From Labrys monachus (lineage in GTDB: Bacteria; Pseudomonadota; Alphaproteobacteria; Rhizobiales; Labraceae): DNA of 64,000 bases. Location of the stretch: contig NZ_JAUSVK010000001.1 of NCBI RefSeq assembly GCF_030814655.1, positions 2,189,501 through 2,253,500 of the forward strand, read 5' to 3'. Made by a program: the position numbers and the translations under genes. Every line of letters starts with the position of its first letter. The stretch's first letter is position 1. This document shows, in pieces, positions 1 to 64,000 of this stretch. Below the pieces are notes generated by a model that saw only the letters and a list, made by a program, of their open reading frames with translations, made no database searches and had not been told where the DNA came from.

Positions 1-1934
1 GTGCGAGATATCGGTGCGAGGTCTTTTCGTCGATCACTGCCGAAGACGTCGACGCGGATCGCACCAGTGCACGCGGCGTCGCGGCGCTGAAGACCTTTCT
101 CGACTTCGCACAGAACGGCCGTCTCGCTCCTGCAGGCGGCGCAGGTCGGGAGCCGCCCCTCCTGTTCGAGGAGCAGGTCGCGGCGCAGCTTCGCGCACGC
201 GGCCACGCCGTCGCCACGCGGGTCGGTGGCGCCGGCTTCCATGTCGACCTTGCCGTGGTCGATCCGGACCAGCCCGGACGCTATATCCTCGGGATCGAGT
301 GCGACGGCGCGCAATACAATGCCGCACGTTCGACGAGGGATCGAGACCGTCTGCATCAGCAGGTTCTGGAGGAACTGGGCTGGATCGTGCATCGCATCTG
401 GTCGGTCGACTGGTATCAGCGCCCGCAGGAGGAACTCGCCAAAGTCGAAGCCTCGATCATCAAGGCCAGGCTTGCCTGGCAGCAGCGGGACGACGATCGG
501 GCTTCACCCTCGGTGACGCTGGAGCCGATTTCCGCCGTCGCCCCCCGGCCGTCGGACGACGTGGTCCGGCAGGAAGCATTCGTTCCTGCCGTTCCGGATC
601 CCTTCGCCCCGAATCTGCCGGCCCCGGATCCGTTCGGCCCGGATCCTTTGGCCCCTGCAGTCGCGGGGCCCGCGACGGATGAGCCGTCGCCCGCCGAACC
701 GGAAAGAGCCGAAACCGGCCCTGCCTCGCCGGCCGCCGGTATCGGTCCCGGGGAGGACGTTGGGCCGACCGGCAAGGGACCCGCCGAGAAGGTTGCGGAT
801 CCGACTCCCCCCTGGTTCAAGCTTCACACGTTTGGACCCCTGGCGTCCGCGGCGAACAGGACCGATGGGGCAGCGGTAGCACCGTTTCCGGTGTTCCAGC
901 CGATCGAACCCAAGCGCATCGAACCGGTACCGCCTGTGGTCAGGCCGTCCGTATCGAGGCCGCCCCAGGCCCCTCCGTCTCAGACTCTTCCGCCCCAGCC
1001 CCCTTCAGTCCAGCCCCCTTCAGTCCAGGCGCCCCCGGTCCAGCCCCCTTCAGTCCAGGCTCCCCCGGTCCAAGCCCCTCCAGTCCAAGCCCCTCCGGTC
1101 CAGGCCTTTCCGGCCTCCCCCCTTCCGCGCCAACCGTTACCTGCCGGACCGGTGCCGGCCGAAGCGGCCCCGGCGGAACGCGGGCCGGCCGAAGTCGAGG
1201 ATTGGGAATTCACCGCCGGTGTGGTGCCGGCCCGGTCTTCGGCGGACGATGCCGAAGACATCGACGCGGGAGCGGCCGATGCCGGCAGCCTCGACATCGA
1301 GGAGACGGACGAGCTTCAACCTGTCAACGGCGATTTCTCCGTGCCCGAACAAAGGCACGGCGCCGCCCGACCGGCCGAGATGCGGTCGTCGCTGTCGCAC
1401 CCCTATGTCGAGGCGGTGCTGAGAGTGTCGGGGCGCCACGAACTCCAGGAATTGTCCGCGGCCCGCATGGCGGTCTATGTCGCCGAGGTCGTCCAGGTGG
1501 AAGGGCCCGTGCACGAGCAGGAAATCATAGCCCGCATCCGCGGCGCCTTCGGACTTGGCCGGGCGGGCGTTCGCGTTCGCGAGGCGGTGCTCGACGGCAT
1601 CGATGCCGCCCGCATCATGGGCCGGATATCGGGCGGTCCTTTCTACACGCTGCCCGGCCAGGCGATCACGGCGCGGGACCGCTCCCAGACCACGTCGCCC
1701 GGGCTGCGCAAGCTCGACATGCTTCCTCCTCAGGAGATCGAAGCGGCCTTCGTGACGGTGATCAAGTCCAATCGCGGTGCGCCGCGGGACGCCCTGCTCG
1801 TGGCGGTGTCCCGGCTGCTCGGCTTCGCCGCCACCAGCGCACCGCTGCGCGAACGTCTCGAAGAGGTGCTGGATGCCATGCTGGCGCGCAAGGAACTCGC
1901 GCAGCGCAACAATCTCGTCGTGGCGGTTCAATGA
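1..1934 (+). CDS. C-terminal part of large DUF4011/DUF3320-type helicase-nuclease protein (5' partial)
   Basis: The reading frame is already open at base 3, so the N-terminus lies outside the window. The first visible part, to about base 480, reads like the MTES_1575-type PD-(D/E)XK restriction-endonuclease fold attached to SF1 helicases: GFHVDLAVVD, then GIECDGAQY, then the QQVLEELGW and HRIWSVDW strings. A long Pro-rich low-complexity linker follows (about 540-1200). From about 1380 there is a globular DUF3320-like segment (SLSHPYVEAVLRVSGRHELQ) and a winged-helix-like C-terminus. Family members are very large (often over 1500 residues) and are thought to act in DNA restriction or defence. 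Domain naming is from memory of the family; the helicase half is not visible. No partner gene is in view. Confidence 0.75.
   Translation, partial: ARYRCEVFSSITAEDVDADRTSARGVAALKTFLDFAQNGRLAPAGGAGREPPLLFEEQVAAQLRARGHAVATRVGGAGFHVDLAVVDPDQPGRYILGIECDGAQYNAARSTRDRDRLHQQVLEELGWIVHRIWSVDWYQRPQEELAKVEASIIKARLAWQQRDDDRASPSVTLEPISAVAPRPSDDVVRQEAFVPAVPDPFAPNLPAPDPFGPDPLAPAVAGPATDEPSPAEPERAETGPASPAAGIGPGEDVGPTGKGPAEKVADPTPPWFKLHTFGPLASAANRTDGAAVAPFPVFQPIEPKRIEPVPPVVRPSVSRPPQAPPSQTLPPQPPSVQPPSVQAPPVQPPSVQAPPVQAPPVQAPPVQAFPASPLPRQPLPAGPVPAEAAPAERGPAEVEDWEFTAGVVPARSSADDAEDIDAGAADAGSLDIEETDELQPVNGDFSVPEQRHGAARPAEMRSSLSHPYVEAVLRVSGRHELQELSAARMAVYVAEVVQVEGPVHEQEIIARIRGAFGLGRAGVRVREAVLDGIDAARIMGRISGGPFYTLPGQAITARDRSQTTSPGLRKLDMLPPQEIEAAFVTVIKSNRGAPRDALLVAVSRLLGFAATSAPLRERLEEVLDAMLARKELAQRNNLVVAVQ
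996..1100 (+). repeat. In-frame 15-bp tandem repeat (Q-P/A-P-S/P-V)x7
   Basis: Seven consecutive 15-base units encode Gln-(Pro/Ala)-Pro-(Ser/Pro)-Val inside the Pro-rich linker of the nuclease protein. Units differ at few positions, so the array probably expanded recently and its copy number may vary between strains. Confidence 0.8.
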
Positions 1935-1973
1935 CGGCGACAAGCGGGCTTCGCGGCGGAGGGGTCCAAAAAG

Positions 1974-2026
1974 GGCACCAGGGGCCTGCGAGCCGGGAGG
2001 ATCGTCGCGAGGCGGTCCCTGGTGCC
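1974..2026. terminator. Inverted repeat after the nuclease gene, possible terminator
   Basis: Perfect 10-bp arms GGCACCAGGG and CCCTGGTGCC are separated by 33 bases, 40 bases after the stop of the nuclease gene. There is no T-run, so it could be a factor-dependent stop signal or an operator. The rest of the gap up to the xylulokinase start shows no gene. Confidence 0.3.
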
Positions 2027-2245
2027 GAGTTGGGCTTCGTGAGGGGTAACGTATCTTTATTAGCGCCGATGCCGTGAACCGGGCGTGATCGCCCGCACAT
2101 CGCCGCGCGGCCTGTCGCGAGGGCCTTCCTGCAATAGACCGCAACCCCGCCGGCTTTGCCGAATCAGGCGCACTGCGCTTGTGTCGTGGCTCATAATATG
2201 TGCAGGAAGCCGGCTGTCCGGCATCTTGTACACGGAGGAAGCAGC

Positions 2246-3703
2246 GTGTTTCTGGGCATCGATATCGGGACGTCGGCGGTGAAGGCGCTCCTTGCCGACG
2301 GTCATCAGCGCATTGTCGCGAGCAGCGACGTGCCCTTGACGGTACAGCGTCCGCAACCCGGCTTTTCCGAACAGGAGCCGGACGCCTGGGTCGAAGCGGT
2401 CATCGCCGCCGTCGATGCGCTCAAGGCGGCCCATCCGGCCGCCGTTTCCGCCGTACAGGGCATCGGCCTGTCCGGGCACATGCATGGAGCGGTGCTGCTG
2501 GGTGCCGACCACCGCCCGCTGCGGCCGGCGATCCTCTGGAACGACGGCCGATCGAGTGCCGAATGCGCGGAGCTGGAGGCGCGCTGGCCGGCCTTGCGCG
2601 CCGTCACCGGCAACAAGGCGATGCCGGGTTTCACCGCGCCCAAGCTGCTGTGGGTTGCTCGTCACGAGCCGGCGATCTTTGCGCGGACCAGGCTGGTCCT
2701 GCTGCCGAAGGCCTATGTGCGCCTCGCCCTGACCGGCGACGCCATCGAGGAGATGTCGGATGCGGCGGGCTCGCTCTGGCTGGATGTCGGCAGAAGGGAT
2801 TGGTCGGACGAGGCGCTCGCCGCCACGGGGCTGGACCGCAGCCACATGCCGCGCCTGGTCGAGGGATCGGAGCCCGCCGGCCAGTTGAGAGCGGATCTCG
2901 CGGCGCGCTGGGGCATGGAGAAGGCCCCGATCTTCGCCGGCGGCGCGGGCGACAATGCCGCCGGAGCGGTCGGTCTCGGCGCCATCGAGCCGGGCTCGGC
3001 CTTCATTTCGCTGGGGACCTCGGGCGTGCTGTGGGCGACGACCGATCGCTTCGCGCCCAACCCCGACCATGCGGTGCACGCCTTCTGCCATGCGATCCCC
3101 GCCACCTGGCACCAGATGGGCGTCATCCTCTCGGCGGCGTCCTGCCTGGCCTGGCTCGCCGGTGTGATGGAAACCCGCGAGGCGGACCTGCTCGCCCCGC
3201 TCGGCGAGCGGCCGGCCGGGCCGTCTCCGGTGCAGTTCCTTCCCTATCTCTCGGGCGAGCGCACCCCGCACGACGATGCGCGGATAAGGGGGGCCTTTGC
3301 CGGGCTCGCCCATGAGAACGGCCGCAACGCCATGGTGCAGGCCGTGCTGGAAGGCGTGGCCTTCGCCTTCGCCGATTGCCGCGACGCTCTCGCCGAAGCC
3401 GGCACGGTGATCTCGGGGGCCGACGTCATCGGCGGCGGCTCGCGTTCGCGGTTCTGGGTGGAAATCCTCGCAAACGTCCTTGGCTTTCCGGTCCACAGGC
3501 TGAGCGACGGCGAGACCGGAGGTGCCTTCGGGGCGGCGCGGCTCGCCCGGCTCGCCTGCACCCGCGAGGCACCGGAGGCCGTGTGCACGCCGCCCCGGCG
3601 CATCGAGACGATCGAGCCGGACGCCGGACTGACCGGGGCCTATGGCGAAGCGCTGGCGCGCTGGCGCGGGCTCTATCCGGCCCTGCGCGGTGCCGCTGCA
3701 TGA
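2246..3703 (+). CDS. xylB: Xylulokinase (FGGY family)
   Basis: The 485-residue product has the usual XylB length. It is an ATP-dependent sugar kinase that turns D-xylulose into xylulose 5-phosphate for the pentose phosphate pathway in the cytoplasm. Visible marks are the N-terminal phosphate-binding strand FLGIDIGTSAVK, the GLSGHMHG motif typical of xylulokinase, the NDGR loop, and the C-terminal ATP-site strings GAGDNAAGAVG and GGGSRSRFW. I chose the GTG start because a GGAGG box lies just upstream (2234-2238) and the protein then begins directly at the conserved VFLGIDIG; an in-frame ATG at 2156 would add a tail that does not fit the family. No xylA or xylose transporter is adjacent, so the true substrate could be another ketopentose or polyol. 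Confidence 0.9.
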   Translation: MFLGIDIGTSAVKALLADGHQRIVASSDVPLTVQRPQPGFSEQEPDAWVEAVIAAVDALKAAHPAAVSAVQGIGLSGHMHGAVLLGADHRPLRPAILWNDGRSSAECAELEARWPALRAVTGNKAMPGFTAPKLLWVARHEPAIFARTRLVLLPKAYVRLALTGDAIEEMSDAAGSLWLDVGRRDWSDEALAATGLDRSHMPRLVEGSEPAGQLRADLAARWGMEKAPIFAGGAGDNAAGAVGLGAIEPGSAFISLGTSGVLWATTDRFAPNPDHAVHAFCHAIPATWHQMGVILSAASCLAWLAGVMETREADLLAPLGERPAGPSPVQFLPYLSGERTPHDDARIRGAFAGLAHENGRNAMVQAVLEGVAFAFADCRDALAEAGTVISGADVIGGGSRSRFWVEILANVLGFPVHRLSDGETGGAFGAARLARLACTREAPEAVCTPPRRIETIEPDAGLTGAYGEALARWRGLYPALRGAAA

Positions 3704-3803
3704 ACGAAATGACGCCGGCGCTGTCGGCGAGCGCAATTTCGCCGCCTTGTAATCGCAACAAAGAGCCTCCCGAAGAAGACCAGTCGAGCGGCAAGGCCTT
3801 TTG

Positions 3804-5033
3804 ATGCGTGTATTGTTTTGGACGATCTGCTTCGCCGGGTTGGGTTTGAGTCTGGCACCGGCGCAGGCGTTCATGCCGTCCGGCTCCGAGCGGCCTGGTC
3901 TGGCCTCTCGCGTCGTTCAGGTCGAGGCTTCCATAGCCCCCTCCGGCGGTGCGGCGACGGCGCCGCGCGCCATCCCCATCGATCCCCAACTCGCCCAGGC
4001 CATCATCTATTATTACGTGCGCAAGGATGTTTCCGCCATTCCGCTGCTGATGGAGGCGCTGCGAACCGGCGAGGTGATGCGCAGCGGCGTCTCGCGTGCA
4101 GCCCTTGCCGGCTTTTTTTCCATGGTGTTCATTCAGAACCGGTCGCGGGTTGAGGGCTGGATCCGCAACGGCGCCTATCCCGGCGACAGCAAGGCCATTC
4201 TCGAATTCTCTCTCTGGCAGTCGGGCAATGCCGATCTGATCGACGCGCTCTTTCACGAGCGGCCCGACTTCCTTGCGACCCGGCCGGGGAATCTCTTCAC
4301 CCTGACGCCGCGCTCCCCGGTGGAGATGGACCTGAAATGGGGGGCCTTCTATGCGACGGGCAATCCCGGCTTCATCGCCGCAATGGTCGATTCGATCGAT
4401 CGCAGCCGCATCCTGACCGGGAGCCGCGAACTCGACAATGCCATCCGCAACATGTCGGCGGCGGGCCTCGCCGTCAACATGCGCCAGCACGAGCTCATCG
4501 AGCGGTTCCTGCGCCAGCGCGAGGCCGACGCCACCGGGGAGTACAAGCAGGCGCTCGACGCCATGCTCGCCGCCCGGGCCGCGGAACTCAAGCCGGCCCC
4601 CGATCATGACGGCGAGTTCTCCGCGGAAATGGAGATGATGAGACTGCCCGAGGGCAATTCAGCCCCCGAGATGCCCAAGCCGGTCTCCGCCGACGGCGGC
4701 CCGCAGACCGCGCGGCGCGGCGATACGATCGGCATATCCGTGCTCTTTTCCGGCATGGCGCTGGCACCGGACTTGTCCGCCGACGTCAGCTACGACATGA
4801 AGGTGACGGGGCCCGACGGCGTGATCGACAGCCGTTCCACGCAGACGGACGTCCAGGCCCTGAAGCAGAAGGTCCCGACCCGCTTCAACGTCCTCGACAG
4901 CCGCTCCACCGTAAGCCTGCATTTCGAGCCGGACGACAAGAGCGGGGTCTACCGGGTGGATATCCTGTTGAAGGACAATATCGGCGGACGAAAAGTCGCG
5001 CTGAGCCGCTCGGTCGAACTCCTGGACAAATAG
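3804..5033 (+). CDS. Secreted/periplasmic protein of unknown function
   Basis: A 409-residue product starts at ATG (a TTG lies one codon upstream) with a clear Sec signal peptide: MRVLFW, a hydrophobic core, and a probable cleavage after APAQA near residue 23. The middle (about residues 60-230) is helical and alpha-repeat-like. The last 130 residues look like a beta-sandwich (DLSADVSYDMKVTGPDG to FEPDDKSGVYRVD), resembling a periplasmic carbohydrate- or ligand-binding fold. I do not recognise the family. It lies 100 bases after xylB on the same strand and could share its transcript, but nothing ties it to sugar use. Confidence 0.7.
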   Translation: MRVLFWTICFAGLGLSLAPAQAFMPSGSERPGLASRVVQVEASIAPSGGAATAPRAIPIDPQLAQAIIYYYVRKDVSAIPLLMEALRTGEVMRSGVSRAALAGFFSMVFIQNRSRVEGWIRNGAYPGDSKAILEFSLWQSGNADLIDALFHERPDFLATRPGNLFTLTPRSPVEMDLKWGAFYATGNPGFIAAMVDSIDRSRILTGSRELDNAIRNMSAAGLAVNMRQHELIERFLRQREADATGEYKQALDAMLAARAAELKPAPDHDGEFSAEMEMMRLPEGNSAPEMPKPVSADGGPQTARRGDTIGISVLFSGMALAPDLSADVSYDMKVTGPDGVIDSRSTQTDVQALKQKVPTRFNVLDSRSTVSLHFEPDDKSGVYRVDILLKDNIGGRKVALSRSVELLDK

Positions 5034-5048
5034 GCAAGGGCGTCGCGC

Positions 5049-5255
5049 TTATCGCCGCGCCGCCCGGAAGACGCTTTCCAGGAGGATGGCCACGCAGCCG
5101 GCCGCGAGCATGGCTCCGATGAAGACGGGTGGCAGGAGCGCCAGTCTCGCCAGCAGCGCCACGATGCCGATGAGGATAGCTGCCGCCAGCGCCAGGCTGC
5201 CGTCGTCGACGAAGAGGCCGATCAGTTCGGCGAGGATGGTTCGGATCCCGAGCAT
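5049..5255 (-). CDS. Small integral membrane protein
   Basis: A 68-residue protein with two strongly hydrophobic helices (about residues 18-40 and 43-60) and an Arg-rich end, so two membrane passes are likely. It lies 3 bases downstream of the larger membrane protein gene on the same strand and is probably co-translated as an accessory subunit. I do not recognise the family. Confidence 0.6.
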   Translation of the reverse strand: MLGIRTILAELIGLFVDDGSLALAAAILIGIVALLARLALLPPVFIGAMLAAGCVAILLESVFRAARR

Positions 5256-5258
5256 GGC

Positions 5259-6002
5259 CTATCCTCTCGCGCTCGCGGCGGCCGGCCGAAGCATGTGAAC
5301 CGCGGCGAGCGCCGCGCCGAGAAAGAGCAGGGCGAGATAGAGGATGGCGAAGTCGGCCCCCGGCCAGTTCGCGCCGAGCCCTTCGCCGCACCAGAATACG
5401 CCGAAGGCGCTCAGCAGGACGCCGACCGCGAATTTCAGCGTGTTCTCCGGCACCTTGGACAGCGGCCTGTGCAAGGCGAGGCCGGCCAGCGCGACGAGGA
5501 GGCAGGCCGCGAGCGCCCCGGCGCCCGCATACAGGGTCAGGCCGCGGGCCGTGCCCGTGGCGATGACGATGAAGACGACTTCCACCCCTTCGAGCATCAC
5601 GGCCTTGAAAGCCGTCAACCCGCCGAGGAAGTCGGCGCGGCGGTCGGCAGCCTGGCGCGCCAGCAGGTCCGTCTCCCGGGCAAAGGCCGCGTCTTCGTCG
5701 TGGAGCGCGATGAAGCCCGTCGCCCGCAGGATCGCTTTGCGCAGCCAGCGCAGGCCGAACAGAATCAGCAGGGAGCCGATGGCCAATTGCAGCGCGGCGA
5801 TCGGTATCAGCGTGAGCAGGGGCCCGAGGACGACGACGAGCAGGGCGAGGCAGCCGAGCGCAACGATGGAACCGGCCAGCGCAGGGCGCCATCCGCGCGT
5901 CAGGCCGACGGCCAGGACGATGGTGTAGGCTTCGACGACCTCGACCAGCGAGGCGAGGAAGGAGGCGGTGAGGGTGGAGGCGAGGCTGATCGAACCGGTC
6001 AT
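5259..6002 (-). CDS. COG4280-like integral membrane protein
   Basis: The 247-residue product has about six or seven hydrophobic helices. The string TASFLASLVEVVEAYTIVLAVG at the start carries acidic residues inside the first helix, and MLEGVEVVFIVIATG repeats that pattern mid-protein. This recalls cation transporters with two related halves and the uncharacterised COG4280 membrane proteins. I placed the start at the ATG at 6002, because relatives begin close to this helix; an ATG at 6062 would add 20 residues and sit against a strong hairpin. It is the last large gene of the minus-strand iron block, so metal transport is a reasonable guess only. Confidence 0.65.
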   Translation of the reverse strand: MTGSISLASTLTASFLASLVEVVEAYTIVLAVGLTRGWRPALAGSIVALGCLALLVVVLGPLLTLIPIAALQLAIGSLLILFGLRWLRKAILRATGFIALHDEDAAFARETDLLARQAADRRADFLGGLTAFKAVMLEGVEVVFIVIATGTARGLTLYAGAGALAACLLVALAGLALHRPLSKVPENTLKFAVGVLLSAFGVFWCGEGLGANWPGADFAILYLALLFLGAALAAVHMLRPAAASARG

Positions 6003-6073
6003 GCCGCAGCCCATGCCGCCAAAGCGCGGCAGATTTGAGGTCGCCGCGGAAACTCGCCGCATGAGGGCGATGG

Positions 6074-6102
6074 CCCCTCCCCGGCGCTCTGCCGGGGAGG
6101 GG
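6074..6102. terminator. Perfect 12-bp hairpin between membrane protein and imelysin genes
   Basis: Arms CCCCTCCCCGGC and GCCGGGGAGGGG are perfect complements around a 5-base loop. The hairpin lies just upstream of the COG4280-like gene on the minus strand, next to a second hairpin (6110-6132). It is probably part of a double termination or attenuation region. Confidence 0.55.
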
Positions 6103-6109
6103 CGAAGGA

Positions 6110-6132
6110 AAGGCGGGCTTTCGGCCCGCCTT
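6110..6132 (-). terminator. Rho-independent-like terminator of imelysin gene
   Basis: Arms AAGGCGGGC and GCCCGCCTT enclose a 5-base loop, 7 bases after the stop of the imelysin gene. On the minus strand the stem is followed by a T-rich stretch, as in an intrinsic terminator. Confidence 0.7.
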
Positions 6133-6138
6133 CACGTC

Positions 6139-6972
6139 TCAGTTCAGGCCGAGCGTGCCGCGCAGCTTCGACAGGTCTTCGGCCAGCGTCGTGACCGGGC
6201 CCTGCAGGGCGGTGCGATCCTGCGGCGTCAGCTTGTCGTAATTTTCGTAGCCGCCATTGGCCGTCTTGTATTTGGCCAGGATGGCCTCGACGGTGGCGAA
6301 GTTGTCGTCCACCTTCTTCGACAGGTCCTTGTCCGCCTTGACGGTGAGCGGACGCAGCAGATCGACGATCTTCCGGGCTCCGTCCACATTGGCCTTGAAG
6401 TCCCACAGGTCCGTATGGCTGTAGCGGTCCTCCTCGCCGGTGATCTTGGTCGCGCCGACTTCCTCGATCAGGGCGGCGGCGCCGCCGACCATCTTGTCGG
6501 GCGGGACGGTCAGGCCGGCGATGCGCTTCTTGAGGTCGGCGACGTCGGCATTGAGCTTGTCGGCGAATTCGCCCAGCCCTTCGGTGCTCTTCTTCTCGAA
6601 GAGGCCGTATTCGATGCGGTGGAAGCCGGTGAAGCCGGGATCCTCTTCCTTCTTCTCATGGTCGTCGGCACGCGAATCGATGCTGCCGTCGAGGTCGGAG
6701 AAGAGTTCGGCGATGGGTTCGATCATCTCGTAGTGGAAGCGCGTCGGGGCGTAGAGCTCCTGGGCCTTCTTGAGATTGCCGGCCTTCACCGCCGCGGTGA
6801 ACTTGGCGGTATCCTCGACCAGGCGGTTGACGCCCTTGCTCACATAGATCTTGTAGTCCGACACCGGTTGCACCAGGTCCAGCGGCGACACCGCCGTGGT
6901 TTCGGCGCCGGCGGCGGTTGCCGCGCACAGCGCCGCGGCACCGAGAAGGACGCGCCATCTCAGATTTCTCAT
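6139..6972 (-). CDS. EfeM/EfeO-like imelysin (peptidase M75) protein, no cupredoxin domain
   Basis: A 277-residue exported protein starts at the ATG at 6972, preceded by GACGAGG; a TTG at 6993 would hide the signal peptide. The signal peptide ends near AATAAGA. The mature part is all imelysin domain: VSDYKIYV at its start, the metal-site string GFHRIEYGLF (HxxE), and GAAALIEEVGATKITGEEDRY. Such proteins bind iron or an iron complex in the periplasm and hand it to EfeU. It is closely similar to the C-terminal domain of the EfeO encoded at 8335-9519, so the two are probably duplicates with one having lost or never had the cupredoxin domain. It lies downstream of efeB on the same strand and ends at a terminator. 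Confidence 0.85.
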   Translation of the reverse strand: MRNLRWRVLLGAAALCAATAAGAETTAVSPLDLVQPVSDYKIYVSKGVNRLVEDTAKFTAAVKAGNLKKAQELYAPTRFHYEMIEPIAELFSDLDGSIDSRADDHEKKEEDPGFTGFHRIEYGLFEKKSTEGLGEFADKLNADVADLKKRIAGLTVPPDKMVGGAAALIEEVGATKITGEEDRYSHTDLWDFKANVDGARKIVDLLRPLTVKADKDLSKKVDDNFATVEAILAKYKTANGGYENYDKLTPQDRTALQGPVTTLAEDLSKLRGTLGLN

Positions 6973-7031
6973 CCTCGTCTCACTCCAGTTCAAGGTTGGA
7001 AGGGCGGTTCAGTTGCTCGATGCGGATATCG

Positions 7032-8321
7032 TCAGGCAACTTCGAGCAGGGATTGCCCGATAAAGGCGTTCTTGTCGGCAATGCCCGGAAGAACGAAGAA
7101 ATACCCGCCCCCCACGGGCTTGATGTATTCCTCCAGCGGCTCGCCGTTCAGCCGGTCCTGCACGGTTGCAAAGCCCGCATCGAGATCGGCCTGGAAGCAG
7201 ATGAAGAGCAGGCCCATGTCGAGCTGGCCGGACTTGGTGACCCCGTTCGAATAGTTGAAGGGGCGGCGCAGGATCAGGTTCTTCTCCGAGCCGGGCGTGC
7301 GCGGATTGGCCAGGCGGATATGGGAATCGAGCGGCGTCCGCTTGCCGTCGGGATCATTGCTGTAGACCGGCAGGTCGAATTCCGCCTTCATCCCCAGCGG
7401 GGCTCCGGTCGGCTTGTCGCGGCCGATGATCGATTCCTGTTCCTGAAGCGGCGTCCGGTCCCACCGTTCGACGAAATTGCGGATGATCCTGACCACCGCA
7501 TAGGTGCCGTTGACCGCCCATTCGGGCTCGCCCGAGTCGGGTTGGACCCAGACGACCCGCTTCATTTCCTCGAGATCGTCATGCGCGGGATTGGCCGTGC
7601 CGTCCTTGAAACCGAGCAGGTTGCGGGGGGAGGCCTGGCGTTCGCCGAGGGCGCGCGGCGGCGGCACGAAGCCTTCCTGCTTCCAGCGCACCATCAGGAG
7701 GTCCGGCGTGTTCTTCACGATGTCGCGCAGCGCATGGATGTTGCTGTCGGCGGTGTTCGAGCAGATCTGCAGCAGGAGATCGCCGTGGCACTGGTCGCCA
7801 TTGAGCGCGTCGTTCTTGAACTGCGGCATTTCCTTGAGCCGCAGCGGCTTCTTCGACTGGAGCCCGAAGCGTCCGTCGAACAGGGAAGGGCCGACGGCGA
7901 CCGTGATGGTGAGATTGTCCGGCGCCACGACGGGTCCCATCAGGCCGGAATCGGGCGGCGGAAACTTGGCGTCGATCACCGGCGGCGTGCCCCCTTGGGT
8001 GAGGAAGGCGATGCGCGCGGTGAGAACGCGGAAGAGCCGCTGGAGATCGGCGGGACCGGTGGCGAGGACGTTGAAGGCGACCGCCAGACCCACCGGCTGG
8101 CGCGGGGTGGTGACGCCGGCCTGGTAGGTTCCAAGATAGGGCACCCTGTCGTCGAGACTGGAGACGGCGCCGGGCTCGCCGGTGTTGGTCTCAGCGGCGG
8201 CGGGGGACAGCGCGCCGAGAAGCGCGCCGCCGCCGGCGACGCCGAGGCCCAGCAGCATGGAGCGCCGGCCGGGCGAGGCGGGGGTGCCGGGCGAAGGGGA
8301 GGAGAGGATCTTGTCTGTCAT
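7032..8321 (-). CDS. efeB: Deferrochelatase / Dyp-type peroxidase EfeB
   Basis: A 429-residue Dyp-type haem peroxidase, exported through Tat: the N-terminus has RRSMLLGLGVAGGG with twin Arg, a hydrophobic stretch and APAAAE-like cleavage (SPAAAE). Family marks are the LLGFKDGTANP motif (GxxDG class) with the distal Asp, the DSHIRLANPR segment holding the proximal His, and LRRPFNYSNG. In E. coli EfeB oxidises or strips iron from haem in the periplasm to feed EfeO/EfeU. The ATG at 8321 lies 13 bases after the efeO stop. Length and motifs fit a complete gene. Confidence 0.92.
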   Translation of the reverse strand: MTDKILSSPSPGTPASPGRRSMLLGLGVAGGGALLGALSPAAAETNTGEPGAVSSLDDRVPYLGTYQAGVTTPRQPVGLAVAFNVLATGPADLQRLFRVLTARIAFLTQGGTPPVIDAKFPPPDSGLMGPVVAPDNLTITVAVGPSLFDGRFGLQSKKPLRLKEMPQFKNDALNGDQCHGDLLLQICSNTADSNIHALRDIVKNTPDLLMVRWKQEGFVPPPRALGERQASPRNLLGFKDGTANPAHDDLEEMKRVVWVQPDSGEPEWAVNGTYAVVRIIRNFVERWDRTPLQEQESIIGRDKPTGAPLGMKAEFDLPVYSNDPDGKRTPLDSHIRLANPRTPGSEKNLILRRPFNYSNGVTKSGQLDMGLLFICFQADLDAGFATVQDRLNGEPLEEYIKPVGGGYFFVLPGIADKNAFIGQSLLEVA

Positions 8322-8334
8322 CGTCGTGCTCGTG

Positions 8335-9519
8335 TCAGTCCAGCCCAAGGGTTCCGCGCAGGGTCGCCAGGCTCTCCGCAAGTGCCGTCACCGGCTTCTG
8401 CAGGGCGAGCCGGTCGGTCTCGCTCAGCGCGTCATAGGGTTTGAAGGTGCCGTCGGGCGTCCTGTACTTGGCCAGGATGGTATCGACGGCCGCAAAATCG
8501 GCTTCGATGGACGCCTGGCGCGTCGCGTCGGCTTTGGCCGTCAGAGGGTTGAGCAGGTCGACGATCCTTTTCGCCCCGTCGATATTGGCCTGGAAGTCCG
8601 AAAGGTCGGTCCGGCTGTAGCGGTCCTCCTCGCCGGAGATCTTGCTGGAAGCGACTTCCTCGATGAGGGCGGCCGCGCCGCCGACCATCTTCGAGGGCGG
8701 AATGTTCAAGCTCGCCACCCGCTCCTGCAATTGCGCGACATCGGCAACCAGCCGGTCCGCCAGCGCGCCGAGGCCCTCGGTCGTCTTGCCCGAGAAGAGC
8801 GTGTATTCGAGCCGATGGAAGCCGGTGAACGCCGGATCGGCTTCCTTCTTCTCGAAATCGTCGGCGCGGGCATCGATCGCCTTGTCGAGGTCCGAGAAGA
8901 GTTCCGCGACGGGCTCGATGCGCTCGTAGTGCGTCCGGGCCGGTGCATACAGGGCCTGCGCCTTGGCGAGGTCGCCGGTCTTGACCGCGTCGGCAAAGGC
9001 CTTCGTCTGCGTCGCCAGTTCGTCGACCTCGCCGCTGATATAGACCTTGTATTCGGCGAGCGGACCGATGAGGTCGACCAGCTTCGGCTTGGCCTGTTTC
9101 GGTGCATTGGCGAGCGCCGTGACGTGGAGCTTGCCCCTTGCATTGGTGAGCAGCCCGCAGGTGATTTCGTAATCGCCGGGATCGAGCCTGGCGGTGATCT
9201 TCTGGGTGAAGCCGGGAGCAATGTTCTCACGCTCCTCCACCACCATCACGCCCTGGAGGATCTCCCATTCCATAGCGCGGTTGCTCTTGTTGGTGATGGC
9301 GAAGACGTTGCGGCCTTCGGGCACGGTGAGCTCGTTGGGCTCGCAGGTGGAGGCCGTCACCGCGACGTCCACCACTTTCCCGGCGGCAGCCGGACCGGCG
9401 GCCGGGGCATCGGCCGCATGCTTGCGGGCGGCGAAATAATAGGTGCCGGCCCCGGCTGCCACGATGATCGCCAGCATGCCGGCGCCGACGGCGATATAGT
9501 TGCTACGCGAAGCAGTCAC
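8335..9519 (-). CDS. efeO: Iron uptake system protein EfeO (cupredoxin plus imelysin)
   Basis: The 394-residue product has a single N-terminal membrane anchor or uncleaved signal (YIAVGAGMLAIIVAAGAGTYYF). A cupredoxin-like domain follows (about residues 45-145), with STCEPNELTVPEG and ITCGLLTNARGKL. The imelysin/M75 domain then runs to the end, with GFHRLEYTLF carrying HxxE. EfeO is the periplasmic partner that oxidises and delivers ferrous iron to EfeU. The start is the GTG at 9519, which overlaps the efeU stop in a GTGA arrangement and implies translational coupling. Sequence strings such as MVGGAAALIEEV are shared with the EfeM-like protein at 6139-6972. Confidence 0.92.
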   Translation of the reverse strand: MTASRSNYIAVGAGMLAIIVAAGAGTYYFAARKHAADAPAAGPAAAGKVVDVAVTASTCEPNELTVPEGRNVFAITNKSNRAMEWEILQGVMVVEERENIAPGFTQKITARLDPGDYEITCGLLTNARGKLHVTALANAPKQAKPKLVDLIGPLAEYKVYISGEVDELATQTKAFADAVKTGDLAKAQALYAPARTHYERIEPVAELFSDLDKAIDARADDFEKKEADPAFTGFHRLEYTLFSGKTTEGLGALADRLVADVAQLQERVASLNIPPSKMVGGAAALIEEVASSKISGEEDRYSRTDLSDFQANIDGAKRIVDLLNPLTAKADATRQASIEADFAAVDTILAKYRTPDGTFKPYDALSETDRLALQKPVTALAESLATLRGTLGLD

Positions 9520-10430
9520 GATTCCGCACCATAGGAGATGCCCGTCTTGGTTCCCGCCTTGTCGTCCGCAGCGGCGCCAGCCGGCACCTTGGCGTGGGCC
9601 GGCTTGGGACGGGCCGGCTTGGCCTGGCTTTCGGGCACGGCAAGAAACAGGAAGAGGGCTGGTATGAGATAGAGGAGATAGGCGGCGAACTCGCCGTTGG
9701 TGGGCGTGTCCTGGTAGCCGAAGATGCCGGCGAGAACCGAGCCGACGGCGCTGTCGGAAGGCAGGATGCCGCTGAGATCGAAGGCGATGCCCTGCAGGTG
9801 GTTCCACAGGCCCGCTTCGTGCAGCGCCCGCACCGAGCCGGCGAAGAGGCCTGCGGCGACGAAGAGGATGAAGACGCCGGTCCAGCGGAAGAAGCGCTTC
9901 AGATTGAGCCTGACCCCGCCATAATAGATCGCCACGCCGACCGCGGTGGCGACGGAAAGGCCGAGAATCGCGCCGATCGGCGCTCCGTAGCCGACATTCT
10001 GTTCGAATGTCGCGAGCAGGAAGAACACGGATTCGAGGCCCTCGCGGGCGACGGCGAAGAACACCATGCTCACCAGGGCGAAGCCCTGGCGATCGCCTTC
10101 CGCCAGGGCAGCATCGATCGAATGATGAAGCTCCGCCTTGATCGAGCGCGCCGCCTTGCGCATCCAGAACACCATCGCCGTCAGCAGCCCCGTGGCAACG
10201 AGGCCGATGACGGCTTCGAACAGCTCCTGTGCCTTCTGCGGAAACTCCGCGCTGGCGAGATACAACGCCACGCCGACGGCGAAGGAGAGGCCGACGGCCA
10301 GGAAAATCCCCAGCCACACCGCAGGCATCCAGGAACCCCGTCCCGTCTGGCGCAGATAGCTTGCGACGATGCCGACGATCAGCGCCGCCTCGATGCCTTC
10401 GCGCAGCATGATGAGAAACGGTACGAGCAT
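9516..10430 (-). CDS. efeU: Ferrous iron permease EfeU (FTR1 family)
   Basis: A 304-residue inner-membrane permease. It carries the two REGxE iron-binding motifs of the FTR1 family: LREGIEAALIVG in the first helix and AREGLESVFFL in the fourth. About seven hydrophobic segments are visible. The C-terminus has a Lys/Ala/Pro-rich extension of about 35 residues that is longer than in E. coli and looks cytoplasmic. The ATG at 10430 opens directly on the first helix; an earlier in-frame start would add 8 residues. It is the first gene of the efeUOB operon, downstream of Irr-box-like sites, and its end overlaps efeO by 4 bases. Confidence 0.93.
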   Translation of the reverse strand: MLVPFLIMLREGIEAALIVGIVASYLRQTGRGSWMPAVWLGIFLAVGLSFAVGVALYLASAEFPQKAQELFEAVIGLVATGLLTAMVFWMRKAARSIKAELHHSIDAALAEGDRQGFALVSMVFFAVAREGLESVFFLLATFEQNVGYGAPIGAILGLSVATAVGVAIYYGGVRLNLKRFFRWTGVFILFVAAGLFAGSVRALHEAGLWNHLQGIAFDLSGILPSDSAVGSVLAGIFGYQDTPTNGEFAAYLLYLIPALFLFLAVPESQAKPARPKPAHAKVPAGAAADDKAGTKTGISYGAES

Positions 10431-10550
10431 TGCGCCGGTTCCTAACGCCCCCACAGCGGTTGAATGAAATCCTGTCGAGGCGCTGCTATTACACGGGATC
10501 GAATCCGATGAACAAGAGGAAACGGTGCGGAAAAGCCTTGGATATCAAAG

Positions 10551-10627
10551 ATAATAGTCATTCTAAATTATAGTTGTGAGCGATTCTAAACTGCGCACTT
10601 CCTTTCATTTCTTAGAACATTTCAAAA
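10551..10627. promoter_or_regulatory. ICE / Irr-box motifs upstream of efeU
   Basis: The ICE element recognised by the haem-responsive regulator Irr in Hyphomicrobiales has the consensus TTTAGAA-N3-TTCTAAA. Here CTTAGAA-CAT-TTCAAAA (10611-10627) matches 12 of 14 fixed bases. TTGTGAG-CGA-TTCTAAA (10574-10590) has a perfect right half and 4 of 7 on the left. ATAATAG-TCA-TTCTAAA (10551-10567) has a perfect right half only. They lie between efeU (minus) and the chromate transporter (plus), so iron-dependent control of efeUOB is likely. The remainder of this 366-base gap shows no gene. Confidence 0.7.
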
Positions 10628-10796
10628 GTGAGGCGGAGAACCGGTCTGCAACCCTCCGGGCGTCTTCGCCGCTTGGCGCAAGGCCATCGATGCGCCAGGG
10701 GATGCCGGATTATTCCGAAAACCCCAACACCGCCCTTCAATCGGCGGCCGTTTGCGTCTAGTGAAGCACCGAGCAAGAAGAGGGCAGGCCGGCTCG

Positions 10797-12020
10797 ATGA
10801 CGAGTTCCGACGATAGTGCCGAGATGTTTCGGCAGAGGGGGCATTTCCTCGAGATCCTCGGCGCCTTTGCCTGGCTCGGTATCGTCGCCTTCGGCGGACC
10901 GGTGGCGCATCTGGGCTATTTCCGCGAGGAATTCGTCAAGCGCCGGCGGTGGATATCCGATGCCGGCTATGCCGATCTCGTCGCTCTCGCCCAGATGCTG
11001 CCCGGCCCGGCCTCGAGCCAAGTCGGCTTCTCGCTCGGCGTGCTGCGCGGCGGCGGGCTGGTCGGCGGGCTTGCGGCGTGGCTCGGCTTCACCCTGCCTT
11101 CCGCGCTGGTGCTGATCGCCTTTGCCGCGGGTACGGCTTCCTTCGTGGAGCCGTGGCAGATCGGCCTGCTGCATGGTTTCAGGCTGGTCGCCGTCGCCAT
11201 CGTCGCCCATGCGATCTGGGGCATGATACGCAGCCTCGCCTGGGACCGGCGCCTGATCGCGATCGCGCTGGCCGCCCTGGTCCTGACCCTCGCGCTCGAG
11301 GGCGGCTGGAGCCAGATCCTCGTGATCGCCATGGGGGCGCTGGCCGGCTTCCTCCTGATGCCCCGGGACGAGGCCCTTTCGGCGTTCCAGGCGCCCGTGC
11401 CGGTGTCGCGGCGGGCCGGCGCCGTCTCGCTGGCGCTCTTTGCGGTGCTGCTTGCCGGACTGCCGGTGCTGTCGGCGTCGACGGGCTGGCATGGGCTGCA
11501 GCTCTTCGACGGCTTCTATCGCTCCGGAGCTCTGGTATTCGGCGGCGGACATGTCGTGCTGCCGCTTCTCCACGATGTGGCGGTCACGCCGGGCTGGGTG
11601 GGAGATCGTGATTTCGTCACCGGTTACGGCGTGACGCAGGCGATGCCGGGGCCCGTCTTCACCTTCGCGGCCTATCTCGGCGCCACGGCCCAGCCATCGC
11701 CGAACGGCCTTGCGGGCGGGCTCATCGCGCTGGTGGCGATCTTCCTGCCGGGCCTGCTCGTGATGCACGGCGTCCTGCCGTTCTGGAGCGGGCTGCGCCG
11801 CCTCGCCGGCATGCGAGCGGCGATGCGCGGCGTCAACGCCGCGGTGATCGGGTTGCTCGCCGCCGCCTTCTACCAGCCCTTGTGGACATCGACCATCGCG
11901 GGAGCCGACGACGTTCTGGTCGCGGTGGCCGGCTTCGCGTTGCTGACGATGTGGCGCAAACCGGCCTGGCTGGTGGTGATCGCACTGGGTGCGGCCGGCA
12001 TCCTCCGGGCTCTCTTATGA
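10797..12020 (+). CDS. chrA: Chromate transporter ChrA (CHR family)
   Basis: The 407-residue product is a bidomain CHR transporter. The N-terminal half has LGIVAFGGPVAHLGYFREEFV and the LAQMLPGPASSQVGF string. The second half repeats the pattern with YRSGALVFGGGHVVLPLL and YGVTQAMPGPVFTFAAYLG. About ten hydrophobic segments are visible. ChrA proteins export chromate, lowering Cr(VI) in the cell; many homologues have no proven substrate. I took the ATG at 10797; a GTG at 10761 in frame is possible. No chrB regulator is adjacent. Confidence 0.88.
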   Translation: MTSSDDSAEMFRQRGHFLEILGAFAWLGIVAFGGPVAHLGYFREEFVKRRRWISDAGYADLVALAQMLPGPASSQVGFSLGVLRGGGLVGGLAAWLGFTLPSALVLIAFAAGTASFVEPWQIGLLHGFRLVAVAIVAHAIWGMIRSLAWDRRLIAIALAALVLTLALEGGWSQILVIAMGALAGFLLMPRDEALSAFQAPVPVSRRAGAVSLALFAVLLAGLPVLSASTGWHGLQLFDGFYRSGALVFGGGHVVLPLLHDVAVTPGWVGDRDFVTGYGVTQAMPGPVFTFAAYLGATAQPSPNGLAGGLIALVAIFLPGLLVMHGVLPFWSGLRRLAGMRAAMRGVNAAVIGLLAAAFYQPLWTSTIAGADDVLVAVAGFALLTMWRKPAWLVVIALGAAGILRALL

Positions 12021-12047
12021 AAATGCCGCGGGGGCCCAAGGTCGGGA

Positions 12048-12563
12048 TCAGCGCGCTCTCAGGGCGGCGATGAGGCCGGCGACCCATTGGCGGGTCGCCG
12101 CTACGAGCCGCCAGGCCGGCGTGCACTTGACCCAGTCCAGCAACCAGGCGCGGATCCTGGCGACGAAGCCCAGCAGCAGCGCCAGCCATCCGATCGTCAT
12201 CAGCTTCGGCTTGCCCGCTTCATAGATGCGCTCGATCAGCAGGAAGCTGGCGAGATGGGCGAGCGCCAGGAGCAGGATGCCGCGAATCGGTCGCCCCTCG
12301 CCGATCAGCAGGAGGCTGTAGATCTTGAGCGGTTCGGCGATGGCGATCGGGACGGCCAGCAGCGCCAGGATGACGAAGCGCGGCAGCCGGGCGACGAAGC
12401 GCTCGCCGATCTCGACGATCCGTAGCGACTGGAACCAGCCGACCAGCGGGCGGTAGAGGGGACGGGCCAGTTCGTCGATCACGACGAGAAGCGCCACGAG
12501 GATCTGCAGCGGCAGTATAGCGAGCCGTTTCAGCATCGTCGGACGTGGTTTTTCTTCAGCCAT
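12048..12563 (-). CDS. Integral membrane protein of unknown function
   Basis: A 171-residue protein with hydrophobic segments near residues 10-30, 55-80 and 85-110. Basic and aromatic residues are rich at both ends, including a WVKCTPAWRLV string. The start is the ATG at 12563, because the upstream in-frame extension looks like non-coding leader. It converges with chrA (28 bases between stops) and has no obvious operon partner. I do not recognise the family, though similar Arg-rich membrane proteins are common in Hyphomicrobiales. Confidence 0.65.
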   Translation of the reverse strand: MAEEKPRPTMLKRLAILPLQILVALLVVIDELARPLYRPLVGWFQSLRIVEIGERFVARLPRFVILALLAVPIAIAEPLKIYSLLLIGEGRPIRGILLLALAHLASFLLIERIYEAGKPKLMTIGWLALLLGFVARIRAWLLDWVKCTPAWRLVAATRQWVAGLIAALRAR

Positions 12564-12711
12564 GCCGACAGCGATAGGACGTAAGGCGGTCGCATTGCAA
12601 CCGTCCTGCGCGCGCCGTCCCGCCGATGGGGCAGTGATCCGCCCCCTCCCTCCATTTGCCGTATTCGGCGGCTCTATCTGCGCGCGGGCTCGGGCGCTAT
12701 ATGCTCTTCCG

Positions 12712-13617
12712 ATGGCCCAGGATGACATGATGGATTTCAGTTCGCGTAAAATTCAGGCGATCGCGGCCGGCATCGCGCTGCTCGTGATCATCGCCGGGAT
12801 TGTGATCTACCACGCCAGGGGCAGCCGGCCCGAAGCGACGAGGCAGGGCATGGCCGGCGGCGAGGTTGCGTCTTCTTCGGCGCTCCGGCCCGATTCCCCG
12901 CCCGCGGGCCGGGCTGCGCCGGACGGCTGCCTGGGCAAGGCGATCGCGGTCAAGCTCGGTGCGGCGGATTTCCGCATTCCCGGTTCGCCCGCGCTGACGC
13001 TCGTCGTCGGCGCCGGCGTCGACGACGACATCGATTTCTCCACCCGCGAGGGTATCGGCAAGGGCTGTTCGCAGCCTGTCGTCACCGCCAAGGCGATCGC
13101 GCTGAATTTCGACGCCATGGACAAGAATTGGGGCGTGCCGGCGGACTGGCGCGCCGGCTTCTGCGGTGATCTTTCCAACGAGGCAATGCGTTTCCTCTGC
13201 CTCGGAGAGGATCGGCAGGCCGGAACGCCGCGCCGCCTCGCCGTCGCCACGGTCTATGATCCCAAGGATTTCGACGGCGAAACCATGTTCCACCGTCCGG
13301 CGCCGCAACTCGCCAACTTCACCGCCTGGAAGCAGGAAATGGCCAAGGCCGGCACGTCGCCGCCCGTCCAGCCGGACGGCGCCTTCGACGTCTATCCCGG
13401 CGGTATCTGGTTCGAACGCGATGCCGGCAAGCCGCTGCTGTTTTCCTGCGATACGGACAGCTTCCCGGTCACGGGGCAGCATTATTGCATCGGCTCGCTC
13501 GACCTCGACGGCGGCTTGAGGGCGCGCGTCGAATTTCGCACCGTCACCGGCAAGGTCGGTGCGGAGGCGGCGGCGGCCGCGGAGCATCTGCGCACGCTGC
13601 TCGCCGCCTGGCGGTGA
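12712..13617 (+). CDS. Membrane-anchored exported protein of unknown function
   Basis: The 301-residue product has one N-terminal hydrophobic helix (IQAIAAGIALLVIIAGIVIY), then a Pro/Ala-rich linker, then a periplasmic domain. The domain has several Cys residues (DGCLGKA, KGCSQPV, GFCGDLS, FLCLGE, LFSCDTD, YCIGSLD) that could form disulfides. The ATG at 12712 is used; an ATG at 12727 is nearly as good. The gene stands alone between divergent and convergent neighbours. I do not recognise it. Confidence 0.65.
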   Translation: MAQDDMMDFSSRKIQAIAAGIALLVIIAGIVIYHARGSRPEATRQGMAGGEVASSSALRPDSPPAGRAAPDGCLGKAIAVKLGAADFRIPGSPALTLVVGAGVDDDIDFSTREGIGKGCSQPVVTAKAIALNFDAMDKNWGVPADWRAGFCGDLSNEAMRFLCLGEDRQAGTPRRLAVATVYDPKDFDGETMFHRPAPQLANFTAWKQEMAKAGTSPPVQPDGAFDVYPGGIWFERDAGKPLLFSCDTDSFPVTGQHYCIGSLDLDGGLRARVEFRTVTGKVGAEAAAAAEHLRTLLAAWR

Positions 13618-13629
13618 ATGTCCGCGGGC

Positions 13630-14169
13630 TCAGCGGATATAGTGCTCGACATGGTCCTCGCCGAGGCCGACGGCGGCGTAGTGCTTGCGGCAGAGGTCGA
13701 TCTTGGTGAAGACGTCCTCATAGCCGAGCACCGCTCCGTCCGGATCGACATAGATCATCGCACCGTTGACCTGGAAGAGGGTGATCATCTCGGGCACGTC
13801 CGGCTCGACGACCAGCGTATGCGTCTCGCCGGGCGCCTCGTAGACATAGGCACCTTCCGTCGCCGTCCAGTCGTGTTCGAGATAATGCCAGCTGCCCTTG
13901 AGCACGAAGCCATGCACCGGCTGCGGATGGCGATGCCGCGACAGGACGCCGGACTTGCGGACGCGCAGCAGATTCATCCAATAGCCCCGGCTCGCCGACA
14001 GGCAGAGGGGGCGGAACCAGACATTGGCCTGCTGCGGCACCCAGAGGCGCTCGTCCTCGGGAATGGCGTGGGGGACGACGAGTTCCGGAAAGGCTTCCTT
14101 CGGCTGGGGATGGCGATAGGGCACCCGGCTCTGGTCGAGCTGCGGACGGATCGGCGATTCATCGGCCAT
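13630..14169 (-). CDS. Cupin protein of the 2,4'-dihydroxyacetophenone dioxygenase family
   Basis: A 179-residue cupin. The metal-site pattern is visible as SRHRHPQPVHGFVLKGSW in motif 1 and YVYEAPGETHTLVVE in motif 2, giving the His/His/Glu/His-type ligands of non-haem iron or other metal centres. The nearest remembered family cleaves 2,4'-dihydroxyacetophenone, but many members have unknown substrates. The start at 14169 follows a GAGAGAAG box. It is 11 bases downstream of an SDR gene on the same strand, so the two probably form one catabolic operon. Confidence 0.75.
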   Translation of the reverse strand: MADESPIRPQLDQSRVPYRHPQPKEAFPELVVPHAIPEDERLWVPQQANVWFRPLCLSASRGYWMNLLRVRKSGVLSRHRHPQPVHGFVLKGSWHYLEHDWTATEGAYVYEAPGETHTLVVEPDVPEMITLFQVNGAMIYVDPDGAVLGYEDVFTKIDLCRKHYAAVGLGEDHVEHYIR

Positions 14170-14180
14170 TCTTCTCTCCT

Positions 14181-14885
14181 TCAGGCTGCGGCATAGCCGC
14201 CATCGATGGGCAGCACCGTGCCGGTGATGAAGCGGGCTCCCTCCGAGCACAGGAAGACGACGGTCTCGCCGATATCGGCAGGCTCGCCCCATCGCTTCAG
14301 CGGGGTGCGGGCGAGAATGCCCGCCGAACGCGCCTCGTCCTCGACCAGGCCCTTGGTAAGCTCGGTGGCGATCCAGCCCGGCGCGATGGCGTTGACGCGG
14401 ATCCCGTCATCGGCCCAGGCGACGGCCAGCGACTTGGTGAGCTGTACCACGCCGCCCTTGGAAGCCGAATAGGCGGGCACCAGCGGGCCGCCGAAAAAGG
14501 AGAGCATCGAGGCCGTGTTGACGATCGCGCCGCCGCCGGCCGCAGCGAGTTTCGGCCGGGCGGCAAGGCACATCCGCATCGTGCCGGTGAGGTTGACGTC
14601 GACGACCTTGCGGAAAGTCTCGATCTCGTATTCCGCGTCGCGCATGATCATGCCCGCGCAGTTGACGAGGGCGTCGAGCCGGTCGAGCGAACCGACGAGA
14701 TCGGCGACGGCGCCGTCATCGGTGACGTCGAGCTGCCGGGCGGAAAGGTGGGGATGGGCGGGGACCGCGGCGGCCTCCGCAGCGGTGAGGCCGGTGACCG
14801 TCACGTCATAGCCCGCCTGGAGCATGGCCGAGGCCACGCCGTAGCCGATGCCTCGCGCCCCGCCGGTGATGAGTGCTCTGCGCAT
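14181..14885 (-). CDS. Short-chain dehydrogenase/reductase
   Basis: A 234-residue classical SDR. The NAD(P)-binding motif TGGARGIGYG lies at residues 7-16, NCAG stands in place of NNAG at about residue 75, the active-site YSASK lies near residue 138, and PGWIATELTKG follows. The C-terminal GTVLPIDGGY is typical of the family. It reduces or oxidises an alcohol or ketone; the substrate is unknown. Being directly upstream of the cupin dioxygenase gene, it may act in the same aromatic or hydroxy-ketone route. Strand and spacing support co-transcription. Confidence 0.85.
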   Translation of the reverse strand: MRRALITGGARGIGYGVASAMLQAGYDVTVTGLTAAEAAAVPAHPHLSARQLDVTDDGAVADLVGSLDRLDALVNCAGMIMRDAEYEIETFRKVVDVNLTGTMRMCLAARPKLAAAGGGAIVNTASMLSFFGGPLVPAYSASKGGVVQLTKSLAVAWADDGIRVNAIAPGWIATELTKGLVEDEARSAGILARTPLKRWGEPADIGETVVFLCSEGARFITGTVLPIDGGYAAA

Positions 14886-14975
14886 GGCGATTCGTCCTCC
14901 CCTTGTCGATTGCGGGCGTCATAGCACGGCAAGCGGCTTGGGGTTATGCGTGCCGGCGTCAGCATCGCCGCCGCT

Positions 14976-15614
14976 TCATCGGTCGATCCCCGCCCAGCCC
15001 GGCAGGTATCGCGCCTCCTTCGAGGCGGCCAGCTGCAGGGCCTGGTCGAGGGCCTCCTCGAAATCGCCGTTCACCGTCTTCCTGGCGATGCGCCGGCGCA
15101 GGAAATCGGCCCAGAGGAATTCCGTATAGGGGGTCTCGTCCTTGGCGTAGCCACCGGCCCGCCGCAGCGAGCCGGCCAGCGAGCGGAAGGGGTCGTCGAC
15201 GAGGTCGCTCACCCGTTCGGGAATGGCATCGTAGTCCCGGCGCCTGCCATCCTCGTCGAAGGGATGCATCCAATTGCGGTTGTCCAGCATGTACCAGAAC
15301 GCCCCGCGATCCAGCATCGACAGGTCGGAGACGACGTAGACGAAGATGTGCTTCACCTTCTCCTCGTGCAGCGCCCGGGCGAGATGGTGATGGTCCAGGA
15401 TGTAGTGGGTTTTCTCCGGGCCGAGGATGACGGGAATCATGTGTTCCCGGACATAGTTCGCCTTTTTGTCGGCGGCCTGCGCCTTCCAGCGCCGACGCTT
15501 TTCGGCGACCTCCCCCATGCCGACGGTGATCTGCGTCGGCTTGAGATCGCCGATGGGCACCGGCTTGAGGACGGGATCGATATAATCGCTGGCTCTCGAC
15601 GGATTGTTCTTCAT
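14976..15614 (-). CDS. ParB-like nuclease-fold protein (pfam08857-type)
   Basis: The 212-residue product carries a ParB/sulfiredoxin-like core: VLKPVPIGDLKPTQITVG at the start, then the ILDHHHLARAL string that stands for the usual GxxR box, followed by VKHIFVYVVSDLS. Members of this single-domain group are called ParB-like but have no helix-turn-helix DNA-binding domain and no shown role in partitioning. The ATG shares one base with the stop of the SulP transporter gene upstream, which implies translational coupling and a linked function that is not obvious. Confidence 0.75.
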   Translation of the reverse strand: MKNNPSRASDYIDPVLKPVPIGDLKPTQITVGMGEVAEKRRRWKAQAADKKANYVREHMIPVILGPEKTHYILDHHHLARALHEEKVKHIFVYVVSDLSMLDRGAFWYMLDNRNWMHPFDEDGRRRDYDAIPERVSDLVDDPFRSLAGSLRRAGGYAKDETPYTEFLWADFLRRRIARKTVNGDFEEALDQALQLAASKEARYLPGWAGIDR

Positions 15615-17245
15615 CACGGCCTGCCTGTTGCGGAAAGATCCGAGGTCGCGGCGCGATAGGCGTCCCACACGCTCCAGAAGCAGCGGTCGGGACCGGTCAG
15701 GGCGGCCGCCCCCGCCTTGACGAGGCCGGCGCGCGCGTCGTCCTTCAGGCGCGCCAGATAGAGGGTGCGCCCGCCGGCATGGAAGGCATGTTCGAATTCG
15801 ATCAGGGCGTCGAGGGCGGTACTGTCCATGTCGGCACTTTCCTCCAGGCTGAGGATGGCGGCCTTGAGCTGCGGATTGGCGGCACACAGCGCCTGCACCC
15901 GGGCGAGATTGCTCTCCGCGTTGAAGAAGAACAAGGGCTCGCTCGGCCGGAAGATGCCGATCGCGTCATGGCGGCGGGCCTCGGGATGCCGGGCGATGTC
16001 GACGAAGTCGCGGGAATCGCCGAGTTCGCCGAGCTCCGCCACCAGGGGCGCGCCGAGACGGCGGAGGGCCGCCGCGATCGACAGGGCGATGGCGACCAGC
16101 ATGCCGTCGAGGACGCCGAGCGCCATCACCGCCGCCGCCGCCCCGCAGGCGACGTATTGATCGCGGTCGATCCGCCACAGGCGCAGCAGCGGCCGCGGAT
16201 CCAGCCCGTGCAGCAGGGCGGCGATCACCACGGCGGCCAGCACCGGCTCCGGAAGACGGGCGACCTGCTCGCCGCCGACGCCGATCAGCACCGCCACGCC
16301 GACCGCGGCGACGAAACCGGACAGCCGCGAGGTCGCGCCTGCCGCCTCGTTGGCCGAGGAGGCCGAGAAGCCGGCGCCGACCGGCATGCCGCGCACGAGG
16401 CCGGAGACCAGGTTCGCGGCGCCGATCGCCAGCAATTCCCTGTTGGCGTCGGCCTGCTCCCCATGGCGCAGGGCGAGGGACCGTATGGTGCCCCAGGATT
16501 CGGCGAAGAGGATGAGGGAGAGCGGCACCGCCATCTCAACCAGCAGAGACCACTCCTCGCTGTCGAGCTGGGGAATGCGGGGCAGGGCGAAATCCATGGC
16601 GATCGTCCCGACCGTCGCGACGCCATGTCCGGGAAAATCGACGACATAGGTGGCGGCGATGGCGCCGGCGAGCACGATGAAGGCACCCGGCAGGGTCGGC
16701 AAGCGGCGGAGCGCCAGCAGGAATGCGAGGGCGATGGCGGCGCTGGCGAGGCCGACGAGGTTCCAGGCATCCGCCTGGCGGAGCGTGCCCGCGAGGACGC
16801 CGAGCGGGTCGCTCGCGGATACTTGGATGCCGAGGATGGTCGGGATCTGCCGGAGCACGATGACCGCGGCGAGCCCGAAGGCGAAACCGCGCAGGACCGG
16901 CCGCGACACGAAGCTGGAGAGCGACCCGAGCCGCGCGAGGGCCGCGACGAGGAAGACGCCGCCGGCCAGCATCACCGCCACGAAGGCGACGGCTTCCCTC
17001 CTGGCCGGGTCGGCAAGCGGGAACGCCGCGACCGTGGCGGCAAGGATGGCGGCCGAGGAGGAGGTCGGCGTCGTGATCGCGTAATTGCTGCGGCCGAGCA
17101 GGGCGTAGACGATCAGGCCCGCCAGGGCCGCAAAGATCGCATGGGGCGGCGCGAGACCGGCGATCGTCGAATAGGCGACAGCCTCCGGGAGAAGGAGGCC
17201 GGCAACGGAAAGGCCCGCCAGGACGTCTCTATGCGGGATCGCCAA
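15614..17245 (-). CDS. SulP family anion transporter with STAS domain
   Basis: A 543-residue inner-membrane protein with about 10-12 hydrophobic segments. The SulP signature is near the start (GLSVAGLLLPEAVAYSTIAGL), with LGRSNYAITTPTSSSAAIL soon after. The last 120 residues form a cytoplasmic STAS domain, with FFNAESNLARVQAL and ILSLEESADMDSTALDALIEFE. SulP proteins import sulfate, bicarbonate or dicarboxylates; nothing local identifies the ion. Length is normal. It is the first gene of a two-gene unit with the ParB-like gene. Upstream (17246-17408) is short and shows no gene. Confidence 0.88.
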   Translation of the reverse strand: MAIPHRDVLAGLSVAGLLLPEAVAYSTIAGLAPPHAIFAALAGLIVYALLGRSNYAITTPTSSSAAILAATVAAFPLADPARREAVAFVAVMLAGGVFLVAALARLGSLSSFVSRPVLRGFAFGLAAVIVLRQIPTILGIQVSASDPLGVLAGTLRQADAWNLVGLASAAIALAFLLALRRLPTLPGAFIVLAGAIAATYVVDFPGHGVATVGTIAMDFALPRIPQLDSEEWSLLVEMAVPLSLILFAESWGTIRSLALRHGEQADANRELLAIGAANLVSGLVRGMPVGAGFSASSANEAAGATSRLSGFVAAVGVAVLIGVGGEQVARLPEPVLAAVVIAALLHGLDPRPLLRLWRIDRDQYVACGAAAAVMALGVLDGMLVAIALSIAAALRRLGAPLVAELGELGDSRDFVDIARHPEARRHDAIGIFRPSEPLFFFNAESNLARVQALCAANPQLKAAILSLEESADMDSTALDALIEFEHAFHAGGRTLYLARLKDDARAGLVKAGAAALTGPDRCFWSVWDAYRAATSDLSATGRP

Positions 17246-17408
17246 GGCGCCCTTCCTTTTGCCGGCAAATTGAATCGCGCATCAAGGGGAGGAGATTGCG
17301 GCGGGATTGTGAAGGGCCGGTACCGGGCGCGCTTCTGCAGGCGCGGCCTGCAAAAGCGCGAGGGCAGGGCCGTTCTCTGGGTCCGGCGCCCGCGAGGTCG
17401 GAACTCGC

Positions 17409-18176
17409 TCAGACGCTCGCCGTCAGCCCGCCGTCGACATAGAGAATATGCCCGTTGACGAAATCGGAGGCGGGGCTCGACAGGAACACCGCGGCGCCGA
17501 CGAGTTCCTCGACCTTGCCCCATCGGCCGGCCGGCGTGCGGGCCTCCACCCAGGCCGAGAATTTCTCGTCGGTCATCAGGGCGACGTTGAGTTCGGTCTC
17601 GATGTAACCGGGGCCGATGCCGTTGATCTGGATGTTGTGGCGGGCGAGTTCCGCGCACAGGGCCTTCGTCATCATCTTCACGGCGCCCTTGGCAGCGGTG
17701 TAGGGCACGATGTTCGCCCGCCCCAGTTCGCTCATCACCGAGCAGATATTGATGATCTTGCCAGCCTTGCGCTCGATCATGCCGCGCGCCACCGCCTGCG
17801 CGACGAAGAACACCCCGTCGACATTGGTCGCCTGCACTTTGTGGAAGGCTTCGGCGGTGAAGTCGACGAAGGGGGTGCGATGCTGGATACCGGCATTGTT
17901 GATGAGGATGCCGATGCCGCCGTGCCGGGCTTCCACCGCGGCGATACCGGCCTTGACCGCCTCCGGGGCCGCGACGTCGAAGGCCGCCGTATCGACAGCA
18001 TGGCCCTGCGCGCGCAGGGCCTCCGCGGCCTGTTCGAGCTTGGCCTCGTCGCGGCCGTTGAGGATGACATTGGCGCCGGCTTCGGCGAGGCCGCGGGCGA
18101 GCGCGAGGCCGATGCCCCGGCTCGAACCCGTCACCAGAGCGTTGCGGCCTGTAAGATCGAATGAAGTGGTCGGCAT
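17409..18176 (-). CDS. Gluconate 5-dehydrogenase-type SDR
   Basis: A 255-residue classical SDR. Marks are ALVTGSSRGIGLALARG (cofactor site), ILINNAGIQHRTPF (NNAG), CSVMSELGRANIVPYTAAK (active Ser and YxxxK) and a GYIETELNVALM loop. The QHRTPF string and the ELGRANIVPY region are typical of IdnO/Gno gluconate 5-dehydrogenases, which interconvert gluconate and 5-ketogluconate. The ATG at 18176 fits the family start FDLTGRNALVTG; the longer in-frame extension upstream does not. The gene is isolated, with no kinase or transporter beside it, so the substrate assignment is tentative. Confidence 0.82.
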   Translation of the reverse strand: MPTTSFDLTGRNALVTGSSRGIGLALARGLAEAGANVILNGRDEAKLEQAAEALRAQGHAVDTAAFDVAAPEAVKAGIAAVEARHGGIGILINNAGIQHRTPFVDFTAEAFHKVQATNVDGVFFVAQAVARGMIERKAGKIINICSVMSELGRANIVPYTAAKGAVKMMTKALCAELARHNIQINGIGPGYIETELNVALMTDEKFSAWVEARTPAGRWGKVEELVGAAVFLSSPASDFVNGHILYVDGGLTASV

Positions 18177-18743
18177 CGGCAATTTCCCTGTTCGGCGAGC
18201 GAACCTAGCGGGCAGGTCCTGCGAGAACCAGTGCAATCTTGGACCGGCGCCATCCTGCGGACCGATGGCGGTGTGCCTTCGCCGCGACGCTTCCGGCCGC
18301 CACCCTGTCAGCGCGGCACGAGGAGCGGCGGGAACTTCGCCTGCCTTGTCGGGCGCCCGACGCCCAGCGCAGTCGGCCGACTGCGCCCCGGCATAACTGT
18401 CCGGCTGCCTGTCTTGGACTGGCCAAGAGGTGATTTCCTCGATTGGCGGTCCTGCGACAGGATTCGTCGCGTGGCTGCGCTTGCGGGTCATGAAAAAAGA
18501 AAGATATTATTGCAGATGGTACTGCCGGGATGGGTGGGATCGACGATTTGGAGGCCATCGGCGGCCGTGCTCCTGAACTCTCCGTACAGTACCCGCCTTG
18601 CAAACATGTGCCGCTGCCGGCTTTTGTTGGGAAGCGAAGGAACCGCAGTGTCTCCGCAAGCTTTTTCCTCTGAAGCAACAGCATCCACGGCCACCCGGAT
18701 TATTGGGTGAACGCTCAACCCCGAAGGAGTGTTTCGATACGGA
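18177..18743. other. 567-base intergenic stretch, no gene seen
   Basis: Between the SDR (minus) and the Nudix-like gene (plus). Open frames here do not resemble proteins and overlap in conflicting frames. It should hold the two divergent promoters; a GAAGGAG box at 18723-18729 serves the Nudix-like gene. Confidence 0.5.
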
Positions 18744-19247
18744 ATGCCCAAGTCTGCCAAGAGCTCGATGAGCAAGGCCGCTGTGAAGCCGCCCTTGACG
18801 GCCGCCGAATTGCGGCAGGTCGCCGCCCTTCCCCTGCGACGGAAGAATGGGAGGCTGGAGGTCTGCCTCGTCACCACCCGGGAGACCCGGCGATGGACCA
18901 TCCCGAAGGGCTGGCCGATGAAGGATACCAAGGATTTCCGCAGCGCCGAAATCGAGGCGGAGCAGGAAGCCGGCCTCATCGGCAAGGCCGGACGTGAACC
19001 GGTCGGCAATTTTCTCTATTGGAAGCGGCGCGAAACCCAGTTCGATCTGGTGCGCGTCCAGGTGTACCGCTTCGACGTGACCGGTCACCTGGCGGCCTGG
19101 CGCGAAAAGGGCGAACGCGAGGTGCGGTGGTTTGCGCCCGCCGATGCGGCGCTGCTGGTGGACGAGGTGGGCCTTTCCGCATTGCTGGCGGCACTCGATG
19201 AGCCCTCGGAACAGCCGTCCGACCCGCTGGAGGGGATGTCACGGTAA
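18744..19247 (+). CDS. Nudix-fold protein with degenerate Nudix box
   Basis: A 167-residue product. The fold is recognisable from VAALPLRRKNGRLEVCLVTTRETRRWTIPKGWP and the later WFAPADAALLVDEVGL. The alphaproteobacterial relatives I know have a box ending AAAREAxEEAG. Here the same place reads AEIEAEQEAG, so the Arg of REUxEE is Ile and the first Glu of the EE pair is Gln. Metal binding and hydrolysis may be weakened. The ATG at 18744 has a GAAGGAG box at moderate distance; a GTG at 18729 would abut that box. The gene ends 3 bases before the group II intron. Confidence 0.7.
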   Translation: MPKSAKSSMSKAAVKPPLTAAELRQVAALPLRRKNGRLEVCLVTTRETRRWTIPKGWPMKDTKDFRSAEIEAEQEAGLIGKAGREPVGNFLYWKRRETQFDLVRVQVYRFDVTGHLAAWREKGEREVRWFAPADAALLVDEVGLSALLAALDEPSEQPSDPLEGMSR

Positions 19248-19250
19248 TGT

Positions 19251-21177
<1,927 letters not shown>

Positions 21178-21269
21178 CGCTTGATCGTCGCAATCTTGAA
21201 CGCCATCGGAACGTTCTGAGCTTCAATCGTCTGTCATAGGTCATCCTTCGGGACAACTTGGCACAGAAA

Positions 21270-21797
21270 TTAGCGTGCCTCGCCTACGGGGTGCACTCTA
21301 CGCCCATCACCATAATTCCCGATTTCGATAAATTCCAATATTTTATCTGGCAAATAGAAGTAAAACCTCGAAGATCCAACATTTATCACCGCGGTTGTCC
21401 CGGAGAAAACCTCCTCTTTAGTTCCAGCACCAGAATTTATGCCAGCATCTCTCATCATCTTCGATATAAAATCAAAAGTCAAATACTTCCGTTCTGCCGG
21501 CAATTCAAAAAAAATTGTATTTCCTTTTCGATCTGCCGAAAACTTAGCAATATTATTACGAAATTTCGAAATACGGAGATTTCCATGTTCGACATATACA
21601 ATATTGTTATTCGATCTAAAATATAGCTCAACGCCGCCAAATCCCATATACGCAGTGAAAAAATCTTCAGATCCAAACCCCCAATATCGAGGAGGACCGA
21701 GCTTCTCACCGATATCATCAAGCTTATCTCCTACGTGTACAAACGCGAATGCGCCAGTTTTAGCAATGTCCAAAATTGGGATCTTAATATTTGACAT
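21270..21797 (-). CDS. Immunity-like protein of unknown family, AT-rich
   Basis: A 175-residue acidic/aromatic protein from a visibly AT-rich stretch unlike its surroundings. The N-terminal pattern GDKLDDIGEKLGPPRYWGFG then GFGGVELYFRSNNNIVYVEHG resembles small immunity proteins of polymorphic toxin systems, which have a LG.P turn followed by a YG.vEl.F strand. I cannot name the family. The ATG at 21797 lies 2 bases after the stop of a Gly/Ser-rich protein tail (21800-22021), the tight toxin-then-immunity order of such systems. It is probably a transferred remnant whose toxin has been cut away. Confidence 0.6.
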   Translation of the reverse strand: MSNIKIPILDIAKTGAFAFVHVGDKLDDIGEKLGPPRYWGFGSEDFFTAYMGFGGVELYFRSNNNIVYVEHGNLRISKFRNNIAKFSADRKGNTIFFELPAERKYLTFDFISKMMRDAGINSGAGTKEEVFSGTTAVINVGSSRFYFYLPDKILEFIEIGNYGDGRRVHPVGEAR

Positions 21798-21799
21798 CT

Positions 21800-22021
21800 T
21801 CAATTATATCCACCTTTGCTGGAGCTCGAGCCACCGCCGCCCTCTCTTGAGCCACCTCCATCAGATTTACTTCCGTCAGAATTAGATTTTTGGTCCTTTC
21901 CTTGATTCTTATTGCCGTCTTCCTCATTGTCGTTCTTATTTTTTCGGCCAATAAACCCTCCACGTAGCTTTTCAGGTTGTTCAATTTTCGAACACCATCT
22001 TTTATATTCACATTTTTGGAA
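21800..22021 (-). pseudogene. C-terminal remnant of a Gly/Ser-rich protein (possible toxin tail)
   Basis: A 73-codon open frame with no credible start is bounded upstream by TAA at 22022-22024. It reads hydrophilic sequence ending in low-complexity DGSKSDGGGSREGGGG and SSSSKGGYN. Base composition matches the adjacent AT-rich immunity-like gene, and its stop is 2 bases from that gene's ATG. I infer a truncated C-terminus of a larger secreted protein, with the rest lost. A competing 75-codon frame with a GTG start (22011-21784) covers the same bases but runs over the immunity start and is less protein-like. Confidence 0.5.
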
Positions 22022-22114
22022 TTACGATGACAGTGCGTCTTATTCGGCTACAGTCCGTGGCCAATTGGACAAATAGAGCACACGGTCACCGTTAGTCCAT
22101 TGCGGCCCCCGCGC

Positions 22115-22552
22115 TCACGACGGTTGGCGAGGGGGCGGCACGGCGCCCATCTGAATGAAGACATCGAGGGTGTTGAGTTCGTCCCAATGCTCGACGAAGC
22201 GTCCGTTTTCGACGCGCCAGATGTCGATCGAGCGCATGGCGAAGGCGTTGTCCGTGGCGGCGTAGCCGAGGAGCCTACCGGTGTGCGTGCCCTCGTAACG
22301 GTAGCGGCCGACCACGCGGGAGCCATCGGCCGAGACGAAGACGTCTTCCGCCGTCACCTTGATGTCGGGCACGCCCGAGAGGATTTCCTCGAAGATCTTC
22401 TTGACGCCTTCCGGGCCGGGTTCGGCGAATGGGTTATGGTTGACGTAGTTCGGCGCGATGATGTCATCGAGGCGCGACATGTCGTGGCCGGAGATGATCT
22501 CGGCGAAGAGATAGCCGAGCTTGCTCGGATCGGTTGGCAGTGGGGTCGTCAT
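22115..22552 (-). CDS. SnoaL-like ester cyclase/NTF2-fold protein
   Basis: The 145-residue product has the SnoaL-like polyketide-cyclase pattern: IISGHDMSRLDDIIAPNYVNHNPF, then GVKKIFEEILSGVPDIKVTAEDVF, then RSIDIWRVENGRFVEHWDELNTL. It forms a cone-shaped alpha+beta barrel; many members have no known substrate. It is downstream of the DUF4267 membrane protein gene on the same strand (39 bases apart), and both are divergent from a TetR regulator, so they are probably one regulated operon. Confidence 0.85.
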   Translation of the reverse strand: MTTPLPTDPSKLGYLFAEIISGHDMSRLDDIIAPNYVNHNPFAEPGPEGVKKIFEEILSGVPDIKVTAEDVFVSADGSRVVGRYRYEGTHTGRLLGYAATDNAFAMRSIDIWRVENGRFVEHWDELNTLDVFIQMGAVPPPRQPS

Positions 22553-22591
22553 TTCTCGTTCCTTCCTGGAATGAAGTATTCGGAGTGGTTG

Positions 22592-22975
22592 TTACGGGGC
22601 GCCGAGGATCAGGCAGGCGCCGGTTGCGACGATGACCAGCCCCGTCAGGCCATGCATGCCGAAGGCGAGGGCCCTGCTTCCGCCCGAACGGAGGACCGTC
22701 GCCATGTCGCCGAAGGCGATCAGGCTCGCCACCAGCATGAATTCGCCGAGCAGGCGCGGCGGACCATTGGTCATCAGCAGGATGACGAAGAGGCCCGAGG
22801 CGATATCGCGCGTGCCCTTCACGGACAGCCATGCGGTGAGCCCGGTCGATGGCGGGGGTGAACCGGCGATGCCGAAGGCGGCCGATGCGGCCGCAGGCGC
22901 GGACCAGAAGCGCGCGCCGAGGAAGAGGATTGCGGCCGCGATCAGGCCGGAAAGGACGTATCCGATTTGGATCAT
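22592..22975 (-). CDS. DUF4267 small membrane protein
   Basis: The 127-residue product has four hydrophobic helices. Strings seen in the DUF4267 family include AFGIAGSPPPSTGLTAWLSVKGTRDIASGLF and GEFMLVASLIAFGDMATVL. Function is unknown; genes of this family often lie next to TetR regulators and small SnoaL-type proteins, as here. The ATG at 22975 is preceded by CAGGAGAC on the minus strand. Confidence 0.85.
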   Translation of the reverse strand: MIQIGYVLSGLIAAAILFLGARFWSAPAAASAAFGIAGSPPPSTGLTAWLSVKGTRDIASGLFVILLMTNGPPRLLGEFMLVASLIAFGDMATVLRSGGSRALAFGMHGLTGLVIVATGACLILGAP

Positions 22976-23002
22976 GAGAGTCTCCTGTCAGTTGCAGGGA
23001 GA

Positions 23003-23069
23003 CTAGCGACGCTAGAATTTCTCGTCAATGGAAATCTATCGTTGACATAAAAACGTTCCGCGCTAGGAT
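23003..23069. promoter_or_regulatory. Divergent promoters and palindromic operator for tetR / DUF4267 operon
   Basis: On the plus strand, TTGACA (23042-23047), a 16-base spacer and TAGGAT (23064-23069) form a near-consensus sigma70 promoter. It ends only 6 bases before the tetR ATG, so the transcript would be almost leaderless. On the minus strand, TTGACG, 17 bases and TAGTCT face the DUF4267 gene. The two -35 boxes form the inverted pair GTCAAT/GTTGAC. A perfect palindrome CTAGCG-A-CGCTAG (23003-23015) overlaps the minus-strand -10 region and is the likely TetR site. Confidence 0.65.
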
Positions 23070-23075
23070 CTGCCG

Positions 23076-23645
23076 ATGTCGATTGCCGAACGCAAAGAGC
23101 GCCAACGCGCAGAGCGCTACGAGCTCATCCTGTCCGCCGCGCGCGAACTGGCCGAAGCGGAGGGTTGGGACGCCGTCACCACGCGCCGGCTCGCGGACCT
23201 GATCAATTACAGCCAGCCGGTTCTCTACAGCCACTTCAAGGGCAAGGCGGACATCATGGCCGCCGTCGCCATGAGAGGCTTCGAGGAACTCGCGGCGCGA
23301 TTGGCAATGGAAATGGCGAACGTCGCGGGCGCTCCGGACGTTCTGCGCAACGTCTGCGCCGCCTATCTCGATTTCGCCCGTTCGCGGCCGGTCGTCTATG
23401 AGGCGATGTTCGTCCTGCCGACGGGGATCAAATTCGCCAGCGAGGAAACGCCGCCGGCCCTCCGCGCCGCCTTCGCCGCGATGGTCGCCGCGCTCGGGCC
23501 GGACCGGCAGGAACCGGTCTTCCTGGCGGAAGTGCTGTGGAGCGCCTTGCATGGACTGGTGGTGCTCATGCAATCCGAACGCATCCCGGCGGCGGGCGCC
23601 GAGGCTCGCTTGAACATTCTCGTCCGGAAATTCAGCCGCGATTGA
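23076..23645 (+). CDS. TetR/AcrR family transcriptional regulator
   Basis: A 189-residue repressor. The N-terminal helix-turn-helix is clear: ILSAARELAEAEGWDAVTTRRLADLINYSQPVLYSHFKGKADIMAAV (residues about 18-64). The C-terminal ligand domain has GLVVLMQSERIP near the end. It is divergent from the DUF4267/SnoaL operon with a shared 100-base region holding a palindrome, so local repression of that operon and itself is likely. The start at 23076 has no ribosome site in the usual place, in line with a near-leaderless transcript. Confidence 0.9.
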   Translation: MSIAERKERQRAERYELILSAARELAEAEGWDAVTTRRLADLINYSQPVLYSHFKGKADIMAAVAMRGFEELAARLAMEMANVAGAPDVLRNVCAAYLDFARSRPVVYEAMFVLPTGIKFASEETPPALRAAFAAMVAALGPDRQEPVFLAEVLWSALHGLVVLMQSERIPAAGAEARLNILVRKFSRD

Positions 23646-24869
23646 CGTCTTGCCCGACGGATCGTCGGCACCGCCGGCGGCAGGAGGGGCGCGGCAGAAG
23701 GCGGCGACCGGAAGTTACGGTGGCGATGTACGACAGGAACAAAACACGCACAAACCTTGACATCCGCGCTCCACCATGGCCTACTTTCCCTTGGGAATGA
23801 AGCGCGGCGGGGCCAAGGTTCGCGATACCGCCCCGTGCCTTCCACCCACTCCGGGCGATCCCGGTTCGCCTGCGGCGTGCCAGCCGCATCGAGGCGCCTG
23901 TCCAACTTCGTCCTGGCTTGGAAACCGGGACGGGGCCGGCGCTAAGAGGGATCGCTGCAGACCGCCCCATTGCGTCTTCTTCAGGCGCGATGCCGGGACC
24001 GCCGACATCCGGTAGCGCCGGGTGTGCGATCACCCGGCCGTCAGGTCTGCACACGGGGCTCGATGAGGAACCTTGCCGGGATCGGGCCGCCCTCGGGCCT
24101 GCCCTCGATCCCGCGCGAGACAGGAGAGGCGCCGGCCGCCTGCCGTATCGTCCGCAAGGATGGGAGGGTGGGCATTCCAGGCCGGATCGCCTTGTCGGAC
24201 GCCGGCGGCCGGCAAACCCGGCCCGCAGCGTCCGCGGCCGCAGCAGCACGGGGACCCGGCTGCCCGGCCGGCGGGGTGCGGCGAAGACATAAGCCGTCCG
24301 CCAAGGCCCCTGTCCCGCCCGTTCCGTGGGTGAGGCTTTGCGCGTCCCGACCGGCTTCCCTGGCCCGGAAGCGGTGAAGGGCGCGGGGCCTGTCCGGCGT
24401 GGCTGGCAAGGGAGGGAACCGTGCCCTCCGGAGCCGGCGATGCCTCCCGTCCGGCAATCCGGGTTCAGGCCGAAGGCTTGATCCGGATCGATGGGAGAGA
24501 GCCGGGCCTCGGCGCGTTGCCTGTTGGCGCGCCTGGCCCGGCGGGAAAGGGGCGACGGCGGCCTTGCACAACATGCCAGGCTACGATTCCTCACGACCAC
24601 TGAGACACTGCACCACGGCTGACACCAGACCAGCCGTCGTCGCCCCGATCTTCCCGTGCATAATCCGGCCCGCTCAGGGCGCGGCGACGAAGACGCATGT
24701 CCGCAGAGCCGCCGTCATCCCGTGCGCACGGCACCCCGCAGGGGTGCGGTGCAGACACGGGACCGCGTGCAGGATGAGGTTCCTTCTGCGCGCGATCCCG
24801 ATCTGCGATGCGTCACTACGTGCCGCACCGCGTCCGGGATGACACATCCGCGCTGTCGCCGGTTTGGTG
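23646..24869. other. 1.2-kb stretch without a convincing gene
   Basis: The stretch after tetR is GC-rich. Every long open frame in it is Arg/Pro/Gly-rich, lacks family motifs and conflicts with frames on the other strand. No codon-position pattern of a real gene is apparent to me. It may be degraded DNA next to the tRNA integration hotspot. Repeats begin at its right end. Confidence 0.5.
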
Positions 24870-25395
24870 TTCTTCCCTGGGAGCGCGGACGTCTCGTCCG
24901 CTCTTGCCACCCCCAAGCGCAACGTTTCAACCTTCGAGCGTCGCGTTTCCAGAGCGGGCGAGACGCCCGCGGTCCCAGGATAGATGCCGACCCCCAAGTG
25001 CAACGTCTCAATCGGCTAGCGCGGCGTTTTCAGAGCGGGCGGGACGCCCATATGCGCTAACATAACAGAAATACCCGCCTTCTCCCGGTTCGGGAGAAGG
25101 TCCCGGTAGGGGGATGAGGGTCTAAACGTCAACGCAGATAGCTCAATAGTCGCGCTGGAATTGCACAAGTCCAGACCCTCATCCGGTGCTTCGCGCCACC
25201 CCCAGCATTTCCGCGGGAAATGCGAAGTCCCGCATGGGAGAAGGAAAATCGCGCTATTGTCGGCAAAGTTAGCGCATATGGGCGGGACGCCCGCGCTCCC
25301 GGGAGAGATGCCGACCCCCAAGCGCCACGTCTCAACCTTCGAGCGCAGCGTTTCCAGAGCGGACGGGACGTCCGCGCACCCGGGAGACGCGAGGT
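24870..25395. repeat. Interspersed intergenic repeat, three copies
   Basis: A unit of about 70 bases beginning CCCCCAAGYGCMACGTYTCAA and ending in an AGAGCGGGCGGGACGCCC-type GC palindrome occurs at about 24910-24980, 24991-25049 (shortened) and 25316-25388. Flanking GGGAGCGCGGACGTC-like stretches recur as well. It has the look of chromosomal REP/RIME-type mosaic repeats rather than coding DNA. Confidence 0.7.
25046..25283. repeat. 238-bp nested palindromic element (MITE/REP-like)
   Basis: Outer perfect 16-bp arms GCCCATATGCGCTAAC (25046-25061) and its complement (25268-25283) enclose inner arms CCTTCTCCC (25078-25086)/GGGAGAAGG (25236-25244). Inside these are GGATGAGGGTCT (25112-25123)/AGACCCTCATCC (25173-25184). 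The element is inserted between copies of the 70-base repeat and carries no gene. Confidence 0.75.
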
Positions 25396-25488
25396 GCCGG
25401 CCCCCAAGGGGCGCGTGTCACGCGCCAGCCGGAACTGCCCCCATTGCGTCACGAAGAACGGCCCCCGCTATCGGCGGGAAGGTCCCCC

Positions 25489-25511
25489 AAAAGCAAAAGG
25501 CCCGACGGGCC
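25489..25511 (-). terminator. Original terminator of tRNA-Leu, now stranded outside the island
   Basis: On the minus strand GGCCCGTCGGGCC is followed by TTTTGCTTTT, an intrinsic terminator. It lies 28 bases beyond the tRNA 3'-end copy at 25539-25555, the position expected for the terminator of an uninterrupted tRNA-Leu gene. Confidence 0.65.
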
Positions 25512-25538
25512 ATCAGCCGCGTCGAGCCTTTTTGAAAC

Positions 25539-25555
25539 TGGTGCCCAGAAGAGGA
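25539..25555. repeat. attL: 17-bp copy of tRNA-Leu 3' end
   Basis: TGGTGCCCAGAAGAGGA is identical to the 3' end (with CCA) of the tRNA-Leu gene at 45867-45883. Similarity stops soon after. It marks the left junction of the integrated element. Confidence 0.85.
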
Positions 25556-25786
25556 TTGCGCCGCAGAAGCTGCTTTGCGTTGATATTAAAGGGAAATTTA
25601 AGGTTCGTTCGTGTGGATGTATGCCATACCTGTTACACAGTTGGCAAGCCTCGACTCAGTGCGGGGCGCTCGCGTAAGATGTCTACACGCGGCGTCAGCG
25701 CCTTGTGGAGATGACGACCTCCTTGCCGCTCCGGCTGCGATGTTCGTAACGGTGTGCCTCACCGAGCAGCGGGAGAACCGGACAAC

Positions 25787-26709
25787 GTGATCGAAACTCA
25801 GTTGGTTGACTTCTGCACCGGCGATTTTACCCCGGTCTCGGCTTTCAGCCCGGTGCAGATGGCTGTCATGCCTCTCTTCCACATGGACGGAGAGCGGAAG
25901 AGAGGCGTGGGAACGTGTTTTGCAATTACAAATCAGGGCCTTTGCCTGACAGTTCGGCATGTCGTAGAAGAGGCCTTTCCGCGAGCATTCGGCGAACGTC
26001 GAGACTTAACGGCAGAAGACGGAAACCTCTTCGCGCTTTATATCAAACCTCCTAAAGACCCGGGCCAATCGGACCTCGTGGGGGGGGGCTTCTCCCAGTT
26101 AAGCGCTCCATGTTCGCTGGCGATTTAGACATCGCGGCGGTGCAGCTTTGCCTCCCTATCGATCAGCGAAATGGGAAGCCGATACGGATGCCAGCAAACA
26201 AGCTCGGCCTCGGTCTACCTCGGGTCGGCGAGACATGCTTCGCTTTGGGCTACCATGCAATGACCTGGGGTGGAGATGAGCAACTCCATCAGGTCCATCA
26301 GAACTTCGCAGCATCGAGAGGTATTATTGAGGAATTACACGTACCGACGCGAGATCGCCACAGCTTGAACTTCCCGTGCTTTCGCACGTCGGCGCGGTAT
26401 GATGGCGGCATGAGCGGCGGTCCGGTGCTTGGCGAGGACGGATTAGTCAGGGGCGTCGTTTGCTCCTCGATGAAGCTGGACGGCGAGGAGACAGGCCACA
26501 TTTCTTATGCTTCTTTGATCGCCCCCGCGATGCTGTTGGTTGTCGAAGCGCGAGATGGGCACGGTGTTGTGGCCCAGCGCTTCCTTTGGGAATTCGTCGA
26601 GAGCGGGGCGATTGCGGCGGATACCGCTGGCATCGCCGGTGGAGTGTCTCGCGATACGTGCCGACTTGAGTGGGGTGGCGGTGAACTAGTTAATCGCTTG
26701 GGCACGTAG
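25787..26709 (+). pseudogene. Trypsin-like serine protease split by a frameshift at a G9 run
   Basis: Two consecutive frames together give a complete trypsin-fold protease. The first (from GTG 25787) has LTVRHVVE with the catalytic His. The second (from about 26089) has FAGDLDIAAVQL with the Asp and YDGGMSGGPVLGEDG with the Ser. They are out of register by one base at a run of nine G (26080-26088). Ten G would join them into about 300 residues reading on through GGGLLPVKRSM. It is the first gene after attL. Such stand-alone cytoplasmic trypsin-like proteins are often associated with defence or stress islands. It may be inactivated, phase-variable, or a sequencing error. Confidence 0.75.
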
Positions 26710-26904
26710 CGACAGCATCTTGTCGGCGATGCAAAGCTAAGAAGCTGCTGGGACCATGTACGCGGCCCGGTGTTTGCCCCACCTCGATAATTCGGGGTGA
26801 CACCCGAACTACCCAGGGGTCACCCATGTGAGACCCCATCACGTGCCAACGGCGCAGGCACTTCCCCCCTCTGGGGTGGCCCGGTTTTCAGCACGGAAAA
26901 AACG

Positions 26905-27603
26905 ATGTCGGACAGCACCGAACATGACCCGCCGAGCCCGACCGAAGGCGCCGCGGACGTAGCCGCCCTGGCCGCGGGCATTGGCGCTGCGGTTGCCGCA
27001 ACGTGGTTTCCCGTGACAGCCGCCGTTGCGGCGGCAGCGTTCACATTCGCCATCGGCAAGTTCGTGAAGCGCGGGGAGCGGATTCTAGCGGACCGGCTCC
27101 GGAAGGGCGAGGTGGCGCTTCTCTCCGCTGAGAAACACGCGGAACTCGTCCCGATGGCTTACAGGTTCTTCGAGGCCGTCATGCAGGGCGAGTACGAGCA
27201 TACGCTTGAAGTGCTGGCGGCGTTCATCGTGGGGGAGGTGGGCGAGGAAAGCCCGGAGGCGGCGAATTTCAGTCGAATGGCAGGACGACTTGAAGGCATC
27301 TCGAAGAACGAACTTAGGCTGATTGCTCATATCGCCAGTTACGTGGTGCCCTCTGCGAACCCAAGGTGGGTATCCGTCGCCGCCGTCAAAGGGCCGGAGC
27401 TAGTCGCAGACCTTCGCGATGACGGCATCTTGGCTGAGGGGCTGAACGAACTGAGTCGCCGGGGTTTTCTAACGCCGAAAAAGGACGTGGACTTCTTTGC
27501 CAAAGAAGACGGCTTCGAGTTGTCGGCAGCCTTCTACGAATTGGTGGCTAAGGCCGGAGAAGCTGTTAGCGAGCAGTCGGGGGACAGCGGCCGCGCCCAT
27601 TAG
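26905..27603 (+). CDS. Hypothetical protein with N-terminal membrane helix
   Basis: A 232-residue product. Residues about 15-50 form one or two Ala-rich hydrophobic helices (IGAAVAATWFPVTAAVAAAA). The rest is soluble and mainly helical, with AAFIVGEVGEESPEAANFSRMAGRLEGISKNE and a C-terminal ELSRRGFLTPKK region that looks winged-helix-like. I do not recognise it. The ATG at 26905 is chosen over a longer in-frame extension with poor composition. It is followed after 120 bases by the resolvase gene. Confidence 0.6.
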   Translation: MSDSTEHDPPSPTEGAADVAALAAGIGAAVAATWFPVTAAVAAAAFTFAIGKFVKRGERILADRLRKGEVALLSAEKHAELVPMAYRFFEAVMQGEYEHTLEVLAAFIVGEVGEESPEAANFSRMAGRLEGISKNELRLIAHIASYVVPSANPRWVSVAAVKGPELVADLRDDGILAEGLNELSRRGFLTPKKDVDFFAKEDGFELSAAFYELVAKAGEAVSEQSGDSGRAH

Positions 27604-27644
27604 ACCCTGCCCGTGTGGACGTGTCCGCTTCCATCCTCAATCGC

Positions 27645-27708
27645 GTCCATTAGGATGGGGCTTGACATTCTGGACGGCCCGACTCATCATCCCTCGATCC
27701 TATTGGAC
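27645..27708. promoter_or_regulatory. Inverted repeat upstream of the resolvase (possible res/operator)
   Basis: GTCCATTAGGAT (27645-27656) and ATCCTATTGGAC (27697-27708) are complementary except for one base pair and lie 19-82 bases before the resolvase start. Resolvases commonly bind such paired sites for recombination and autoregulation. A GGGAGG ribosome site lies at 27713-27718. Confidence 0.5.
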
Positions 27709-27726
27709 ACTTGGGAGGTTGAGAAC

Positions 27727-28302
27727 ATGCTTATCGGCTACGCCAGGACATCGACCACGGAACAGGCGGCGGGGCTTGAGGCCCAGCAGCGGGACCTCAA
27801 AGCCATCGGATGCGAGAGGGTCTTTTCCGAACACGTCTCATCCGTCGCCAGCCGGGAGCAACTCGCGCAGGCCATTGCGTTCGCCCGGGAAGGGGACACG
27901 CTGGTTGTCACCAAGGTGGACCGTCTGGCCCGCTCTACGGTCGGCCTCTGGGACATCGTGAAGGAACTGGACGGCAAGGGCGTGGGCCTGCGGGTCCTCA
28001 ACCTCGGCGGCGAGACGGTGGACACCAAGAGCGCTACCGGCCGGCTCATCCTCAGCATCTTCGCAGGGTTCGCTCAGTTCGAGCGCGAGATGATGCTTGA
28101 GCGGCAGCGCGAGGGGATCGCCAAGGCCAAGGCGGAAGGGGTCTACAAGGGCCGCAAGCCCACCGCGCGGGCGAAGGCTGAGGATGTCCGGAAGATGCAT
28201 GCCGAGGGGAAGACCCCTACGGAGATCGCGAAGGCCTTGGGGATCGGCCGGGGGAGCGTCTACCGGGCTATCGAGGATGTGGCCGCATCATCGCAGGCCT
28301 GA
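27727..28302 (+). CDS. Serine recombinase, resolvase/invertase family
   Basis: A 191-residue small serine recombinase. The catalytic region MLIGYARTSTTEQAAGLEAQ has Arg7 and Ser9. VVTKVDRLARSTVGLWDIV carries the second Arg cluster, and LSIFAGFAQFEREMMLERQREGI is the E-helix. The C-terminal helix-turn-helix is KTPTEIAKALGIGRGSVYRAI. It cuts and rejoins DNA through a 5'-phosphoserine and probably resolves multimers of the element or inverts a segment. Length is normal and the gene looks intact. A paired inverted repeat directly upstream is a candidate binding site. Confidence 0.92.
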   Translation: MLIGYARTSTTEQAAGLEAQQRDLKAIGCERVFSEHVSSVASREQLAQAIAFAREGDTLVVTKVDRLARSTVGLWDIVKELDGKGVGLRVLNLGGETVDTKSATGRLILSIFAGFAQFEREMMLERQREGIAKAKAEGVYKGRKPTARAKAEDVRKMHAEGKTPTEIAKALGIGRGSVYRAIEDVAASSQA

Positions 28303-28430
28303 AGAGCTATGCGGGGGCCTGCGGTGCGGGGAGGGGCCCGGCGCTGACTTCGAGTGCGGCGAAGTGGGTCCCGCGGGTCCTGCGGCAAGGACGCGTCTCC
28401 CGTCTCCGCCGGAATGCCCCTAGCGTGGCC

Positions 28431-28673
28431 TCAGAGAGTCACTGGCAGGCTTTCCTGCCGTCGAGGTCCAACGGTGCCGGCGCAGCGGGAGGCGCATAGG
28501 CGCTCTCTGCGGCGAGGCCTTCGCGGGCGGCCCTGCCGCGGATTGCGTCTCGTCCAGGCGGCCATAAGGACCACGAGGGCGACAAGGAAGATCGCTCCCC
28601 CAACGCCGAGCCAGCCCGAGGCAGAGACCTCAAACCCGTTCAGGCCGATCTGCACGTGCAGGGTTGGGTCCAT
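28431..28673 (-). CDS. Small single-pass membrane protein, copy 1
   Basis: An 80-residue product. It begins MDPTLHVQIGLNGFEVSASG, has one hydrophobic helix (GVGGAIFLVALVVLMAAW) and a long Arg-rich tail. The first half matches the 46-residue product at 30644-30784 (MDPT-hydrophobic-H, then E-V/A-S/T-ASG-x-LGV), so the two are paralogues within the element. Function unknown; a small phage-type membrane protein such as a holin-like or inner-membrane anchor is possible. Confidence 0.55.
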   Translation of the reverse strand: MDPTLHVQIGLNGFEVSASGWLGVGGAIFLVALVVLMAAWTRRNPRQGRPRRPRRRERLCASRCAGTVGPRRQESLPVTL

Positions 28674-28878
28674 CTTCGCCCGCAGTTCGTAGCAACAGAA
28701 AACGTTGAGCGGGACAGAGAGCATGGTGGATGATTCGAGAGAGCCCCCCAGGGCTGGGGGCTTCCCGACTCGCGCCCGGGCAGCTAGGGACGCGAGCGGC
28801 CTCCTCACTCCGAAGCGGCGCCTATTGCGTTGTCTTTGACACGGCATCGATACAGCCACCTTTCTACGGGGCGGGCCG

Positions 28879-29595
28879 CTAATCCCCCGACACATGCGCC
28901 GCAGTGGGAAAGCGCTCGGCAATCACCTTGATAAGCCGGGCAGTCGCCGCGGCCAGTTCGCCCCGCGGCCACTCGATAGCCGTGGGCTCTAGGATCCGCG
29001 TCGTATGTTCGGCGAGGGACAAGACCTCATTGGCTATCTCACCAATGCTCTCGTACTCGGGCGGGTCAAGCGGGTCGGTAACGTGTAGCTGGTGGGCGAG
29101 ATACCGGTGGCGGATTTCCTGAAGGCGCCTGATGCGGCTGGGGCTTTCAGAAGCCAACCGATCTACGTTGCTGCGCAAGCGGGCTGCGGCTTCCAAAACG
29201 GCTTGTCCCTTCGCCCTTGCGGGCGCCGGTCCTGCGTTGTGCTTGGCGCGATCTACGAGCAGATCAAGAACGCCCGGCTCATCCAGCAGCTTGCGGACAA
29301 CCTGAAACGAAACCTTGTGAGTAGCGTGGACTGACCCGCGGAACCCTTCGAGCGATCGGACCAGCGTTAGGATAAGAGTGTCCATCGTCGCTCGCCACAT
29401 CACATCTATTGCCTTATGGACCGGCGAAGCCTTTACTGCGCGGCGGCGGGTAGTGTCCTCATTCAGCCCGTCCCAGACTTCGAATAACGCAAGGGCGCTA
29501 ACAGCTTCTCGGACGAGTCGTACTTTGTAGATGTCCAGTCTTTCGATGATTTCGGCCGGTTTTGGCTGCGGCGCTGGGGTCTTCGGCGTGGTCAT
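28879..29595 (-). CDS. HEPN/AbiU2-like protein
   Basis: A 238-residue mainly helical protein. The string IRHRYLAHQLH (around residue 165) fits the R-x4-6-H motif of HEPN ribonucleases. The start (ALALFEVWDGLNEDTTRR and MWRATMDTLILTLVRSLEG) resembles the AbiU2 HEPN group, which acts in abortive infection or as a toxin. No obvious antitoxin is adjacent on the same strand; the plus-strand gene at 29632 is divergent, 36 bases away. I infer a defence role for the element against competing phages, with moderate certainty. Confidence 0.6.
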   Translation of the reverse strand: MTTPKTPAPQPKPAEIIERLDIYKVRLVREAVSALALFEVWDGLNEDTTRRRAVKASPVHKAIDVMWRATMDTLILTLVRSLEGFRGSVHATHKVSFQVVRKLLDEPGVLDLLVDRAKHNAGPAPARAKGQAVLEAAARLRSNVDRLASESPSRIRRLQEIRHRYLAHQLHVTDPLDPPEYESIGEIANEVLSLAEHTTRILEPTAIEWPRGELAAATARLIKVIAERFPTAAHVSGD

Positions 29596-29631
29596 TGCCG
29601 CAAATCCTTACAGAGGGCTTCTTGGTAATTC

Positions 29632-30117
29632 ATGAGCAAATCGCGAACCCCGCCGAAAGACTGGCAGAAAGTAACCACCGCCGACGGGAGGCATACCGGA
29701 GAGTGGGAAGCCAGCGGCGGAATGCTTACAGTTCGTTATCAGGGGCGAACAAGGACGACGCATGAGATGTCGCGTGGCAGCAGCGAGGGGTTAGCGAGAC
29801 TAATCCTATCCGAGTTAGCCGCCGAGGGTGATGGGGCCTCGCGCCAAGCCAGCGGAGGCCACCTATTTAATGGCTGGCATTATCCGGACAGATACTCATC
29901 CAGGTTCGCCGGCAGGCTTCCCAGGGCTTCAAGAATCTCCCCGTCCTTGAAGTCCCCAAGCTCCGGGTCGCCCATCCGCGAGAACGCAACGCCACCCCTG
30001 CCGGCCCCCGCAAGCAGCCGAACCCGAGAGCGGGCAGAGTCGGCGCTGCGGGCCTCCACGGGGTCCAGCATGACGATGTCGCCCTCCTCATTCTGCTCAA
30101 AGGGCACGACGACATAG
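29632..30117 (+). CDS. Small hypothetical protein with run-on C-terminus
   Basis: The first 70 residues look real: VTTADGRHTGEWEASGGMLTVRYQGRTRTTHEMSRG then SEGLARLILSELAAEG. This matches a small beta-strand protein type common in Hyphomicrobiales that normally ends right after LARxLLxELA. Here the frame continues for another 90 Ser/Arg/Pro-rich residues, antisense to the gene at 29880-30134. The native end was probably near 29840 and has been lost, leaving a junk extension. Function unknown. Confidence 0.5.
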   Translation: MSKSRTPPKDWQKVTTADGRHTGEWEASGGMLTVRYQGRTRTTHEMSRGSSEGLARLILSELAAEGDGASRQASGGHLFNGWHYPDRYSSRFAGRLPRASRISPSLKSPSSGSPIRENATPPLPAPASSRTRERAESALRASTGSSMTMSPSSFCSKGTTT

Positions 30118-30134
30118 TACGTGATGTTTGCCAT
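29880..30134 (-). CDS. Small hypothetical protein
   Basis: An 84-residue acidic protein beginning MANITYYVVVPFEQNEEGDIVMLDPVEARSAD. It is followed by a loop with SRMGDPELGDFKDGEILEALG. Composition and codon use look genuine, unlike the antisense frame. The pattern of a short strand then an alpha-helical DSARSRVRLLAG suggests a compact alpha/beta fold. Its ATG follows a GGAGGATGG stretch on the minus strand. I do not recognise it. Confidence 0.6.
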   Translation of the reverse strand: MANITYYVVVPFEQNEEGDIVMLDPVEARSADSARSRVRLLAGAGRGGVAFSRMGDPELGDFKDGEILEALGSLPANLDEYLSG

Positions 30135-30273
30135 TGGGCCATCCTCCGGTCCCGAGGCGCCACCCCCGGCGGATCTTGCCGCAAACTACAGGCGAGAACA
30201 AGAAGAGAACAAAAGACTCGCCTTCACGGGCGACCCTAGGTAGCCTTCCGTATCCCGAGATGCGGAGGCCCTG

Positions 30274-30540
30274 ATGTCGAGACCCCTTTCCGAAAGCCTG
30301 CGCGGCGTTGACCTCTCGCAAGATGAGCTTGTGGCTGCCACAGAGCAGGCCATCGCGGACTGCGGCGGGGATGCTCGGGCCGCTGTTATGGCGCTCATCG
30401 TCCTCAATGGCAGCCTTGAGGCCGACCTCGCGGCGCTCACGGAGGAGGTCGCGGCTATCACGGTTAAGGTCTCGAAGGCCTACGCTCGGGACCTGTTCTA
30501 TGAGCGGTTGAGCCGGGCGGACAGGCGGAGCGAGGACTGA
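30274..30540 (+). CDS. Small hypothetical helical protein
   Basis: An 88-residue helical protein: LSQDELVAATEQAIADCGGDARAAVMALIVLNGSLEADLAALTEEV, ending in LFYERLSRADRR. Short helical proteins of this style occur widely in alphaproteobacterial genomes and plasmids without known function. The ATG at 30274 follows GCGGAGG. It stands alone between minus-strand genes. Confidence 0.6.
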   Translation: MSRPLSESLRGVDLSQDELVAATEQAIADCGGDARAAVMALIVLNGSLEADLAALTEEVAAITVKVSKAYARDLFYERLSRADRRSED

Positions 30541-30643
30541 GGGGCAATCGCTCCCGCTCGGGGGAGGGACCCGGGGCCGCGTCCGATACCGTGGAGTTGC
30601 CGCGGGCGGGTCCGGACGTTTGGACATGCAGCCGGCTTGGCTG

Positions 30644-30784
30644 TCATTCCTTGCGCGGCCGGCTGCCCCGCGTGGCCAGGATGATGAGAAGTGCGGCTAT
30701 GAAAGTCACAGCCACCACGCCAAGCAAGCCTGAGGCGGTAGCCTCGAAGATGCCTACAATGAGAATGTGAATTGTGGGGTCCAT
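30644..30784 (-). CDS. Small single-pass membrane protein, copy 2
   Basis: A 46-residue product: MDPTIHILIVGIFEATASG, then the helix LLGVVAVTFIAALLIILA and a short basic end RGSRPRKE. It is a paralogue of the 80-residue protein at 28431-28673 but lacks the Arg-rich tail. Both genes start right after a GGCGA-containing leader. Two copies in one element argue for a real, selected gene. Role unknown; a membrane anchor or holin-like protein is possible. Confidence 0.6.
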   Translation of the reverse strand: MDPTIHILIVGIFEATASGLLGVVAVTFIAALLIILATRGSRPRKE

Positions 30785-31099
30785 CTCGCCTCCGATCCTC
30801 TCACCCGGTGAAGCGGGGCGAGGGGGAATCGTATGGCATGGCGATGGTTATTTCCTAAACTCACTCGCGAAGCCGGCCATGTGTAAAGCGAGCCGTCGGC
30901 GCCGGGGGGACGGCGCTGCGCCTCACTAGAATAGTCCCCGAAAGCCCGCAGAGACTCACTGACGGCTACTCTCGCTGTCGAGGCCTGGATGTGCCTGCGG
31001 GCGAGAAGGGGCTTGTGGGCTCTGTGCGGTTGTGAGGAGGGTGGCGGTAGATGGCTTTGCCCGCGTTGCGCCCGACAGGTGCCCAACACGCCGTAGGAG

Positions 31100-31240
31100 T
31101 TATCCACAGGCGGCCTCCATTTGTCCTCTAAGTCATTGCAGCGCAGAAGGATTTGGCGCCGGACGGCCTGTGGATAAGTGAGGCAGGTAGATTATGGCCC
31201 ACCATTAGTATGTTTTAATTCCATCTATGGCCCACTTATG
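31100..31240. other. Candidate replication origin of the element
   Basis: Two perfect DnaA boxes face each other: TTATCCACA at 31100-31108 and TGTGGATAA at 31169-31177, within 12-bp arms TTATCCACAGGC/GCCTGTGGATAA. Directly right is AT-rich DNA with two identical 10-mers TATGGCCCAC at 31193-31202 and 31226-31235, 33 bases (about three helical turns) apart. A near copy TACGGCCCAC lies at 34115-34124, after the polymerase-like gene. The wider gap 30785-31380 has no convincing gene. Confidence 0.55.
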
Positions 31241-31380
31241 AAGCTTAAAAATCGCTATTGATCCCCACTGTTCATACCCATTCGAACAAATGTCCTCACT
31301 AGGGATATTCGGGTGTGATAATAAAATCGGAAGTATTTTTGCGTTTACTGTACTTGATGGGCTTGATTGTTCCCAAATAG

Positions 31381-31998
31381 GTGCCCATACCTACACCCCA
31401 ACAGGGGGAGGTACCCCTTGCTGTCGCCAAGGGGGCACCGTTGGACAACACCATAGTAGTGGGGATGGCAGGCAGTGCAGAACAGCCGAATGCCAAGTTC
31501 TCGCCTAAGGTCTTTATCGCGTGGCAGGTACAGCCGGCAGACGCTACGGCCCTCCCCACGATCAATGAGTACACCCAGGACGGTGGCTATACGCTATACC
31601 TCGCCTGTCTCCACTTCCTCACTGCCCTCATTGGGGACAGCCCAGCCGGCGCCGTGGTGCACATCGTGGTTCCTATGGCGCCCATAGCCGAAATGTTCTC
31701 GTTAGGACGCCTTGAAGATGCCGCCAAGGAGGGCTTCCGGTCCAAGCCGGACACCCATCGCGATGAGTGCCGGGTGCTGTGGGAACTGATGCAGTCGAAG
31801 GGCATCAGGGTGACGGCGGAGGTCCCGGAGCCGGGAAGCGAAGGCGCTGCACTACTGAAGCGGCTCCGCTCGGCTGCCAGCCGTAGGCGCCGCGGTGTCC
31901 GTGAGCCCACCCTTGAAGACCTGAAGCTGCGGGAAAACCCGTGGGCCAAGGTGGACACTGACAAACTACGCCGTGATGCCGTGGATAAGGAGCCGTGA
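31381..31998 (+). CDS. Element replication operon protein 1, possible RNase H-like fold
   Basis: A product of up to 205 residues. The order of a strand (NTIVVGMAGSA), a helix region (YTLYLACLHFLTALIGD), a strand (AVVHIVVPMAPIAEMFSL), a Lys/Asp helix (HRDECRVLWELMQSKG) and a strand (IRVTAEVPEPGSEG) recalls the RNase H fold. The match is weak and catalytic residues are not certain. The C-terminus is basic (AASRRRRGVREP). The GTG at 31381 has no clear ribosome site; a TTG at 31441 with GGGGG upstream is a good alternative. Its stop overlaps the next start by one base (TGATG), so it is the first gene of the polymerase operon. Confidence 0.5.
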   Translation: MPIPTPQQGEVPLAVAKGAPLDNTIVVGMAGSAEQPNAKFSPKVFIAWQVQPADATALPTINEYTQDGGYTLYLACLHFLTALIGDSPAGAVVHIVVPMAPIAEMFSLGRLEDAAKEGFRSKPDTHRDECRVLWELMQSKGIRVTAEVPEPGSEGAALLKRLRSAASRRRRGVREPTLEDLKLRENPWAKVDTDKLRRDAVDKEP

Positions 31999-32756
31999 TG
32001 GCCAAGAGTCATCAGAAGTGGCTTGGGGACCGGGCGAGGGTCAAGGCTCTCGTCGCGAAGCGGGCCGAAGGCGCAGCGGCCTGCTGCACTGTCTGGGGAT
32101 GCAAGCGGCTCCCGCAGGCGGCGGCGAGGAAGGGGCTATCGACCTTCATCTGCCGCTACCATGCCCAGTACCACAATCGTCACGGCAGCTACTACAAGGG
32201 CACCTACAGGGCCGCCGAGTTGCTTCCCTACAAGCGGGCCGCCCTGCGGTACATCCGGGACCACAAGGCCGACAAGGGGCTCCTTGCGGCCAAGAGCGCA
32301 CTGGACGGCATCATGCAGCGGGCCGGGCCTGTGCAGCGTATGAGCGACATCATGGTCATGCCGGCGGCGGACAAGGCGCGGGCTGCACTGGCGCGTATGC
32401 GGGATGCCGGGGTCCCAGCCGATAGGCTCCTCTTGGTCTACCTCACCGTTTGCGCCACCATCACGGATGACTCTGTAGGCCCAGGCGGTGACCGCGAGGT
32501 ATTCCGGCAGACCCAGATAGGCAAGGCGGCCCATCGGCTCGCCTCGGGGTACCACACGGACTACGGCTATGAGCGGTACCCCAGGTCTGCGGGGCTGGCC
32601 ATTCGGCACCTCGGACAAATGATCGAGAAGGCGTGCGAGTGGGTCGGGGCGGGCTGCGTAGCGGCCGTAGTGGTCATGGCGGAGACCTCGCGGGAAGGGC
32701 CTAGGGCGGCCTCTAAGCCCCGCCAGGCAGCACAAGGGGCAACCCGTGGACGATAG
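31998..32756 (+). CDS. Element replication operon protein 2, putative zinc-binding
   Basis: A 252-residue product. Near the N-terminus CCTVWGCKRLPQ then FICRYHAQYHNRHG provides Cys and His pairs that could hold a zinc ion. The following helix-rich part has basic stretches (YKRAALRYIRDHKADKG). The C-terminal third, with KAAHRLASGYHTDYGYERYPRS and a helix AIRHLGQMIEKACEW, looks like a separate helical domain. No family is recognised. Translation is coupled at both ends: its ATG overlaps the previous stop, and the next gene starts 11 bases before its own stop. This suggests a dedicated partner (primase, loader or initiator) of the polymerase-like protein, which is inference. Confidence 0.55.
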   Translation: MAKSHQKWLGDRARVKALVAKRAEGAAACCTVWGCKRLPQAAARKGLSTFICRYHAQYHNRHGSYYKGTYRAAELLPYKRAALRYIRDHKADKGLLAAKSALDGIMQRAGPVQRMSDIMVMPAADKARAALARMRDAGVPADRLLLVYLTVCATITDDSVGPGGDREVFRQTQIGKAAHRLASGYHTDYGYERYPRSAGLAIRHLGQMIEKACEWVGAGCVAAVVVMAETSREGPRAASKPRQAAQGATRGR

Positions 32757-34113
32757 CGAGAGCAAACCCGTGAGCGGCCTAGGGGGCCGAGGCGAGGACG
32801 CAAAGGTAGAGCGGCAGCGCCTGATGTTTGACCCGTGGTTGGTAACAAGCTCCGACAGTGTTGACGGGGTCATATCGAACCTCCGTGCCACTTACGGAAT
32901 GCGTTACCCGTCGCAACGGAAGCGGAAACAAAAGGCCCGCGATGCCGCGAGCTTCGAACGTATCTTTCGGGCAATTTACGTTAATCTTGCCTATGCCGCC
33001 GCTCTCGGGGCCAGTCCGCCCGCAGTGGCTATCAGCCTGCGGTCTTACAGGCAAAAGCACACACGATATGACGCGCAAGGGCTGAGTAGTCTTCCGCAAG
33101 TCGTAGAGCAGTTGGCAAGCACCGGCCTATATCTCGTAGTGCGGCGATCAACCCAACGGCAGATAGCGAGTACGATCGAAACCCGGGTTACCGCTTTCAA
33201 GTGGGAGACGAAAAAGGGGTCATTCACCGCCCTGCCCGAGCACTTCGGAAGGGTGGAGGGTCGCGAACTCATCCGTCTTAGCAGAAGCATTCGGCACCGG
33301 TATGAGGAGGCGGAAGAGGACCAAAGCGACCACGATAGGGAAGGGAAACTGGTCGATTACACCGAAGATACCGAGAGTAGCCGTCGATATCGAGCAGAGC
33401 TATTGCGGATCAATCGCCATCTCGCCGGAGCCCAACTTGGTCTAGAAGCGGACCTCCCAGCCCGCATGGGGGTCTTTGCCCAGCGAGAGCTTTGCAGGTA
33501 CTTCAAGCTTCCGGAAGGCGAAGACAAGCCGCGCTTTGACCTTTGCGGCCGGCTGTTCGGTGGGTGGTGGCAAGAACTGCCATCGTCGCAGCGGCACCAT
33601 ATCCGCATTGACGGTGAGCCCATCGCGGACCTTGATTTCCGCAGTATGTTTCTTCGCCTGGCCTACCTCCGAGCTGGGCTTCCATCCCCAGCGGCTGGAG
33701 ATCTCTATGCAGGCGTGTGGCGCGGCACCAAATTCCGGGACGGTCTCAAGAAGGTCGTTAACGCGATGCTCTTCCGGACCACGCCACTCACCAAGTTCCC
33801 GAGAGGCGCCAAGCAGCTTTTCCCACGTGGGGCATCGGCCAGCGAGGTCCGCGAGGCCATTCTCGCCGCACATCATTCGGTCGCCCACATGTTTGAGGCC
33901 GGCGTCGGGTTGAGCCTCATGTTCACAGAAAGCGAGATTATGGTGGCGACGCTACTTCGCCTTGTCGATCAGGGCGTTACGGCGCTGCCGATGCATGACG
34001 GCTTAATGGTCGCAGCATCGAAGGCCGCCACGGCGCGAAAGGCAATGGAGGAAGCGGCGCGGGACTTTACCGGCTTCCGCCTGCCGACCACCACAAAACT
34101 ATATCGGCGCTAG
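32746..34113 (+). CDS. Divergent family A (PolA-like) DNA polymerase, exonuclease-free
   Basis: The 455-residue protein shows three spaced motifs of the family A palm and fingers. Motif A: DLDFRSMFLRLAY, with Asp297, Arg304 and Phe302 where PolI has the steric-gate Glu of DYSQIELR. Motif B: FRDGLKKVVNAMLF, with Arg331, Lys336 and Asn339 like the O-helix RxxxKxxN. Motif C: LPMHDGLMV, with His417-Asp418 like VHDE. Order and spacing (about 35 and 80 residues) are compressed but correct. There is no 3'-5' exonuclease domain. The first 250 residues are basic and helical, with RINRHLAGAQ, and may be a winged-helix initiator region. Start GTG 32746 overlaps gene 2. It could prime, copy or initiate the element. 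Function is inferred from motifs only. Confidence 0.55.
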   Translation: MDDSESKPVSGLGGRGEDAKVERQRLMFDPWLVTSSDSVDGVISNLRATYGMRYPSQRKRKQKARDAASFERIFRAIYVNLAYAAALGASPPAVAISLRSYRQKHTRYDAQGLSSLPQVVEQLASTGLYLVVRRSTQRQIASTIETRVTAFKWETKKGSFTALPEHFGRVEGRELIRLSRSIRHRYEEAEEDQSDHDREGKLVDYTEDTESSRRYRAELLRINRHLAGAQLGLEADLPARMGVFAQRELCRYFKLPEGEDKPRFDLCGRLFGGWWQELPSSQRHHIRIDGEPIADLDFRSMFLRLAYLRAGLPSPAAGDLYAGVWRGTKFRDGLKKVVNAMLFRTTPLTKFPRGAKQLFPRGASASEVREAILAAHHSVAHMFEAGVGLSLMFTESEIMVATLLRLVDQGVTALPMHDGLMVAASKAATARKAMEEAARDFTGFRLPTTTKLYRR

Positions 34114-34540
34114 TTACGGCCCACATAAAGGCTACTAGCTCCTCCTCTCCTCCCAGTGTCACCAAACAGGAAACCCGGATGAAGAGATAAACCCGCACTC
34201 CTCAATCACACATCGCCGGACCACAGTGAGCGCCTAGCTTCCCCAAGCTTAGAGTGCGCCATCGGGCCTCTTTGCGCTGCACCTCAAAGTGCACCCCGGC
34301 ATCTCCACGTCTCCCGGTCAGTTCTCCGGACAATTCCTCACGTCTTCAAGGACCCTCTCATGACCTAGCTTACTAGACCACTCATCCATCAACTACCAGA
34401 AGACCCCCCAAGGTATGCCCCAAGACGCCACGGCATGTCAACGGCGCCCTGTGTCTTCTTCTTCGATACTTCCCCGAGGTCCGCAAGGTCACCTCAGGCC
34501 ATCCCTACCACCCCATCCCCTCAACCGCAAGGCTCACCCC
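34114..34540. other. 427-base leader before the giant polyvalent gene
   Basis: No convincing gene. It starts with TACGGCCCAC (34115-34124), a near copy of the 10-mers in the candidate origin, followed by pyrimidine-rich DNA. It probably holds the promoter of the large downstream gene. In-frame codons upstream of 34541 are low-quality. Confidence 0.45.
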
Positions 34541-37500
34541 ATGGCCGACCCCAAAGCATCCACTTCCTCACCCACCCCAGGCACCCCGATGTCCCCCGAA
34601 GACCAGGCCCTACAGGATGCCATCTTTCAGCAGGCCATAGCGGACCAGATGGCCGCAGAGACCCAGAGGCAGACCACTACGCAAGCGGGTCCCCAGGTCG
34701 CCCCCGCGGGTCCCCAAGCTCAAGATGCAGCCCTCCAAGCCGCTATGGCCCAGGCAGCAGCCGACCAGCAGCCCCAGGCCACCCCCGGAGCCATGGACCC
34801 AGCGTCCGGCTTCGATCCCTCCCAGACAGACCCCATGATCTCCGAGCAGTTCCACCCGGAGTACACCCAGCAGGCCGGGGAGAGGGGACAGCATCTCGCG
34901 GATATCGGGGTGGCCTCCCTCGAAGGTGTCAACAAGGCTGCCATTGAGGCCCATGATTTCCTCTTCGGGCCGACCCCGGAGGACCAGAAGTCCTCATGGC
35001 GCAAGGCCCGTGAGGCCAACTTCAACAGGGCCGCGGAGAATACCCCCGTGGCTGGTCTCGCGGGGGCCACCTCGCAGTTCGCTACCGGCATGGTGGGCCT
35101 TGGCGAACTTACGGCCGGCCTCAAGCTCCTCCCGTGGGTGGCCAGGGGGGTGGAAGTGGCGGAGGGATATATCAATGGGTCCAGCCTCACCCGGGCGGGC
35201 GCAGAGGCCGCCAAGACCTCCATTGTCAGCGCCACGGCCTTCGACCCACATCAAGAAGGCCTCAGCAATCTCATTCAGCAATACCCCTCCCTCCGTAACC
35301 CCATCACGGCCCTTCTCGCCCACCAGCCGGGAGAGAGCGACGCGGTGGGCCGCCTGCGGAACGTCATGGAGAACCTCGGGATAGAGGCCGGGACGGGTGC
35401 CCTCCTCATCGGCGGCGTGAAGCTCTACAAGGCACTGGCCTCGGGGGACCGTCCGGCTATCGCGGCGGCAACCGATGAGGTCCTGAAGGCACACCAGCAG
35501 GCCGACACCGGAGGGCAGGGGGAACAGCCGGCAGCAGGGGCAAGCGCCCCCGGGGCGCAGCAATCGGGGTCCATCTCCCCGGTAGCCCCTGCGGCAACCG
35601 TCGAGACCGCGGCGCAACTCAAGGCTCGCCTCTCGGACGCCAAGGGCTACTTCGACATGGGCGCGGCGGGGGCCAAGGTCGCCTCCGAGGTCGGCACCGC
35701 GCTGTCCCAGGGCAAGCGGGTCACGATCTACCCCGATGGCAAGCCCGTCGAGATTACCGCTGTCACCAATGGGATGATGACGGATGCCCAGGGCCAGCGC
35801 TGGGGAAGTACCCCGCTGGTCGCACAGAAGGACATGAACGGCCCCGCGATAAGGATCGAGGAGGGTGGGTCCAGCACTCTGGCCCAGGCGCCGCCTGACC
35901 TCCCACTGCCTCCCGTCCCGAAATACCTTCAGCCCCTCAACGACACCCGAGGGCAGGGCACGCAGTATCACGGGACCTCTGACCCCACCCTGCAACCCAG
36001 CAGCATCCACGCCTCCTCAAGGAACTACTACGGGCAGGGCTTCTACACGACCGATGCCGTGGACGTGGCCCATAGGTACTCAAGGCGGGGCTCACAGGAC
36101 ACCGGCTCAAGAAATCTCTATGAGGTCACGGAGACACGACCCCTCAACATCCTGGACGCCGAGCAGCCCCTCAGCGAATACCTCAAGTCCATCCTTCTGG
36201 GCCATCCCGAGCACCCCGGCGAGGCCGATGCCATCCTCTCCTACGCCCTCAGGGACAACCCCAGGAACCTCCGGGAACTCTATGACGGCATCCGGGAGCA
36301 CGGGACGGCTAACGGCCTCTCCACCAACGATGTGCAGGACCTCTTCGACAGCCTGAAGTACAACCTTCAGCAGCACGGCTACGACGGCATCTCGCATCTC
36401 GGGGGACTTCAGACCGGCACGGCGGCCCACAAAGTCACCATCTATTTCGACCCCGAGAAGGACCTCACCGTCACCCCGAGGAACTTCGACGACTTCCGGT
36501 CCGAGGAGGTCCTCAACACGCCCGAGGCCCGCGTAGAGGCCGCTAAGGAATACTTCGCGGCGGCCCGTGAGGCGGAGGCGAAGCCGGCGGCGGACACCAT
36601 GGGGACGGAAGGGCAACCCAAGGCCCCCGAGGTGGCGCCCCCCGAGTTCGACCCCGAAATGACCCTCGATATCGTCGCGGCTGTCCGCAAGGACTGGGAC
36701 GCCACCTTGGGCAAGGGGATCGATTGGAATGCTGCCCTTGAAGGGGGCCAGCGGTTCGCCTCGCCGCCCAACGCCCTGCCGTACAACAAGATGGCCAGCC
36801 CGGAGGCGGTGGAAGGCTTCATCAACAATGCCGTGGTCGCCCTCAACCGTACGGGGTGGCTGGATGAGGGGAAGGGCTGGGCGATCCTCTCGGACGCCAA
36901 GGTACAGCAGACGGTCTCACGGCTGGCGGAAGCTGCCGGCGCCGACCCCGTCCAGATGATGGGGGACCTTGCCCGGGCCGGGGCGGCGACCAAAGACATG
37001 GTGGCCCATATGGAGGTCGGCTATCTGCTCGCCAACAAATACTTCCAAGATGCCTATGTGTCCGGCCTCGCCATCAAGGAGGGCCGCTTGGACCAGTGGG
37101 GCGGGGATGCTTTGGCGGCAGCCACCCAGGCCAAGGCGCAGCTTGCCTATGCGGCCCAGGCCTTGAAGCACGCCAACGCGATCCGCGCCGCTGGTGGCCG
37201 CATCGTCCGCAGGAACCGCGCGGAGTTCATGCCGGATCCCGAGATGATCGCAAGCATCCAAGACGCCAACCCCGATATGCTGGCCCAGATCCTCGCCACC
37301 ACCAAGGGAGACGTGAGGAGCCTCCGCGGGGTCATCCAACCGAGTTTCCTGCGGCGCCTCAGGAACTTCGCAGACCTCTACTACGCAAGCAATCTGCTCT
37401 ACGGCTGGAAAACCCAGGTCAACAACATCGTGTCCAACGCCGTCACGGCCGTGGTCCGCCCTGCCGAGAGGATCGTGGGGGCCTCCCTCATGGGCAGCGA

Positions 37501-39295
37501 GGGCGCATCCGTTCGGGAACAGGCTGTCCGGCAATACGCCTACATGGCGTCTGCCATCCCGGACGCCTGGCATGCCGCCGTGGAAGCCTTCAAGCTGGGT
37601 GACAGCAAGCTGGCCATGTACAACACGGACCTCTACGGGACGCCGCTGTACGGCAACCGGGCGCTCGCCAAGTGGAAGCCCGTGAACAACGTGGCGGACC
37701 TCGCCTATAACGGCGCGGCTTCCTTCAGCAACTTCGGGCAGATGGCCGTGGGCGGGTCCCTGCGGTTCCTCACGGCAGCCGATGAGGCAGCCAAGATGAT
37801 CACCTATCGCGGCGTGGTCGGGTCCAAGGCCCATATCGAGGCGGCTCAGATGGGCCTCACCGGGCGGGACCTCGATAGCTTCGTCAATGATCGCCTCGCC
37901 AAGGCTTTCGATGATCAAGGGCGGGCCACGGATGTAGCGGCGAAGCGGGAAGCCCAGACCGCGACATTCTCCAACGACCTCGATAGCGGCATCCTCGCGG
38001 CGGGCGGGAGGGCGCTCCAATCCGTTTCCAACCAGTTCCCGCCCATCAAATGGCTGGTCCCCTTCGTGAAGGCCAGCACGAACATTGCGCGGCTGGGGGT
38101 CAACGTGACACCCGGTCTCAATCTCCTCAGCAATGATTTCCGGGCGGCATGGGCCGGCAAGAAGGGGGACACCCAGGCTATCCGTATGATGAACATGGCA
38201 CAGGCCCGGGGCCAGATGACCCTTGGGTCCCTCTTCATGGGCACCGCCTATCTCATGGCAAGCGGGGGCATGATCACCGGGGGAGGCCCAACGGACCCCA
38301 AGGCGCGGCGGGACCTCATGGCCACGGGATGGCGGCCCTATTCGATCCGCCGGGGCAATGCGGACGGAGCGACAACCTACGTCCCGTTTCGCGACTATCT
38401 TGGACCTTACGCCGTGCCTTTCACCATCGCGGCGGACCTTGCGGAGGCGATCCACCATCCGGAGGCGGCGGACGGCTCGCAGACGGCTATCTCTTCCTTC
38501 GCGCTGGCCCTCTCGAAGCAGATGGCGGACAGCACGTACCTTCAGGGCCTCTCGCAGGCCTTGGACCTCATCGCCAGCCCGACCCCGAACGCATGGGAGC
38601 GGACGGCGGGGGACATCGCGTCCGGCTTCGTGCCCATGTCGGCGGCCCTCCGGGACGTCAATAGGAACTTCGGGGACGACACCATGAGGGACGCCCGGTC
38701 CATCGTGGACAGGCTCTTGGCCAACATCCCCGGCCTGTCTACCGGGGTGCCCCCGAGGCGGGACACGTGGGGCGATCCCATCCACGCGAGGCTCGCTTGG
38801 TCCACAACGGTTCACGGCGAGGTGGACCACGAAATGGAGCGCCTCGCCATGGACACCGCGGACGGGAGGTCCATCGCAGGGCTCACCCCCACGGGACCCG
38901 GCTATGACCTCCGCAGCGTATACATGGCCGATGGCCGCAATGCATGGGACCGGTACCAGGAACTCGGGGGCCACCTTCCGGGTGCCCCATCGCTCAAGTC
39001 TCTGGTCGCCAAGGTGATGCAGACCCCCGCCTATCGCAGGGCTCCCGATGGGGCCGCCACGATCAAGGGCACACGGCTTTACCTTCTGGGCTCCGTCATC
39101 AACCCCTACCACGACAAGGCCAAGAAGGCGCTCATGGCGGACCCCAATGTCCGGCAGGCGCTCTATGCGGCCAATGAGGCCGTGCGGTCTGCCTACGCGG
39201 CGAAGCAGAGGGACCCGCAGGGCGCGATCCCGCAGGCGCAGACGCTCGACAAGATCCTAACCGGGGTCGGACTGCCGGGCATCAAGCAACCCTAA
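34541..39295 (+). CDS. Giant phage-type polyvalent / internal-virion-like protein with ART-like domain
   Basis: A 1584-residue product. Residues 1-100 are Gln/Ala/Pro-rich. The region to about 330 resembles phage ejection proteins (ATAFDPHQEGLSNLIQQYPSLRNP). An ADP-ribosyltransferase-like domain (about 470-650) starts QYHGTSDPTLQ, has YYGQGFYTTDAVDVAHRYS and ends GYDGISHLGG then HKVTIYFDPEKDL, as in the ART-PolyVal group. The second half (about 930-1300) has YASNLLYGWKTQVNNIVSN, TFSNDL and WLVPFVKASTNIARLG, seen in large injected phage proteins. Such proteins enter the cell with phage or plasmid DNA and disarm the host. The ATG at 34541 is chosen on composition; an earlier start at 34415 is possible. 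No frameshift is seen. Confidence 0.7.
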   Translation: MADPKASTSSPTPGTPMSPEDQALQDAIFQQAIADQMAAETQRQTTTQAGPQVAPAGPQAQDAALQAAMAQAAADQQPQATPGAMDPASGFDPSQTDPMISEQFHPEYTQQAGERGQHLADIGVASLEGVNKAAIEAHDFLFGPTPEDQKSSWRKAREANFNRAAENTPVAGLAGATSQFATGMVGLGELTAGLKLLPWVARGVEVAEGYINGSSLTRAGAEAAKTSIVSATAFDPHQEGLSNLIQQYPSLRNPITALLAHQPGESDAVGRLRNVMENLGIEAGTGALLIGGVKLYKALASGDRPAIAAATDEVLKAHQQADTGGQGEQPAAGASAPGAQQSGSISPVAPAATVETAAQLKARLSDAKGYFDMGAAGAKVASEVGTALSQGKRVTIYPDGKPVEITAVTNGMMTDAQGQRWGSTPLVAQKDMNGPAIRIEEGGSSTLAQAPPDLPLPPVPKYLQPLNDTRGQGTQYHGTSDPTLQPSSIHASSRNYYGQGFYTTDAVDVAHRYSRRGSQDTGSRNLYEVTETRPLNILDAEQPLSEYLKSILLGHPEHPGEADAILSYALRDNPRNLRELYDGIREHGTANGLSTNDVQDLFDSLKYNLQQHGYDGISHLGGLQTGTAAHKVTIYFDPEKDLTVTPRNFDDFRSEEVLNTPEARVEAAKEYFAAAREAEAKPAADTMGTEGQPKAPEVAPPEFDPEMTLDIVAAVRKDWDATLGKGIDWNAALEGGQRFASPPNALPYNKMASPEAVEGFINNAVVALNRTGWLDEGKGWAILSDAKVQQTVSRLAEAAGADPVQMMGDLARAGAATKDMVAHMEVGYLLANKYFQDAYVSGLAIKEGRLDQWGGDALAAATQAKAQLAYAAQALKHANAIRAAGGRIVRRNRAEFMPDPEMIASIQDANPDMLAQILATTKGDVRSLRGVIQPSFLRRLRNFADLYYASNLLYGWKTQVNNIVSNAVTAVVRPAERIVGASLMGSEGASVREQAVRQYAYMASAIPDAWHAAVEAFKLGDSKLAMYNTDLYGTPLYGNRALAKWKPVNNVADLAYNGAASFSNFGQMAVGGSLRFLTAADEAAKMITYRGVVGSKAHIEAAQMGLTGRDLDSFVNDRLAKAFDDQGRATDVAAKREAQTATFSNDLDSGILAAGGRALQSVSNQFPPIKWLVPFVKASTNIARLGVNVTPGLNLLSNDFRAAWAGKKGDTQAIRMMNMAQARGQMTLGSLFMGTAYLMASGGMITGGGPTDPKARRDLMATGWRPYSIRRGNADGATTYVPFRDYLGPYAVPFTIAADLAEAIHHPEAADGSQTAISSFALALSKQMADSTYLQGLSQALDLIASPTPNAWERTAGDIASGFVPMSAALRDVNRNFGDDTMRDARSIVDRLLANIPGLSTGVPPRRDTWGDPIHARLAWSTTVHGEVDHEMERLAMDTADGRSIAGLTPTGPGYDLRSVYMADGRNAWDRYQELGGHLPGAPSLKSLVAKVMQTPAYRRAPDGAATIKGTRLYLLGSVINPYHDKAKKALMADPNVRQALYAANEAVRSAYAAKQRDPQGAIPQAQTLDKILTGVGLPGIKQP

Positions 39296-39462
39296 GCCGT
39301 TCTTGGCTGCTCCCGGGGCTCTGCCGACAGCGGGGCCTCGGGGCCACTCATCACCAGCATGAATCAATGGGGCCGGATCGATGCAACCTTTGCGTTGGAC
39401 CCCGCCCGCCGCCTCGCCGAACACAATAGACGCTTCCACCTCAACCGTAAGGACATCCAATC

Positions 39463-39855
39463 ATGCCCGCCGCCGCTGCAAAGCCCCGCTATGACTTTCC
39501 AGTCCAGGTATTCGAAGCCCTCCCACCGGAGCCCCCGAGGTTCGGGCACGATCCGCTCCCTTTCCGTGACCGCTGGACCGCTCTTGCTGCGGAGATCGAG
39601 CGGGACGGTAAGCCCCGCGGTTTCTACGTGCCCGCCTGCTACTTCGTGGAGGTCCGCGGCGCCCCCGCCGAGAAGGTAAACCACGGCTACATCAAGCAAA
39701 AGCTCGGGGAGGCTTGGGGCAAGTGGGTCAAGGAGTCGCCCGCAGCCAAGCGAGCGGAGCGCTTCGAATTGGTGAAGAACAACCGGACCGGCAAAGGGGA
39801 CGGCTTCGAAGAACAGGGCTTCGGCGTCCTCGCCATCGTCCGGGTCAAGGCCTAG
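39463..39855 (+). CDS. Hypothetical protein
   Basis: A 130-residue soluble protein. It begins with Ala/Pro-rich MPAAAAKPRYDFPVQVFEALPPEPP and continues with FRDRWTALAAEIERDGKPRGFYVP and KQKLGEAWGKWVKESPAAKRAERFEL. The Lys/Arg content suggests nucleic-acid contact. No family recognised. It lies between the giant gene and the second tyrosine recombinase on the same strand, 22 bases upstream of the latter, and is probably co-transcribed. Confidence 0.6.
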   Translation: MPAAAAKPRYDFPVQVFEALPPEPPRFGHDPLPFRDRWTALAAEIERDGKPRGFYVPACYFVEVRGAPAEKVNHGYIKQKLGEAWGKWVKESPAAKRAERFELVKNNRTGKGDGFEEQGFGVLAIVRVKA

Positions 39856-39877
39856 CGGCGAGGGGAGGGATACAGCG

Positions 39878-40882
39878 ATGTCTTACCGCCGAACAGATGC
39901 AGCAGCCTATCTACGCCCCTTGACGGATGAGGCTGTGGCCAACGCTCTCGACCCACCCGAAGCCGGCGCGGCAGGCCCAACGGCTCGCACTAGCGCGGCC
40001 TTAGCGCAGCCCGGCAAGACCCTCCTCACGGACGCCTTGGAACACGTCATTCGCAAGCACTGGTCCGGCGCCCGGTCCGAGGAGACCATGGCGTCCCAAG
40101 GCTTGGGGGCCATCAAGGGCTTGCACAGCCTCGGGGTCTACCATGTGGACGACGTGACCCCGGACAAGATACGTGAGGCCGTGCGGGCCTGGCTTGCAGA
40201 GGGGTATTCCGCGAGTACCGTCCGCAAGCGCCTCACGGCGATCAGCTTCATGGGGGCGCCCGTTGAGGGCTGCCTGCCGAAGCTCCCCAAGCCTCTGCAA
40301 TGGTGGCTCAATCCATCGTACCGCGCCAAGGCTGTCGCCCACTTGCGGGACACCGCGACGATGGCGCCCCATGGCGACGCTCGGCTTGTCCTCGCGGACT
40401 ATATCGAGTGGGTCTGCGTGACTGGTCTCCGCGTGGAGGAGTCCCTGCGGCTCCGCTGGCGAGACATCACATTCTGCCCCAGGGACCCCCGCCTGCCCGA
40501 GGATATGTATGTGCTCATCCCAGGCACGAAGACCGTAGCCTCACAGGCCACCCTTCCACTCTCGCGGGAGGCTGGGGAGATCCTTCTGAGGCGCCGCAAT
40601 GCCGATCCGGCAGCCGGCCCGGCCGGCCTCGTGTTCCCCGCGAAATACCGCGTGCTGTCCACCCTGTGGAACGAGTGCAGGGGTGTCCTCGGCGTCTCTG
40701 ATGTCCCCACGGCGACCCTGAAGTCCTTCCGCAGAACGGCGGCGAGGTACCTGCACGTGGAGCGCAACATGCCGCTGGACGTCACCCGGCAGTACCTCAG
40801 GCATAGCTCTGTGCATACCACCACGGGGTACTTGCGGCTGGTCGGCGGGTACAGCGCGGAGGAGATGAAGCGGTGGCTTTGA
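39878..40882 (+). CDS. Tyrosine recombinase (second integrase of the element)
   Basis: The 334-residue product has an N-terminal SAM-like core-binding part (about 50-160) and a C-terminal catalytic domain. Catalytic marks are CVTGLRVEESLRLRW (first Arg), PGTKTVASQATLPLS (Lys on the beta-hairpin), LKSFRRTAARYLH, LRHSSVHTTTGYLRL (His and nucleophilic Tyr). In the third motif the usual HxxR reads K-S-F-R, so the His is replaced. Start ATG 39878 has GGGAGGGA upstream. It may resolve dimers or mediate another recombination step, since the recombinase at 44129-45778 sits at the att site. The interrupted small gene overlaps its stop. Confidence 0.85.
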   Translation: MSYRRTDAAAYLRPLTDEAVANALDPPEAGAAGPTARTSAALAQPGKTLLTDALEHVIRKHWSGARSEETMASQGLGAIKGLHSLGVYHVDDVTPDKIREAVRAWLAEGYSASTVRKRLTAISFMGAPVEGCLPKLPKPLQWWLNPSYRAKAVAHLRDTATMAPHGDARLVLADYIEWVCVTGLRVEESLRLRWRDITFCPRDPRLPEDMYVLIPGTKTVASQATLPLSREAGEILLRRRNADPAAGPAGLVFPAKYRVLSTLWNECRGVLGVSDVPTATLKSFRRTAARYLHVERNMPLDVTRQYLRHSSVHTTTGYLRLVGGYSAEEMKRWL

Positions 40883-41026
40883 CAGGACAAGCCCATCTTC
40901 GGGGGATGCCTCCCGGCGCGATCTTCCGGTTTCCCGGGGAGGCGGCCTTGTTCCTCCTCAGTGAGGGCGGAGGCTTCGCGCCGCTTTGTGAGGCCGAAGA
41001 CGCTCCCGCCCGGCAGGGACCCCTAG

Positions 41027-42398
41027 CAGGCTGCGGAAAAACGTGTTGCGTGGCCGCATATTTTGGCTGAGGGCCTGATTTTTTGGGCTCGGTTTGATTT
41101 TGGCGGCCGATTTTCATGCAATGACCGCTGCCAAAACAGCATTTTGGATGCGTTTTCCGACATTTTGGCGCAGTTATCCTTTGATTTCGATCAATTTGGG
41201 CAATCGGATCAGATTGCAGGCCGCCGCCGTCAGCGTGAAGGACCAACCGACGCGTTCAGTGCCTCGATGGCGGGTCTTGCTCAGTCCGCCACAGGTCTTG
41301 ATCCAGCCGAACCCTTCCTCGATCCGCTTGCGGATGCGCTGGCTGAGAGCGTAGCCGGCATGCCGGGTGGTGCGCCCGTCAATGGCGGAACGCCGGTTGG
41401 TGGTGTTCTGCGCCACATGCGGGGTGACCTTGATACTGCGCAGATCCGCCACAAAGCCAGCCACGTCATAGGCCTTGTCGGCAGCGACCGTGATGCGATG
41501 ACGGGCGTTGCGGCGCCTGAGCATGCTCAGGGCCGCTTCCCGCTCGGCAGTGCCGGTCGCAAGCGTCAGTTCGGTGTCGACGATCAGGCCGTGGCGGTTC
41601 TCCATGAGGAAGTGCCCCATATGGCACAGCCTGGCCGCGGCGCCGCGGCCCTTCTTGTAGAGCCGGGCATCCGGATCGCTGGTCGAGGCATGGGTCCGGT
41701 TGCTGCGCTTCTCGCCATGGAAATCGCGCTCGGCGTTCCGTCCGCCGGCGGGCTTGCCTTCCGGAGCCGCACCGGAAGCCGGCGGGACGCTGCCCGAACC
41801 GCCATCATCGCCCTTATCCGGGCTGTCGGCCCTATCGGCCTTGGGTTTGAAGCCCTTGATGCTCGCCCAGGCCTCGATCAGGGTGCCGTCCACCGAAAAA
41901 TGATCCTCCGACAGCAAAGCCGTCACCCGCGGCTGGGACAGCAGCGCAGCCAGGAACTTGGCGGCGATATCGCCTTCCTGCAGGCGCTCGCGGTTCTTGG
42001 TGAACACCGTCACATCCCAGATCGGCGCATCCATCGACAGCCCGGCAAACCAGCGGAACATCAGATTGTAATCCATCTGTTCCATCAGTTGCCGCTCCGA
42101 GCGGATCGTGAAGAAGGCCTGCAGCAACAGCGCACGCAGCAGCTTCTCCGGCGGGATCGAAGGACGCCCATGCCGCGAATACAGCTTGTCGAACTCCGGC
42201 GACAGCGCCTCCAGCGCCTCGTCGACAATCGCACGGATCGCACGCAGCGGATGATCCGCAGGAACCCGAGCTTCGCAGCTCACATACGAGAACAGACTCT
42301 CCGTCCGAACATCCGCTCCGCGCATCGATCCCCTCCCGTTCATGCACCAGCAGTGAATCACCATGGAACGCTTCGAGGAAGACTTTTTCCGCAGCCTG
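41027..42398. mobile_element. IS5-like insertion sequence, 1372 bp, CTAG target duplication
   Basis: Perfect 15-bp terminal inverted repeats CAGGCTGCGGAAAAA (41027-41041) and TTTTTCCGCAGCCTG (42384-42398) flank one transposase gene. CTAG occurs directly outside both ends (41023-41026 and 42399-42402) as the target duplication. The element lies inside the integrative island and breaks a small gene. Its intact ends and transposase suggest recent insertion. Confidence 0.88.
41174..42325 (-). CDS. IS5-like DDE transposase
   Basis: A 383-residue transposase of the common IS5-like type. It has LFSYVSCEARVPADHPLRAIRAIVDEALE at the start, then GRPSIPPEKLLRALLLQAFFTIRSERQLMEQMDYNLMFRWFAGLSMD. The catalytic core includes FSVDGTLIEAWAS (first Asp), VAADKAYDVAGFV (second Asp) and RKRIEEGFGWIK (Glu). 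A Gly/Ser/Pro-rich insert with EKRSNRTHASTSDPDA lies mid-protein, as usual in this group. The ATG at 42325 is inside the left repeat margin. The gene looks intact. Confidence 0.92.
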   Translation of the reverse strand: MRGADVRTESLFSYVSCEARVPADHPLRAIRAIVDEALEALSPEFDKLYSRHGRPSIPPEKLLRALLLQAFFTIRSERQLMEQMDYNLMFRWFAGLSMDAPIWDVTVFTKNRERLQEGDIAAKFLAALLSQPRVTALLSEDHFSVDGTLIEAWASIKGFKPKADRADSPDKGDDGGSGSVPPASGAAPEGKPAGGRNAERDFHGEKRSNRTHASTSDPDARLYKKGRGAAARLCHMGHFLMENRHGLIVDTELTLATGTAEREAALSMLRRRNARHRITVAADKAYDVAGFVADLRSIKVTPHVAQNTTNRRSAIDGRTTRHAGYALSQRIRKRIEEGFGWIKTCGGLSKTRHRGTERVGWSFTLTAAACNLIRLPKLIEIKG

Positions 42399-42615
42399 CT
42401 AGACCCGGAACGCGCCCACTTCCTCACGAGAGACGAGTTGAAGGACCTCAAGCGAAAGGTCGACAGGGCGTACCTGTTGGCCAGCGTCTAGCCTCTCCCG
42501 ACTTCCCCCTACCACCAGCCAGACCGAACCCGGGCGCCCTCCGCGCTCCGGGAGGCGAGGCCGTGTGTCCGCGCCGAACCCCACGATGATCACCAAAACG
42601 AAAGGACCGAACCCC

Positions 42616-43377
42616 ATGAGCAGAACCCACGGACCCATGACTACCCTCGCCTTCCATGATCTCTACGGCTGGCTTGAAGGGCGCAAGACGGGCGGCAATC
42701 CGCATCCGGCACTCCTCCTGAATCACTGGCCACAGGGCGCCATCGTACGCGCACACGTCGAGCCGGACCCCGTAGGTGGGTCGCCGGTCATCGCCGCCAC
42801 CACCCAGTCCATCCGTTCTGAGACCCTGCGCCTCAAAGACCGCGAGGGCGACAACAGTGCAGCCCGGCCACGCCTCCGCTATTGGGACCCCGAAGCCTTC
42901 CTCGTGATCCGCCTTGCCCTCGCCAACGGCGGCACCCTGTTCGTGGATGATGACGGGCACGGCAGCGAGGACGGCAGCCGCAGGGCATGGCACTACCCGA
43001 AGATGTTCGGCAACAGCGCATTCCTACAGCGGGTCCTCATGCAGGCCGGCCAAGGGCAAAGGGTGCGGAGCATGGTTGACCGGTCCCACCCCTATACCAA
43101 CCGCGATTGCCGCATGCGCCGGCTCTTCATAGAGGAGGGGCCGGGCTCTATCTACAGAGGCGTTAAGGAATTCCTGGACACCGCAGTGAGGATCTACGCC
43201 AAGCCCAACGGGCACGATCCGCAGGACCCAAGGACGGGCGAACAGCGCTTCGGCGCGGACCCGGAGACCTACCGGGGCATTCTCGAAAGCGCCCTCAAGG
43301 TCCACTGGTCCCACAACCCTCCCGCTACCCCCGAGGCAGTCGCCCGGTGGCGTGCGGTGAGGCACCCAAGCAACTGA
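42616..43377 (+). CDS. Hypothetical protein
   Basis: A 253-residue product. Composition is normal for the element, with LAFHDLYGWLEGRKTGGNPH at the start, DPEAFLVIRLALANGGTLFVDDDGHG in the middle and RRLFIEEGPGSIYRGVKEFLDTAVRIY later. The C-terminal QDPRTGEQRFGADPETYRGILESALKVHW is helical. I do not recognise a family. ATG 42616 is used; ATG 42586 in frame would add ten residues. It is downstream of the IS-broken gene on the same strand. Confidence 0.55.
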   Translation: MSRTHGPMTTLAFHDLYGWLEGRKTGGNPHPALLLNHWPQGAIVRAHVEPDPVGGSPVIAATTQSIRSETLRLKDREGDNSAARPRLRYWDPEAFLVIRLALANGGTLFVDDDGHGSEDGSRRAWHYPKMFGNSAFLQRVLMQAGQGQRVRSMVDRSHPYTNRDCRMRRLFIEEGPGSIYRGVKEFLDTAVRIYAKPNGHDPQDPRTGEQRFGADPETYRGILESALKVHWSHNPPATPEAVARWRAVRHPSN

Positions 43378-43462
43378 CACCGAGTTCCTCCGCCCCGTGC
43401 TAGCCGGCCAGCGGAGGCCAGCGGGCGGGGGAGAGGCATTTAGTATCGAAGGGGTTCGGCCT

Positions 43463-43729
43463 ATGTCTCTCCCTCGTTCCTTCCGCCGTGGAGACCTCGC
43501 GGCTATCGCTCTGGCCTGTGCGGTCGCCTTTGGGCCGGCCGCATGGGACCTTGCCGCCGACTGGCTCAATGGCCACGGCGTGTTTGCGCAGCGGGTTGGC
43601 GTGGAACCCCGCCCGGACCTGTTGATGGCCTACTGCGCGGACCATGGGGTGGCTGAGTGGGGGCGCTGCGTGGGGCTTTATGAGGCGGGCAGGGTGACGG
43701 AGGCGGACTTGGCCGACTCCCGCCGGTAA
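43463..43729 (+). CDS. Small hypothetical protein with N-terminal hydrophobic segment
   Basis: An 88-residue product. Residues about 10-30 (DLAAIALACAVAFGPAAWDLA) form a hydrophobic helix after a basic start (MSLPRSFRRG), so it is either membrane-anchored or exported. The rest contains two Cys (LLMAYCADHG and WGRCVGLYEAG). It converges with the minus-strand genes beside the integrase; stops are 8 bases apart. Function unknown. Confidence 0.55.
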   Translation: MSLPRSFRRGDLAAIALACAVAFGPAAWDLAADWLNGHGVFAQRVGVEPRPDLLMAYCADHGVAEWGRCVGLYEAGRVTEADLADSRR

Positions 43730-43737
43730 GCCGGAAG

Positions 43738-44136
43738 TCACTTCGGCCCTGTGACGGCGCCGATACGGTGGCTCACCATCCTCCCGTCCTCGCCCACTAA
43801 ATGAACGTCCGTTTCGTCGGGGTCTGGCGGATAGTGTGAGGGGGTCCACCCTGCGCCTGCCATCGTGGCCGCAATGTGCTCGCTCACCTGTGCGTAGGGA
43901 CCGCTGCAATACCAATCCATGTGGGTTCCTCGCCCCCTGATCGAGGCAATCAGGCTGCCAGCGTCGCGGAAAGTGTATGCTGCCTCCGTCCCGTCGCTAT
44001 GGGTCCAAATGATATTGGCGAGAGCGGACCACATCGCCTGCGCATTGTCGTCGGACTCGCATATCCATGCCCCGAGGGCCGCCGCAAGGGCGACTTCAAA
44101 GGCGCTTTCGGGAACGAAGTTAGGCTGATCACTCAT
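43738..44136 (-). CDS. Hypothetical protein coupled to the integrase
   Basis: A 132-residue acidic protein: FEVALAAALGAWICESDDNAQAMWSALANIIWTHSDGTEAAYTFRDAGSLIASIRGRG then MDWYCSGP and AATMAGAGWTPSHYPPD. Its ATG overlaps the last 8 bases of the integrase gene (ATGAGTGA), so it is co-translated with it. This position suits a recombination directionality factor or integrase partner, but the sequence is not basic and not like known Xis proteins. Unknown family. Confidence 0.6.
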   Translation of the reverse strand: MSDQPNFVPESAFEVALAAALGAWICESDDNAQAMWSALANIIWTHSDGTEAAYTFRDAGSLIASIRGRGTHMDWYCSGPYAQVSEHIAATMAGAGWTPSHYPPDPDETDVHLVGEDGRMVSHRIGAVTGPK

Positions 44137-45778
44137 CAATGTTGAACCTCGGGAACCTCTCAAAGGCCCTCACCTGCGCCGCGATGCTCACCTCACCATA
44201 GGACCCGCCCACGGTTCCCGCAGCGTGCCCGCAGATGCCATCCAACACGCTATCCTCAATGCCGGCCTCGCGGCCCACGGTCTTGAAGAGGTGGCGCCAT
44301 CCGTGGTTCGGGGCGACCTCGGGGTCCTTCACGATCTGCCGGGCGAACTCCGCGAGGCGGTTCTTGGTGGCCTGCCAGACCCCGCGAATGTCGCCCTCCG
44401 CCTTTGGCGCCACGAACAGATAGCCGGGCTTGGAGCCGCCAACAAAGGCGGGGAACCCGAGGTCCACGAGGTGCGGGTGTAGGACGACTTGGCGGACCTC
44501 TTTGTCCTTCACCGTCCCGGCCTCGGGGGTAATGGTGATGACCCAATTCCCTCCGACCTGGCGGACGTCCTCTTTGCGAAGTTGCACCAGTTCGCCCACG
44601 CGGGCACCTGTGTAGGCGCAGAGCCACGGGACCCACCGCTTAGCCGCGAAGAGCTTGGGGCTTTCCCTTCCCCTCACGTGCTCCGCAGCCTGCTTCAGGA
44701 TCGCCTTGGCTTCGGCATCGGTGAACCCCTTGGACCGTGTGCGGGTGGCCTTTGCGCGGGTCACCTTGACGCCTTCGGTTGGATCCGAGGTAAGCTTTCG
44801 GTTCGCCACGGCCCACTTGAAGATGGACCGAAGGCCGGCGATGTCGCTGTCACCCACCGTCTTGGGGCTGACCCCTTGGGCAAGGCGATGGTCCTTGAAA
44901 GCGATGATGTCATGGACGGTGAGGGCCGCAGCGTCGTCGTGCTTCAGGAAGTCCGCGAGGCGGCCCACGGTGTTGCGATAGCTCTCATAGGTGCTGATGG
45001 TCCGGCCCGCCGCCTTGGCCTCTGTCCACCACGACTCAACAAGCCCTTTGAGGGAGACCTTGGGGGCCGGGCTCGCGGTGGCCCGCCCGGGCTCCTCCCA
45101 CTTGGGATACCGCGCGGCCTTGGGGTCCGGCGAATAGTCGCCATCGGCGTTACGCTTGCGGCTCGCGAAGCCATCGCGGAGCGCCTCCCAGAAGACGCGA
45201 AGCAGAATGGCCCTCGTCTCTGGCGTGACAGAGGGGATGCCCCTGGCGAGCAGCCGGCGGCTAACGAGCGGGCCAACATGTGGCTCAAGGTCCGCGGGCT
45301 CTGTGCTGGCGCCAAGGGCTTCCCAGCGCTCTACAACAGCAACCCAGGCGGCGCGTGTCTCTTCGAGCGTGGGCGGCGTGTCCAGGGTCCACTTGCCGTC
45401 AAACCCAATGGTCCCCGAGACAGTCCGCTCGTTGTCCTCGCCGGCAGCCCAAGAGAGATAGAGGTCGTGAGATAGAGCGGTTGCCTGCTTGAGCGTAAGG
45501 GAGACCGGGGCGTTCTCGCGGAGGCTCCGCCAGATGGCTTCGAGGTACGCCGCGATTTCCGCTTGGCGGACCTTGGCCTCGCTTGGATTGGTGGTCCGCA
45601 GAGACAGCCGGATGAAGGGGGTCTTTTCCGTGATGGTGAGCGGCACGATGGTGCCAGCCAGCGGGATGGCCAGCTTGAGGCCGACCACACGGGCCTTCAG
45701 GTCGGCCGGAATTCGCTGGATGAAGTAGGGGACACGGGAGCCGCTACGACGCACGGGCCGAACCACGCGATAGAGCAT
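44129..45778 (-). CDS. Tyrosine recombinase / integrase of the island
   Basis: A 549-residue integrase, longer than most. The N-terminal part (MLYRVVRPVRRSGSRVPYFIQRIPADLK) resembles the DUF6538-type head of alphaproteobacterial integrases. A core-binding domain (about 250-340) has VSLKGLVESWWTEAKAAGRTISTYESYRNTVGRLADFL. The catalytic domain has CAYTGARVGELVQLR (Arg), KDKEVRQVVLHP (Lys), PNHGWRHLFKT (HxxR), ICGHAAGTVGGSYGEV (His and Tyr). All key residues are present. It is 88 bases from the tRNA-Leu 3' end and reads away from it. It should integrate and excise the element at attB in tRNA-Leu(CAG). Confidence 0.93.
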   Translation of the reverse strand: MLYRVVRPVRRSGSRVPYFIQRIPADLKARVVGLKLAIPLAGTIVPLTITEKTPFIRLSLRTTNPSEAKVRQAEIAAYLEAIWRSLRENAPVSLTLKQATALSHDLYLSWAAGEDNERTVSGTIGFDGKWTLDTPPTLEETRAAWVAVVERWEALGASTEPADLEPHVGPLVSRRLLARGIPSVTPETRAILLRVFWEALRDGFASRKRNADGDYSPDPKAARYPKWEEPGRATASPAPKVSLKGLVESWWTEAKAAGRTISTYESYRNTVGRLADFLKHDDAAALTVHDIIAFKDHRLAQGVSPKTVGDSDIAGLRSIFKWAVANRKLTSDPTEGVKVTRAKATRTRSKGFTDAEAKAILKQAAEHVRGRESPKLFAAKRWVPWLCAYTGARVGELVQLRKEDVRQVGGNWVITITPEAGTVKDKEVRQVVLHPHLVDLGFPAFVGGSKPGYLFVAPKAEGDIRGVWQATKNRLAEFARQIVKDPEVAPNHGWRHLFKTVGREAGIEDSVLDGICGHAAGTVGGSYGEVSIAAQVRAFERFPRFNIDE

Positions 45779-45843
45779 TGTCTGCCACCATTGTTACACA
45801 GTTCCGTGGCGTGTAACTCTCTGACAATGCTTAACTTATTGTC

Positions 45844-45860
45844 CCCGTTCAAGAAACGGG
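45844..45860. terminator. Short hairpin beside attR
   Basis: CCCGTT and AACGGG enclose a 5-base loop, 6 bases from the attR repeat and beyond the tRNA 3' end. It may end the tRNA transcript since integration, or be an arm-type site for the integrase. Confidence 0.4.
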
Positions 45861-45866
45861 TGGGAA

Positions 45867-45883
45867 TGGTGCCCAGAAGAGGA
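45867..45883. repeat. attR: 17-bp repeat within tRNA-Leu 3' end
   Basis: TGGTGCCCAGAAGAGGA, identical to 25539-25555. On this side it forms the functional tRNA 3' end, so the element restores the gene on integration. Confidence 0.85.
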
Positions 45884-45951
45884 CTCGAACCTCCACCTCT
45901 TGCAAGACTGGTACCTGAAACCAGCGCGTCTACCAATTCCGCCATCTGGGC
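45867..45951 (-). tRNA. tRNA-Leu (anticodon CAG)
   Basis: 85 bases on the minus strand, with encoded CCA. Acceptor arms GCCCAG.../CTGGGC pair. The anticodon stem CTGGT/ACCAG encloses loop TTCAGGT with CAG at positions 34-36, which reads CUG codons. The long variable arm (CTTGCAAG type) and the T-arm GAGG-TTCGAGT-CCTC are typical of tRNA-Leu. The 3' end is the attR of the mobile element. Confidence 0.95.
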
Positions 45952-46111
45952 GTGGCGCTGCTTCTAGGGGGAGGGCGGGCGGATGTCAACGCCGATTCAC
46001 ATGCCTCCGCCAGCATTTTGACGGTTCGGTGAAGCGGCTTCCGGTCGTCGCTTCGCCTTGCCTTTGACACCATGCTGGGCTTGGGTGTGGCGGATTCCAA
46101 GGAGGTGTCGG

Positions 46112-46681
46112 GTGGCCGCAGCGATTCTCGATGAAGCCCTGCTCTATGACGGCTGGAACCGCCTGCTGATGGTGAAGGCGCGCACGCCGAGCGGCGCCGT
46201 GATCCATCGCAGCGTCGAGGACCATGGCGATGCGGTGACCGTGCTGCCCTTCGATCCGGTGCGCCGCATGGCGCTGCTGGTGCGGCAGCTGCGGGTGGCG
46301 CTCCTGCGCGGGCATGGCCTCGCCGATTCGCTCGAAGCGCCGGCCGGCATCCTCGACGAGGACGATCCGGCCGCCTGCGCCCGCCGCGAGGCGATGGAGG
46401 AGGCGGGCCTGCTGCTGACCGACCTCGTGCCCCTCGGCTGCGCCTTCCCGATGGCAGGCGTCTCCACCGAGAAGATGCATCTCTTCCTCGCCGAATACGG
46501 CCCGGCGAGCCGCGTCGGCGCCGGGGGCGGCCTGTCCGAGGAGAACGAGGAGATCGAGGTGGTCGAGATCGGGCTGGCCGAGCTCGCCGCCATGGCCGAC
46601 GGCGGCAGCCTGACGGATCTCAAGACCTATGCGCTGGTGCAGACCCTGCGCCTGAAGCGGCCGGAGCTCTTCGGCGGCTAG
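46112..46681 (+). CDS. Nudix hydrolase, ADP-ribose/GDP-mannose pyrophosphatase type
   Basis: A 189-residue Nudix protein. It begins with LYDGWNRLLMVKARTPSGAVIHRSVEDHGDAVTVLPFDPVRRMALLVRQLR. The Nudix box is EAPAGILDEDDPAACARREAMEEAGL, keeping the REAMEEAG core. SEENEEIEVVEI near the end fits the NudF/NudK group, which cleaves ADP-ribose or nucleotide sugars. The GTG at 46112 has a perfect GGAGG (46101-46105) at 6 bases, better than a longer in-frame start. It stands just outside the island, convergent with trpA. Confidence 0.88.
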   Translation: MAAAILDEALLYDGWNRLLMVKARTPSGAVIHRSVEDHGDAVTVLPFDPVRRMALLVRQLRVALLRGHGLADSLEAPAGILDEDDPAACARREAMEEAGLLLTDLVPLGCAFPMAGVSTEKMHLFLAEYGPASRVGAGGGLSEENEEIEVVEIGLAELAAMADGGSLTDLKTYALVQTLRLKRPELFGG

Positions 46682-46739
46682 AGCGTTTTGTGTTTTGACG
46701 GAATCGGCAAAACGCAAAGACGCGTCGAAAAACAAAGAG

Positions 46740-46782
46740 CTAGAGCAAAGCGCCGCTTCTGCCTAAACGCGCTTTGCTCTAG
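46740..46782. terminator. Hairpin between convergent Nudix and trpA genes
   Basis: Perfect 13-bp arms CTAGAGCAAAGCG and CGCTTTGCTCTAG with a 17-base loop. A related TAGAGCGTTTTG stretch precedes it (46680-46691). CTAGAGC-type palindromes recur in intergenic DNA of many Hyphomicrobiales, so this is probably a dispersed repeat serving as a two-way terminator. Confidence 0.7.
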
Positions 46783-46801
46783 CGGCGGCGCCCTTCCGGC
46801 G

Positions 46802-47629
46802 CTATTTGCGGACGGCGTGCGCGCCTTCGGCGATGCGCGCCACCAGGTCGAGCACGGCCGGCACCGTCGCCGGCGTCGCGCGGCCTTCGGCGTCGAGCGA
46901 GGCGCGCACCGCCTCCACCAGGGCCGAGCCGACGACGACGCCGTCGGCGCCCTCGGCGATGGCGCGCGCATGCTCGGCCGTCCGCACGCCGAAGCCGACG
47001 CAGACCGGCAGGTCGGTGTGCTGCTTGATGCGGGACACGGCGGCGGCCACCGCGCCGAAATCGGGTGTGGCCGAGCCGGTGATGCCGGTGATCGAGACGT
47101 AATAGACGAAGCCCGAGGTGTTGCGCAGCACCGTCGGCAGGCGCTTGTCGTCGGTCGTCGGCGTCGCCAGGCGGATGAAGGCGAGGCCGGCGGCGAGGGC
47201 CGGCAGGCAGAGCTCGTCGTCCTCCTCCGGCGGCAGGTCGACGACGATGAGCCCGTCGACGCCGGCGGCCTTGGCGTCCACCAGGAAGCGCTCGACGCCG
47301 TAGATGTAGATCGGGTTGTAATAGCCCATCAGGATGATCGGCGTGGCGTCGTCGCCCTTGCGGAAGTCGCCGACGAGCGCGAGCGTCTTGGCCAGCGTCA
47401 TGCCGCCCTTGAGCGCCCGCAGGCCGCCGGCCTGGATCGCCGGCCCGTCGGCCATCGGGTCGGTGAAGGGCATGCCGATCTCGATGACGTCGGCGCCCGC
47501 GGCCGGCAGGCCGGCGAGGATCTTCGCCGTCGTGCCCGCATCGGGATCCCCCGAGGTGATGAAGGTCACGAGGGCGGCGCGCCTGTCGGCGGCCAGGGCT
47601 TGGAAGCGGGCGGTGAGGCGGCTGGTCAT
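46802..47629 (-). CDS. trpA: Tryptophan synthase alpha chain
   Basis: The 275-residue alpha subunit cleaves indole-3-glycerol phosphate to indole and glyceraldehyde 3-phosphate in the cytoplasm. Family marks: [31 protein letters not shown] with the catalytic Glu and Asp, [36 protein letters not shown] and VCVGFGVRT phosphate-site loop. It follows trpB after 93 bases on the same strand, and indole passes through a tunnel to TrpB. Length is standard. Confidence 0.97.
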
Positions 47630-47722
47630 GGCAAAACCCTGGGAAGCGCGGACGTCCTCGCCCGCATCTTGGAAACGATGGGTGTCTCGCGGCGCACGGG
47701 CCGGCCGCCCGCGCGGGAGCGG

Positions 47723-48943
47723 CTAGCGGCCCCGGCTTTCGAAGATCTCGGAGACCTGCGGCACGTCCTTGTCGCCGCGCCCCGACAGGTTCACCACCAT
47801 CAGGTGGTCCCTGGGCAGCTTGGGCGCGAGCTCGATCACCCGGGCGATGGCGTGGGCCGGCTCGAGCGCGGGGATGATGCCCTCGAGGCGAGAGAGCAGC
47901 TGGAAGGCCTCCAGGGCCTCCTCATCCGTCGCCGACAGATAGGTCACCCGGCCGACATCGTGCAGCCAGGAATGCTCCGGCCCGATGCCGGGATAATCGA
48001 GGCCGGCCGAGATGGAATGGGCTTCCTCGATCTGGCCGTCGGCGTCCATCAGGAGATAGGTGCGGTTGCCGTGCAGCACGCCGGGGCGCCCGCCGGCGAT
48101 CGAGGCGGCGTGCAGCCCGCTCAGCCCATGGCCGGCGGCCTCGACGCCGAAGATCTCCACCCCGGCATCGTCGAGGAAGGGATGGAACAGGCCCATCGCG
48201 TTGGAGCCGCCGCCGATGCAGGCGATGAGGCTGTCCGGCAGGCGGCCCTCGGCCGCCATCATCTGCTCGCGGGTCTCGCGGCCGATGATCGACTGGAAGT
48301 CGCGCACCATGGCGGGATAGGGATGGGGGCCGGCCACCGTGCCGATGCAGTAGAAGGTGTCGTGCACATTGGTGACCCAGTCGCGCAGCGCCTCGTTCAT
48401 GGCGTCCTTCAGCGTCTTCGAGCCGGACTGCACGGGGATGACCTCGGCGCCCAGCATCTTCATGCGGAAGACGTTGGCCTGCTGGCGCTCGACGTCGACG
48501 GCGCCCATATAGACGACGCATTTGAGGCCGAAGCGGGCGCAGAGCGTCGCCGTGGCGACGCCGTGCTGCCCGGCGCCGGTCTCGGCGATGATGCGCGGCT
48601 TGCCCATGCGGCGCGCCAGCATGATCTGGCCGAGCACGTTGTTGACCTTGTGGGAGCCGGTATGGTTGAGCTCCTCGCGCTTGAGGTAGATCTTCGCCCC
48701 GCCGAGATGCTCGGTCAGCCTTTCGGCGAAATAGAGCGGGCTCGGCCGGCCGACATAATGCACCAGATGCCCGCCCATCTCCTTGTGGAAGGCCGGGTCG
48801 ACGCGGGCCTCCTTATAGGCCTGCTCGAGCGACAGGATCAGCGGCATCAGGGTTTCCGCCACGAAACGTCCGCCGAACTGGCCGAAATGACCGCGCTCAT
48901 CGGGTCCGTTGCGGAAGGAATTGAGCTTGGGCGCTTCGGTCAT
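47723..48943 (-). CDS. trpB: Tryptophan synthase beta chain
   Basis: The 406-residue PLP enzyme condenses indole with serine to give tryptophan. Marks: [14 protein letters not shown] at the start, the PLP lysine in [29 protein letters not shown], the phosphate loop [12 protein letters not shown] and [14 protein letters not shown]. Start ATG 48943 overlaps the trpF stop by 4 bases (ATGA), so the two are translationally coupled. It works as an alpha2-beta2 complex with TrpA. Confidence 0.97.
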
Positions 48944-49626
48944 CGAAGGGGGGTCTCCGGAGGCGGGATGGGGGGCTGGAGGCGGGCGAAGGCGGCGCGG
49001 GCGGCCGCCACGAAAGCCCTGATCCTGTCGGGGTTCTTCACGCCGGGCCGGTCTTCGACGCCGGACGAGACGTCGACGCCGTCGGGGCGGCCGATGCGGA
49101 CGGCGTCGGCGACGTTGGCGGCGTCAAGGCCGCCCGATAGCATGAAGGGCAGGCTGCGGTCGAGATCGCCGAGCACCGTCCAGTCGAAGGCGAGGCCGTT
49201 GCCGCCGGGCAGGGCCGAGCCCTTGGGCGGCTTGGCGTCGAGCAGCAGCCAGTCCGCGCCGGTGCGGTGCGCCTGCGTCCCCTGCAGGTCGGCGCGGGTG
49301 GACACGCCCACCGCCTTGAACACCGGCAGGCGGTAGCGGGCCTTGACGGCCGCCACCCGCTCCGGGCTTTCCCGGCCGTGGAGCTGCAGCGCGTCCGGCG
49401 CCAGCGCCTCGACGATCGCGTCGAGCGCGCCGTCGTCGGCGTCGACGCTGAGCGCGATCTTGCGCGCCCGGCCCGCGACCCGCGGGGCGAGCGCCGCCGC
49501 CCGTTCGGGCGTCAGATGGCGCGGCGACTTGGCGAAGAACACGAAGCCGACCATGTCCGCGCCGGCGGCGAGGGCCGCTTCGAGCGTTTCCGGTGTCGAC
49601 AATCCGCAGATCTTGATCAGGGCCAT
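48940..49626 (-). CDS. trpF: Phosphoribosylanthranilate isomerase
   Basis: The 228-residue TIM-barrel enzyme isomerises phosphoribosylanthranilate in tryptophan synthesis. Marks: [29 protein letters not shown] (catalytic Cys in KICGL), [44 protein letters not shown] (catalytic Asp) and [17 protein letters not shown] chose ATG 49626, which gives the standard MALIKICG start; an ATG at 49647 would add seven residues. It leads the trpF-trpB-trpA run. Confidence 0.95.
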
Positions 49627-49780
49627 GATGTCTGCAGATAGTGGCATCCTGCCGTGGATGCCAGCGAAATACGCACGGCTTCGGCCATTTGGGGCCGTCG
49701 CCGCGCGGGAAATGCCGCCTGTGCGAGCGTATGCCGGGATCGCGGGCGGCAGGCCCGCCGCGATCCCGCGCCCGGCGGGG

Positions 49781-50707
49781 TCAGCCCGCCTTCGGCCGGC
49801 GGGCGCCCTGGGTGTTCAGATAGGCGGCATAGAGCGTCGTGGTTCCGCAGATGAAGAGCCGGTTGCGCTTCGGCCCGCCGAATTCCACGTTGGCGACGAC
49901 TTCCGGCACCACGATCTTGCCGAGCAGCGTGCCATCGGGCGCGTAGCAGAGCACGCCCTCGCCGGTCGAGGTCCAGACATTGCCGTGGATGTCGACGCGG
50001 AAGCCGTCGAAGAGGCCGACGGGGCAGGTCGCGAACACCGCGCCGCCCGACAGCGTGAGGCCGTCGGCGCCGACGTCGAAGACGCGGATGTGGCGGGGGC
50101 CGTCCTGCACATGGGTCGCGCCGGTGTCGGCGACATAGAGCCTGGATTCGTCCGGCGAGAAGGCGATGCCGTTCGGCTTGACGAAGTCGCGCGCCACGGC
50201 ATCGATGCGGCTGCCGTCCGGCGACACCCGGTAGACATAGGAACCGCCGACTTCCGACGGCGCGGCGTCGCCCTCGTAATAGGAATCGATGCCATAGGTC
50301 GGATCGGTGAACCAGATCGAGCCGTCCGACTTCACCACCGCGTCGTTGGGCGAATTGAGGCGCTTGCCTTCGAATTCCGAGGCGATGGTGGTGCGGGTGC
50401 CGTCATGCTCGACGCGGGTGACGGTGCGCGAGAGGTGCTCGCAGCAGATGAGACGGCCCTCGCGGTCGACGGTGTGGCCGTTCTGGTTGCGGCTCGGCTG
50501 CTCGAACACCGAGACGGAGCCGTCGGTGTCGTCGTAGCGCATCAGGCGGTTGTTGGGGATGTCCGACCAGACCAGATATTTGCCGGCGGGGAAATAGGCC
50601 GGCCCCTCGGCCCAGCGCGTTCCGGTATACAGGCGCTCGAGATGGACATTGCCGAAGACGAGTTTCTCAAAGCGCGGATCGATGACTTCGAAGTCCTTGG
50701 TCAGCAT
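49781..50707 (-). CDS. SMP-30/gluconolactonase/LRE family protein
   Basis: A 308-residue six-bladed beta-propeller lactonase-type protein. Metal-site marks: RWAEGPAYFPAGKYLVWSDI (Glu), NSPNDAVVKSDGSIWFTDP (Asn) and KPNGIAFSPDESRLYVADT (Asn and Asp). Such enzymes hydrolyse sugar lactones with a divalent metal; the substrate is unknown. ATG 50707 is the best start. No sugar dehydrogenase lies next to it. It is 153 bases from trpF on the same strand, and I see no functional link. Confidence 0.87.
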   Translation of the reverse strand: MLTKDFEVIDPRFEKLVFGNVHLERLYTGTRWAEGPAYFPAGKYLVWSDIPNNRLMRYDDTDGSVSVFEQPSRNQNGHTVDREGRLICCEHLSRTVTRVEHDGTRTTIASEFEGKRLNSPNDAVVKSDGSIWFTDPTYGIDSYYEGDAAPSEVGGSYVYRVSPDGSRIDAVARDFVKPNGIAFSPDESRLYVADTGATHVQDGPRHIRVFDVGADGLTLSGGAVFATCPVGLFDGFRVDIHGNVWTSTGEGVLCYAPDGTLLGKIVVPEVVANVEFGGPKRNRLFICGTTTLYAAYLNTQGARRPKAG

Positions 50708-50881
50708 GGCGTTTCCCCGATGATTCCGCGGCGGATCTTGCCGATCCGCCACCTTTCCGAAGAGGCCGGCCTTCGTCGATCCCGCTTTCGAACGCGGCGC
50801 CGACGAAGGCCAGAACCCTCATCCGAACGGCAGAGAGCATGGAATTGCGGTCAGGTCGAGGGGGCAAAACGCACGGCAAAT

Positions 50882-50912
50882 AAAAAACGGCGCGGGATGA
50901 TCGCCCGCGCCG
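50882..50912 (-). terminator. Intrinsic terminator of the PotF-like gene
   Basis: On the minus strand CGGCGCGGG, a 7-base loop and CCCGCGCCG are followed by TTTTTTAT, 26 bases after the stop of the PotF-like gene. It is a textbook rho-independent terminator. Confidence 0.9.
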
Positions 50913-50937
50913 ATTCGATGCCGGAAAGCGTTTGGGC

Positions 50938-52062
50938 TTACTGCCCGGTCTTGATCTTGGTCCAGTTGCGCGTCCACAATTTCTGGATCTTGGCGTCCGG
51001 CGGCGTGGTGATGAACAGCTTGGCCAGGGTCGCGGCGTCCGGATAGATCGAGGTGTTGCTGAGGATGTCCGGGTTGACCGACTTCTGCGATTCGAGATTG
51101 CCGTTGGGATAGGAGACGTAGTTGGTGTTCTTGGCTGCGATGTCCGGGCGCATCATGTAGTTGATGAAGGCATGCGCCTCGTCGACATGGGCGGCGTCCT
51201 TCGGGATGGCCATCGAGTCGAACCACATCAGCGCGCCTTCCTTGGGAATGGCATAGCCGATGTCGACCAGCGGCTTGTCCGGCGACTTGGTATGGGCGTC
51301 GATCGCGCGGTTCTTGGCCTGGATCACGTCGCCCGACCAGCCGACGGCGAGGCAGATGTCGCCGTTGGCGAGCGCGTTGATATATTCGGAGGAGTGGAAC
51401 TTCTTCACATATTTGCTGATGGCCACCAGCGCTGCGGTGGCCTTGGCGATGTCCTTGGGGTCCTTGGAATTGGGATCGAGCCCGAGATATTTCTGGGCGG
51501 CCGGGATGAGCTCGTCCGGCGTGTCGAGGAAGTAGATGCCGCAATCGGCGAATTTGGAGAGGATCTCGGGCTTGAAGATCACGTCCCAGCTGTTCATCGG
51601 CTGGTCGCCCATCCGCTGCTTGGCCTTGTCGACATTGTAGCCGATGCCGGTGGTGCCCCACATGTAGTTCACGGCGTATTTGTTGCCGGGATCATAGGTC
51701 TGCAGGCGCTTGACGATTTCGTCCCAGGCATATTTGAGGTTCGGGATCTTCGACTTGTCGAGCGGCTGGAACACGCCCGCCTTGATCTCGCGCTGCAGAT
51801 TGGCGCCGGTCGGCACCACGACGTCATAGCCCGAATGGCCCGCATAGAGCTTGGTCTCGAGGACCTCGTTCGAATCCATGGTGTCGTAGACGACCTTGAT
51901 GCCCGTGTCCTTGGTGAAGCTCTCCAGCACGGAAGGATCGATATAGTCGGACCAGTTGTAGACGTTGACGACCTTGTCCTGGGCCAGGGCCGGTCCGGCA
52001 AGCAGCAGGGCTGCCGTGGCGGCGAGGGCCAGTTTCAACGGATGCGGTTTCGACGCGGGCAT
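50938..52062 (-). CDS. Polyamine ABC transporter substrate-binding protein (PotF/SpuD-like)
   Basis: A 374-residue periplasmic binding protein. Signal peptide: LKLALAATAALLLAGPALAQ. The mature start VVNVYNWSDYIDPSVLESFTKDTGIKVVYDT is typical of putrescine/spermidine-binding proteins, with Trp and Asp of the diamine pocket. DVVVPTGANLQREI, WDVIFKPEILSKFADCGI and DMAIPKDA-like MAIPKDAAHVDEAHAFINYMM also fit. The start at 52062 has GGAGG at good distance. No permease or ATPase genes are near, so partners must lie elsewhere. It is downstream of a PuuA-like gene. Confidence 0.9.
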   Translation of the reverse strand: MPASKPHPLKLALAATAALLLAGPALAQDKVVNVYNWSDYIDPSVLESFTKDTGIKVVYDTMDSNEVLETKLYAGHSGYDVVVPTGANLQREIKAGVFQPLDKSKIPNLKYAWDEIVKRLQTYDPGNKYAVNYMWGTTGIGYNVDKAKQRMGDQPMNSWDVIFKPEILSKFADCGIYFLDTPDELIPAAQKYLGLDPNSKDPKDIAKATAALVAISKYVKKFHSSEYINALANGDICLAVGWSGDVIQAKNRAIDAHTKSPDKPLVDIGYAIPKEGALMWFDSMAIPKDAAHVDEAHAFINYMMRPDIAAKNTNYVSYPNGNLESQKSVNPDILSNTSIYPDAATLAKLFITTPPDAKIQKLWTRNWTKIKTGQ

Positions 52063-52192
52063 CGGGAATACCTCCTCTGGATGAACGCGCGCGCTTTCCC
52101 GGACGCGGCGTCTGTGGTCGGCAAGCCGGAGCATCGCGGTGAGGTGCCCGGTCTTGCGGATTGACGGTGGCAGGCGGGGATCGATGCCTGGC

Positions 52193-53569
52193 TTACAGAT
52201 AGGTCTGGTATTCGAGGTCCGAGATGCGCCGCTCGAATTCGGCGCATTCCAATTCCTTCATAATGGCGTAGATGCGCGAAAAGCGCGCGCCGAAATTGCG
52301 GGCATTGAACGCCGATCCGCGAAACCGTTCAACCGCCTCGCGCATGGTGGCGGGAAGCGTCGGCGCATCGGCGCCGCGGGCGAGGTCGTAGGCGTTGCCG
52401 CTCACGGGTTCGGGGGCGGGAAGGCACTGGCGGATGCCGTCCTCCATCGCGGCGAGGATGGCCGCGAGCACGAGATAGGGGTTGGCGTCGGCGCCGGCGA
52501 TGCGATGCTCCACCCGCCGGGCCGCCGGCCCGCCATTGGGGATGCGCACCGCCACCGAACGGTTGTCCCAGCCCCAGCTCGGCGACACCGGCGCATAGGA
52601 CCCGGGCATCAGCCGGCGAAAGCCGTTATAGCTGGAGACGAACATCAGCGCGGTGTCCGGCATATGCGCGAGCAGGCCTCCCACCGCCCGGCGCAGCAGG
52701 ACCTCGCCCGTCTCGCCGTCCGCGAACGCGTTGGCGCCGGCCGCGTCGAGGAGGCTGGCATGGACATGCATGCCCGAGCCGGCGCAGTCGAGATAGGGCT
52801 TGGGCATGAAGCTCGCGCGCAAGCCGTGCTTGCGGGCGACGCCGCGGATCAGCCGCCGCAGCAGGACGGCGTCGTCCGCCGCCGCCATCGCGTCGCCGCG
52901 ATGGTGGAGATTGATCTCGAACTGCCCGGGCGCGGCCTCCGATATCACCGAATCGGCCGGCAGCCCCTGGATCTGGGCGGCGGTCCGCATGTCCTGGATC
53001 ACGGCGGCGAGGTCGTCGAGGTCCGAGATGGAATACATGTTCTGCGGCGCCGGACCCTCGGCGCGATGGAAGACGGTGCGCGGCGCGCCGCCCGGCGCGG
53101 CGTCGGGCCGCAGCAGGTAAAATTCGAGCTCGAAGGCGACGACCGGCCGCAGGCCCAGCTCGGCGAAGCGGTCGACCGCCGACTGCAGGATATGGCGCGG
53201 ATTGAGCATCCAGGGCCGTCCGTCCGCCAGGTCCATCGACAGCAGGGCCTGCATCGTCGGCCGCGCCGCCCAGGGCACCGGCTTCAGCGTGCCGGGGACC
53301 GGCCGGCACAGGCCGTCCTTGTCGCCCGTCTCGATATGGATGCCGGTTTCCTCCACCTCGCGGCCCCAGACGTCGAGCCCGAACATCGACAGCGGCATGG
53401 CGACGCCGTCCTTGCCGATCTTGTCGAGGGCCGAGCCGGGAAGCCATTTGCCGCGCAGGATGGCGTTGGTGTCGGGCAGGAGGACCTCGATCGTGTCGAG
53501 GGGCGGCGGGCGGGAGGCTGCCGCCTCGTCCCCGGCGACGTCGCTGACGCCGAGCGTCTGAAAACCCAT
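52193..53569 (-). CDS. Glutamine synthetase family protein, gamma-glutamylputrescine synthetase-like
   Basis: A 458-residue type I glutamine-synthetase-fold ligase. Marks: LLPDTNAILRGKWLP, VAFELEFYLLRPDA (first Glu of the metal site), SEAAPGQFEINLHH, FMPKPYLDCAGSGMHVHASL, VEHRIAGADANPYLVLAAIL. The PuuA group ligates glutamate to putrescine or other amines, the first step of polyamine catabolism, rather than to ammonia. Start ATG 53569 fits; the long in-frame extension upstream is spurious. It lies upstream of the PotF-like gene on the same strand and divergent from a GntR regulator, all consistent with a polyamine locus. Confidence 0.87.
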   Translation of the reverse strand: MGFQTLGVSDVAGDEAAASRPPPLDTIEVLLPDTNAILRGKWLPGSALDKIGKDGVAMPLSMFGLDVWGREVEETGIHIETGDKDGLCRPVPGTLKPVPWAARPTMQALLSMDLADGRPWMLNPRHILQSAVDRFAELGLRPVVAFELEFYLLRPDAAPGGAPRTVFHRAEGPAPQNMYSISDLDDLAAVIQDMRTAAQIQGLPADSVISEAAPGQFEINLHHRGDAMAAADDAVLLRRLIRGVARKHGLRASFMPKPYLDCAGSGMHVHASLLDAAGANAFADGETGEVLLRRAVGGLLAHMPDTALMFVSSYNGFRRLMPGSYAPVSPSWGWDNRSVAVRIPNGGPAARRVEHRIAGADANPYLVLAAILAAMEDGIRQCLPAPEPVSGNAYDLARGADAPTLPATMREAVERFRGSAFNARNFGARFSRIYAIMKELECAEFERRISDLEYQTYL

Positions 53570-53675
53570 GATGACCGGACCTGAGGGCCTGTTGAGACGA
53601 TGCCGACCGCACGCTGCGCTGCCGCCACGCGATTTCGGGCGGGGCGGCGCATCGGCGCCTTTTTCATGCCAATAA

Positions 53676-53687
53676 TTGTGATCACAA
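53676..53687. promoter_or_regulatory. GntR-type palindromic operator
   Basis: TTGTGATCACAA is a perfect 12-bp palindrome in the 147-base region between the PuuA-like gene and the divergent gntR gene. FCD-type GntR regulators bind TnGT-N-ACnA-like palindromes, so this is the probable operator for both genes. Confidence 0.7.
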
Positions 53688-53716
53688 ATCGGGGGGATGT
53701 CAAACCGGGGAAGGCG

Positions 53717-54409
53717 ATGGCGAGAGTCCTGGCGGGCACGGGGGCCGAGAAGACGGCGCAATTGCCGGACGCCCTGTATGCGCCGATGCACGATCGGGTC
53801 TATGAGGCGCTGCGCGAGGGCCTGATCGGCGGCGATTTCGTGCCCGGACGGCCGGTGACCCTGCGCGGCCTCGCCGACATGCTCGACGTCAGCCCCATGC
53901 CGGTCCGGGCGGCGGTGGCGCGGCTGGTGGCGGAAGGGGCGCTGGCGCTCACCCCGACGCGGCGCATCAGCGTGCCGGTGATGACCGCCGACCGCTTCGA
54001 AGAGCTCGTGCGGGTCCGCATCCTCCTCGAAGGCGAGGCGGCGGTGCGGGCCCTGCCGGCCGTCGACGCCGCGCGGCTGGCCGAGATACGGGCTCATGAT
54101 TCGGCGCTCGAGCGCTGCCTCGCTGAGGGCGATGCGCAGGGCTATATGCGCGCCAACCACGCCTTCCACTTCGCCATCTACCGCGCCGCGCCGTCGACGG
54201 TGCTGCTGCCCCTCGTCGAGAATCTCTGGCTGCAGTTCGGGCCCTTCATGCGCCTCGTCTATGAAGGGCTGGACATGACCGGCCTCGTCGACCAGCACGG
54301 CCGGGCGATCGGCGCCATCGAGCGGCGGGATGCGGCCGAATTGCGGGCGGCGATCGAGGCCGACATCGCCGACGGCATGTCCATCATCGGCGGCATGGCG
54401 CTGCCCTAG
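53717..54409 (+). CDS. GntR family transcriptional regulator (FCD subfamily)
   Basis: A 230-residue regulator. Winged helix: YAPMHDRVYEALREGLIGGDFVPGRPVTLRGLADMLDVSPMPVRAAVARLVAEGALALTP (about residues 21-80). The FCD ligand domain follows, with RVRILLEGEAAVRALP, ANHAFHFAIYRAAPS and LVDQHGRAIGAIERRDAAELRAAI that hold the metal-binding His residues. ATG 53717 is chosen over ATG 53666, because the latter would place the operator palindrome inside the gene. It probably represses the divergent PuuA/PotF-like genes in answer to a polyamine or acid intermediate. Confidence 0.88.
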   Translation: MARVLAGTGAEKTAQLPDALYAPMHDRVYEALREGLIGGDFVPGRPVTLRGLADMLDVSPMPVRAAVARLVAEGALALTPTRRISVPVMTADRFEELVRVRILLEGEAAVRALPAVDAARLAEIRAHDSALERCLAEGDAQGYMRANHAFHFAIYRAAPSTVLLPLVENLWLQFGPFMRLVYEGLDMTGLVDQHGRAIGAIERRDAAELRAAIEADIADGMSIIGGMALP

Positions 54410-54924
54410 GCTCGGCGATCGGCCGGCAAGGGATCTCCCGCCCGCTGCCGGGCCGCCGCCCGCGGTGCTGCAGCCGGGGCGCGCCAGGCGCGAGAGTCCC
54501 GCTTGGGACGCGGCAGACCTGCATAAAATACGCTGCGGGTCGCACGATATGATGATAAATTTATCTTTATCTTGATAAGGATAAGGGTATGTGCTGCCGC
54601 AGGCGGGGATTCGCCGTCGAGGCGACGCGTTCCGTCCGTCCCTGTCGGATCCGGATGGCGTTTGAATGGGGTGCGATCGCTGCTGCGCTGCGACGTCAAA
54701 GCAGGGCTCGGCTCTGGTGCGGATGTCATTATCGATTTCACCATCGCGCTGACTCGTGGCAAATTGGCGATGTTGACGAGTCCTCGACGCCACGCGTAGG
54801 CAGAGTAGGACGAATGTGCGGGGCGGACGGCCGGCAAGGCCGTGAAGGCATCTTCGATGTCCTCAAACTGACGCAATCTGTATGAATAGAGTAGAGCTAC
54901 TCAATCTTTAATCGGGCGAAGCGC
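54410..54924. other. 515-base intergenic stretch, no gene
   Basis: Between gntR and the hydroxylase gene. Open frames are short and conflicting. The middle holds an AT-rich cluster of GATAA boxes (54555-54587); the right end, ATAGAGTAGAGCTACTC, precedes the hydroxylase start. Confidence 0.5.
54555..54587. promoter_or_regulatory. GATAA-box palindrome cluster
   Basis: Perfect palindrome GATAAATTTATC (54555-54566), then TTATC-TT-GATAA (54568-54579) and a further GATAAGG (54581-54587): five GATAA/TTATC boxes in 33 bases, spaced 6-7 bases. They sit in an AT-rich island within GC-rich DNA. A multi-site operator for an unknown regulator is likely. Confidence 0.45.
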
Positions 54925-55476
54925 ATGAATCTGAACAGGTTTCTTTATTTCGGCGATTTCATTGCCTGCCCGCTTGCCATTGCCGGCCTGTTGCTTGCCG
55001 TTCTGGCACAGGGCGACTTGACGGCGCTCGGCATGTGGTGCCTGGCTTTCGTGGCAGGCTGCATGGCCTGGACGCTGGTCGAATATGCCGTGCATCGCTG
55101 GGTCTACCATGCCGTGCCCTATTTCGACAAAATGCACGACGCCCACCATCAGGAGCCCAAGGGCATGATCGGCGCGCCCTCGTTCTTCAGCGTCGCCCTG
55201 ATCTTCGCGATCTTCTACCTGCCCCTGTATTTTGCCAGCCACGTTTTCGCCGGCGGCTTCACCAGCGGCATCCTGCTCGGCTACACCGCCTACATGCTGG
55301 TGCATCATGCCTCGCACCACTGGGCCCTGAAGCCGGGCGGCCTGCTCTACCGGCTGCGCCTCAAGCACATGGTGCATCACTTCCGCGGCGAGGAAGGCAA
55401 TTACGGCGTCATCACCTCCTTCTGGGATCACGTCTTCGCAACCTATATCGAACCGCAGCGCCGCCGCGCATCGTAG
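54925..55476 (+). CDS. Fatty acid hydroxylase superfamily membrane protein
   Basis: A 183-residue di-iron membrane hydroxylase. The histidine boxes are clear: VEYAVHRWVYH, KMHDAHHQEPKG, LVHHASHHWALKP and LKHMVHHFRGEEGNYG. Four or more hydrophobic helices surround them. Family members hydroxylate fatty acyl chains, sterols or carotenoids using oxygen. It lies beside an exporter and opposite a lipid-like biosynthetic operon, so it could decorate the same lipid; that is inference. The ATG at 54925 opens MNLNRFLYFGDF. Confidence 0.88.
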   Translation: MNLNRFLYFGDFIACPLAIAGLLLAVLAQGDLTALGMWCLAFVAGCMAWTLVEYAVHRWVYHAVPYFDKMHDAHHQEPKGMIGAPSFFSVALIFAIFYLPLYFASHVFAGGFTSGILLGYTAYMLVHHASHHWALKPGGLLYRLRLKHMVHHFRGEEGNYGVITSFWDHVFATYIEPQRRRAS

Positions 55477-55536
55477 GCTGCCGCCGCGCCCTGCGGGGAG
55501 GCGGACGGGACGTCGGCGGTCTTCGCGGCGAGGCGG

Positions 55537-56358
55537 CTACGTCATGAACGCGAAGCGGTTGGGATCGTCCGGCTCCTCGGCCAGCGCCTTGCAATAGTCG
55601 GTGACCACGGCATGCGTCTCGCCGTCGGCGCGCATGCGCCCGCGGTCGATCCAGATCACGCGGTCGCACAGGTCGACGACCTGGTCGAGGTCGTGCGAGA
55701 CGAACAGCAGCGTGCCGCGGGCTCGGAAATCGCGGATGATGCGCTGGCAGCGCTGGCGGAAGGCATCGTCGCCGACGGCGAGCGCCTCGTCGACGATGAG
55801 CACGTCGCCGTCCGCATGGGCGCAGATCGCGAAGGCGAGGCGGGCGCCCATGCCGCTCGAATAGAGTTTCACCGGCTGCTCGAAGAAGTCGCCGAGGCCG
55901 CAGAGGTCGCGGATCGCATCGAGCCGTTCGCTCACCTGCGCCCGCCTGAGGCCGAGGATGGCGCCGGAGAGATAGGCGTTCTCCCGTCCGGTGAGGTCGT
56001 AGTCGAAGGCGGCGCCGAGGGCGAGCACCGGGGCGATGCGGCCCTTGACCGTGAGCGAGCCGACCGTCGGCGCGGTGATGCCGCACAGGATCTGCAGCAG
56101 CGTCGACTTGCCGGAGCCGTTGCGCCCGACGATGCCGACCGCATCGCCCTTGCGGATGGAGAAGCCGATATCCCGCAGCGCCCAATATTCGTCGTAATAG
56201 CGCTTGCGGCCGCCGAACAGCACCTGCTTCACCTGATCGATCGGCCGGCGGTAGAACTGGTAGGCCTTGCCGAGGCCGCGGCATTCGATCGCGATCCCGG
56301 CCTCGGGCGCGCCCTCTGCCGGGGCCCCGGCCGGCGCAAGGTCAGATGATGTCGACAA
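55537..56358 (-). CDS. ABC transporter ATP-binding protein, polysaccharide exporter (Wzt/KpsT type)
   Basis: A 273-residue ATPase. Walker A GRNGSGKST follows DIGFSIRKGDAVGIV; the signature is LYSSGMGARLAFA and Walker B is VLIVDEALAVGD, with H-loop LFVSHDLDQV. The early string QFYRRPIDQVKQVLFGGRKRYYDEYWAL is typical of O-antigen/capsule exporters. I find no ATG in the right place; TTG 56358 has a GAAAGAAGG site at 6 bases and overlaps the permease end by 17 bases. It lacks the long C-terminal carbohydrate-binding domain of some Wzt proteins, so export probably needs no chain-end recognition here. Confidence 0.87.
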   Translation of the reverse strand: MSTSSDLAPAGAPAEGAPEAGIAIECRGLGKAYQFYRRPIDQVKQVLFGGRKRYYDEYWALRDIGFSIRKGDAVGIVGRNGSGKSTLLQILCGITAPTVGSLTVKGRIAPVLALGAAFDYDLTGRENAYLSGAILGLRRAQVSERLDAIRDLCGLGDFFEQPVKLYSSGMGARLAFAICAHADGDVLIVDEALAVGDDAFRQRCQRIIRDFRARGTLLFVSHDLDQVVDLCDRVIWIDRGRMRADGETHAVVTDYCKALAEEPDDPNRFAFMT

Positions 56359-57139
56359 GGATGGCCTTCTTTCGCATGAACAGGGTGCGGCCCCCATAGA
56401 AGAGCACTAGCGAAACGGCGAGGCTGGCGGCGTAGAGCAGGCCGTCCGGCCATTCCCCGCGCAGGATGATGGCGCGCATCATCTCGATGATGCCGGTCAG
56501 CGGGTTGCAATAGAGCGCGAAGCGCCAGCCCGCCGGCACGTTCGCCGCTTCGTAGAAGACCGGCGTGGCGAACATCGCCACCGGAATGATCGAGATGATC
56601 AGATGGTTGAGGTCGCCGGTCAAGGCGCCGATGGTCGAGAGCAGCCAGACGATGCCGAGCAAGGTGAGGCAGAGCGGGAGCAGGACGAAGGGCAGGGCGA
56701 GCCATGACCAGTGGATCGACTGGTTGATCAGCACGTGCCCGACCAGCAGCACCGCCAGCGCGATCAGCATGTAGACGCCGCCGCGGGCCACCGCGATCCA
56801 GGCCAGCACCTGCGGCGGAAAGATCGAGCGGCGGATGATGTGCTTGTGCTCGGCCAGCAGCAGCGGGGAGCGATAGGCGATCTCGGAGAAATAATTGAAC
56901 ACCACCAGCCCGACGAAGATCGAGAAGGCGTAGCCGAAGCGGCCGGTGTCCTGGCGCGCGGCATCGATCTTCAAGGCGCCGGAGAACACCAGCGTATAGA
57001 CCGAGAGCATCGCCAGGGGCGCGAGGATGGCCCATGCCCATCCGAAGACGGAGCCGCGGAAGCGCACCTGCAACTCCCGCGTGAGAATGGCGCGGAACAA
57101 TTCTCGTTGGCGCCAGATGTCGAGGAAGGGCTGCAGCAA
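56342..57139 (-). CDS. ABC-2 type polysaccharide export permease (Wzm/KpsM type)
   Basis: A 265-residue inner-membrane permease. It begins LQPFLDIWRQRELFRAILTRELQVRFRGSVFGWAWAILAPLAML, typical of Wzm. Six hydrophobic helices and FNYFSEIAYRSPLLLAEHKHIIRRSIFPPQVLAW follow. NPLTGIIEMMRAIILRGEWPD near the end is also a family string. The start appears to be TTG 57139. With the ATPase below it, it would flip or export a lipid-linked glycan. It is divergent from the acyl-carrier/ketosynthase operon, a possible source of its cargo. Confidence 0.87.
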   Translation of the reverse strand: MLQPFLDIWRQRELFRAILTRELQVRFRGSVFGWAWAILAPLAMLSVYTLVFSGALKIDAARQDTGRFGYAFSIFVGLVVFNYFSEIAYRSPLLLAEHKHIIRRSIFPPQVLAWIAVARGGVYMLIALAVLLVGHVLINQSIHWSWLALPFVLLPLCLTLLGIVWLLSTIGALTGDLNHLIISIIPVAMFATPVFYEAANVPAGWRFALYCNPLTGIIEMMRAIILRGEWPDGLLYAASLAVSLVLFYGGRTLFMRKKAILVDII

Positions 57140-57383
57140 GGGCTTTTTCCGGACGGGGAGCAGGAGGCATAGCCAAAGGCACCCGCTCCAACAAGGGGCA
57201 TGGCGCGCCGGAGGTCGCGGTCTCGGTCACAGGAGCCGGGCCGGCCGACTATCGGGCCGGCGTTTCGGATTCCCCGCCGCGGCCGGACGCGCCGGCTTGC
57301 CGCGAAGCGATATTCGCGCCGGATTGTCCTTGCGCTCGCCCCATTCGGCGCTAGACGTCATGCGCTTCACCCCTGGAAGGCCC

Positions 57384-58538
57384 ATGCCGGTCACCATCCG
57401 TCCCGTCACGACCAAGCGCGACCTGGCGCGTTTCCTTGCCCTGCCGCGCCGGCTCTATGCCGGCGAACCGCATTTCGTCCCGCCGCTGGACCATGACCGG
57501 GCGCAATTGATCGCGCCGGCCAAGAGCGCCTTCTGGACCCATGGCGAGGCGGCCTACTGGATCGCCTCGGACGCGGCGGGTCGGGACGTGGGGCGGATCT
57601 CGGCGCAGATCGACCATCTTGCCACCGGGCCGCAGCATGAGGGCATGGGCTTCTTCGGCTGCCTCGATGCGATCGACGACGCGGACGTGGTGGCGCGTCT
57701 CCTCGACAGCGCGCGCGCCTGGCTGGCCGAGCGCGGCCGGACGGCGATGCGCGGGCCGTTCACCCTGTCGATCAACGCCGAATCCGGCCTGCTGATCGAG
57801 GGCTTCGCCGCACCGCCCATGGTGCTGATGCCCTGGCATCCTCCCTATCTGCGGGCGCATCTGGAAGCGGCCGGCGCCCGGCTCGCCAAGGTGTTGAAGT
57901 CCTACGCCTTCGACCGGCGCCGCAGCGACTTGGCCGAACGGCTGCAGCAGCTCGGCATGGAGCGCCGCCGCCGGGGCCTCGACATCCGGACGATGCGCAT
58001 GGACCGCCTGGCCGAGGACGCCGAACGGGGACGGCTGCTGTTCAACGGATCCTGGGCGGCGAATTGGGGCTTCGTGCCGGTATCGCAGGCCGAGATGGCG
58101 GCGATGATCAAGGCCTTCCGCCCGCTGCTCAAGCCGGAATACGGCGTGTTCGTCGAGAAGCGGGGGGAACTCGTCGGCTTCGCGCTGTTCCTGCCCAACG
58201 TCTTCGAGATCGCCGGCGATCTCGGCGGCGCGCCGTCGCCTCTGGGCTGGCTGAAACTCGGCTGGCGGGGGCTGACGCGGCGCTTCACCGGCGGGCGGGC
58301 GGTGCTGTTCGGCGTCGCCTCGCACATGGTCGGTTCGGTCTCCGGCGCGGGCGTCGCACTGGTCCTCGTCGACGAATTGATGCGCCGTGCGGCCGTGACC
58401 GGTGTGCAAGACCTGGAATGCGGTTGGATTCTTGATGACAACTATGCCATGACGAATGTCGTTGAATGGCTCGGGGCCCAGTCGACGCGCCGCTTCGGCG
58501 TGTTCGAAGCATCGACACGGTCCCCTCGCGCAGAGTGA
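57384..58538 (+). CDS. GNAT-like acetyltransferase-fold protein
   Basis: A 384-residue product. It begins VTIRPVTTKRDLARFLALPRRLYAGEPHFVPPLDHDRAQLI, then GRISAQIDHLATGPQHEGMGFFGCLDAIDDADVVARLLDSARAWLAERG, a strand-helix pattern of N-acyltransferase folds. The second half, with ERGRLLFNGSWAANWGFVPVSQAEMAAMIKAFRP and LECGWILDDNYAMTNVVEWLGA, looks like a second GNAT lobe. Relatives are large and uncharacterised, often near lipid genes. ATG 57384 has GGAAGG in front; ATG 57360 is possible. It opens the operon that goes on with the acyl carrier protein 22 bases later. Confidence 0.72.
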   Translation: MPVTIRPVTTKRDLARFLALPRRLYAGEPHFVPPLDHDRAQLIAPAKSAFWTHGEAAYWIASDAAGRDVGRISAQIDHLATGPQHEGMGFFGCLDAIDDADVVARLLDSARAWLAERGRTAMRGPFTLSINAESGLLIEGFAAPPMVLMPWHPPYLRAHLEAAGARLAKVLKSYAFDRRRSDLAERLQQLGMERRRRGLDIRTMRMDRLAEDAERGRLLFNGSWAANWGFVPVSQAEMAAMIKAFRPLLKPEYGVFVEKRGELVGFALFLPNVFEIAGDLGGAPSPLGWLKLGWRGLTRRFTGGRAVLFGVASHMVGSVSGAGVALVLVDELMRRAAVTGVQDLECGWILDDNYAMTNVVEWLGAQSTRRFGVFEASTRSPRAE

Positions 58539-58560
58539 GCCGCTGTGCCCTGGGAAAAAG

Positions 58561-58845
58561 ATGTCGACTGAAACCAAAGAAAATATCCTGTCCGATCCGC
58601 AGCGCGTCTACGACCAGGTCGTCGACCTGATCGTGACCGAAGGCATGGTCGATCGCGACAAGGTCACGCCGGAGGCGACCTTCGACACCCTTGGTCTCAA
58701 ATCGATCGATATCGTGATGATCCTCACGGCCGTCGAGGAGAAGTTCGACGTCTATATTCCGATGGACGGATCGATCGCCGAAGCCCGGGATCTGAAATCC
58801 TTCATCGACGGCGTGCTTCAGCGTATCGCCAGCGAAAAGAATTGA
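58561..58845 (+). CDS. Acyl carrier protein
   Basis: A 94-residue carrier. The phosphopantetheine site is TFDTLGLKSIDIVMIL, with Ser48; the usual DSL reads KSI. Helix I RVYDQVVDLIVTEGMV and helix III DLKSFIDGVLQRIA are clear. It carries growing acyl chains on the thioester arm for the adjacent ketosynthase and dehydratases. The non-DSL motif marks it as a specialised carrier, not the housekeeping AcpP. Its stop overlaps the region of the ketosynthase GTG (TGATGTG). Confidence 0.9.
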   Translation: MSTETKENILSDPQRVYDQVVDLIVTEGMVDRDKVTPEATFDTLGLKSIDIVMILTAVEEKFDVYIPMDGSIAEARDLKSFIDGVLQRIASEKN

Positions 58846-58846
58846 T

Positions 58847-60058
58847 GTGACGAGGCCTCGCGTCTTCATCACGGGGGCTGGCGCCGCCACGGCGGCCGGC
58901 ATCGGCGTCGCCCCCTTGTGGGAGGCCGCGCGCGAAGGGCGCAGCGCGGTCGGCCCGCTCGAGCTCGCGCGGCCGCTGCGCAGCAATATCCGCATCGGGG
59001 CACAGATACGGGGCTTCGATCCCGCCGCTCATATCGAGAGCGGCGTGCTGGCATTCTGCGATCGCTTCACCCAGTTCGCCGTCGTCGCGGGCGACGAGGC
59101 GCTGGCCCAGGCGGGGCTGGCGCGCGGCGAGCGGCTCGGCCCGCGCACCGCCACCATCGTCGGCACCGGCATCGGCGGGGCGGACACCATCGAGCTCGGC
59201 ATGCACAATGCCTATGTCACCGGCCAGCGGGTCGACCCCTGGAGCGTGCCGCGCCTGATGCCGAACGGCGCCGCCTCGCAGCTGAGCGCGCGCTACGGCG
59301 CGCAGGGCCCGTCCTTCGCGGTGGCGAGCGCCTGCGCTTCGGGAACGCAGGCCATCGGCCTCGGCGCCCATTTCATCCGCGCCGGCCTCGTCGACCGCGC
59401 CATCGTCGGCGGAGCGGAAGCCTGCATCACCGCGTCGGGCATGAAGGGCTGGGAGGCGCTGCGCGTGCTGTCGCCGGATTTCTGCCGGCCCTTTTCCAAG
59501 GACCGCAACGGCATGGTGCTCGGTGAGGGCGCCGGCATCTTCGTGCTGGAGAGCGAGGAAGCGGCGCGCCGGCGGGGGGCCGAGCCGCTCGCCGAACTCT
59601 GCGGTTACGGGACGTCGAGCGATGCCGCCGACATCGTGCGGCCGGACGCCTCGGGCGCCGCCTCGGCCATGAGCCAGGCGCTGGACGATGCCGGCCTGCC
59701 CCCCGGCGCGATCGGCTACGTCAACGCCCATGGCACGGGTACGCTCGCCAATGACGCGGCCGAGGCCGCCGCGCTGCATCGCGTCTTCGGGGAAGGGCTG
59801 CGGCGTCTGCCGGTTTCCTCCACCAAGCCCATCCACGGCCACGGGCTGGGCGCCGGCGGGGCGATCGAGCTGGCGGTCACCCTGATGGCGCTGAGGGCGG
59901 GCATTGCGCCGCCGACCGCCAACTGGACCACGCCGGATCCGAAATGCGACCTCGACTGCGTGCCCGGCCAGGCGCGAGAGGTGGCGATGCGCTACGCCAT
60001 GTCCAACTCCTTCGCCTTCGGCGGCATCAACGCCGTCCTGGTGCTCGGGCAGCCATGA
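58847..60058 (+). CDS. Beta-ketoacyl-ACP synthase (FabF/KAS II type)
   Basis: A 403-residue condensing enzyme. The triad Cys163-His295-His332 is in VASACASGTQAIG, YVNAHGTGTLANDAAEA and THE TKPIHGHGLGAGGA string. The N-terminal VFITGAGAATAAGIGVAPLW and C-terminal NSFAFGGINAVLVLG are typical. It elongates acyl chains on the nearby carrier protein by decarboxylative condensation with malonyl-ACP. Start GTG 58847 is one base after the carrier stop. All catalytic residues are present, so it is not a chain-length-factor-like partner. Confidence 0.92.
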   Translation: MTRPRVFITGAGAATAAGIGVAPLWEAAREGRSAVGPLELARPLRSNIRIGAQIRGFDPAAHIESGVLAFCDRFTQFAVVAGDEALAQAGLARGERLGPRTATIVGTGIGGADTIELGMHNAYVTGQRVDPWSVPRLMPNGAASQLSARYGAQGPSFAVASACASGTQAIGLGAHFIRAGLVDRAIVGGAEACITASGMKGWEALRVLSPDFCRPFSKDRNGMVLGEGAGIFVLESEEAARRRGAEPLAELCGYGTSSDAADIVRPDASGAASAMSQALDDAGLPPGAIGYVNAHGTGTLANDAAEAAALHRVFGEGLRRLPVSSTKPIHGHGLGAGGAIELAVTLMALRAGIAPPTANWTTPDPKCDLDCVPGQAREVAMRYAMSNSFAFGGINAVLVLGQP

Positions 60059-60501
60059 GCGCGGCCTCCGGACAGGCGGCGCCGGGGCCGGCATGGCCGC
60101 CGCTGCGGATCGGCCCGATCGCCGCGCGCATCGAGGCCGAGGAGGTGCGCCGCTACCGGGAGGCGACGGCCTGCGACGGCCTGCCGCCCGAAGAGGCCAC
60201 TCCCGAGGCGGTGCCGGCGACCTTCCCCGCCATCTGGCTGTGGCATCCGGCGGCCCGCGCCGCCATGGCCGACCTCGCCGGCGACGCCCATCGCGTGCCC
60301 GTCCTGATCGCGCAGCGCTTCGAATATCGTCGTCTTCTGCGCATCGGGGAGGACATCCGCTTCGTCATCCTGCGCCGCGCCGCGCCGGCAAGGCCGGAGG
60401 ACGTGCAGATCGAGGCCCATATCGAAACGCCGGACGGCGATGTCGTCGCGACATTCGGCGCGACCTATCGCCTGTTCGACCTCCGGCCCGAGGCGTCATG
60501 A
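60055..60501 (+). CDS. MaoC-like hot-dog dehydratase, first of a pair
   Basis: A 148-residue product. It reads as the N-terminal-type half of a MaoC/hydroxyacyl dehydratase: IGPIAARIEAEEVRRYREATACDGLPPEEATPEAVPATFPAIWLWHPAARAAM, then PVLIAQRFEYRRLLRIGEDIRFVI and ETPDGDVVATFGATYRLFD. The catalytic Asp/His pair is not evident here, as in HadA/C-type subunits that work with a catalytic partner. Its ATG overlaps the ketosynthase stop (ATGA). It is probably the non-catalytic partner of the next gene product. Confidence 0.78.
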   Translation: MSAASGQAAPGPAWPPLRIGPIAARIEAEEVRRYREATACDGLPPEEATPEAVPATFPAIWLWHPAARAAMADLAGDAHRVPVLIAQRFEYRRLLRIGEDIRFVILRRAAPARPEDVQIEAHIETPDGDVVATFGATYRLFDLRPEAS

Positions 60502-60899
60502 CCGTGTCCCTGCCGCCCCTGACCGTCGGGCCGATCACCCGGGCGCAGGTGGAAGCCTTCGCCGCGGTTTCGGGCGACGGCAATCCCCTGCATGTCAATC
60601 CGGCGCTGGCCGGCAAGGTGGGGCTCGACGCGGTTCCCGTGCACGGCATGCTGCTCGTCGCCTTCCTGCACGACGCGGCACGGCACTACCGGCCGAAAGG
60701 CACGATCACCGGCCTGGCGACGCGGTTCATGGCGCCGGTTCCGGTCGGGGAGAGGCTCGAGATCAGCGGCCGCGTGGTGAAGGCCGCCGGCCGGCGCGAT
60801 CCCCTCGTCATGCGCCTGTTCGTCAGCATCGCCGGCGGGGCGCTCGCCTGCATCGCGGAGGCCACCCTGTCGCCGCCCGCCGAGGGCTGGCCGGCATGA
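60498..60899 (+). CDS. MaoC-like (R)-hydroxyacyl dehydratase, catalytic partner
   Basis: A 133-residue MaoC-type hydratase/dehydratase. The hydratase-2 motif is visible as FAAVSGDGNPLHVNPALAGKVGLDAVPVHGMLL, with the catalytic Asp and His (SGDxNPxH). LATRFMAPVPVGERLEISGRVVK follows. It removes water from 3-hydroxyacyl-ACP. ATG 60498 overlaps the previous stop by 4 bases, so the two dehydratase genes are coupled and probably make a heterodimer like mycobacterial HadAB. Confidence 0.87.
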   Translation: MTVSLPPLTVGPITRAQVEAFAAVSGDGNPLHVNPALAGKVGLDAVPVHGMLLVAFLHDAARHYRPKGTITGLATRFMAPVPVGERLEISGRVVKAAGRRDPLVMRLFVSIAGGALACIAEATLSPPAEGWPA

Positions 60900-61693
60900 C
60901 CGCGCGAACGATCCTCCTCACCGGCGCGACCAGCGGCATCGGCCGGGCGCTCGCCCTCGAATTCGCCGGCCCCGGCGTGCATCTGCTGCTCGTCGGCCGT
61001 GATCGGGCCCGCCTCGACGCCATTGCCGGCGAATGCCGGATGCGCGGGGCCGCCACCGAAGCCGGGCGCATCGACGTGCGCGACCGTGACGGCCTTGCCG
61101 CCTGGATCGCCGAGCGGGACGCGGCGACGCCGATCGATCTCGCCGTCGCCTGCGCCGGCATCGTCTCCGGCACCGGCCCGGACCGGGCGCTCGACAGCGG
61201 CGAAGCGATGCGGGCGGTGCTCGCGGTCGATCTCGTCGGCGTGCTCAACACCGTCGAGCCCGTGCTGGCGGCGATGCGCCCGAGAGGCCGCGGGCATGTC
61301 GCCCTGATCGGCTCGCTGGCCGGACTGCGCGGCTTTCCGTCCTCGCCTGCCTATTCGATGGCCAAGGCGGCGGTGCACGCCTATGCCGAGGGCATCCGTC
61401 CGGCGCTGCGGCGCGAGGGCATCGCCGTCAGCCTCGTCGCGCCGGGCTTCGTGCGCACGCCGCTGAACGAGCGCCTCCGGGCACCGCGCCCGCTCGAGAT
61501 GTCCGCCACGGCGGCGGCGAGGATCATCCGCCGGGGTCTCGACCGTCGCAAGGCGGTGATCGCCTTCCCCTTCATCCTCTATGCCGGCCTGCGCCTGCTC
61601 ACCCTGATGCCGGCAGGGATTGCCGACCGCTTCCTCGACCGGCCGGGCGTCGACGTGCCCGAGACGGCCGAGCGCGAGCGGATCGAGCCGTGA
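60896..61693 (+). CDS. SDR ketoreductase
   Basis: A 265-residue SDR. Marks: TILLTGATSGIGRALALEF, then VACAGIVSGTG in place of NNAG, the active site HVALIGSLAGLRGFPSSPAYSMAK (Ser, YxxxK), and SLVAPGFVRTPLN. The C-terminal part is hydrophobic (AVIAFPFILYAGLRLLTLMP), typical of membrane-associated lipid-type SDRs. It can supply the ketoreduction step between the ketosynthase and dehydratases. ATG 60896 overlaps the dehydratase stop (ATGA). Confidence 0.87.
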   Translation: MTARTILLTGATSGIGRALALEFAGPGVHLLLVGRDRARLDAIAGECRMRGAATEAGRIDVRDRDGLAAWIAERDAATPIDLAVACAGIVSGTGPDRALDSGEAMRAVLAVDLVGVLNTVEPVLAAMRPRGRGHVALIGSLAGLRGFPSSPAYSMAKAAVHAYAEGIRPALRREGIAVSLVAPGFVRTPLNERLRAPRPLEMSATAAARIIRRGLDRRKAVIAFPFILYAGLRLLTLMPAGIADRFLDRPGVDVPETAERERIEP

Positions 61694-62937
61694 CGGCGCT
61701 TCTCGGGCTCGTCGACGCGATCGGGCTCCTCGCGGGCTCTTTCCTGCTTGCTTTGCTGCTCCAGCATCTGCGCCTGTCCTGGATGGCCCGGCGCTTCCGG
61801 CCGCCGGCCGGCACGGCGGTGCCGGATGCCGGCCTGCCGGCGGTGCTGGTGCAGGTCCCCTTCTACAACGAGGCGGCCTCGGTCGAGGGAGCCCTGGCTT
61901 CCGCCGCGGCGCTGGACTGGCCGCGCGAAAAATTGACGATCCAGCTCCTCGACGATTCCACCGACGACACCGGTTGCATCCTGCAGGCGGCGATCGGCCG
62001 CCTGCCGCCGGGCGGTCCGGCGATCGATCACGTGCGCCGCGCGCACCGCTCCGGCTTCAAGGCCGGCGCCCTGGCGGCCGGGCTCGCCCGCAGCGTCGCC
62101 CCGATGGTCGCCATTCTCGACGTCGATTTCCGCGCGCCGCCGGACTGGCTTCGGGTCGCGGTCGCTGCCCTCCTGGCGGATGAGCGGGCCGCCTTCGTGC
62201 AGTTCCGCTTCGAATTCGCCAATCGGGACCGCAACTGGATGACGCGCGGCCAGCAGCTGTCCGTCGATACCCATTTCTGCGCCGAGCAGGCGGGCCGCGC
62301 GGCGGGCCGGGAGCCGTTCCAGTTCAACGGCACGGGGGCGGTGTGGCGGCGGGCAGCGATCGAGGATGCCGGCGGCTGGTCGGCCGACACGCTGGCCGAG
62401 GATCTCGACCTCACCTTCCGCGCCTATGCGGCCGGCTGGCACGGCCTTCTCGCGCTGGAGCCGGCGCTGCAGGGCGAGGCGCCCGCCGATATCGGCGCGT
62501 GGCGCGTGCAGCAGGCCCGCTGGTCTACCGGCTTCGTGCAGGTCGCCCGCAAGGCGCTGCCGCTGATATGGCGGGCCGCATGGCCGCTGCCGGCGAAGCT
62601 GGGCGCCAGCCTGCTGCTCGGGCTGCAGGCGGGCTTGCCCTGTTTCCTGCTCGCCGCCGGCGCCTTGCTGCTGGACGGAGGGGTGCGGGGCTTCGGTCCG
62701 GTTCACGGCGCCATCGCCACGGCAGCGGCGATCGTCGCGGGGGTGTCGGCGGTCGCGATCACGCTGCCGCCGTTTAAGCGCTTGCGCCGAGGTGGTATAG
62801 TTCGCTACGTGGCGACCCTGACGACGATGCCCGCTCTCCTGGTCTTCCTGGCGATCGCGAATTCGGGTGCCGTCATGGCGGCGCCTTTCGCCGCCCGCCG
62901 CGATTTCGTGCGGACGCCGAAGACGGGGCGGAAATGA
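61690..62937 (+). CDS. Family 2 membrane glycosyltransferase, cellulose-synthase-like
   Basis: A 415-residue processive-type GT2. It has one N-terminal membrane helix and about three at the C-terminus. Catalytic strings: VQVPFYNEAASVEGAL, IQLLDDSTDDTG, ILDVDFRAPPDWL (DxD), LAEDLDLTFRAYA (ED base) and QQARWSTGFVQV (Q-x-x-R-W). The arrangement matches beta-glucan or glucosylceramide-type synthases. GTG 61690 overlaps the SDR stop (GTGA). It probably attaches sugar to the lipid made by the preceding genes or builds a polymer on it. Confidence 0.88.
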   Translation: MTALLGLVDAIGLLAGSFLLALLLQHLRLSWMARRFRPPAGTAVPDAGLPAVLVQVPFYNEAASVEGALASAAALDWPREKLTIQLLDDSTDDTGCILQAAIGRLPPGGPAIDHVRRAHRSGFKAGALAAGLARSVAPMVAILDVDFRAPPDWLRVAVAALLADERAAFVQFRFEFANRDRNWMTRGQQLSVDTHFCAEQAGRAAGREPFQFNGTGAVWRRAAIEDAGGWSADTLAEDLDLTFRAYAAGWHGLLALEPALQGEAPADIGAWRVQQARWSTGFVQVARKALPLIWRAAWPLPAKLGASLLLGLQAGLPCFLLAAGALLLDGGVRGFGPVHGAIATAAAIVAGVSAVAITLPPFKRLRRGGIVRYVATLTTMPALLVFLAIANSGAVMAAPFAARRDFVRTPKTGRK

Positions 62938-63027
62938 GCGGGTTTTCTCGAAGCCGCGTTTCCGGGCCGGGACTTGGTGAGTGGAACAGGCAGGCGCTTC
63001 GGCAGGCGCGGGCGAACGGGGCATTGC

Positions 63028-64000
63028 TTGGATAGGTTCTGGATAGCGATCGATTGGCTTGCGCTGGTGCTGTCGTGGGTTTCGCTGGCCGGCTGGGCCG
63101 TCACCTTCGCCTCGACCCTGGCGACGCTCTATTTGGTGGCCGAGCATTGGCGCCTGCGCGCTGCGGGCACGGCGCGGGAGAGCGCGCTGCTGGCGCACGG
63201 CCTGCCGCCCGACGAGGATCTTCCGCACGTCGTGGTGCAGATCCCGACCTATAACGAAGGCGCGATGGTGGCGCGGGCGCTCGATGCCGCCATCGCGCTC
63301 GACTGGCCGCGCGACCGGCTGCACATCCAGGTGCTCGACGATTCCACGGACGGGTCGACGCTCTTCGCCCGCCAGGAGGCGGCCGACCGCCGCGCCCTGG
63401 GCTTCGACGTCCTCGTCATCCACCGCACCAACCGCACCGAATACAAGGCCGGGGCGCTCGCCCACGCGATGACGCTGACGCGCCACGATTTCTTCGCCAT
63501 TCTCGACGTCGACTACGTCCCGCAGCCCGATTTCCTGCGCAAGACCATGACCTGCCTGCTCGCGGCGCCGAATCTCGCCTTCATCCAGGCGCGCTTCGAC
63601 TACATCAACCGCGACGCCAACGACCTGACCCGCACGCAGGCCGTGCTGCTCGATGCGCATCTGGCCATCGAGCAGGGCACGCGCTGCTGGGGCGGCCACC
63701 CGCTGCCCTTCAACGGGACATGCGGCGTGTGGCGGCGCGAGGCGATCGAGGCCGCCGGCGGCTGGCGCGGCGGCACGCTGGCGGAGGACCTCGATTTGTC
63801 CTACCGGGCCTGGCGCATCGGGCGCCGCGGCTCCTTCCTGATGAGCGTGCCGGTGCCGGGCGAACTGCCGGAGACGATGAAGGCCTGGATGACGCAGCAG
63901 CAGCGCTGGACCAAGGGATTCGGCGAGGTGATGCTGCGCCTGCTGTGGCCGATCCTCGGCGACGCCTCCCTGTCGCTGGCGGACCGCTGCAGGGCGGCGA
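63028..64000 (+). CDS. Second family 2 membrane glycosyltransferase (3' partial)
   Basis: The frame is open to the right edge. Membrane helices IDWLALVLSWVSLAGWAVTF come first. GT2 strings follow: VVQIPTYNEGAMVARALD, IQVLDDSTDGS, ILDVDYVPQPDFLRK (DxD), LAEDLDLSYRAWR and QQQRWTKGFGEV. It is clearly related to the preceding gene product (about the same motif order), so the pair is an old duplication. The start is uncertain: TTG 63028 sits just before the first helix, while GTG 62977 in frame would add a basic 17-residue head. There is no overlap with the previous gene (91 bases). Confidence 0.8.
   Translation, partial: MDRFWIAIDWLALVLSWVSLAGWAVTFASTLATLYLVAEHWRLRAAGTARESALLAHGLPPDEDLPHVVVQIPTYNEGAMVARALDAAIALDWPRDRLHIQVLDDSTDGSTLFARQEAADRRALGFDVLVIHRTNRTEYKAGALAHAMTLTRHDFFAILDVDYVPQPDFLRKTMTCLLAAPNLAFIQARFDYINRDANDLTRTQAVLLDAHLAIEQGTRCWGGHPLPFNGTCGVWRREAIEAAGGWRGGTLAEDLDLSYRAWRIGRRGSFLMSVPVPGELPETMKAWMTQQQRWTKGFGEVMLRLLWPILGDASLSLADRCRAA

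Follow-up and report, generated by a model that had tools for sequence, protein, structure and literature searches.

A divergent polymerase related to DNA polymerase I and T7 RNA polymerase, with a predicted zinc-site partner, in a mobile element of Labrys monachus

The TV-Pol family, proposed by Iyer, Abhiman and Aravind (2008, PMC2579912), comprises predicted primase-polymerases of 400-600 aa with an arginine on a hairpin, two aspartates, a thumb made of two antiparallel helices and a fingers region bearing a conserved Asp and an RxxxK motif. Its members, alphaproteobacterial ones included, occur in elements with gamma-delta-type resolvases and lambda-type integrases, and a stand-alone all-helical protein and RNaseH-fold transposases are listed among their neighbours. 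Proteins of barbaviruses and other Caudoviricetes have been named divPolA2 by Yutin et al. (2024, PMC11348598); in the part of that work considered here they have an active palm, an N-terminal globular domain of unnamed kind and no exonuclease, they resemble both DNA polymerase I (Pol I) and mitochondrial RNA polymerase, and a role in repair (or as RNA polymerase) is proposed for them. In the literature searched, the term divPolA2 was found in this one work only, as preprint and paper. An A-family polymerase also acts with a small partner in CcPol-MP (PolA-SSB) of SCC-type elements such as SCCmec, where, according to the sections of Rice (2023, PMC10061031) used here, the two form a primase encoded in an integrative element with a serine recombinase. 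In phage N4 RNAPII, gp15 and gp16 (269 and 404 aa) are encoded by nearby genes and correspond to separate parts of T7 RNA polymerase, as described in the portion of PMC4496689 on which we rely.

Here, we analysed a window of 64,000 nucleotides from the alphaproteobacterium Labrys monachus (contig NZ_JAUSVK010000001.1, positions 2,189,501 to 2,253,500), in which a three-gene operon (Table 1) ends in a gene for which a first-pass annotation had proposed a divergent polymerase of family A type, lacking an exonuclease and borne by a mobile element. A confident structural model, its matches to known structures and the invariance of the catalytic residues sustain this reading: the gene encodes a real, very divergent relative of Pol I and T7 RNA polymerase, and its kind is known from earlier work on mobile elements and phages. 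The coupling of the operon was likewise confirmed, its first two genes overlapping by 4 nt and the last two by 11 nt.

Table 1. Features of the window. Locus counts, here and in the text, are biased because the genome-contig loci are the best 80 of 164 by likeness to the window protein; L035 and L042 are apparently one locus.
Feature	Coordinates	Strand	Remarks
Serine recombinase (resolvase/invertase)	27613..28302	+	PF00239 E 3.9e-39; BLAST cluster in 62/97 loci
First operon gene, 205 aa, RNase H-like fold	31381..31998	+	by homology
Partner, 253 aa, all-helical model	31995..32756	+	predicted CX4C...CX2H zinc site (C31, C36, C53, H56)
Polymerase catalytic protein	32746..34113	+	GTG start, 455 aa; last gene of the three-gene operon
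Polymerase N-terminal domain, residues 1-172	32746..33261	+	without known sequence relatives; pLDDT <50 at residues 1-23
Palm/fingers region, residues ~173-455	33262..34110	+	D265..G268-R269 (DX2GR-like), motif A D297, D319/Y321, motif B R331xxxK335, motif C H417-D418
Phage internal-virion/"polyvalent"-type protein, 1626 aa, ADP-ribosyltransferase-like segment	34415..39295	+	phrog_6651 E 1.4e-41
Tyrosine integrase	39878..40882	+	PF00589 E 2.4e-10, above cut-off; cluster in 66/97 loci

The three polymerase motifs lie where they had first been placed, motif A around D297, motif B at residues 330-343 and motif C at 414-422. We aligned the window protein with relatives from 85 of the 92 loci L028-L119 (alignment A4, 86 sequences; L030, L042, L060, L066, L078, L084 and L088 were omitted as cut, short or near copies). 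The catalytic set is complete: R251, G268, R269, D297, Y321, R331, K335, H417 and D418 are identical in 86/86 sequences and D319 is kept in 84/86, so that the residues characteristic of TV-Pol (R251, R269, D297, D319, R331, K335 and D418) are all present. The GR pair is preceded by an acidic residue, in a DX2GR-like arrangement, in 56/86 (D 39, E 17). Such invariance, together with a model that has the fold of family A and single-subunit RNA polymerases, argues that the motif pattern did not arise by chance.

As the first-pass annotation had stated, and as read from the sequence, a phenylalanine (F302) occupies the steric-gate position D297+5, which we take to be the Glu position of Pol I. This is true for the window protein; across the 86 sequences the residue is variable (F 27, G 16, A 13, N 7, H 4, Y 4, M 4, others 11) and Glu is found in none. 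The residue after HD is A, G, S or C in 86/86, and never E. DNA polymerases retain Glu at both of these positions, unlike the present family, which may thus be able to use ribonucleotides.

The claimed absence of a 3'-5' exonuclease holds, since Pfam detected none in the window protein, nor do the 15 families to which the 22 A1 members were matched include one. PF00476 is likewise absent from these 15 families and gave no match for the window protein at E up to 1, while a search of the genome with it found only the cellular PolA, located elsewhere. The prediction that annotation would call the protein hypothetical was right in that Pfam and NCBIfam scans were blank, but its kind is already in print under two names.

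The AlphaFold2 model of the polymerase (pLDDT 88, pTM 0.89) contains the predicted palm/fingers fold, and its likeness to family A DNA polymerases is about equal to that to single-subunit RNA polymerases (VIA Z 12.8-14.2; best Foldseek E 2.6e-5). The structural alignments cover both D297 and D418; those to RNA polymerases start mostly at residues 165-172, and T7 RNA polymerase is aligned over its residues 276-883 (VIA Z 12.8-13.0). In the model, strands 249-255 and 267-272 form a hairpin with invariant Arg, and helix 210-228, read without coordinates, is the sole long helix between the N-terminal domain and the palm. Profile comparison gave a weak sequence link to Pol I (hhalign P 0.004, the best unrelated control reaching 0.051). 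Against T7 RNA polymerase the probability was 2.3 (P 0.021, 47 columns around motif C), and by the same test there is no link even between Pol I and T7 RNA polymerase (P 0.28). Concerning the N-terminal domain, Pfam searches with 85 N-terminal pieces returned scattered matches of one or two members each among the families listed (25 out of 45), and the PDB profile search reached an E of 0.64 at best, and therefore we give this domain no name. A winged helix, suggested by eye from a similar order of helices and strands, was unsupported by these profile searches.

We compared the A4 profile with seven phage proteins, with Z set to 1e6. Six of the seven were matched at E 2e-22 to 7e-35, among them the published representative AUR84708 (2.4e-22), the Barba19A protein (4.3e-26) and ICP1 ORF100 (2e-28), whereas only one of 37 Pol I/T7-like controls was listed, at E 21, a few of these controls (L001 at least) being in the wrong frame. 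In addition, phrog_4756 is matched by 86/86 family members; the window protein alone, used as query against viral contigs, gave no match. The family is thus homologous to the phage divPolA2 proteins. It should be noted, however, that in the part of PMC11348598 considered here divPolA2 is found in Caudoviricetes phages beside a regular DNA polymerase, while the window gene lies in a chromosomal island with an integrase, and that the system of the window belongs to bacterial integrative elements and has a co-operonic partner and an RNase H-like gene. The chromosomal setting limits the use of the name divPolA2, not the homology.

The motifs and the gene neighbourhood of the window polymerase are consistent with the TV-Pol family. 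Nuclease-domain linkage, however, is not reported in the main text of PMC2579912, whereas here the polymerase is linked to genes for RNase HI and RNase H-like proteins. Nor does a helicase stand out among the recurrent neighbours, none of the replicative kind being apparent in the recurrent clusters, few of which were Pfam-scanned. The profile of A1 did not match the record of Microcystis phage Ma-LMM01, a named TV-Pol member, in a run without positive control.

The second gene of the operon encodes the partner. In an alignment of 49 sequences (A5, the window and 48 loci; L024, L042 and the later-found L034 and L041 excluded), C31, C36 and G64 are invariant and C53 and H56 are kept in at least 90%. 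Its model (pLDDT 90.8, pTM 0.85) contains no strand longer than two residues. The partner stands beside the polymerase in 53/96 loci. Among 199 genomes of the order, the polymerase was found in 17, the partner in 19 and both in 11, against 1.6 expected (Fisher p 2e-9), with the caveat that the partner profile was derived from polymerase-adjacent genes and is biased towards finding pairs; in 11/11 genomes with both, the two genes are on the same strand and at most ~0.8 kb apart. In a quick tree, one supported set of 82 rows, free of phage-record rows, takes in all 51 rows with a partner, so the linkage belongs to one clade, and among 16 genomes of the class with the polymerase a clear partner was present only in the window's own. 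Since each gene also occurs alone (the partner without detected polymerase in 8/19 genomes, with a helicase-like gene adjoining in 2/7 inspected, and the polymerase without partner in 6/17 genomes of the order), the pair is not obligate. In the phage collection the window partner found no tblastn match, and another member used as query found one plasmid; phrog_144 (HNH) was matched by 3/49 members, with a best E of 5e-4. A combined literature search, not made by the partner's name, returned nothing relevant on it, and the supplement of PMC2579912 (TV-PolN and C3RHD domains) may already describe it.

The RNase H-like assignment of the first gene comes from its homolog in L035 (40% identity, E 3e-44), which matches the RNase HI profile at 21.4 bits (E 7.7e-6). 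The window protein itself matches neither this profile nor, at E up to 1, anything in Pfam, and it seems to be inactive, at least two catalytic acids being missing by eye. Intact RNase HI genes are present five times in 96 loci, against ~0.44 expected (one gene in 4000 assumed; p 9e-5), and two of the five overlap the start of the polymerase gene. Of the genes upstream of the polymerase, 6/26 (5 distinct) exceed 8 bits with the RNase HI profile, against 0/416 size-matched others, from which serine recombinases, partners, polymerases and the RNase HI cluster had been excluded beforehand; the control becomes 3/419 once three excluded RNase HI genes are restored.

As for the surroundings, the product of 34415-39295 matches DUF3990 (E 7e-7) and ART-PolyVal (E 0.008), both under cut-off, and its cluster is present in 7 loci, with two apparent copies. 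The candidate origin that had been placed beside the operon was not borne out: the repeats in positions 29600-34500 amount to no more than six direct repeats of two copies each and five pairs in imperfect inversion, and they form no array. One AT-richer stretch lies near the operon (31000-31499, GC 0.524 against 0.58-0.67 around). A tRNA-Leu is encoded at 45867-45951. In a search for the ends of the element, three direct-repeat families of at least 20 nt were found in 19000-47000, none resembling flanking att sites.

The explanation we prefer, and consider moderately probable, is that the protein is the catalytic component of a divPolA2/TV-Pol-kind enzyme which, with its partner, starts chains to copy the integrative element; the best reading of the polymerase would then be as catalytic subunit of a multi-protein priming/replication enzyme. 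The early proposal of a "compact replicase, primase-polymerase or initiator" agrees with that of Iyer et al. (2008) for TV-Pol. Within the element, which lies in an alphaproteobacterial host and encodes a serine recombinase and a tyrosine integrase alongside a gene of phage origin, the partner would bind DNA through its predicted zinc site and place single-stranded template for the polymerase. The two might then start chains without a primer, by analogy with CcPol-MP of SCCmec and its OB-fold partner, and the host replicase would extend these chains (RNA or short DNA), so that the excised element is copied. The RNase H-like protein may bind the RNA part, or remove RNA in relatives with an intact RNase HI. 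The analogy has its limits, because, in the sections of PMC10061031 used here, a helicase adjoins CcPol-MP and CcPol is close to housekeeping Pol I, while the window partner is all-helical with a predicted zinc site and the window polymerase is not close to Pol I. The presence of a zinc-site partner and an RNase H-like protein in the operon makes the conjectured chain-starting job testable.

We hold it unlikely that the pair is a split single-subunit RNA polymerase similar to N4 RNAPII, in which the partner would be the N-terminal, promoter-side half and the two would transcribe genes of the element, e.g. 34415-39295. T7 RNA polymerase accounts for each of the partner's five best VIA matches, within its residues 58-279 (Z 6.4-7.7, against 4.4 for the row that follows), so that partner (58-279) and polymerase (276-883) tile this enzyme with an overlap of at most 4 residues, as do the non-overlapping gp15 and gp16 in the relevant part of PMC4496689. 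The lack of E after HD (T7 has HDS and N4 HDC) and the acidic residue before GR, which recalls DX2GR, point the same way. However, a Z of about 7, weak evidence for a likeness to the T7 N-terminal domain, may between all-helical proteins reflect a mere shared arrangement, as the tool itself notes, and the five rows are one protein (rmsd 4.2 in two, 9.8-10.5 in three). Foldseek on the partner gave nothing significant, with T7 RNA polymerase absent among the 50 matches listed; the partner profile scored a probability of 0.1 against T7 RNA polymerase or N4 RNAP1, while N4 RNAP1 against T7 scored 97.9. In their sequences the N4 RNAPII subunits resemble T7 RNA polymerase (hhalign 97.9 and 99.7), unlike the window pair, and DX2GR, in the N4 text used here, is on the small subunit, its counterpart here being on the catalytic protein. 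Gly stands at D+5 in only 16/86, and the partner is found also in genomes without detected polymerase.

A gap-filling or repair DNA polymerase of the element or a phage, whose aromatic D+5 gate would select dNTPs, appears somewhat less likely still. Reverse transcriptases and family B enzymes use an aromatic gate of this kind, and F or Y is present at D+5 in 31/86. Repair is also among the roles proposed for divPolA2 in the part of Yutin et al. (2024, PMC11348598) considered here. Many relatives, however, have a small or polar residue at D+5, the recurrent neighbours are recombinases and integrases, and no exonuclease domain was seen. Very improbable, finally, is a degenerate, non-catalytic fold serving as DNA-binding initiator or regulator: the F/Y...YG seen in Pol I is missing from motif B, the N-terminal part is unmatched to a known thumb and the first operon gene is seemingly an inactive RNase H, but 86/86 diverse sequences share both catalytic Asp, HD and the motif B residues R and K, which points to retained catalysis.

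The bacterial clade, its linked all-helical partner with a predicted zinc site and the RNase H-like first gene are new here. Two names in the literature are joined, divPolA2 by homology and TV-Pol by features, and ORF100 of the cholera phage ICP1 falls in the same family. It is also conceivable, if improbable, that a split RNA polymerase primes replication of the element, with a catalytic half, a zinc half equivalent to the T7 N-terminal domain and an RNase H-like handler of hybrids; if true, this three-part split machine would be previously undescribed and an extant intermediate linking DNA polymerase I with T7 RNA polymerase. Pol I-like enzymes known to start chains are few, the case described in the cited part of PMC10061031 being the CcPol-MP pair. 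With 164 bacterial relatives confirmed in one genome-contig scan, a partner of another kind and a companion that is RNase H-like, the locus offers a small, concrete system in which one may ask how primer-free initiation arose or vanished in Pol I-like and T7-like polymerases.

The open reading frame in which the first-pass annotation had recognized a family A polymerase-like protein is real (455 aa, start GTG); the motifs A, B and C named there are present at their places, and the gene is indeed the last of three overlapping genes. The window polymerase had no match in Pfam or NCBIfam (both E up to 1) or in PDB sequences (E up to 10), and no PDB chain was matched by a profile of 22 sequences (the window polymerase and 21 relatives). 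Among PHROGs it matched phrog_4756, of unknown function (E 4e-19), as did all 86 members of A4, the alignment of the window polymerase with 85 relatives.

The AlphaFold2 model built from the 86-row alignment (pLDDT 88.3, pTM 0.89) has a polymerase fold: in Foldseek against the PDB, the best 50 of 564 rows were all family A DNA polymerases, with E 2.6e-5 for the top row and 0.001 or less for 35 of the 50. A comparison with viral models put proteins of 400-450 aa in the top 11 rows, each matched along most of its length; one, from Rheinheimera phage Barba31A, carries the name DNA polymerase. Structural alignment with VIA gave Z 14.2 for the apicoplast DNA polymerase, 13.7 for yeast mitochondrial RNA polymerase, 13.5 for T7 DNA polymerase and 13.0 for T7 RNA polymerase, with 226-255 residues aligned at rmsd 3.2-4.5 over the 50 rows listed; since rows no more than Z 1 apart count as ties, the fold cannot separate DNA from RNA polymerase. 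Some alignments start near residue 30 without a rise in aligned count, so the N-terminal domain was taken as essentially unmatched.

According to the alignment the catalytic residues are kept, R251, G268, R269, D297, Y321, R331, K335, H417 and D418 being invariant in A4. The residue five after D297, which is Glu in Pol I and Gly in T7 RNA polymerase, is F in 27 sequences, G in 16, A in 13, N in 7, H, Y and M in 4 each, S and T in 3 each, Q and L in 2 each and C in 1. H417-D418 is followed by A (39), G (31), S (10) or C (6); the host cell's PolA has HDE, T7 RNA polymerase HDS and N4 HDC. In motif B, the column that we take to be the place of the Pol I/T7 tyrosine holds F 51 times, S 14, N 11 and others 10. 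Thus the catalytic core is common to the family, but the sugar-selection residues of Pol I and of T7 RNA polymerase are both mostly absent.

Relatives were found in 24/398 genomes of a phylum sample and 17/199 of an order sample (profile searches), and in 16/289 of a class sample, the window's own genome included (single-sequence search). The genome-contig collection gave 164 relatives confirmed in the scan, of which the best 80 were kept; two scans of viral contigs gave 13 among the matches listed (12 distinct loci), and the plasmid collection 3 records. In the phage collection the window polymerase found 10 records, and two other relatives used as queries 280 and 242.

By sequence profile, the window polymerase belongs to divPolA2, which Yutin et al. 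2024 (PMC11348598) describe and which was discovered in barbaviruses: the A4 profile matches the representative AUR84708 (E 2.4e-22), Barba19A (E 4e-26), Vibrio phage PS17B-2, Aeromonas phage 2L372D and Klebsiella phage FBKp34_077. Of 7 proteins tried, the seventh, its near neighbour FBKp34_079, gave no A4 match. On the same grounds (E 2e-28) ICP1 ORF100 (L151:7578-9245), a hypothetical protein of the cholera phage, is a member. The features and gene neighbourhood also fit well with the TV-Pols, which the available text of Iyer et al. 2008 (PMC2579912) describes as 400-600 aa proteins of mobile elements, alphaproteobacterial ones included, with a hairpin Arg, two Asp, a fingers Asp and RxxxK, and with predicted primase and polymerase activity; a profile search for a named TV-Pol, run with no positive control, gave no direct sequence link. 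The accessible text of a 2026 survey of bacterial DNA polymerases (PMC12926913) lists PolA1-3, with no mention of this family.

The polymerase lies in a mobile-element context. Across loci it is accompanied by serine recombinases, tyrosine integrases and clusters that, judged by eye, resemble HsdM and HsdR; a phage internal-virion-type protein is also among the neighbours in 7 loci (L035/L042, apparently one locus, counted twice). In the window, the tRNA-Leu and the second tyrosine recombinase-like ORF beside it mark a possible insertion site for an island at about 24-46 kb, of which the HEPN_AbiU2 protein is possible defence cargo. A 94-nt GC-rich repeat occurs three times at 24875-25373; compared with one of the copies, the other two show 65% and 85% identity.

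Features of the window and of the host genome (G000, contig C1)
Feature	Position	Strand	Remarks
Trypsin-like peptidase	25754-26709		two overlapping frames; PF13365: second half E 5e-8, over cut-off; first half E 0.07, below cut-off
HEPN_AbiU2 family protein	28879-29595	-	PF18734 27.5 bits, cut-off 26.8
First gene	31381-31998		205 aa
Partner	31995-32756		253 aa
Polymerase	32746-34113	+	
Transposase-like ORF (presumed)	41174-42451	-	just downstream of integrase
Second tyrosine recombinase-like ORF	44129-45778	-	part clusters with integrases; beside tRNA-Leu
tRNA-Leu	45867-45951	-	
Decayed second copy (L204)	C1:2669002-2669299 (polymerase pieces); 2672805-2673461 (partner)		with serine recombinase

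The partner, an all-helical protein in its model, carries the motif C31-X4-C36-X16-C53-X2-H56 and adjoins the polymerase on one strand in 53/96 loci, its gene lying upstream (frequently with a 4 nt overlap) or downstream. In the order sample 17 genomes had the polymerase, 19 the partner and 11 both (Fisher p 2e-9, a figure against which it counts that the partner profile was built from polymerase-adjacent genes); in these 11 the two matches share a strand and are separated by 44-811 bp. In the class sample a clear partner was present only in the window's own genome (two copies), with marginal matches in two others, and therefore the partner is confined to one clade. A quick tree placed 51/51 partner-bearing rows inside a supported set of 82 rows, which held 0/6 phage-record rows. 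Eight order genomes have the partner without the polymerase; of the seven inspected, L198 and L201 carry a DEAD/ResIII helicase-like gene downstream of the partner, and L198 and L203 have RNase HI near it. The partner may therefore also work in other replication modules.

RNase H is also linked to the polymerase within this clade. Intact RNase HI overlaps the polymerase start in L037 and L065 (PF00075 E 7e-34 and 1.5e-36), lies 0.1 kb downstream in L097 and 1 kb downstream in L057, and is 2.2 kb away on the opposite strand in L108. These 5/96 loci compare with about 0.44 predicted under an assumed frequency of one RNase HI per 4000 genes (p 9e-5). In L110 a short ORF resembling RNase HI is close by (E 2e-10). 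A diverged RNase HI is the first gene in L050 (E 6e-11; Ala and Arg at two aligned catalytic positions), L035/L042 (E 8e-6) and L049 (E 8e-4). The RNase HI profile exceeded 8 bits in 6 of 26 upstream genes (5 distinct) and did not in the other 20, among them the window's first gene, which shares 40% identity with its L035 counterpart. Since the available text of Iyer et al. (PMC2579912) states that TV-Pols are without linkage to nuclease domains, this linkage is a new point.

Concerning function, polymerase and partner together would start chains without a primer for replication of the element. A rival explanation is a split RNA polymerase. The top five structural alignments of the partner were to the N-terminal domain of T7 RNA polymerase (Z 6.4-7.7, next row 4.4) and the polymerase aligned to its residues 276-883, so that in the models the two would tile it with an overlap of at most four residues. 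We treat this as no more than a lead, because the partner is helical, all five rows represent a single protein (rmsd 4.2-10.5), and profile comparison gave no link between the partner and T7 RNA polymerase; Foldseek of the partner model against structures gave nothing significant. A repair polymerase is a second rival and an inactive initiator the third. Taking together these observations, the priming reading and its rivals, the finding is real and interesting, of a kind already in print, and the surrounding operon is the part that merits testing.
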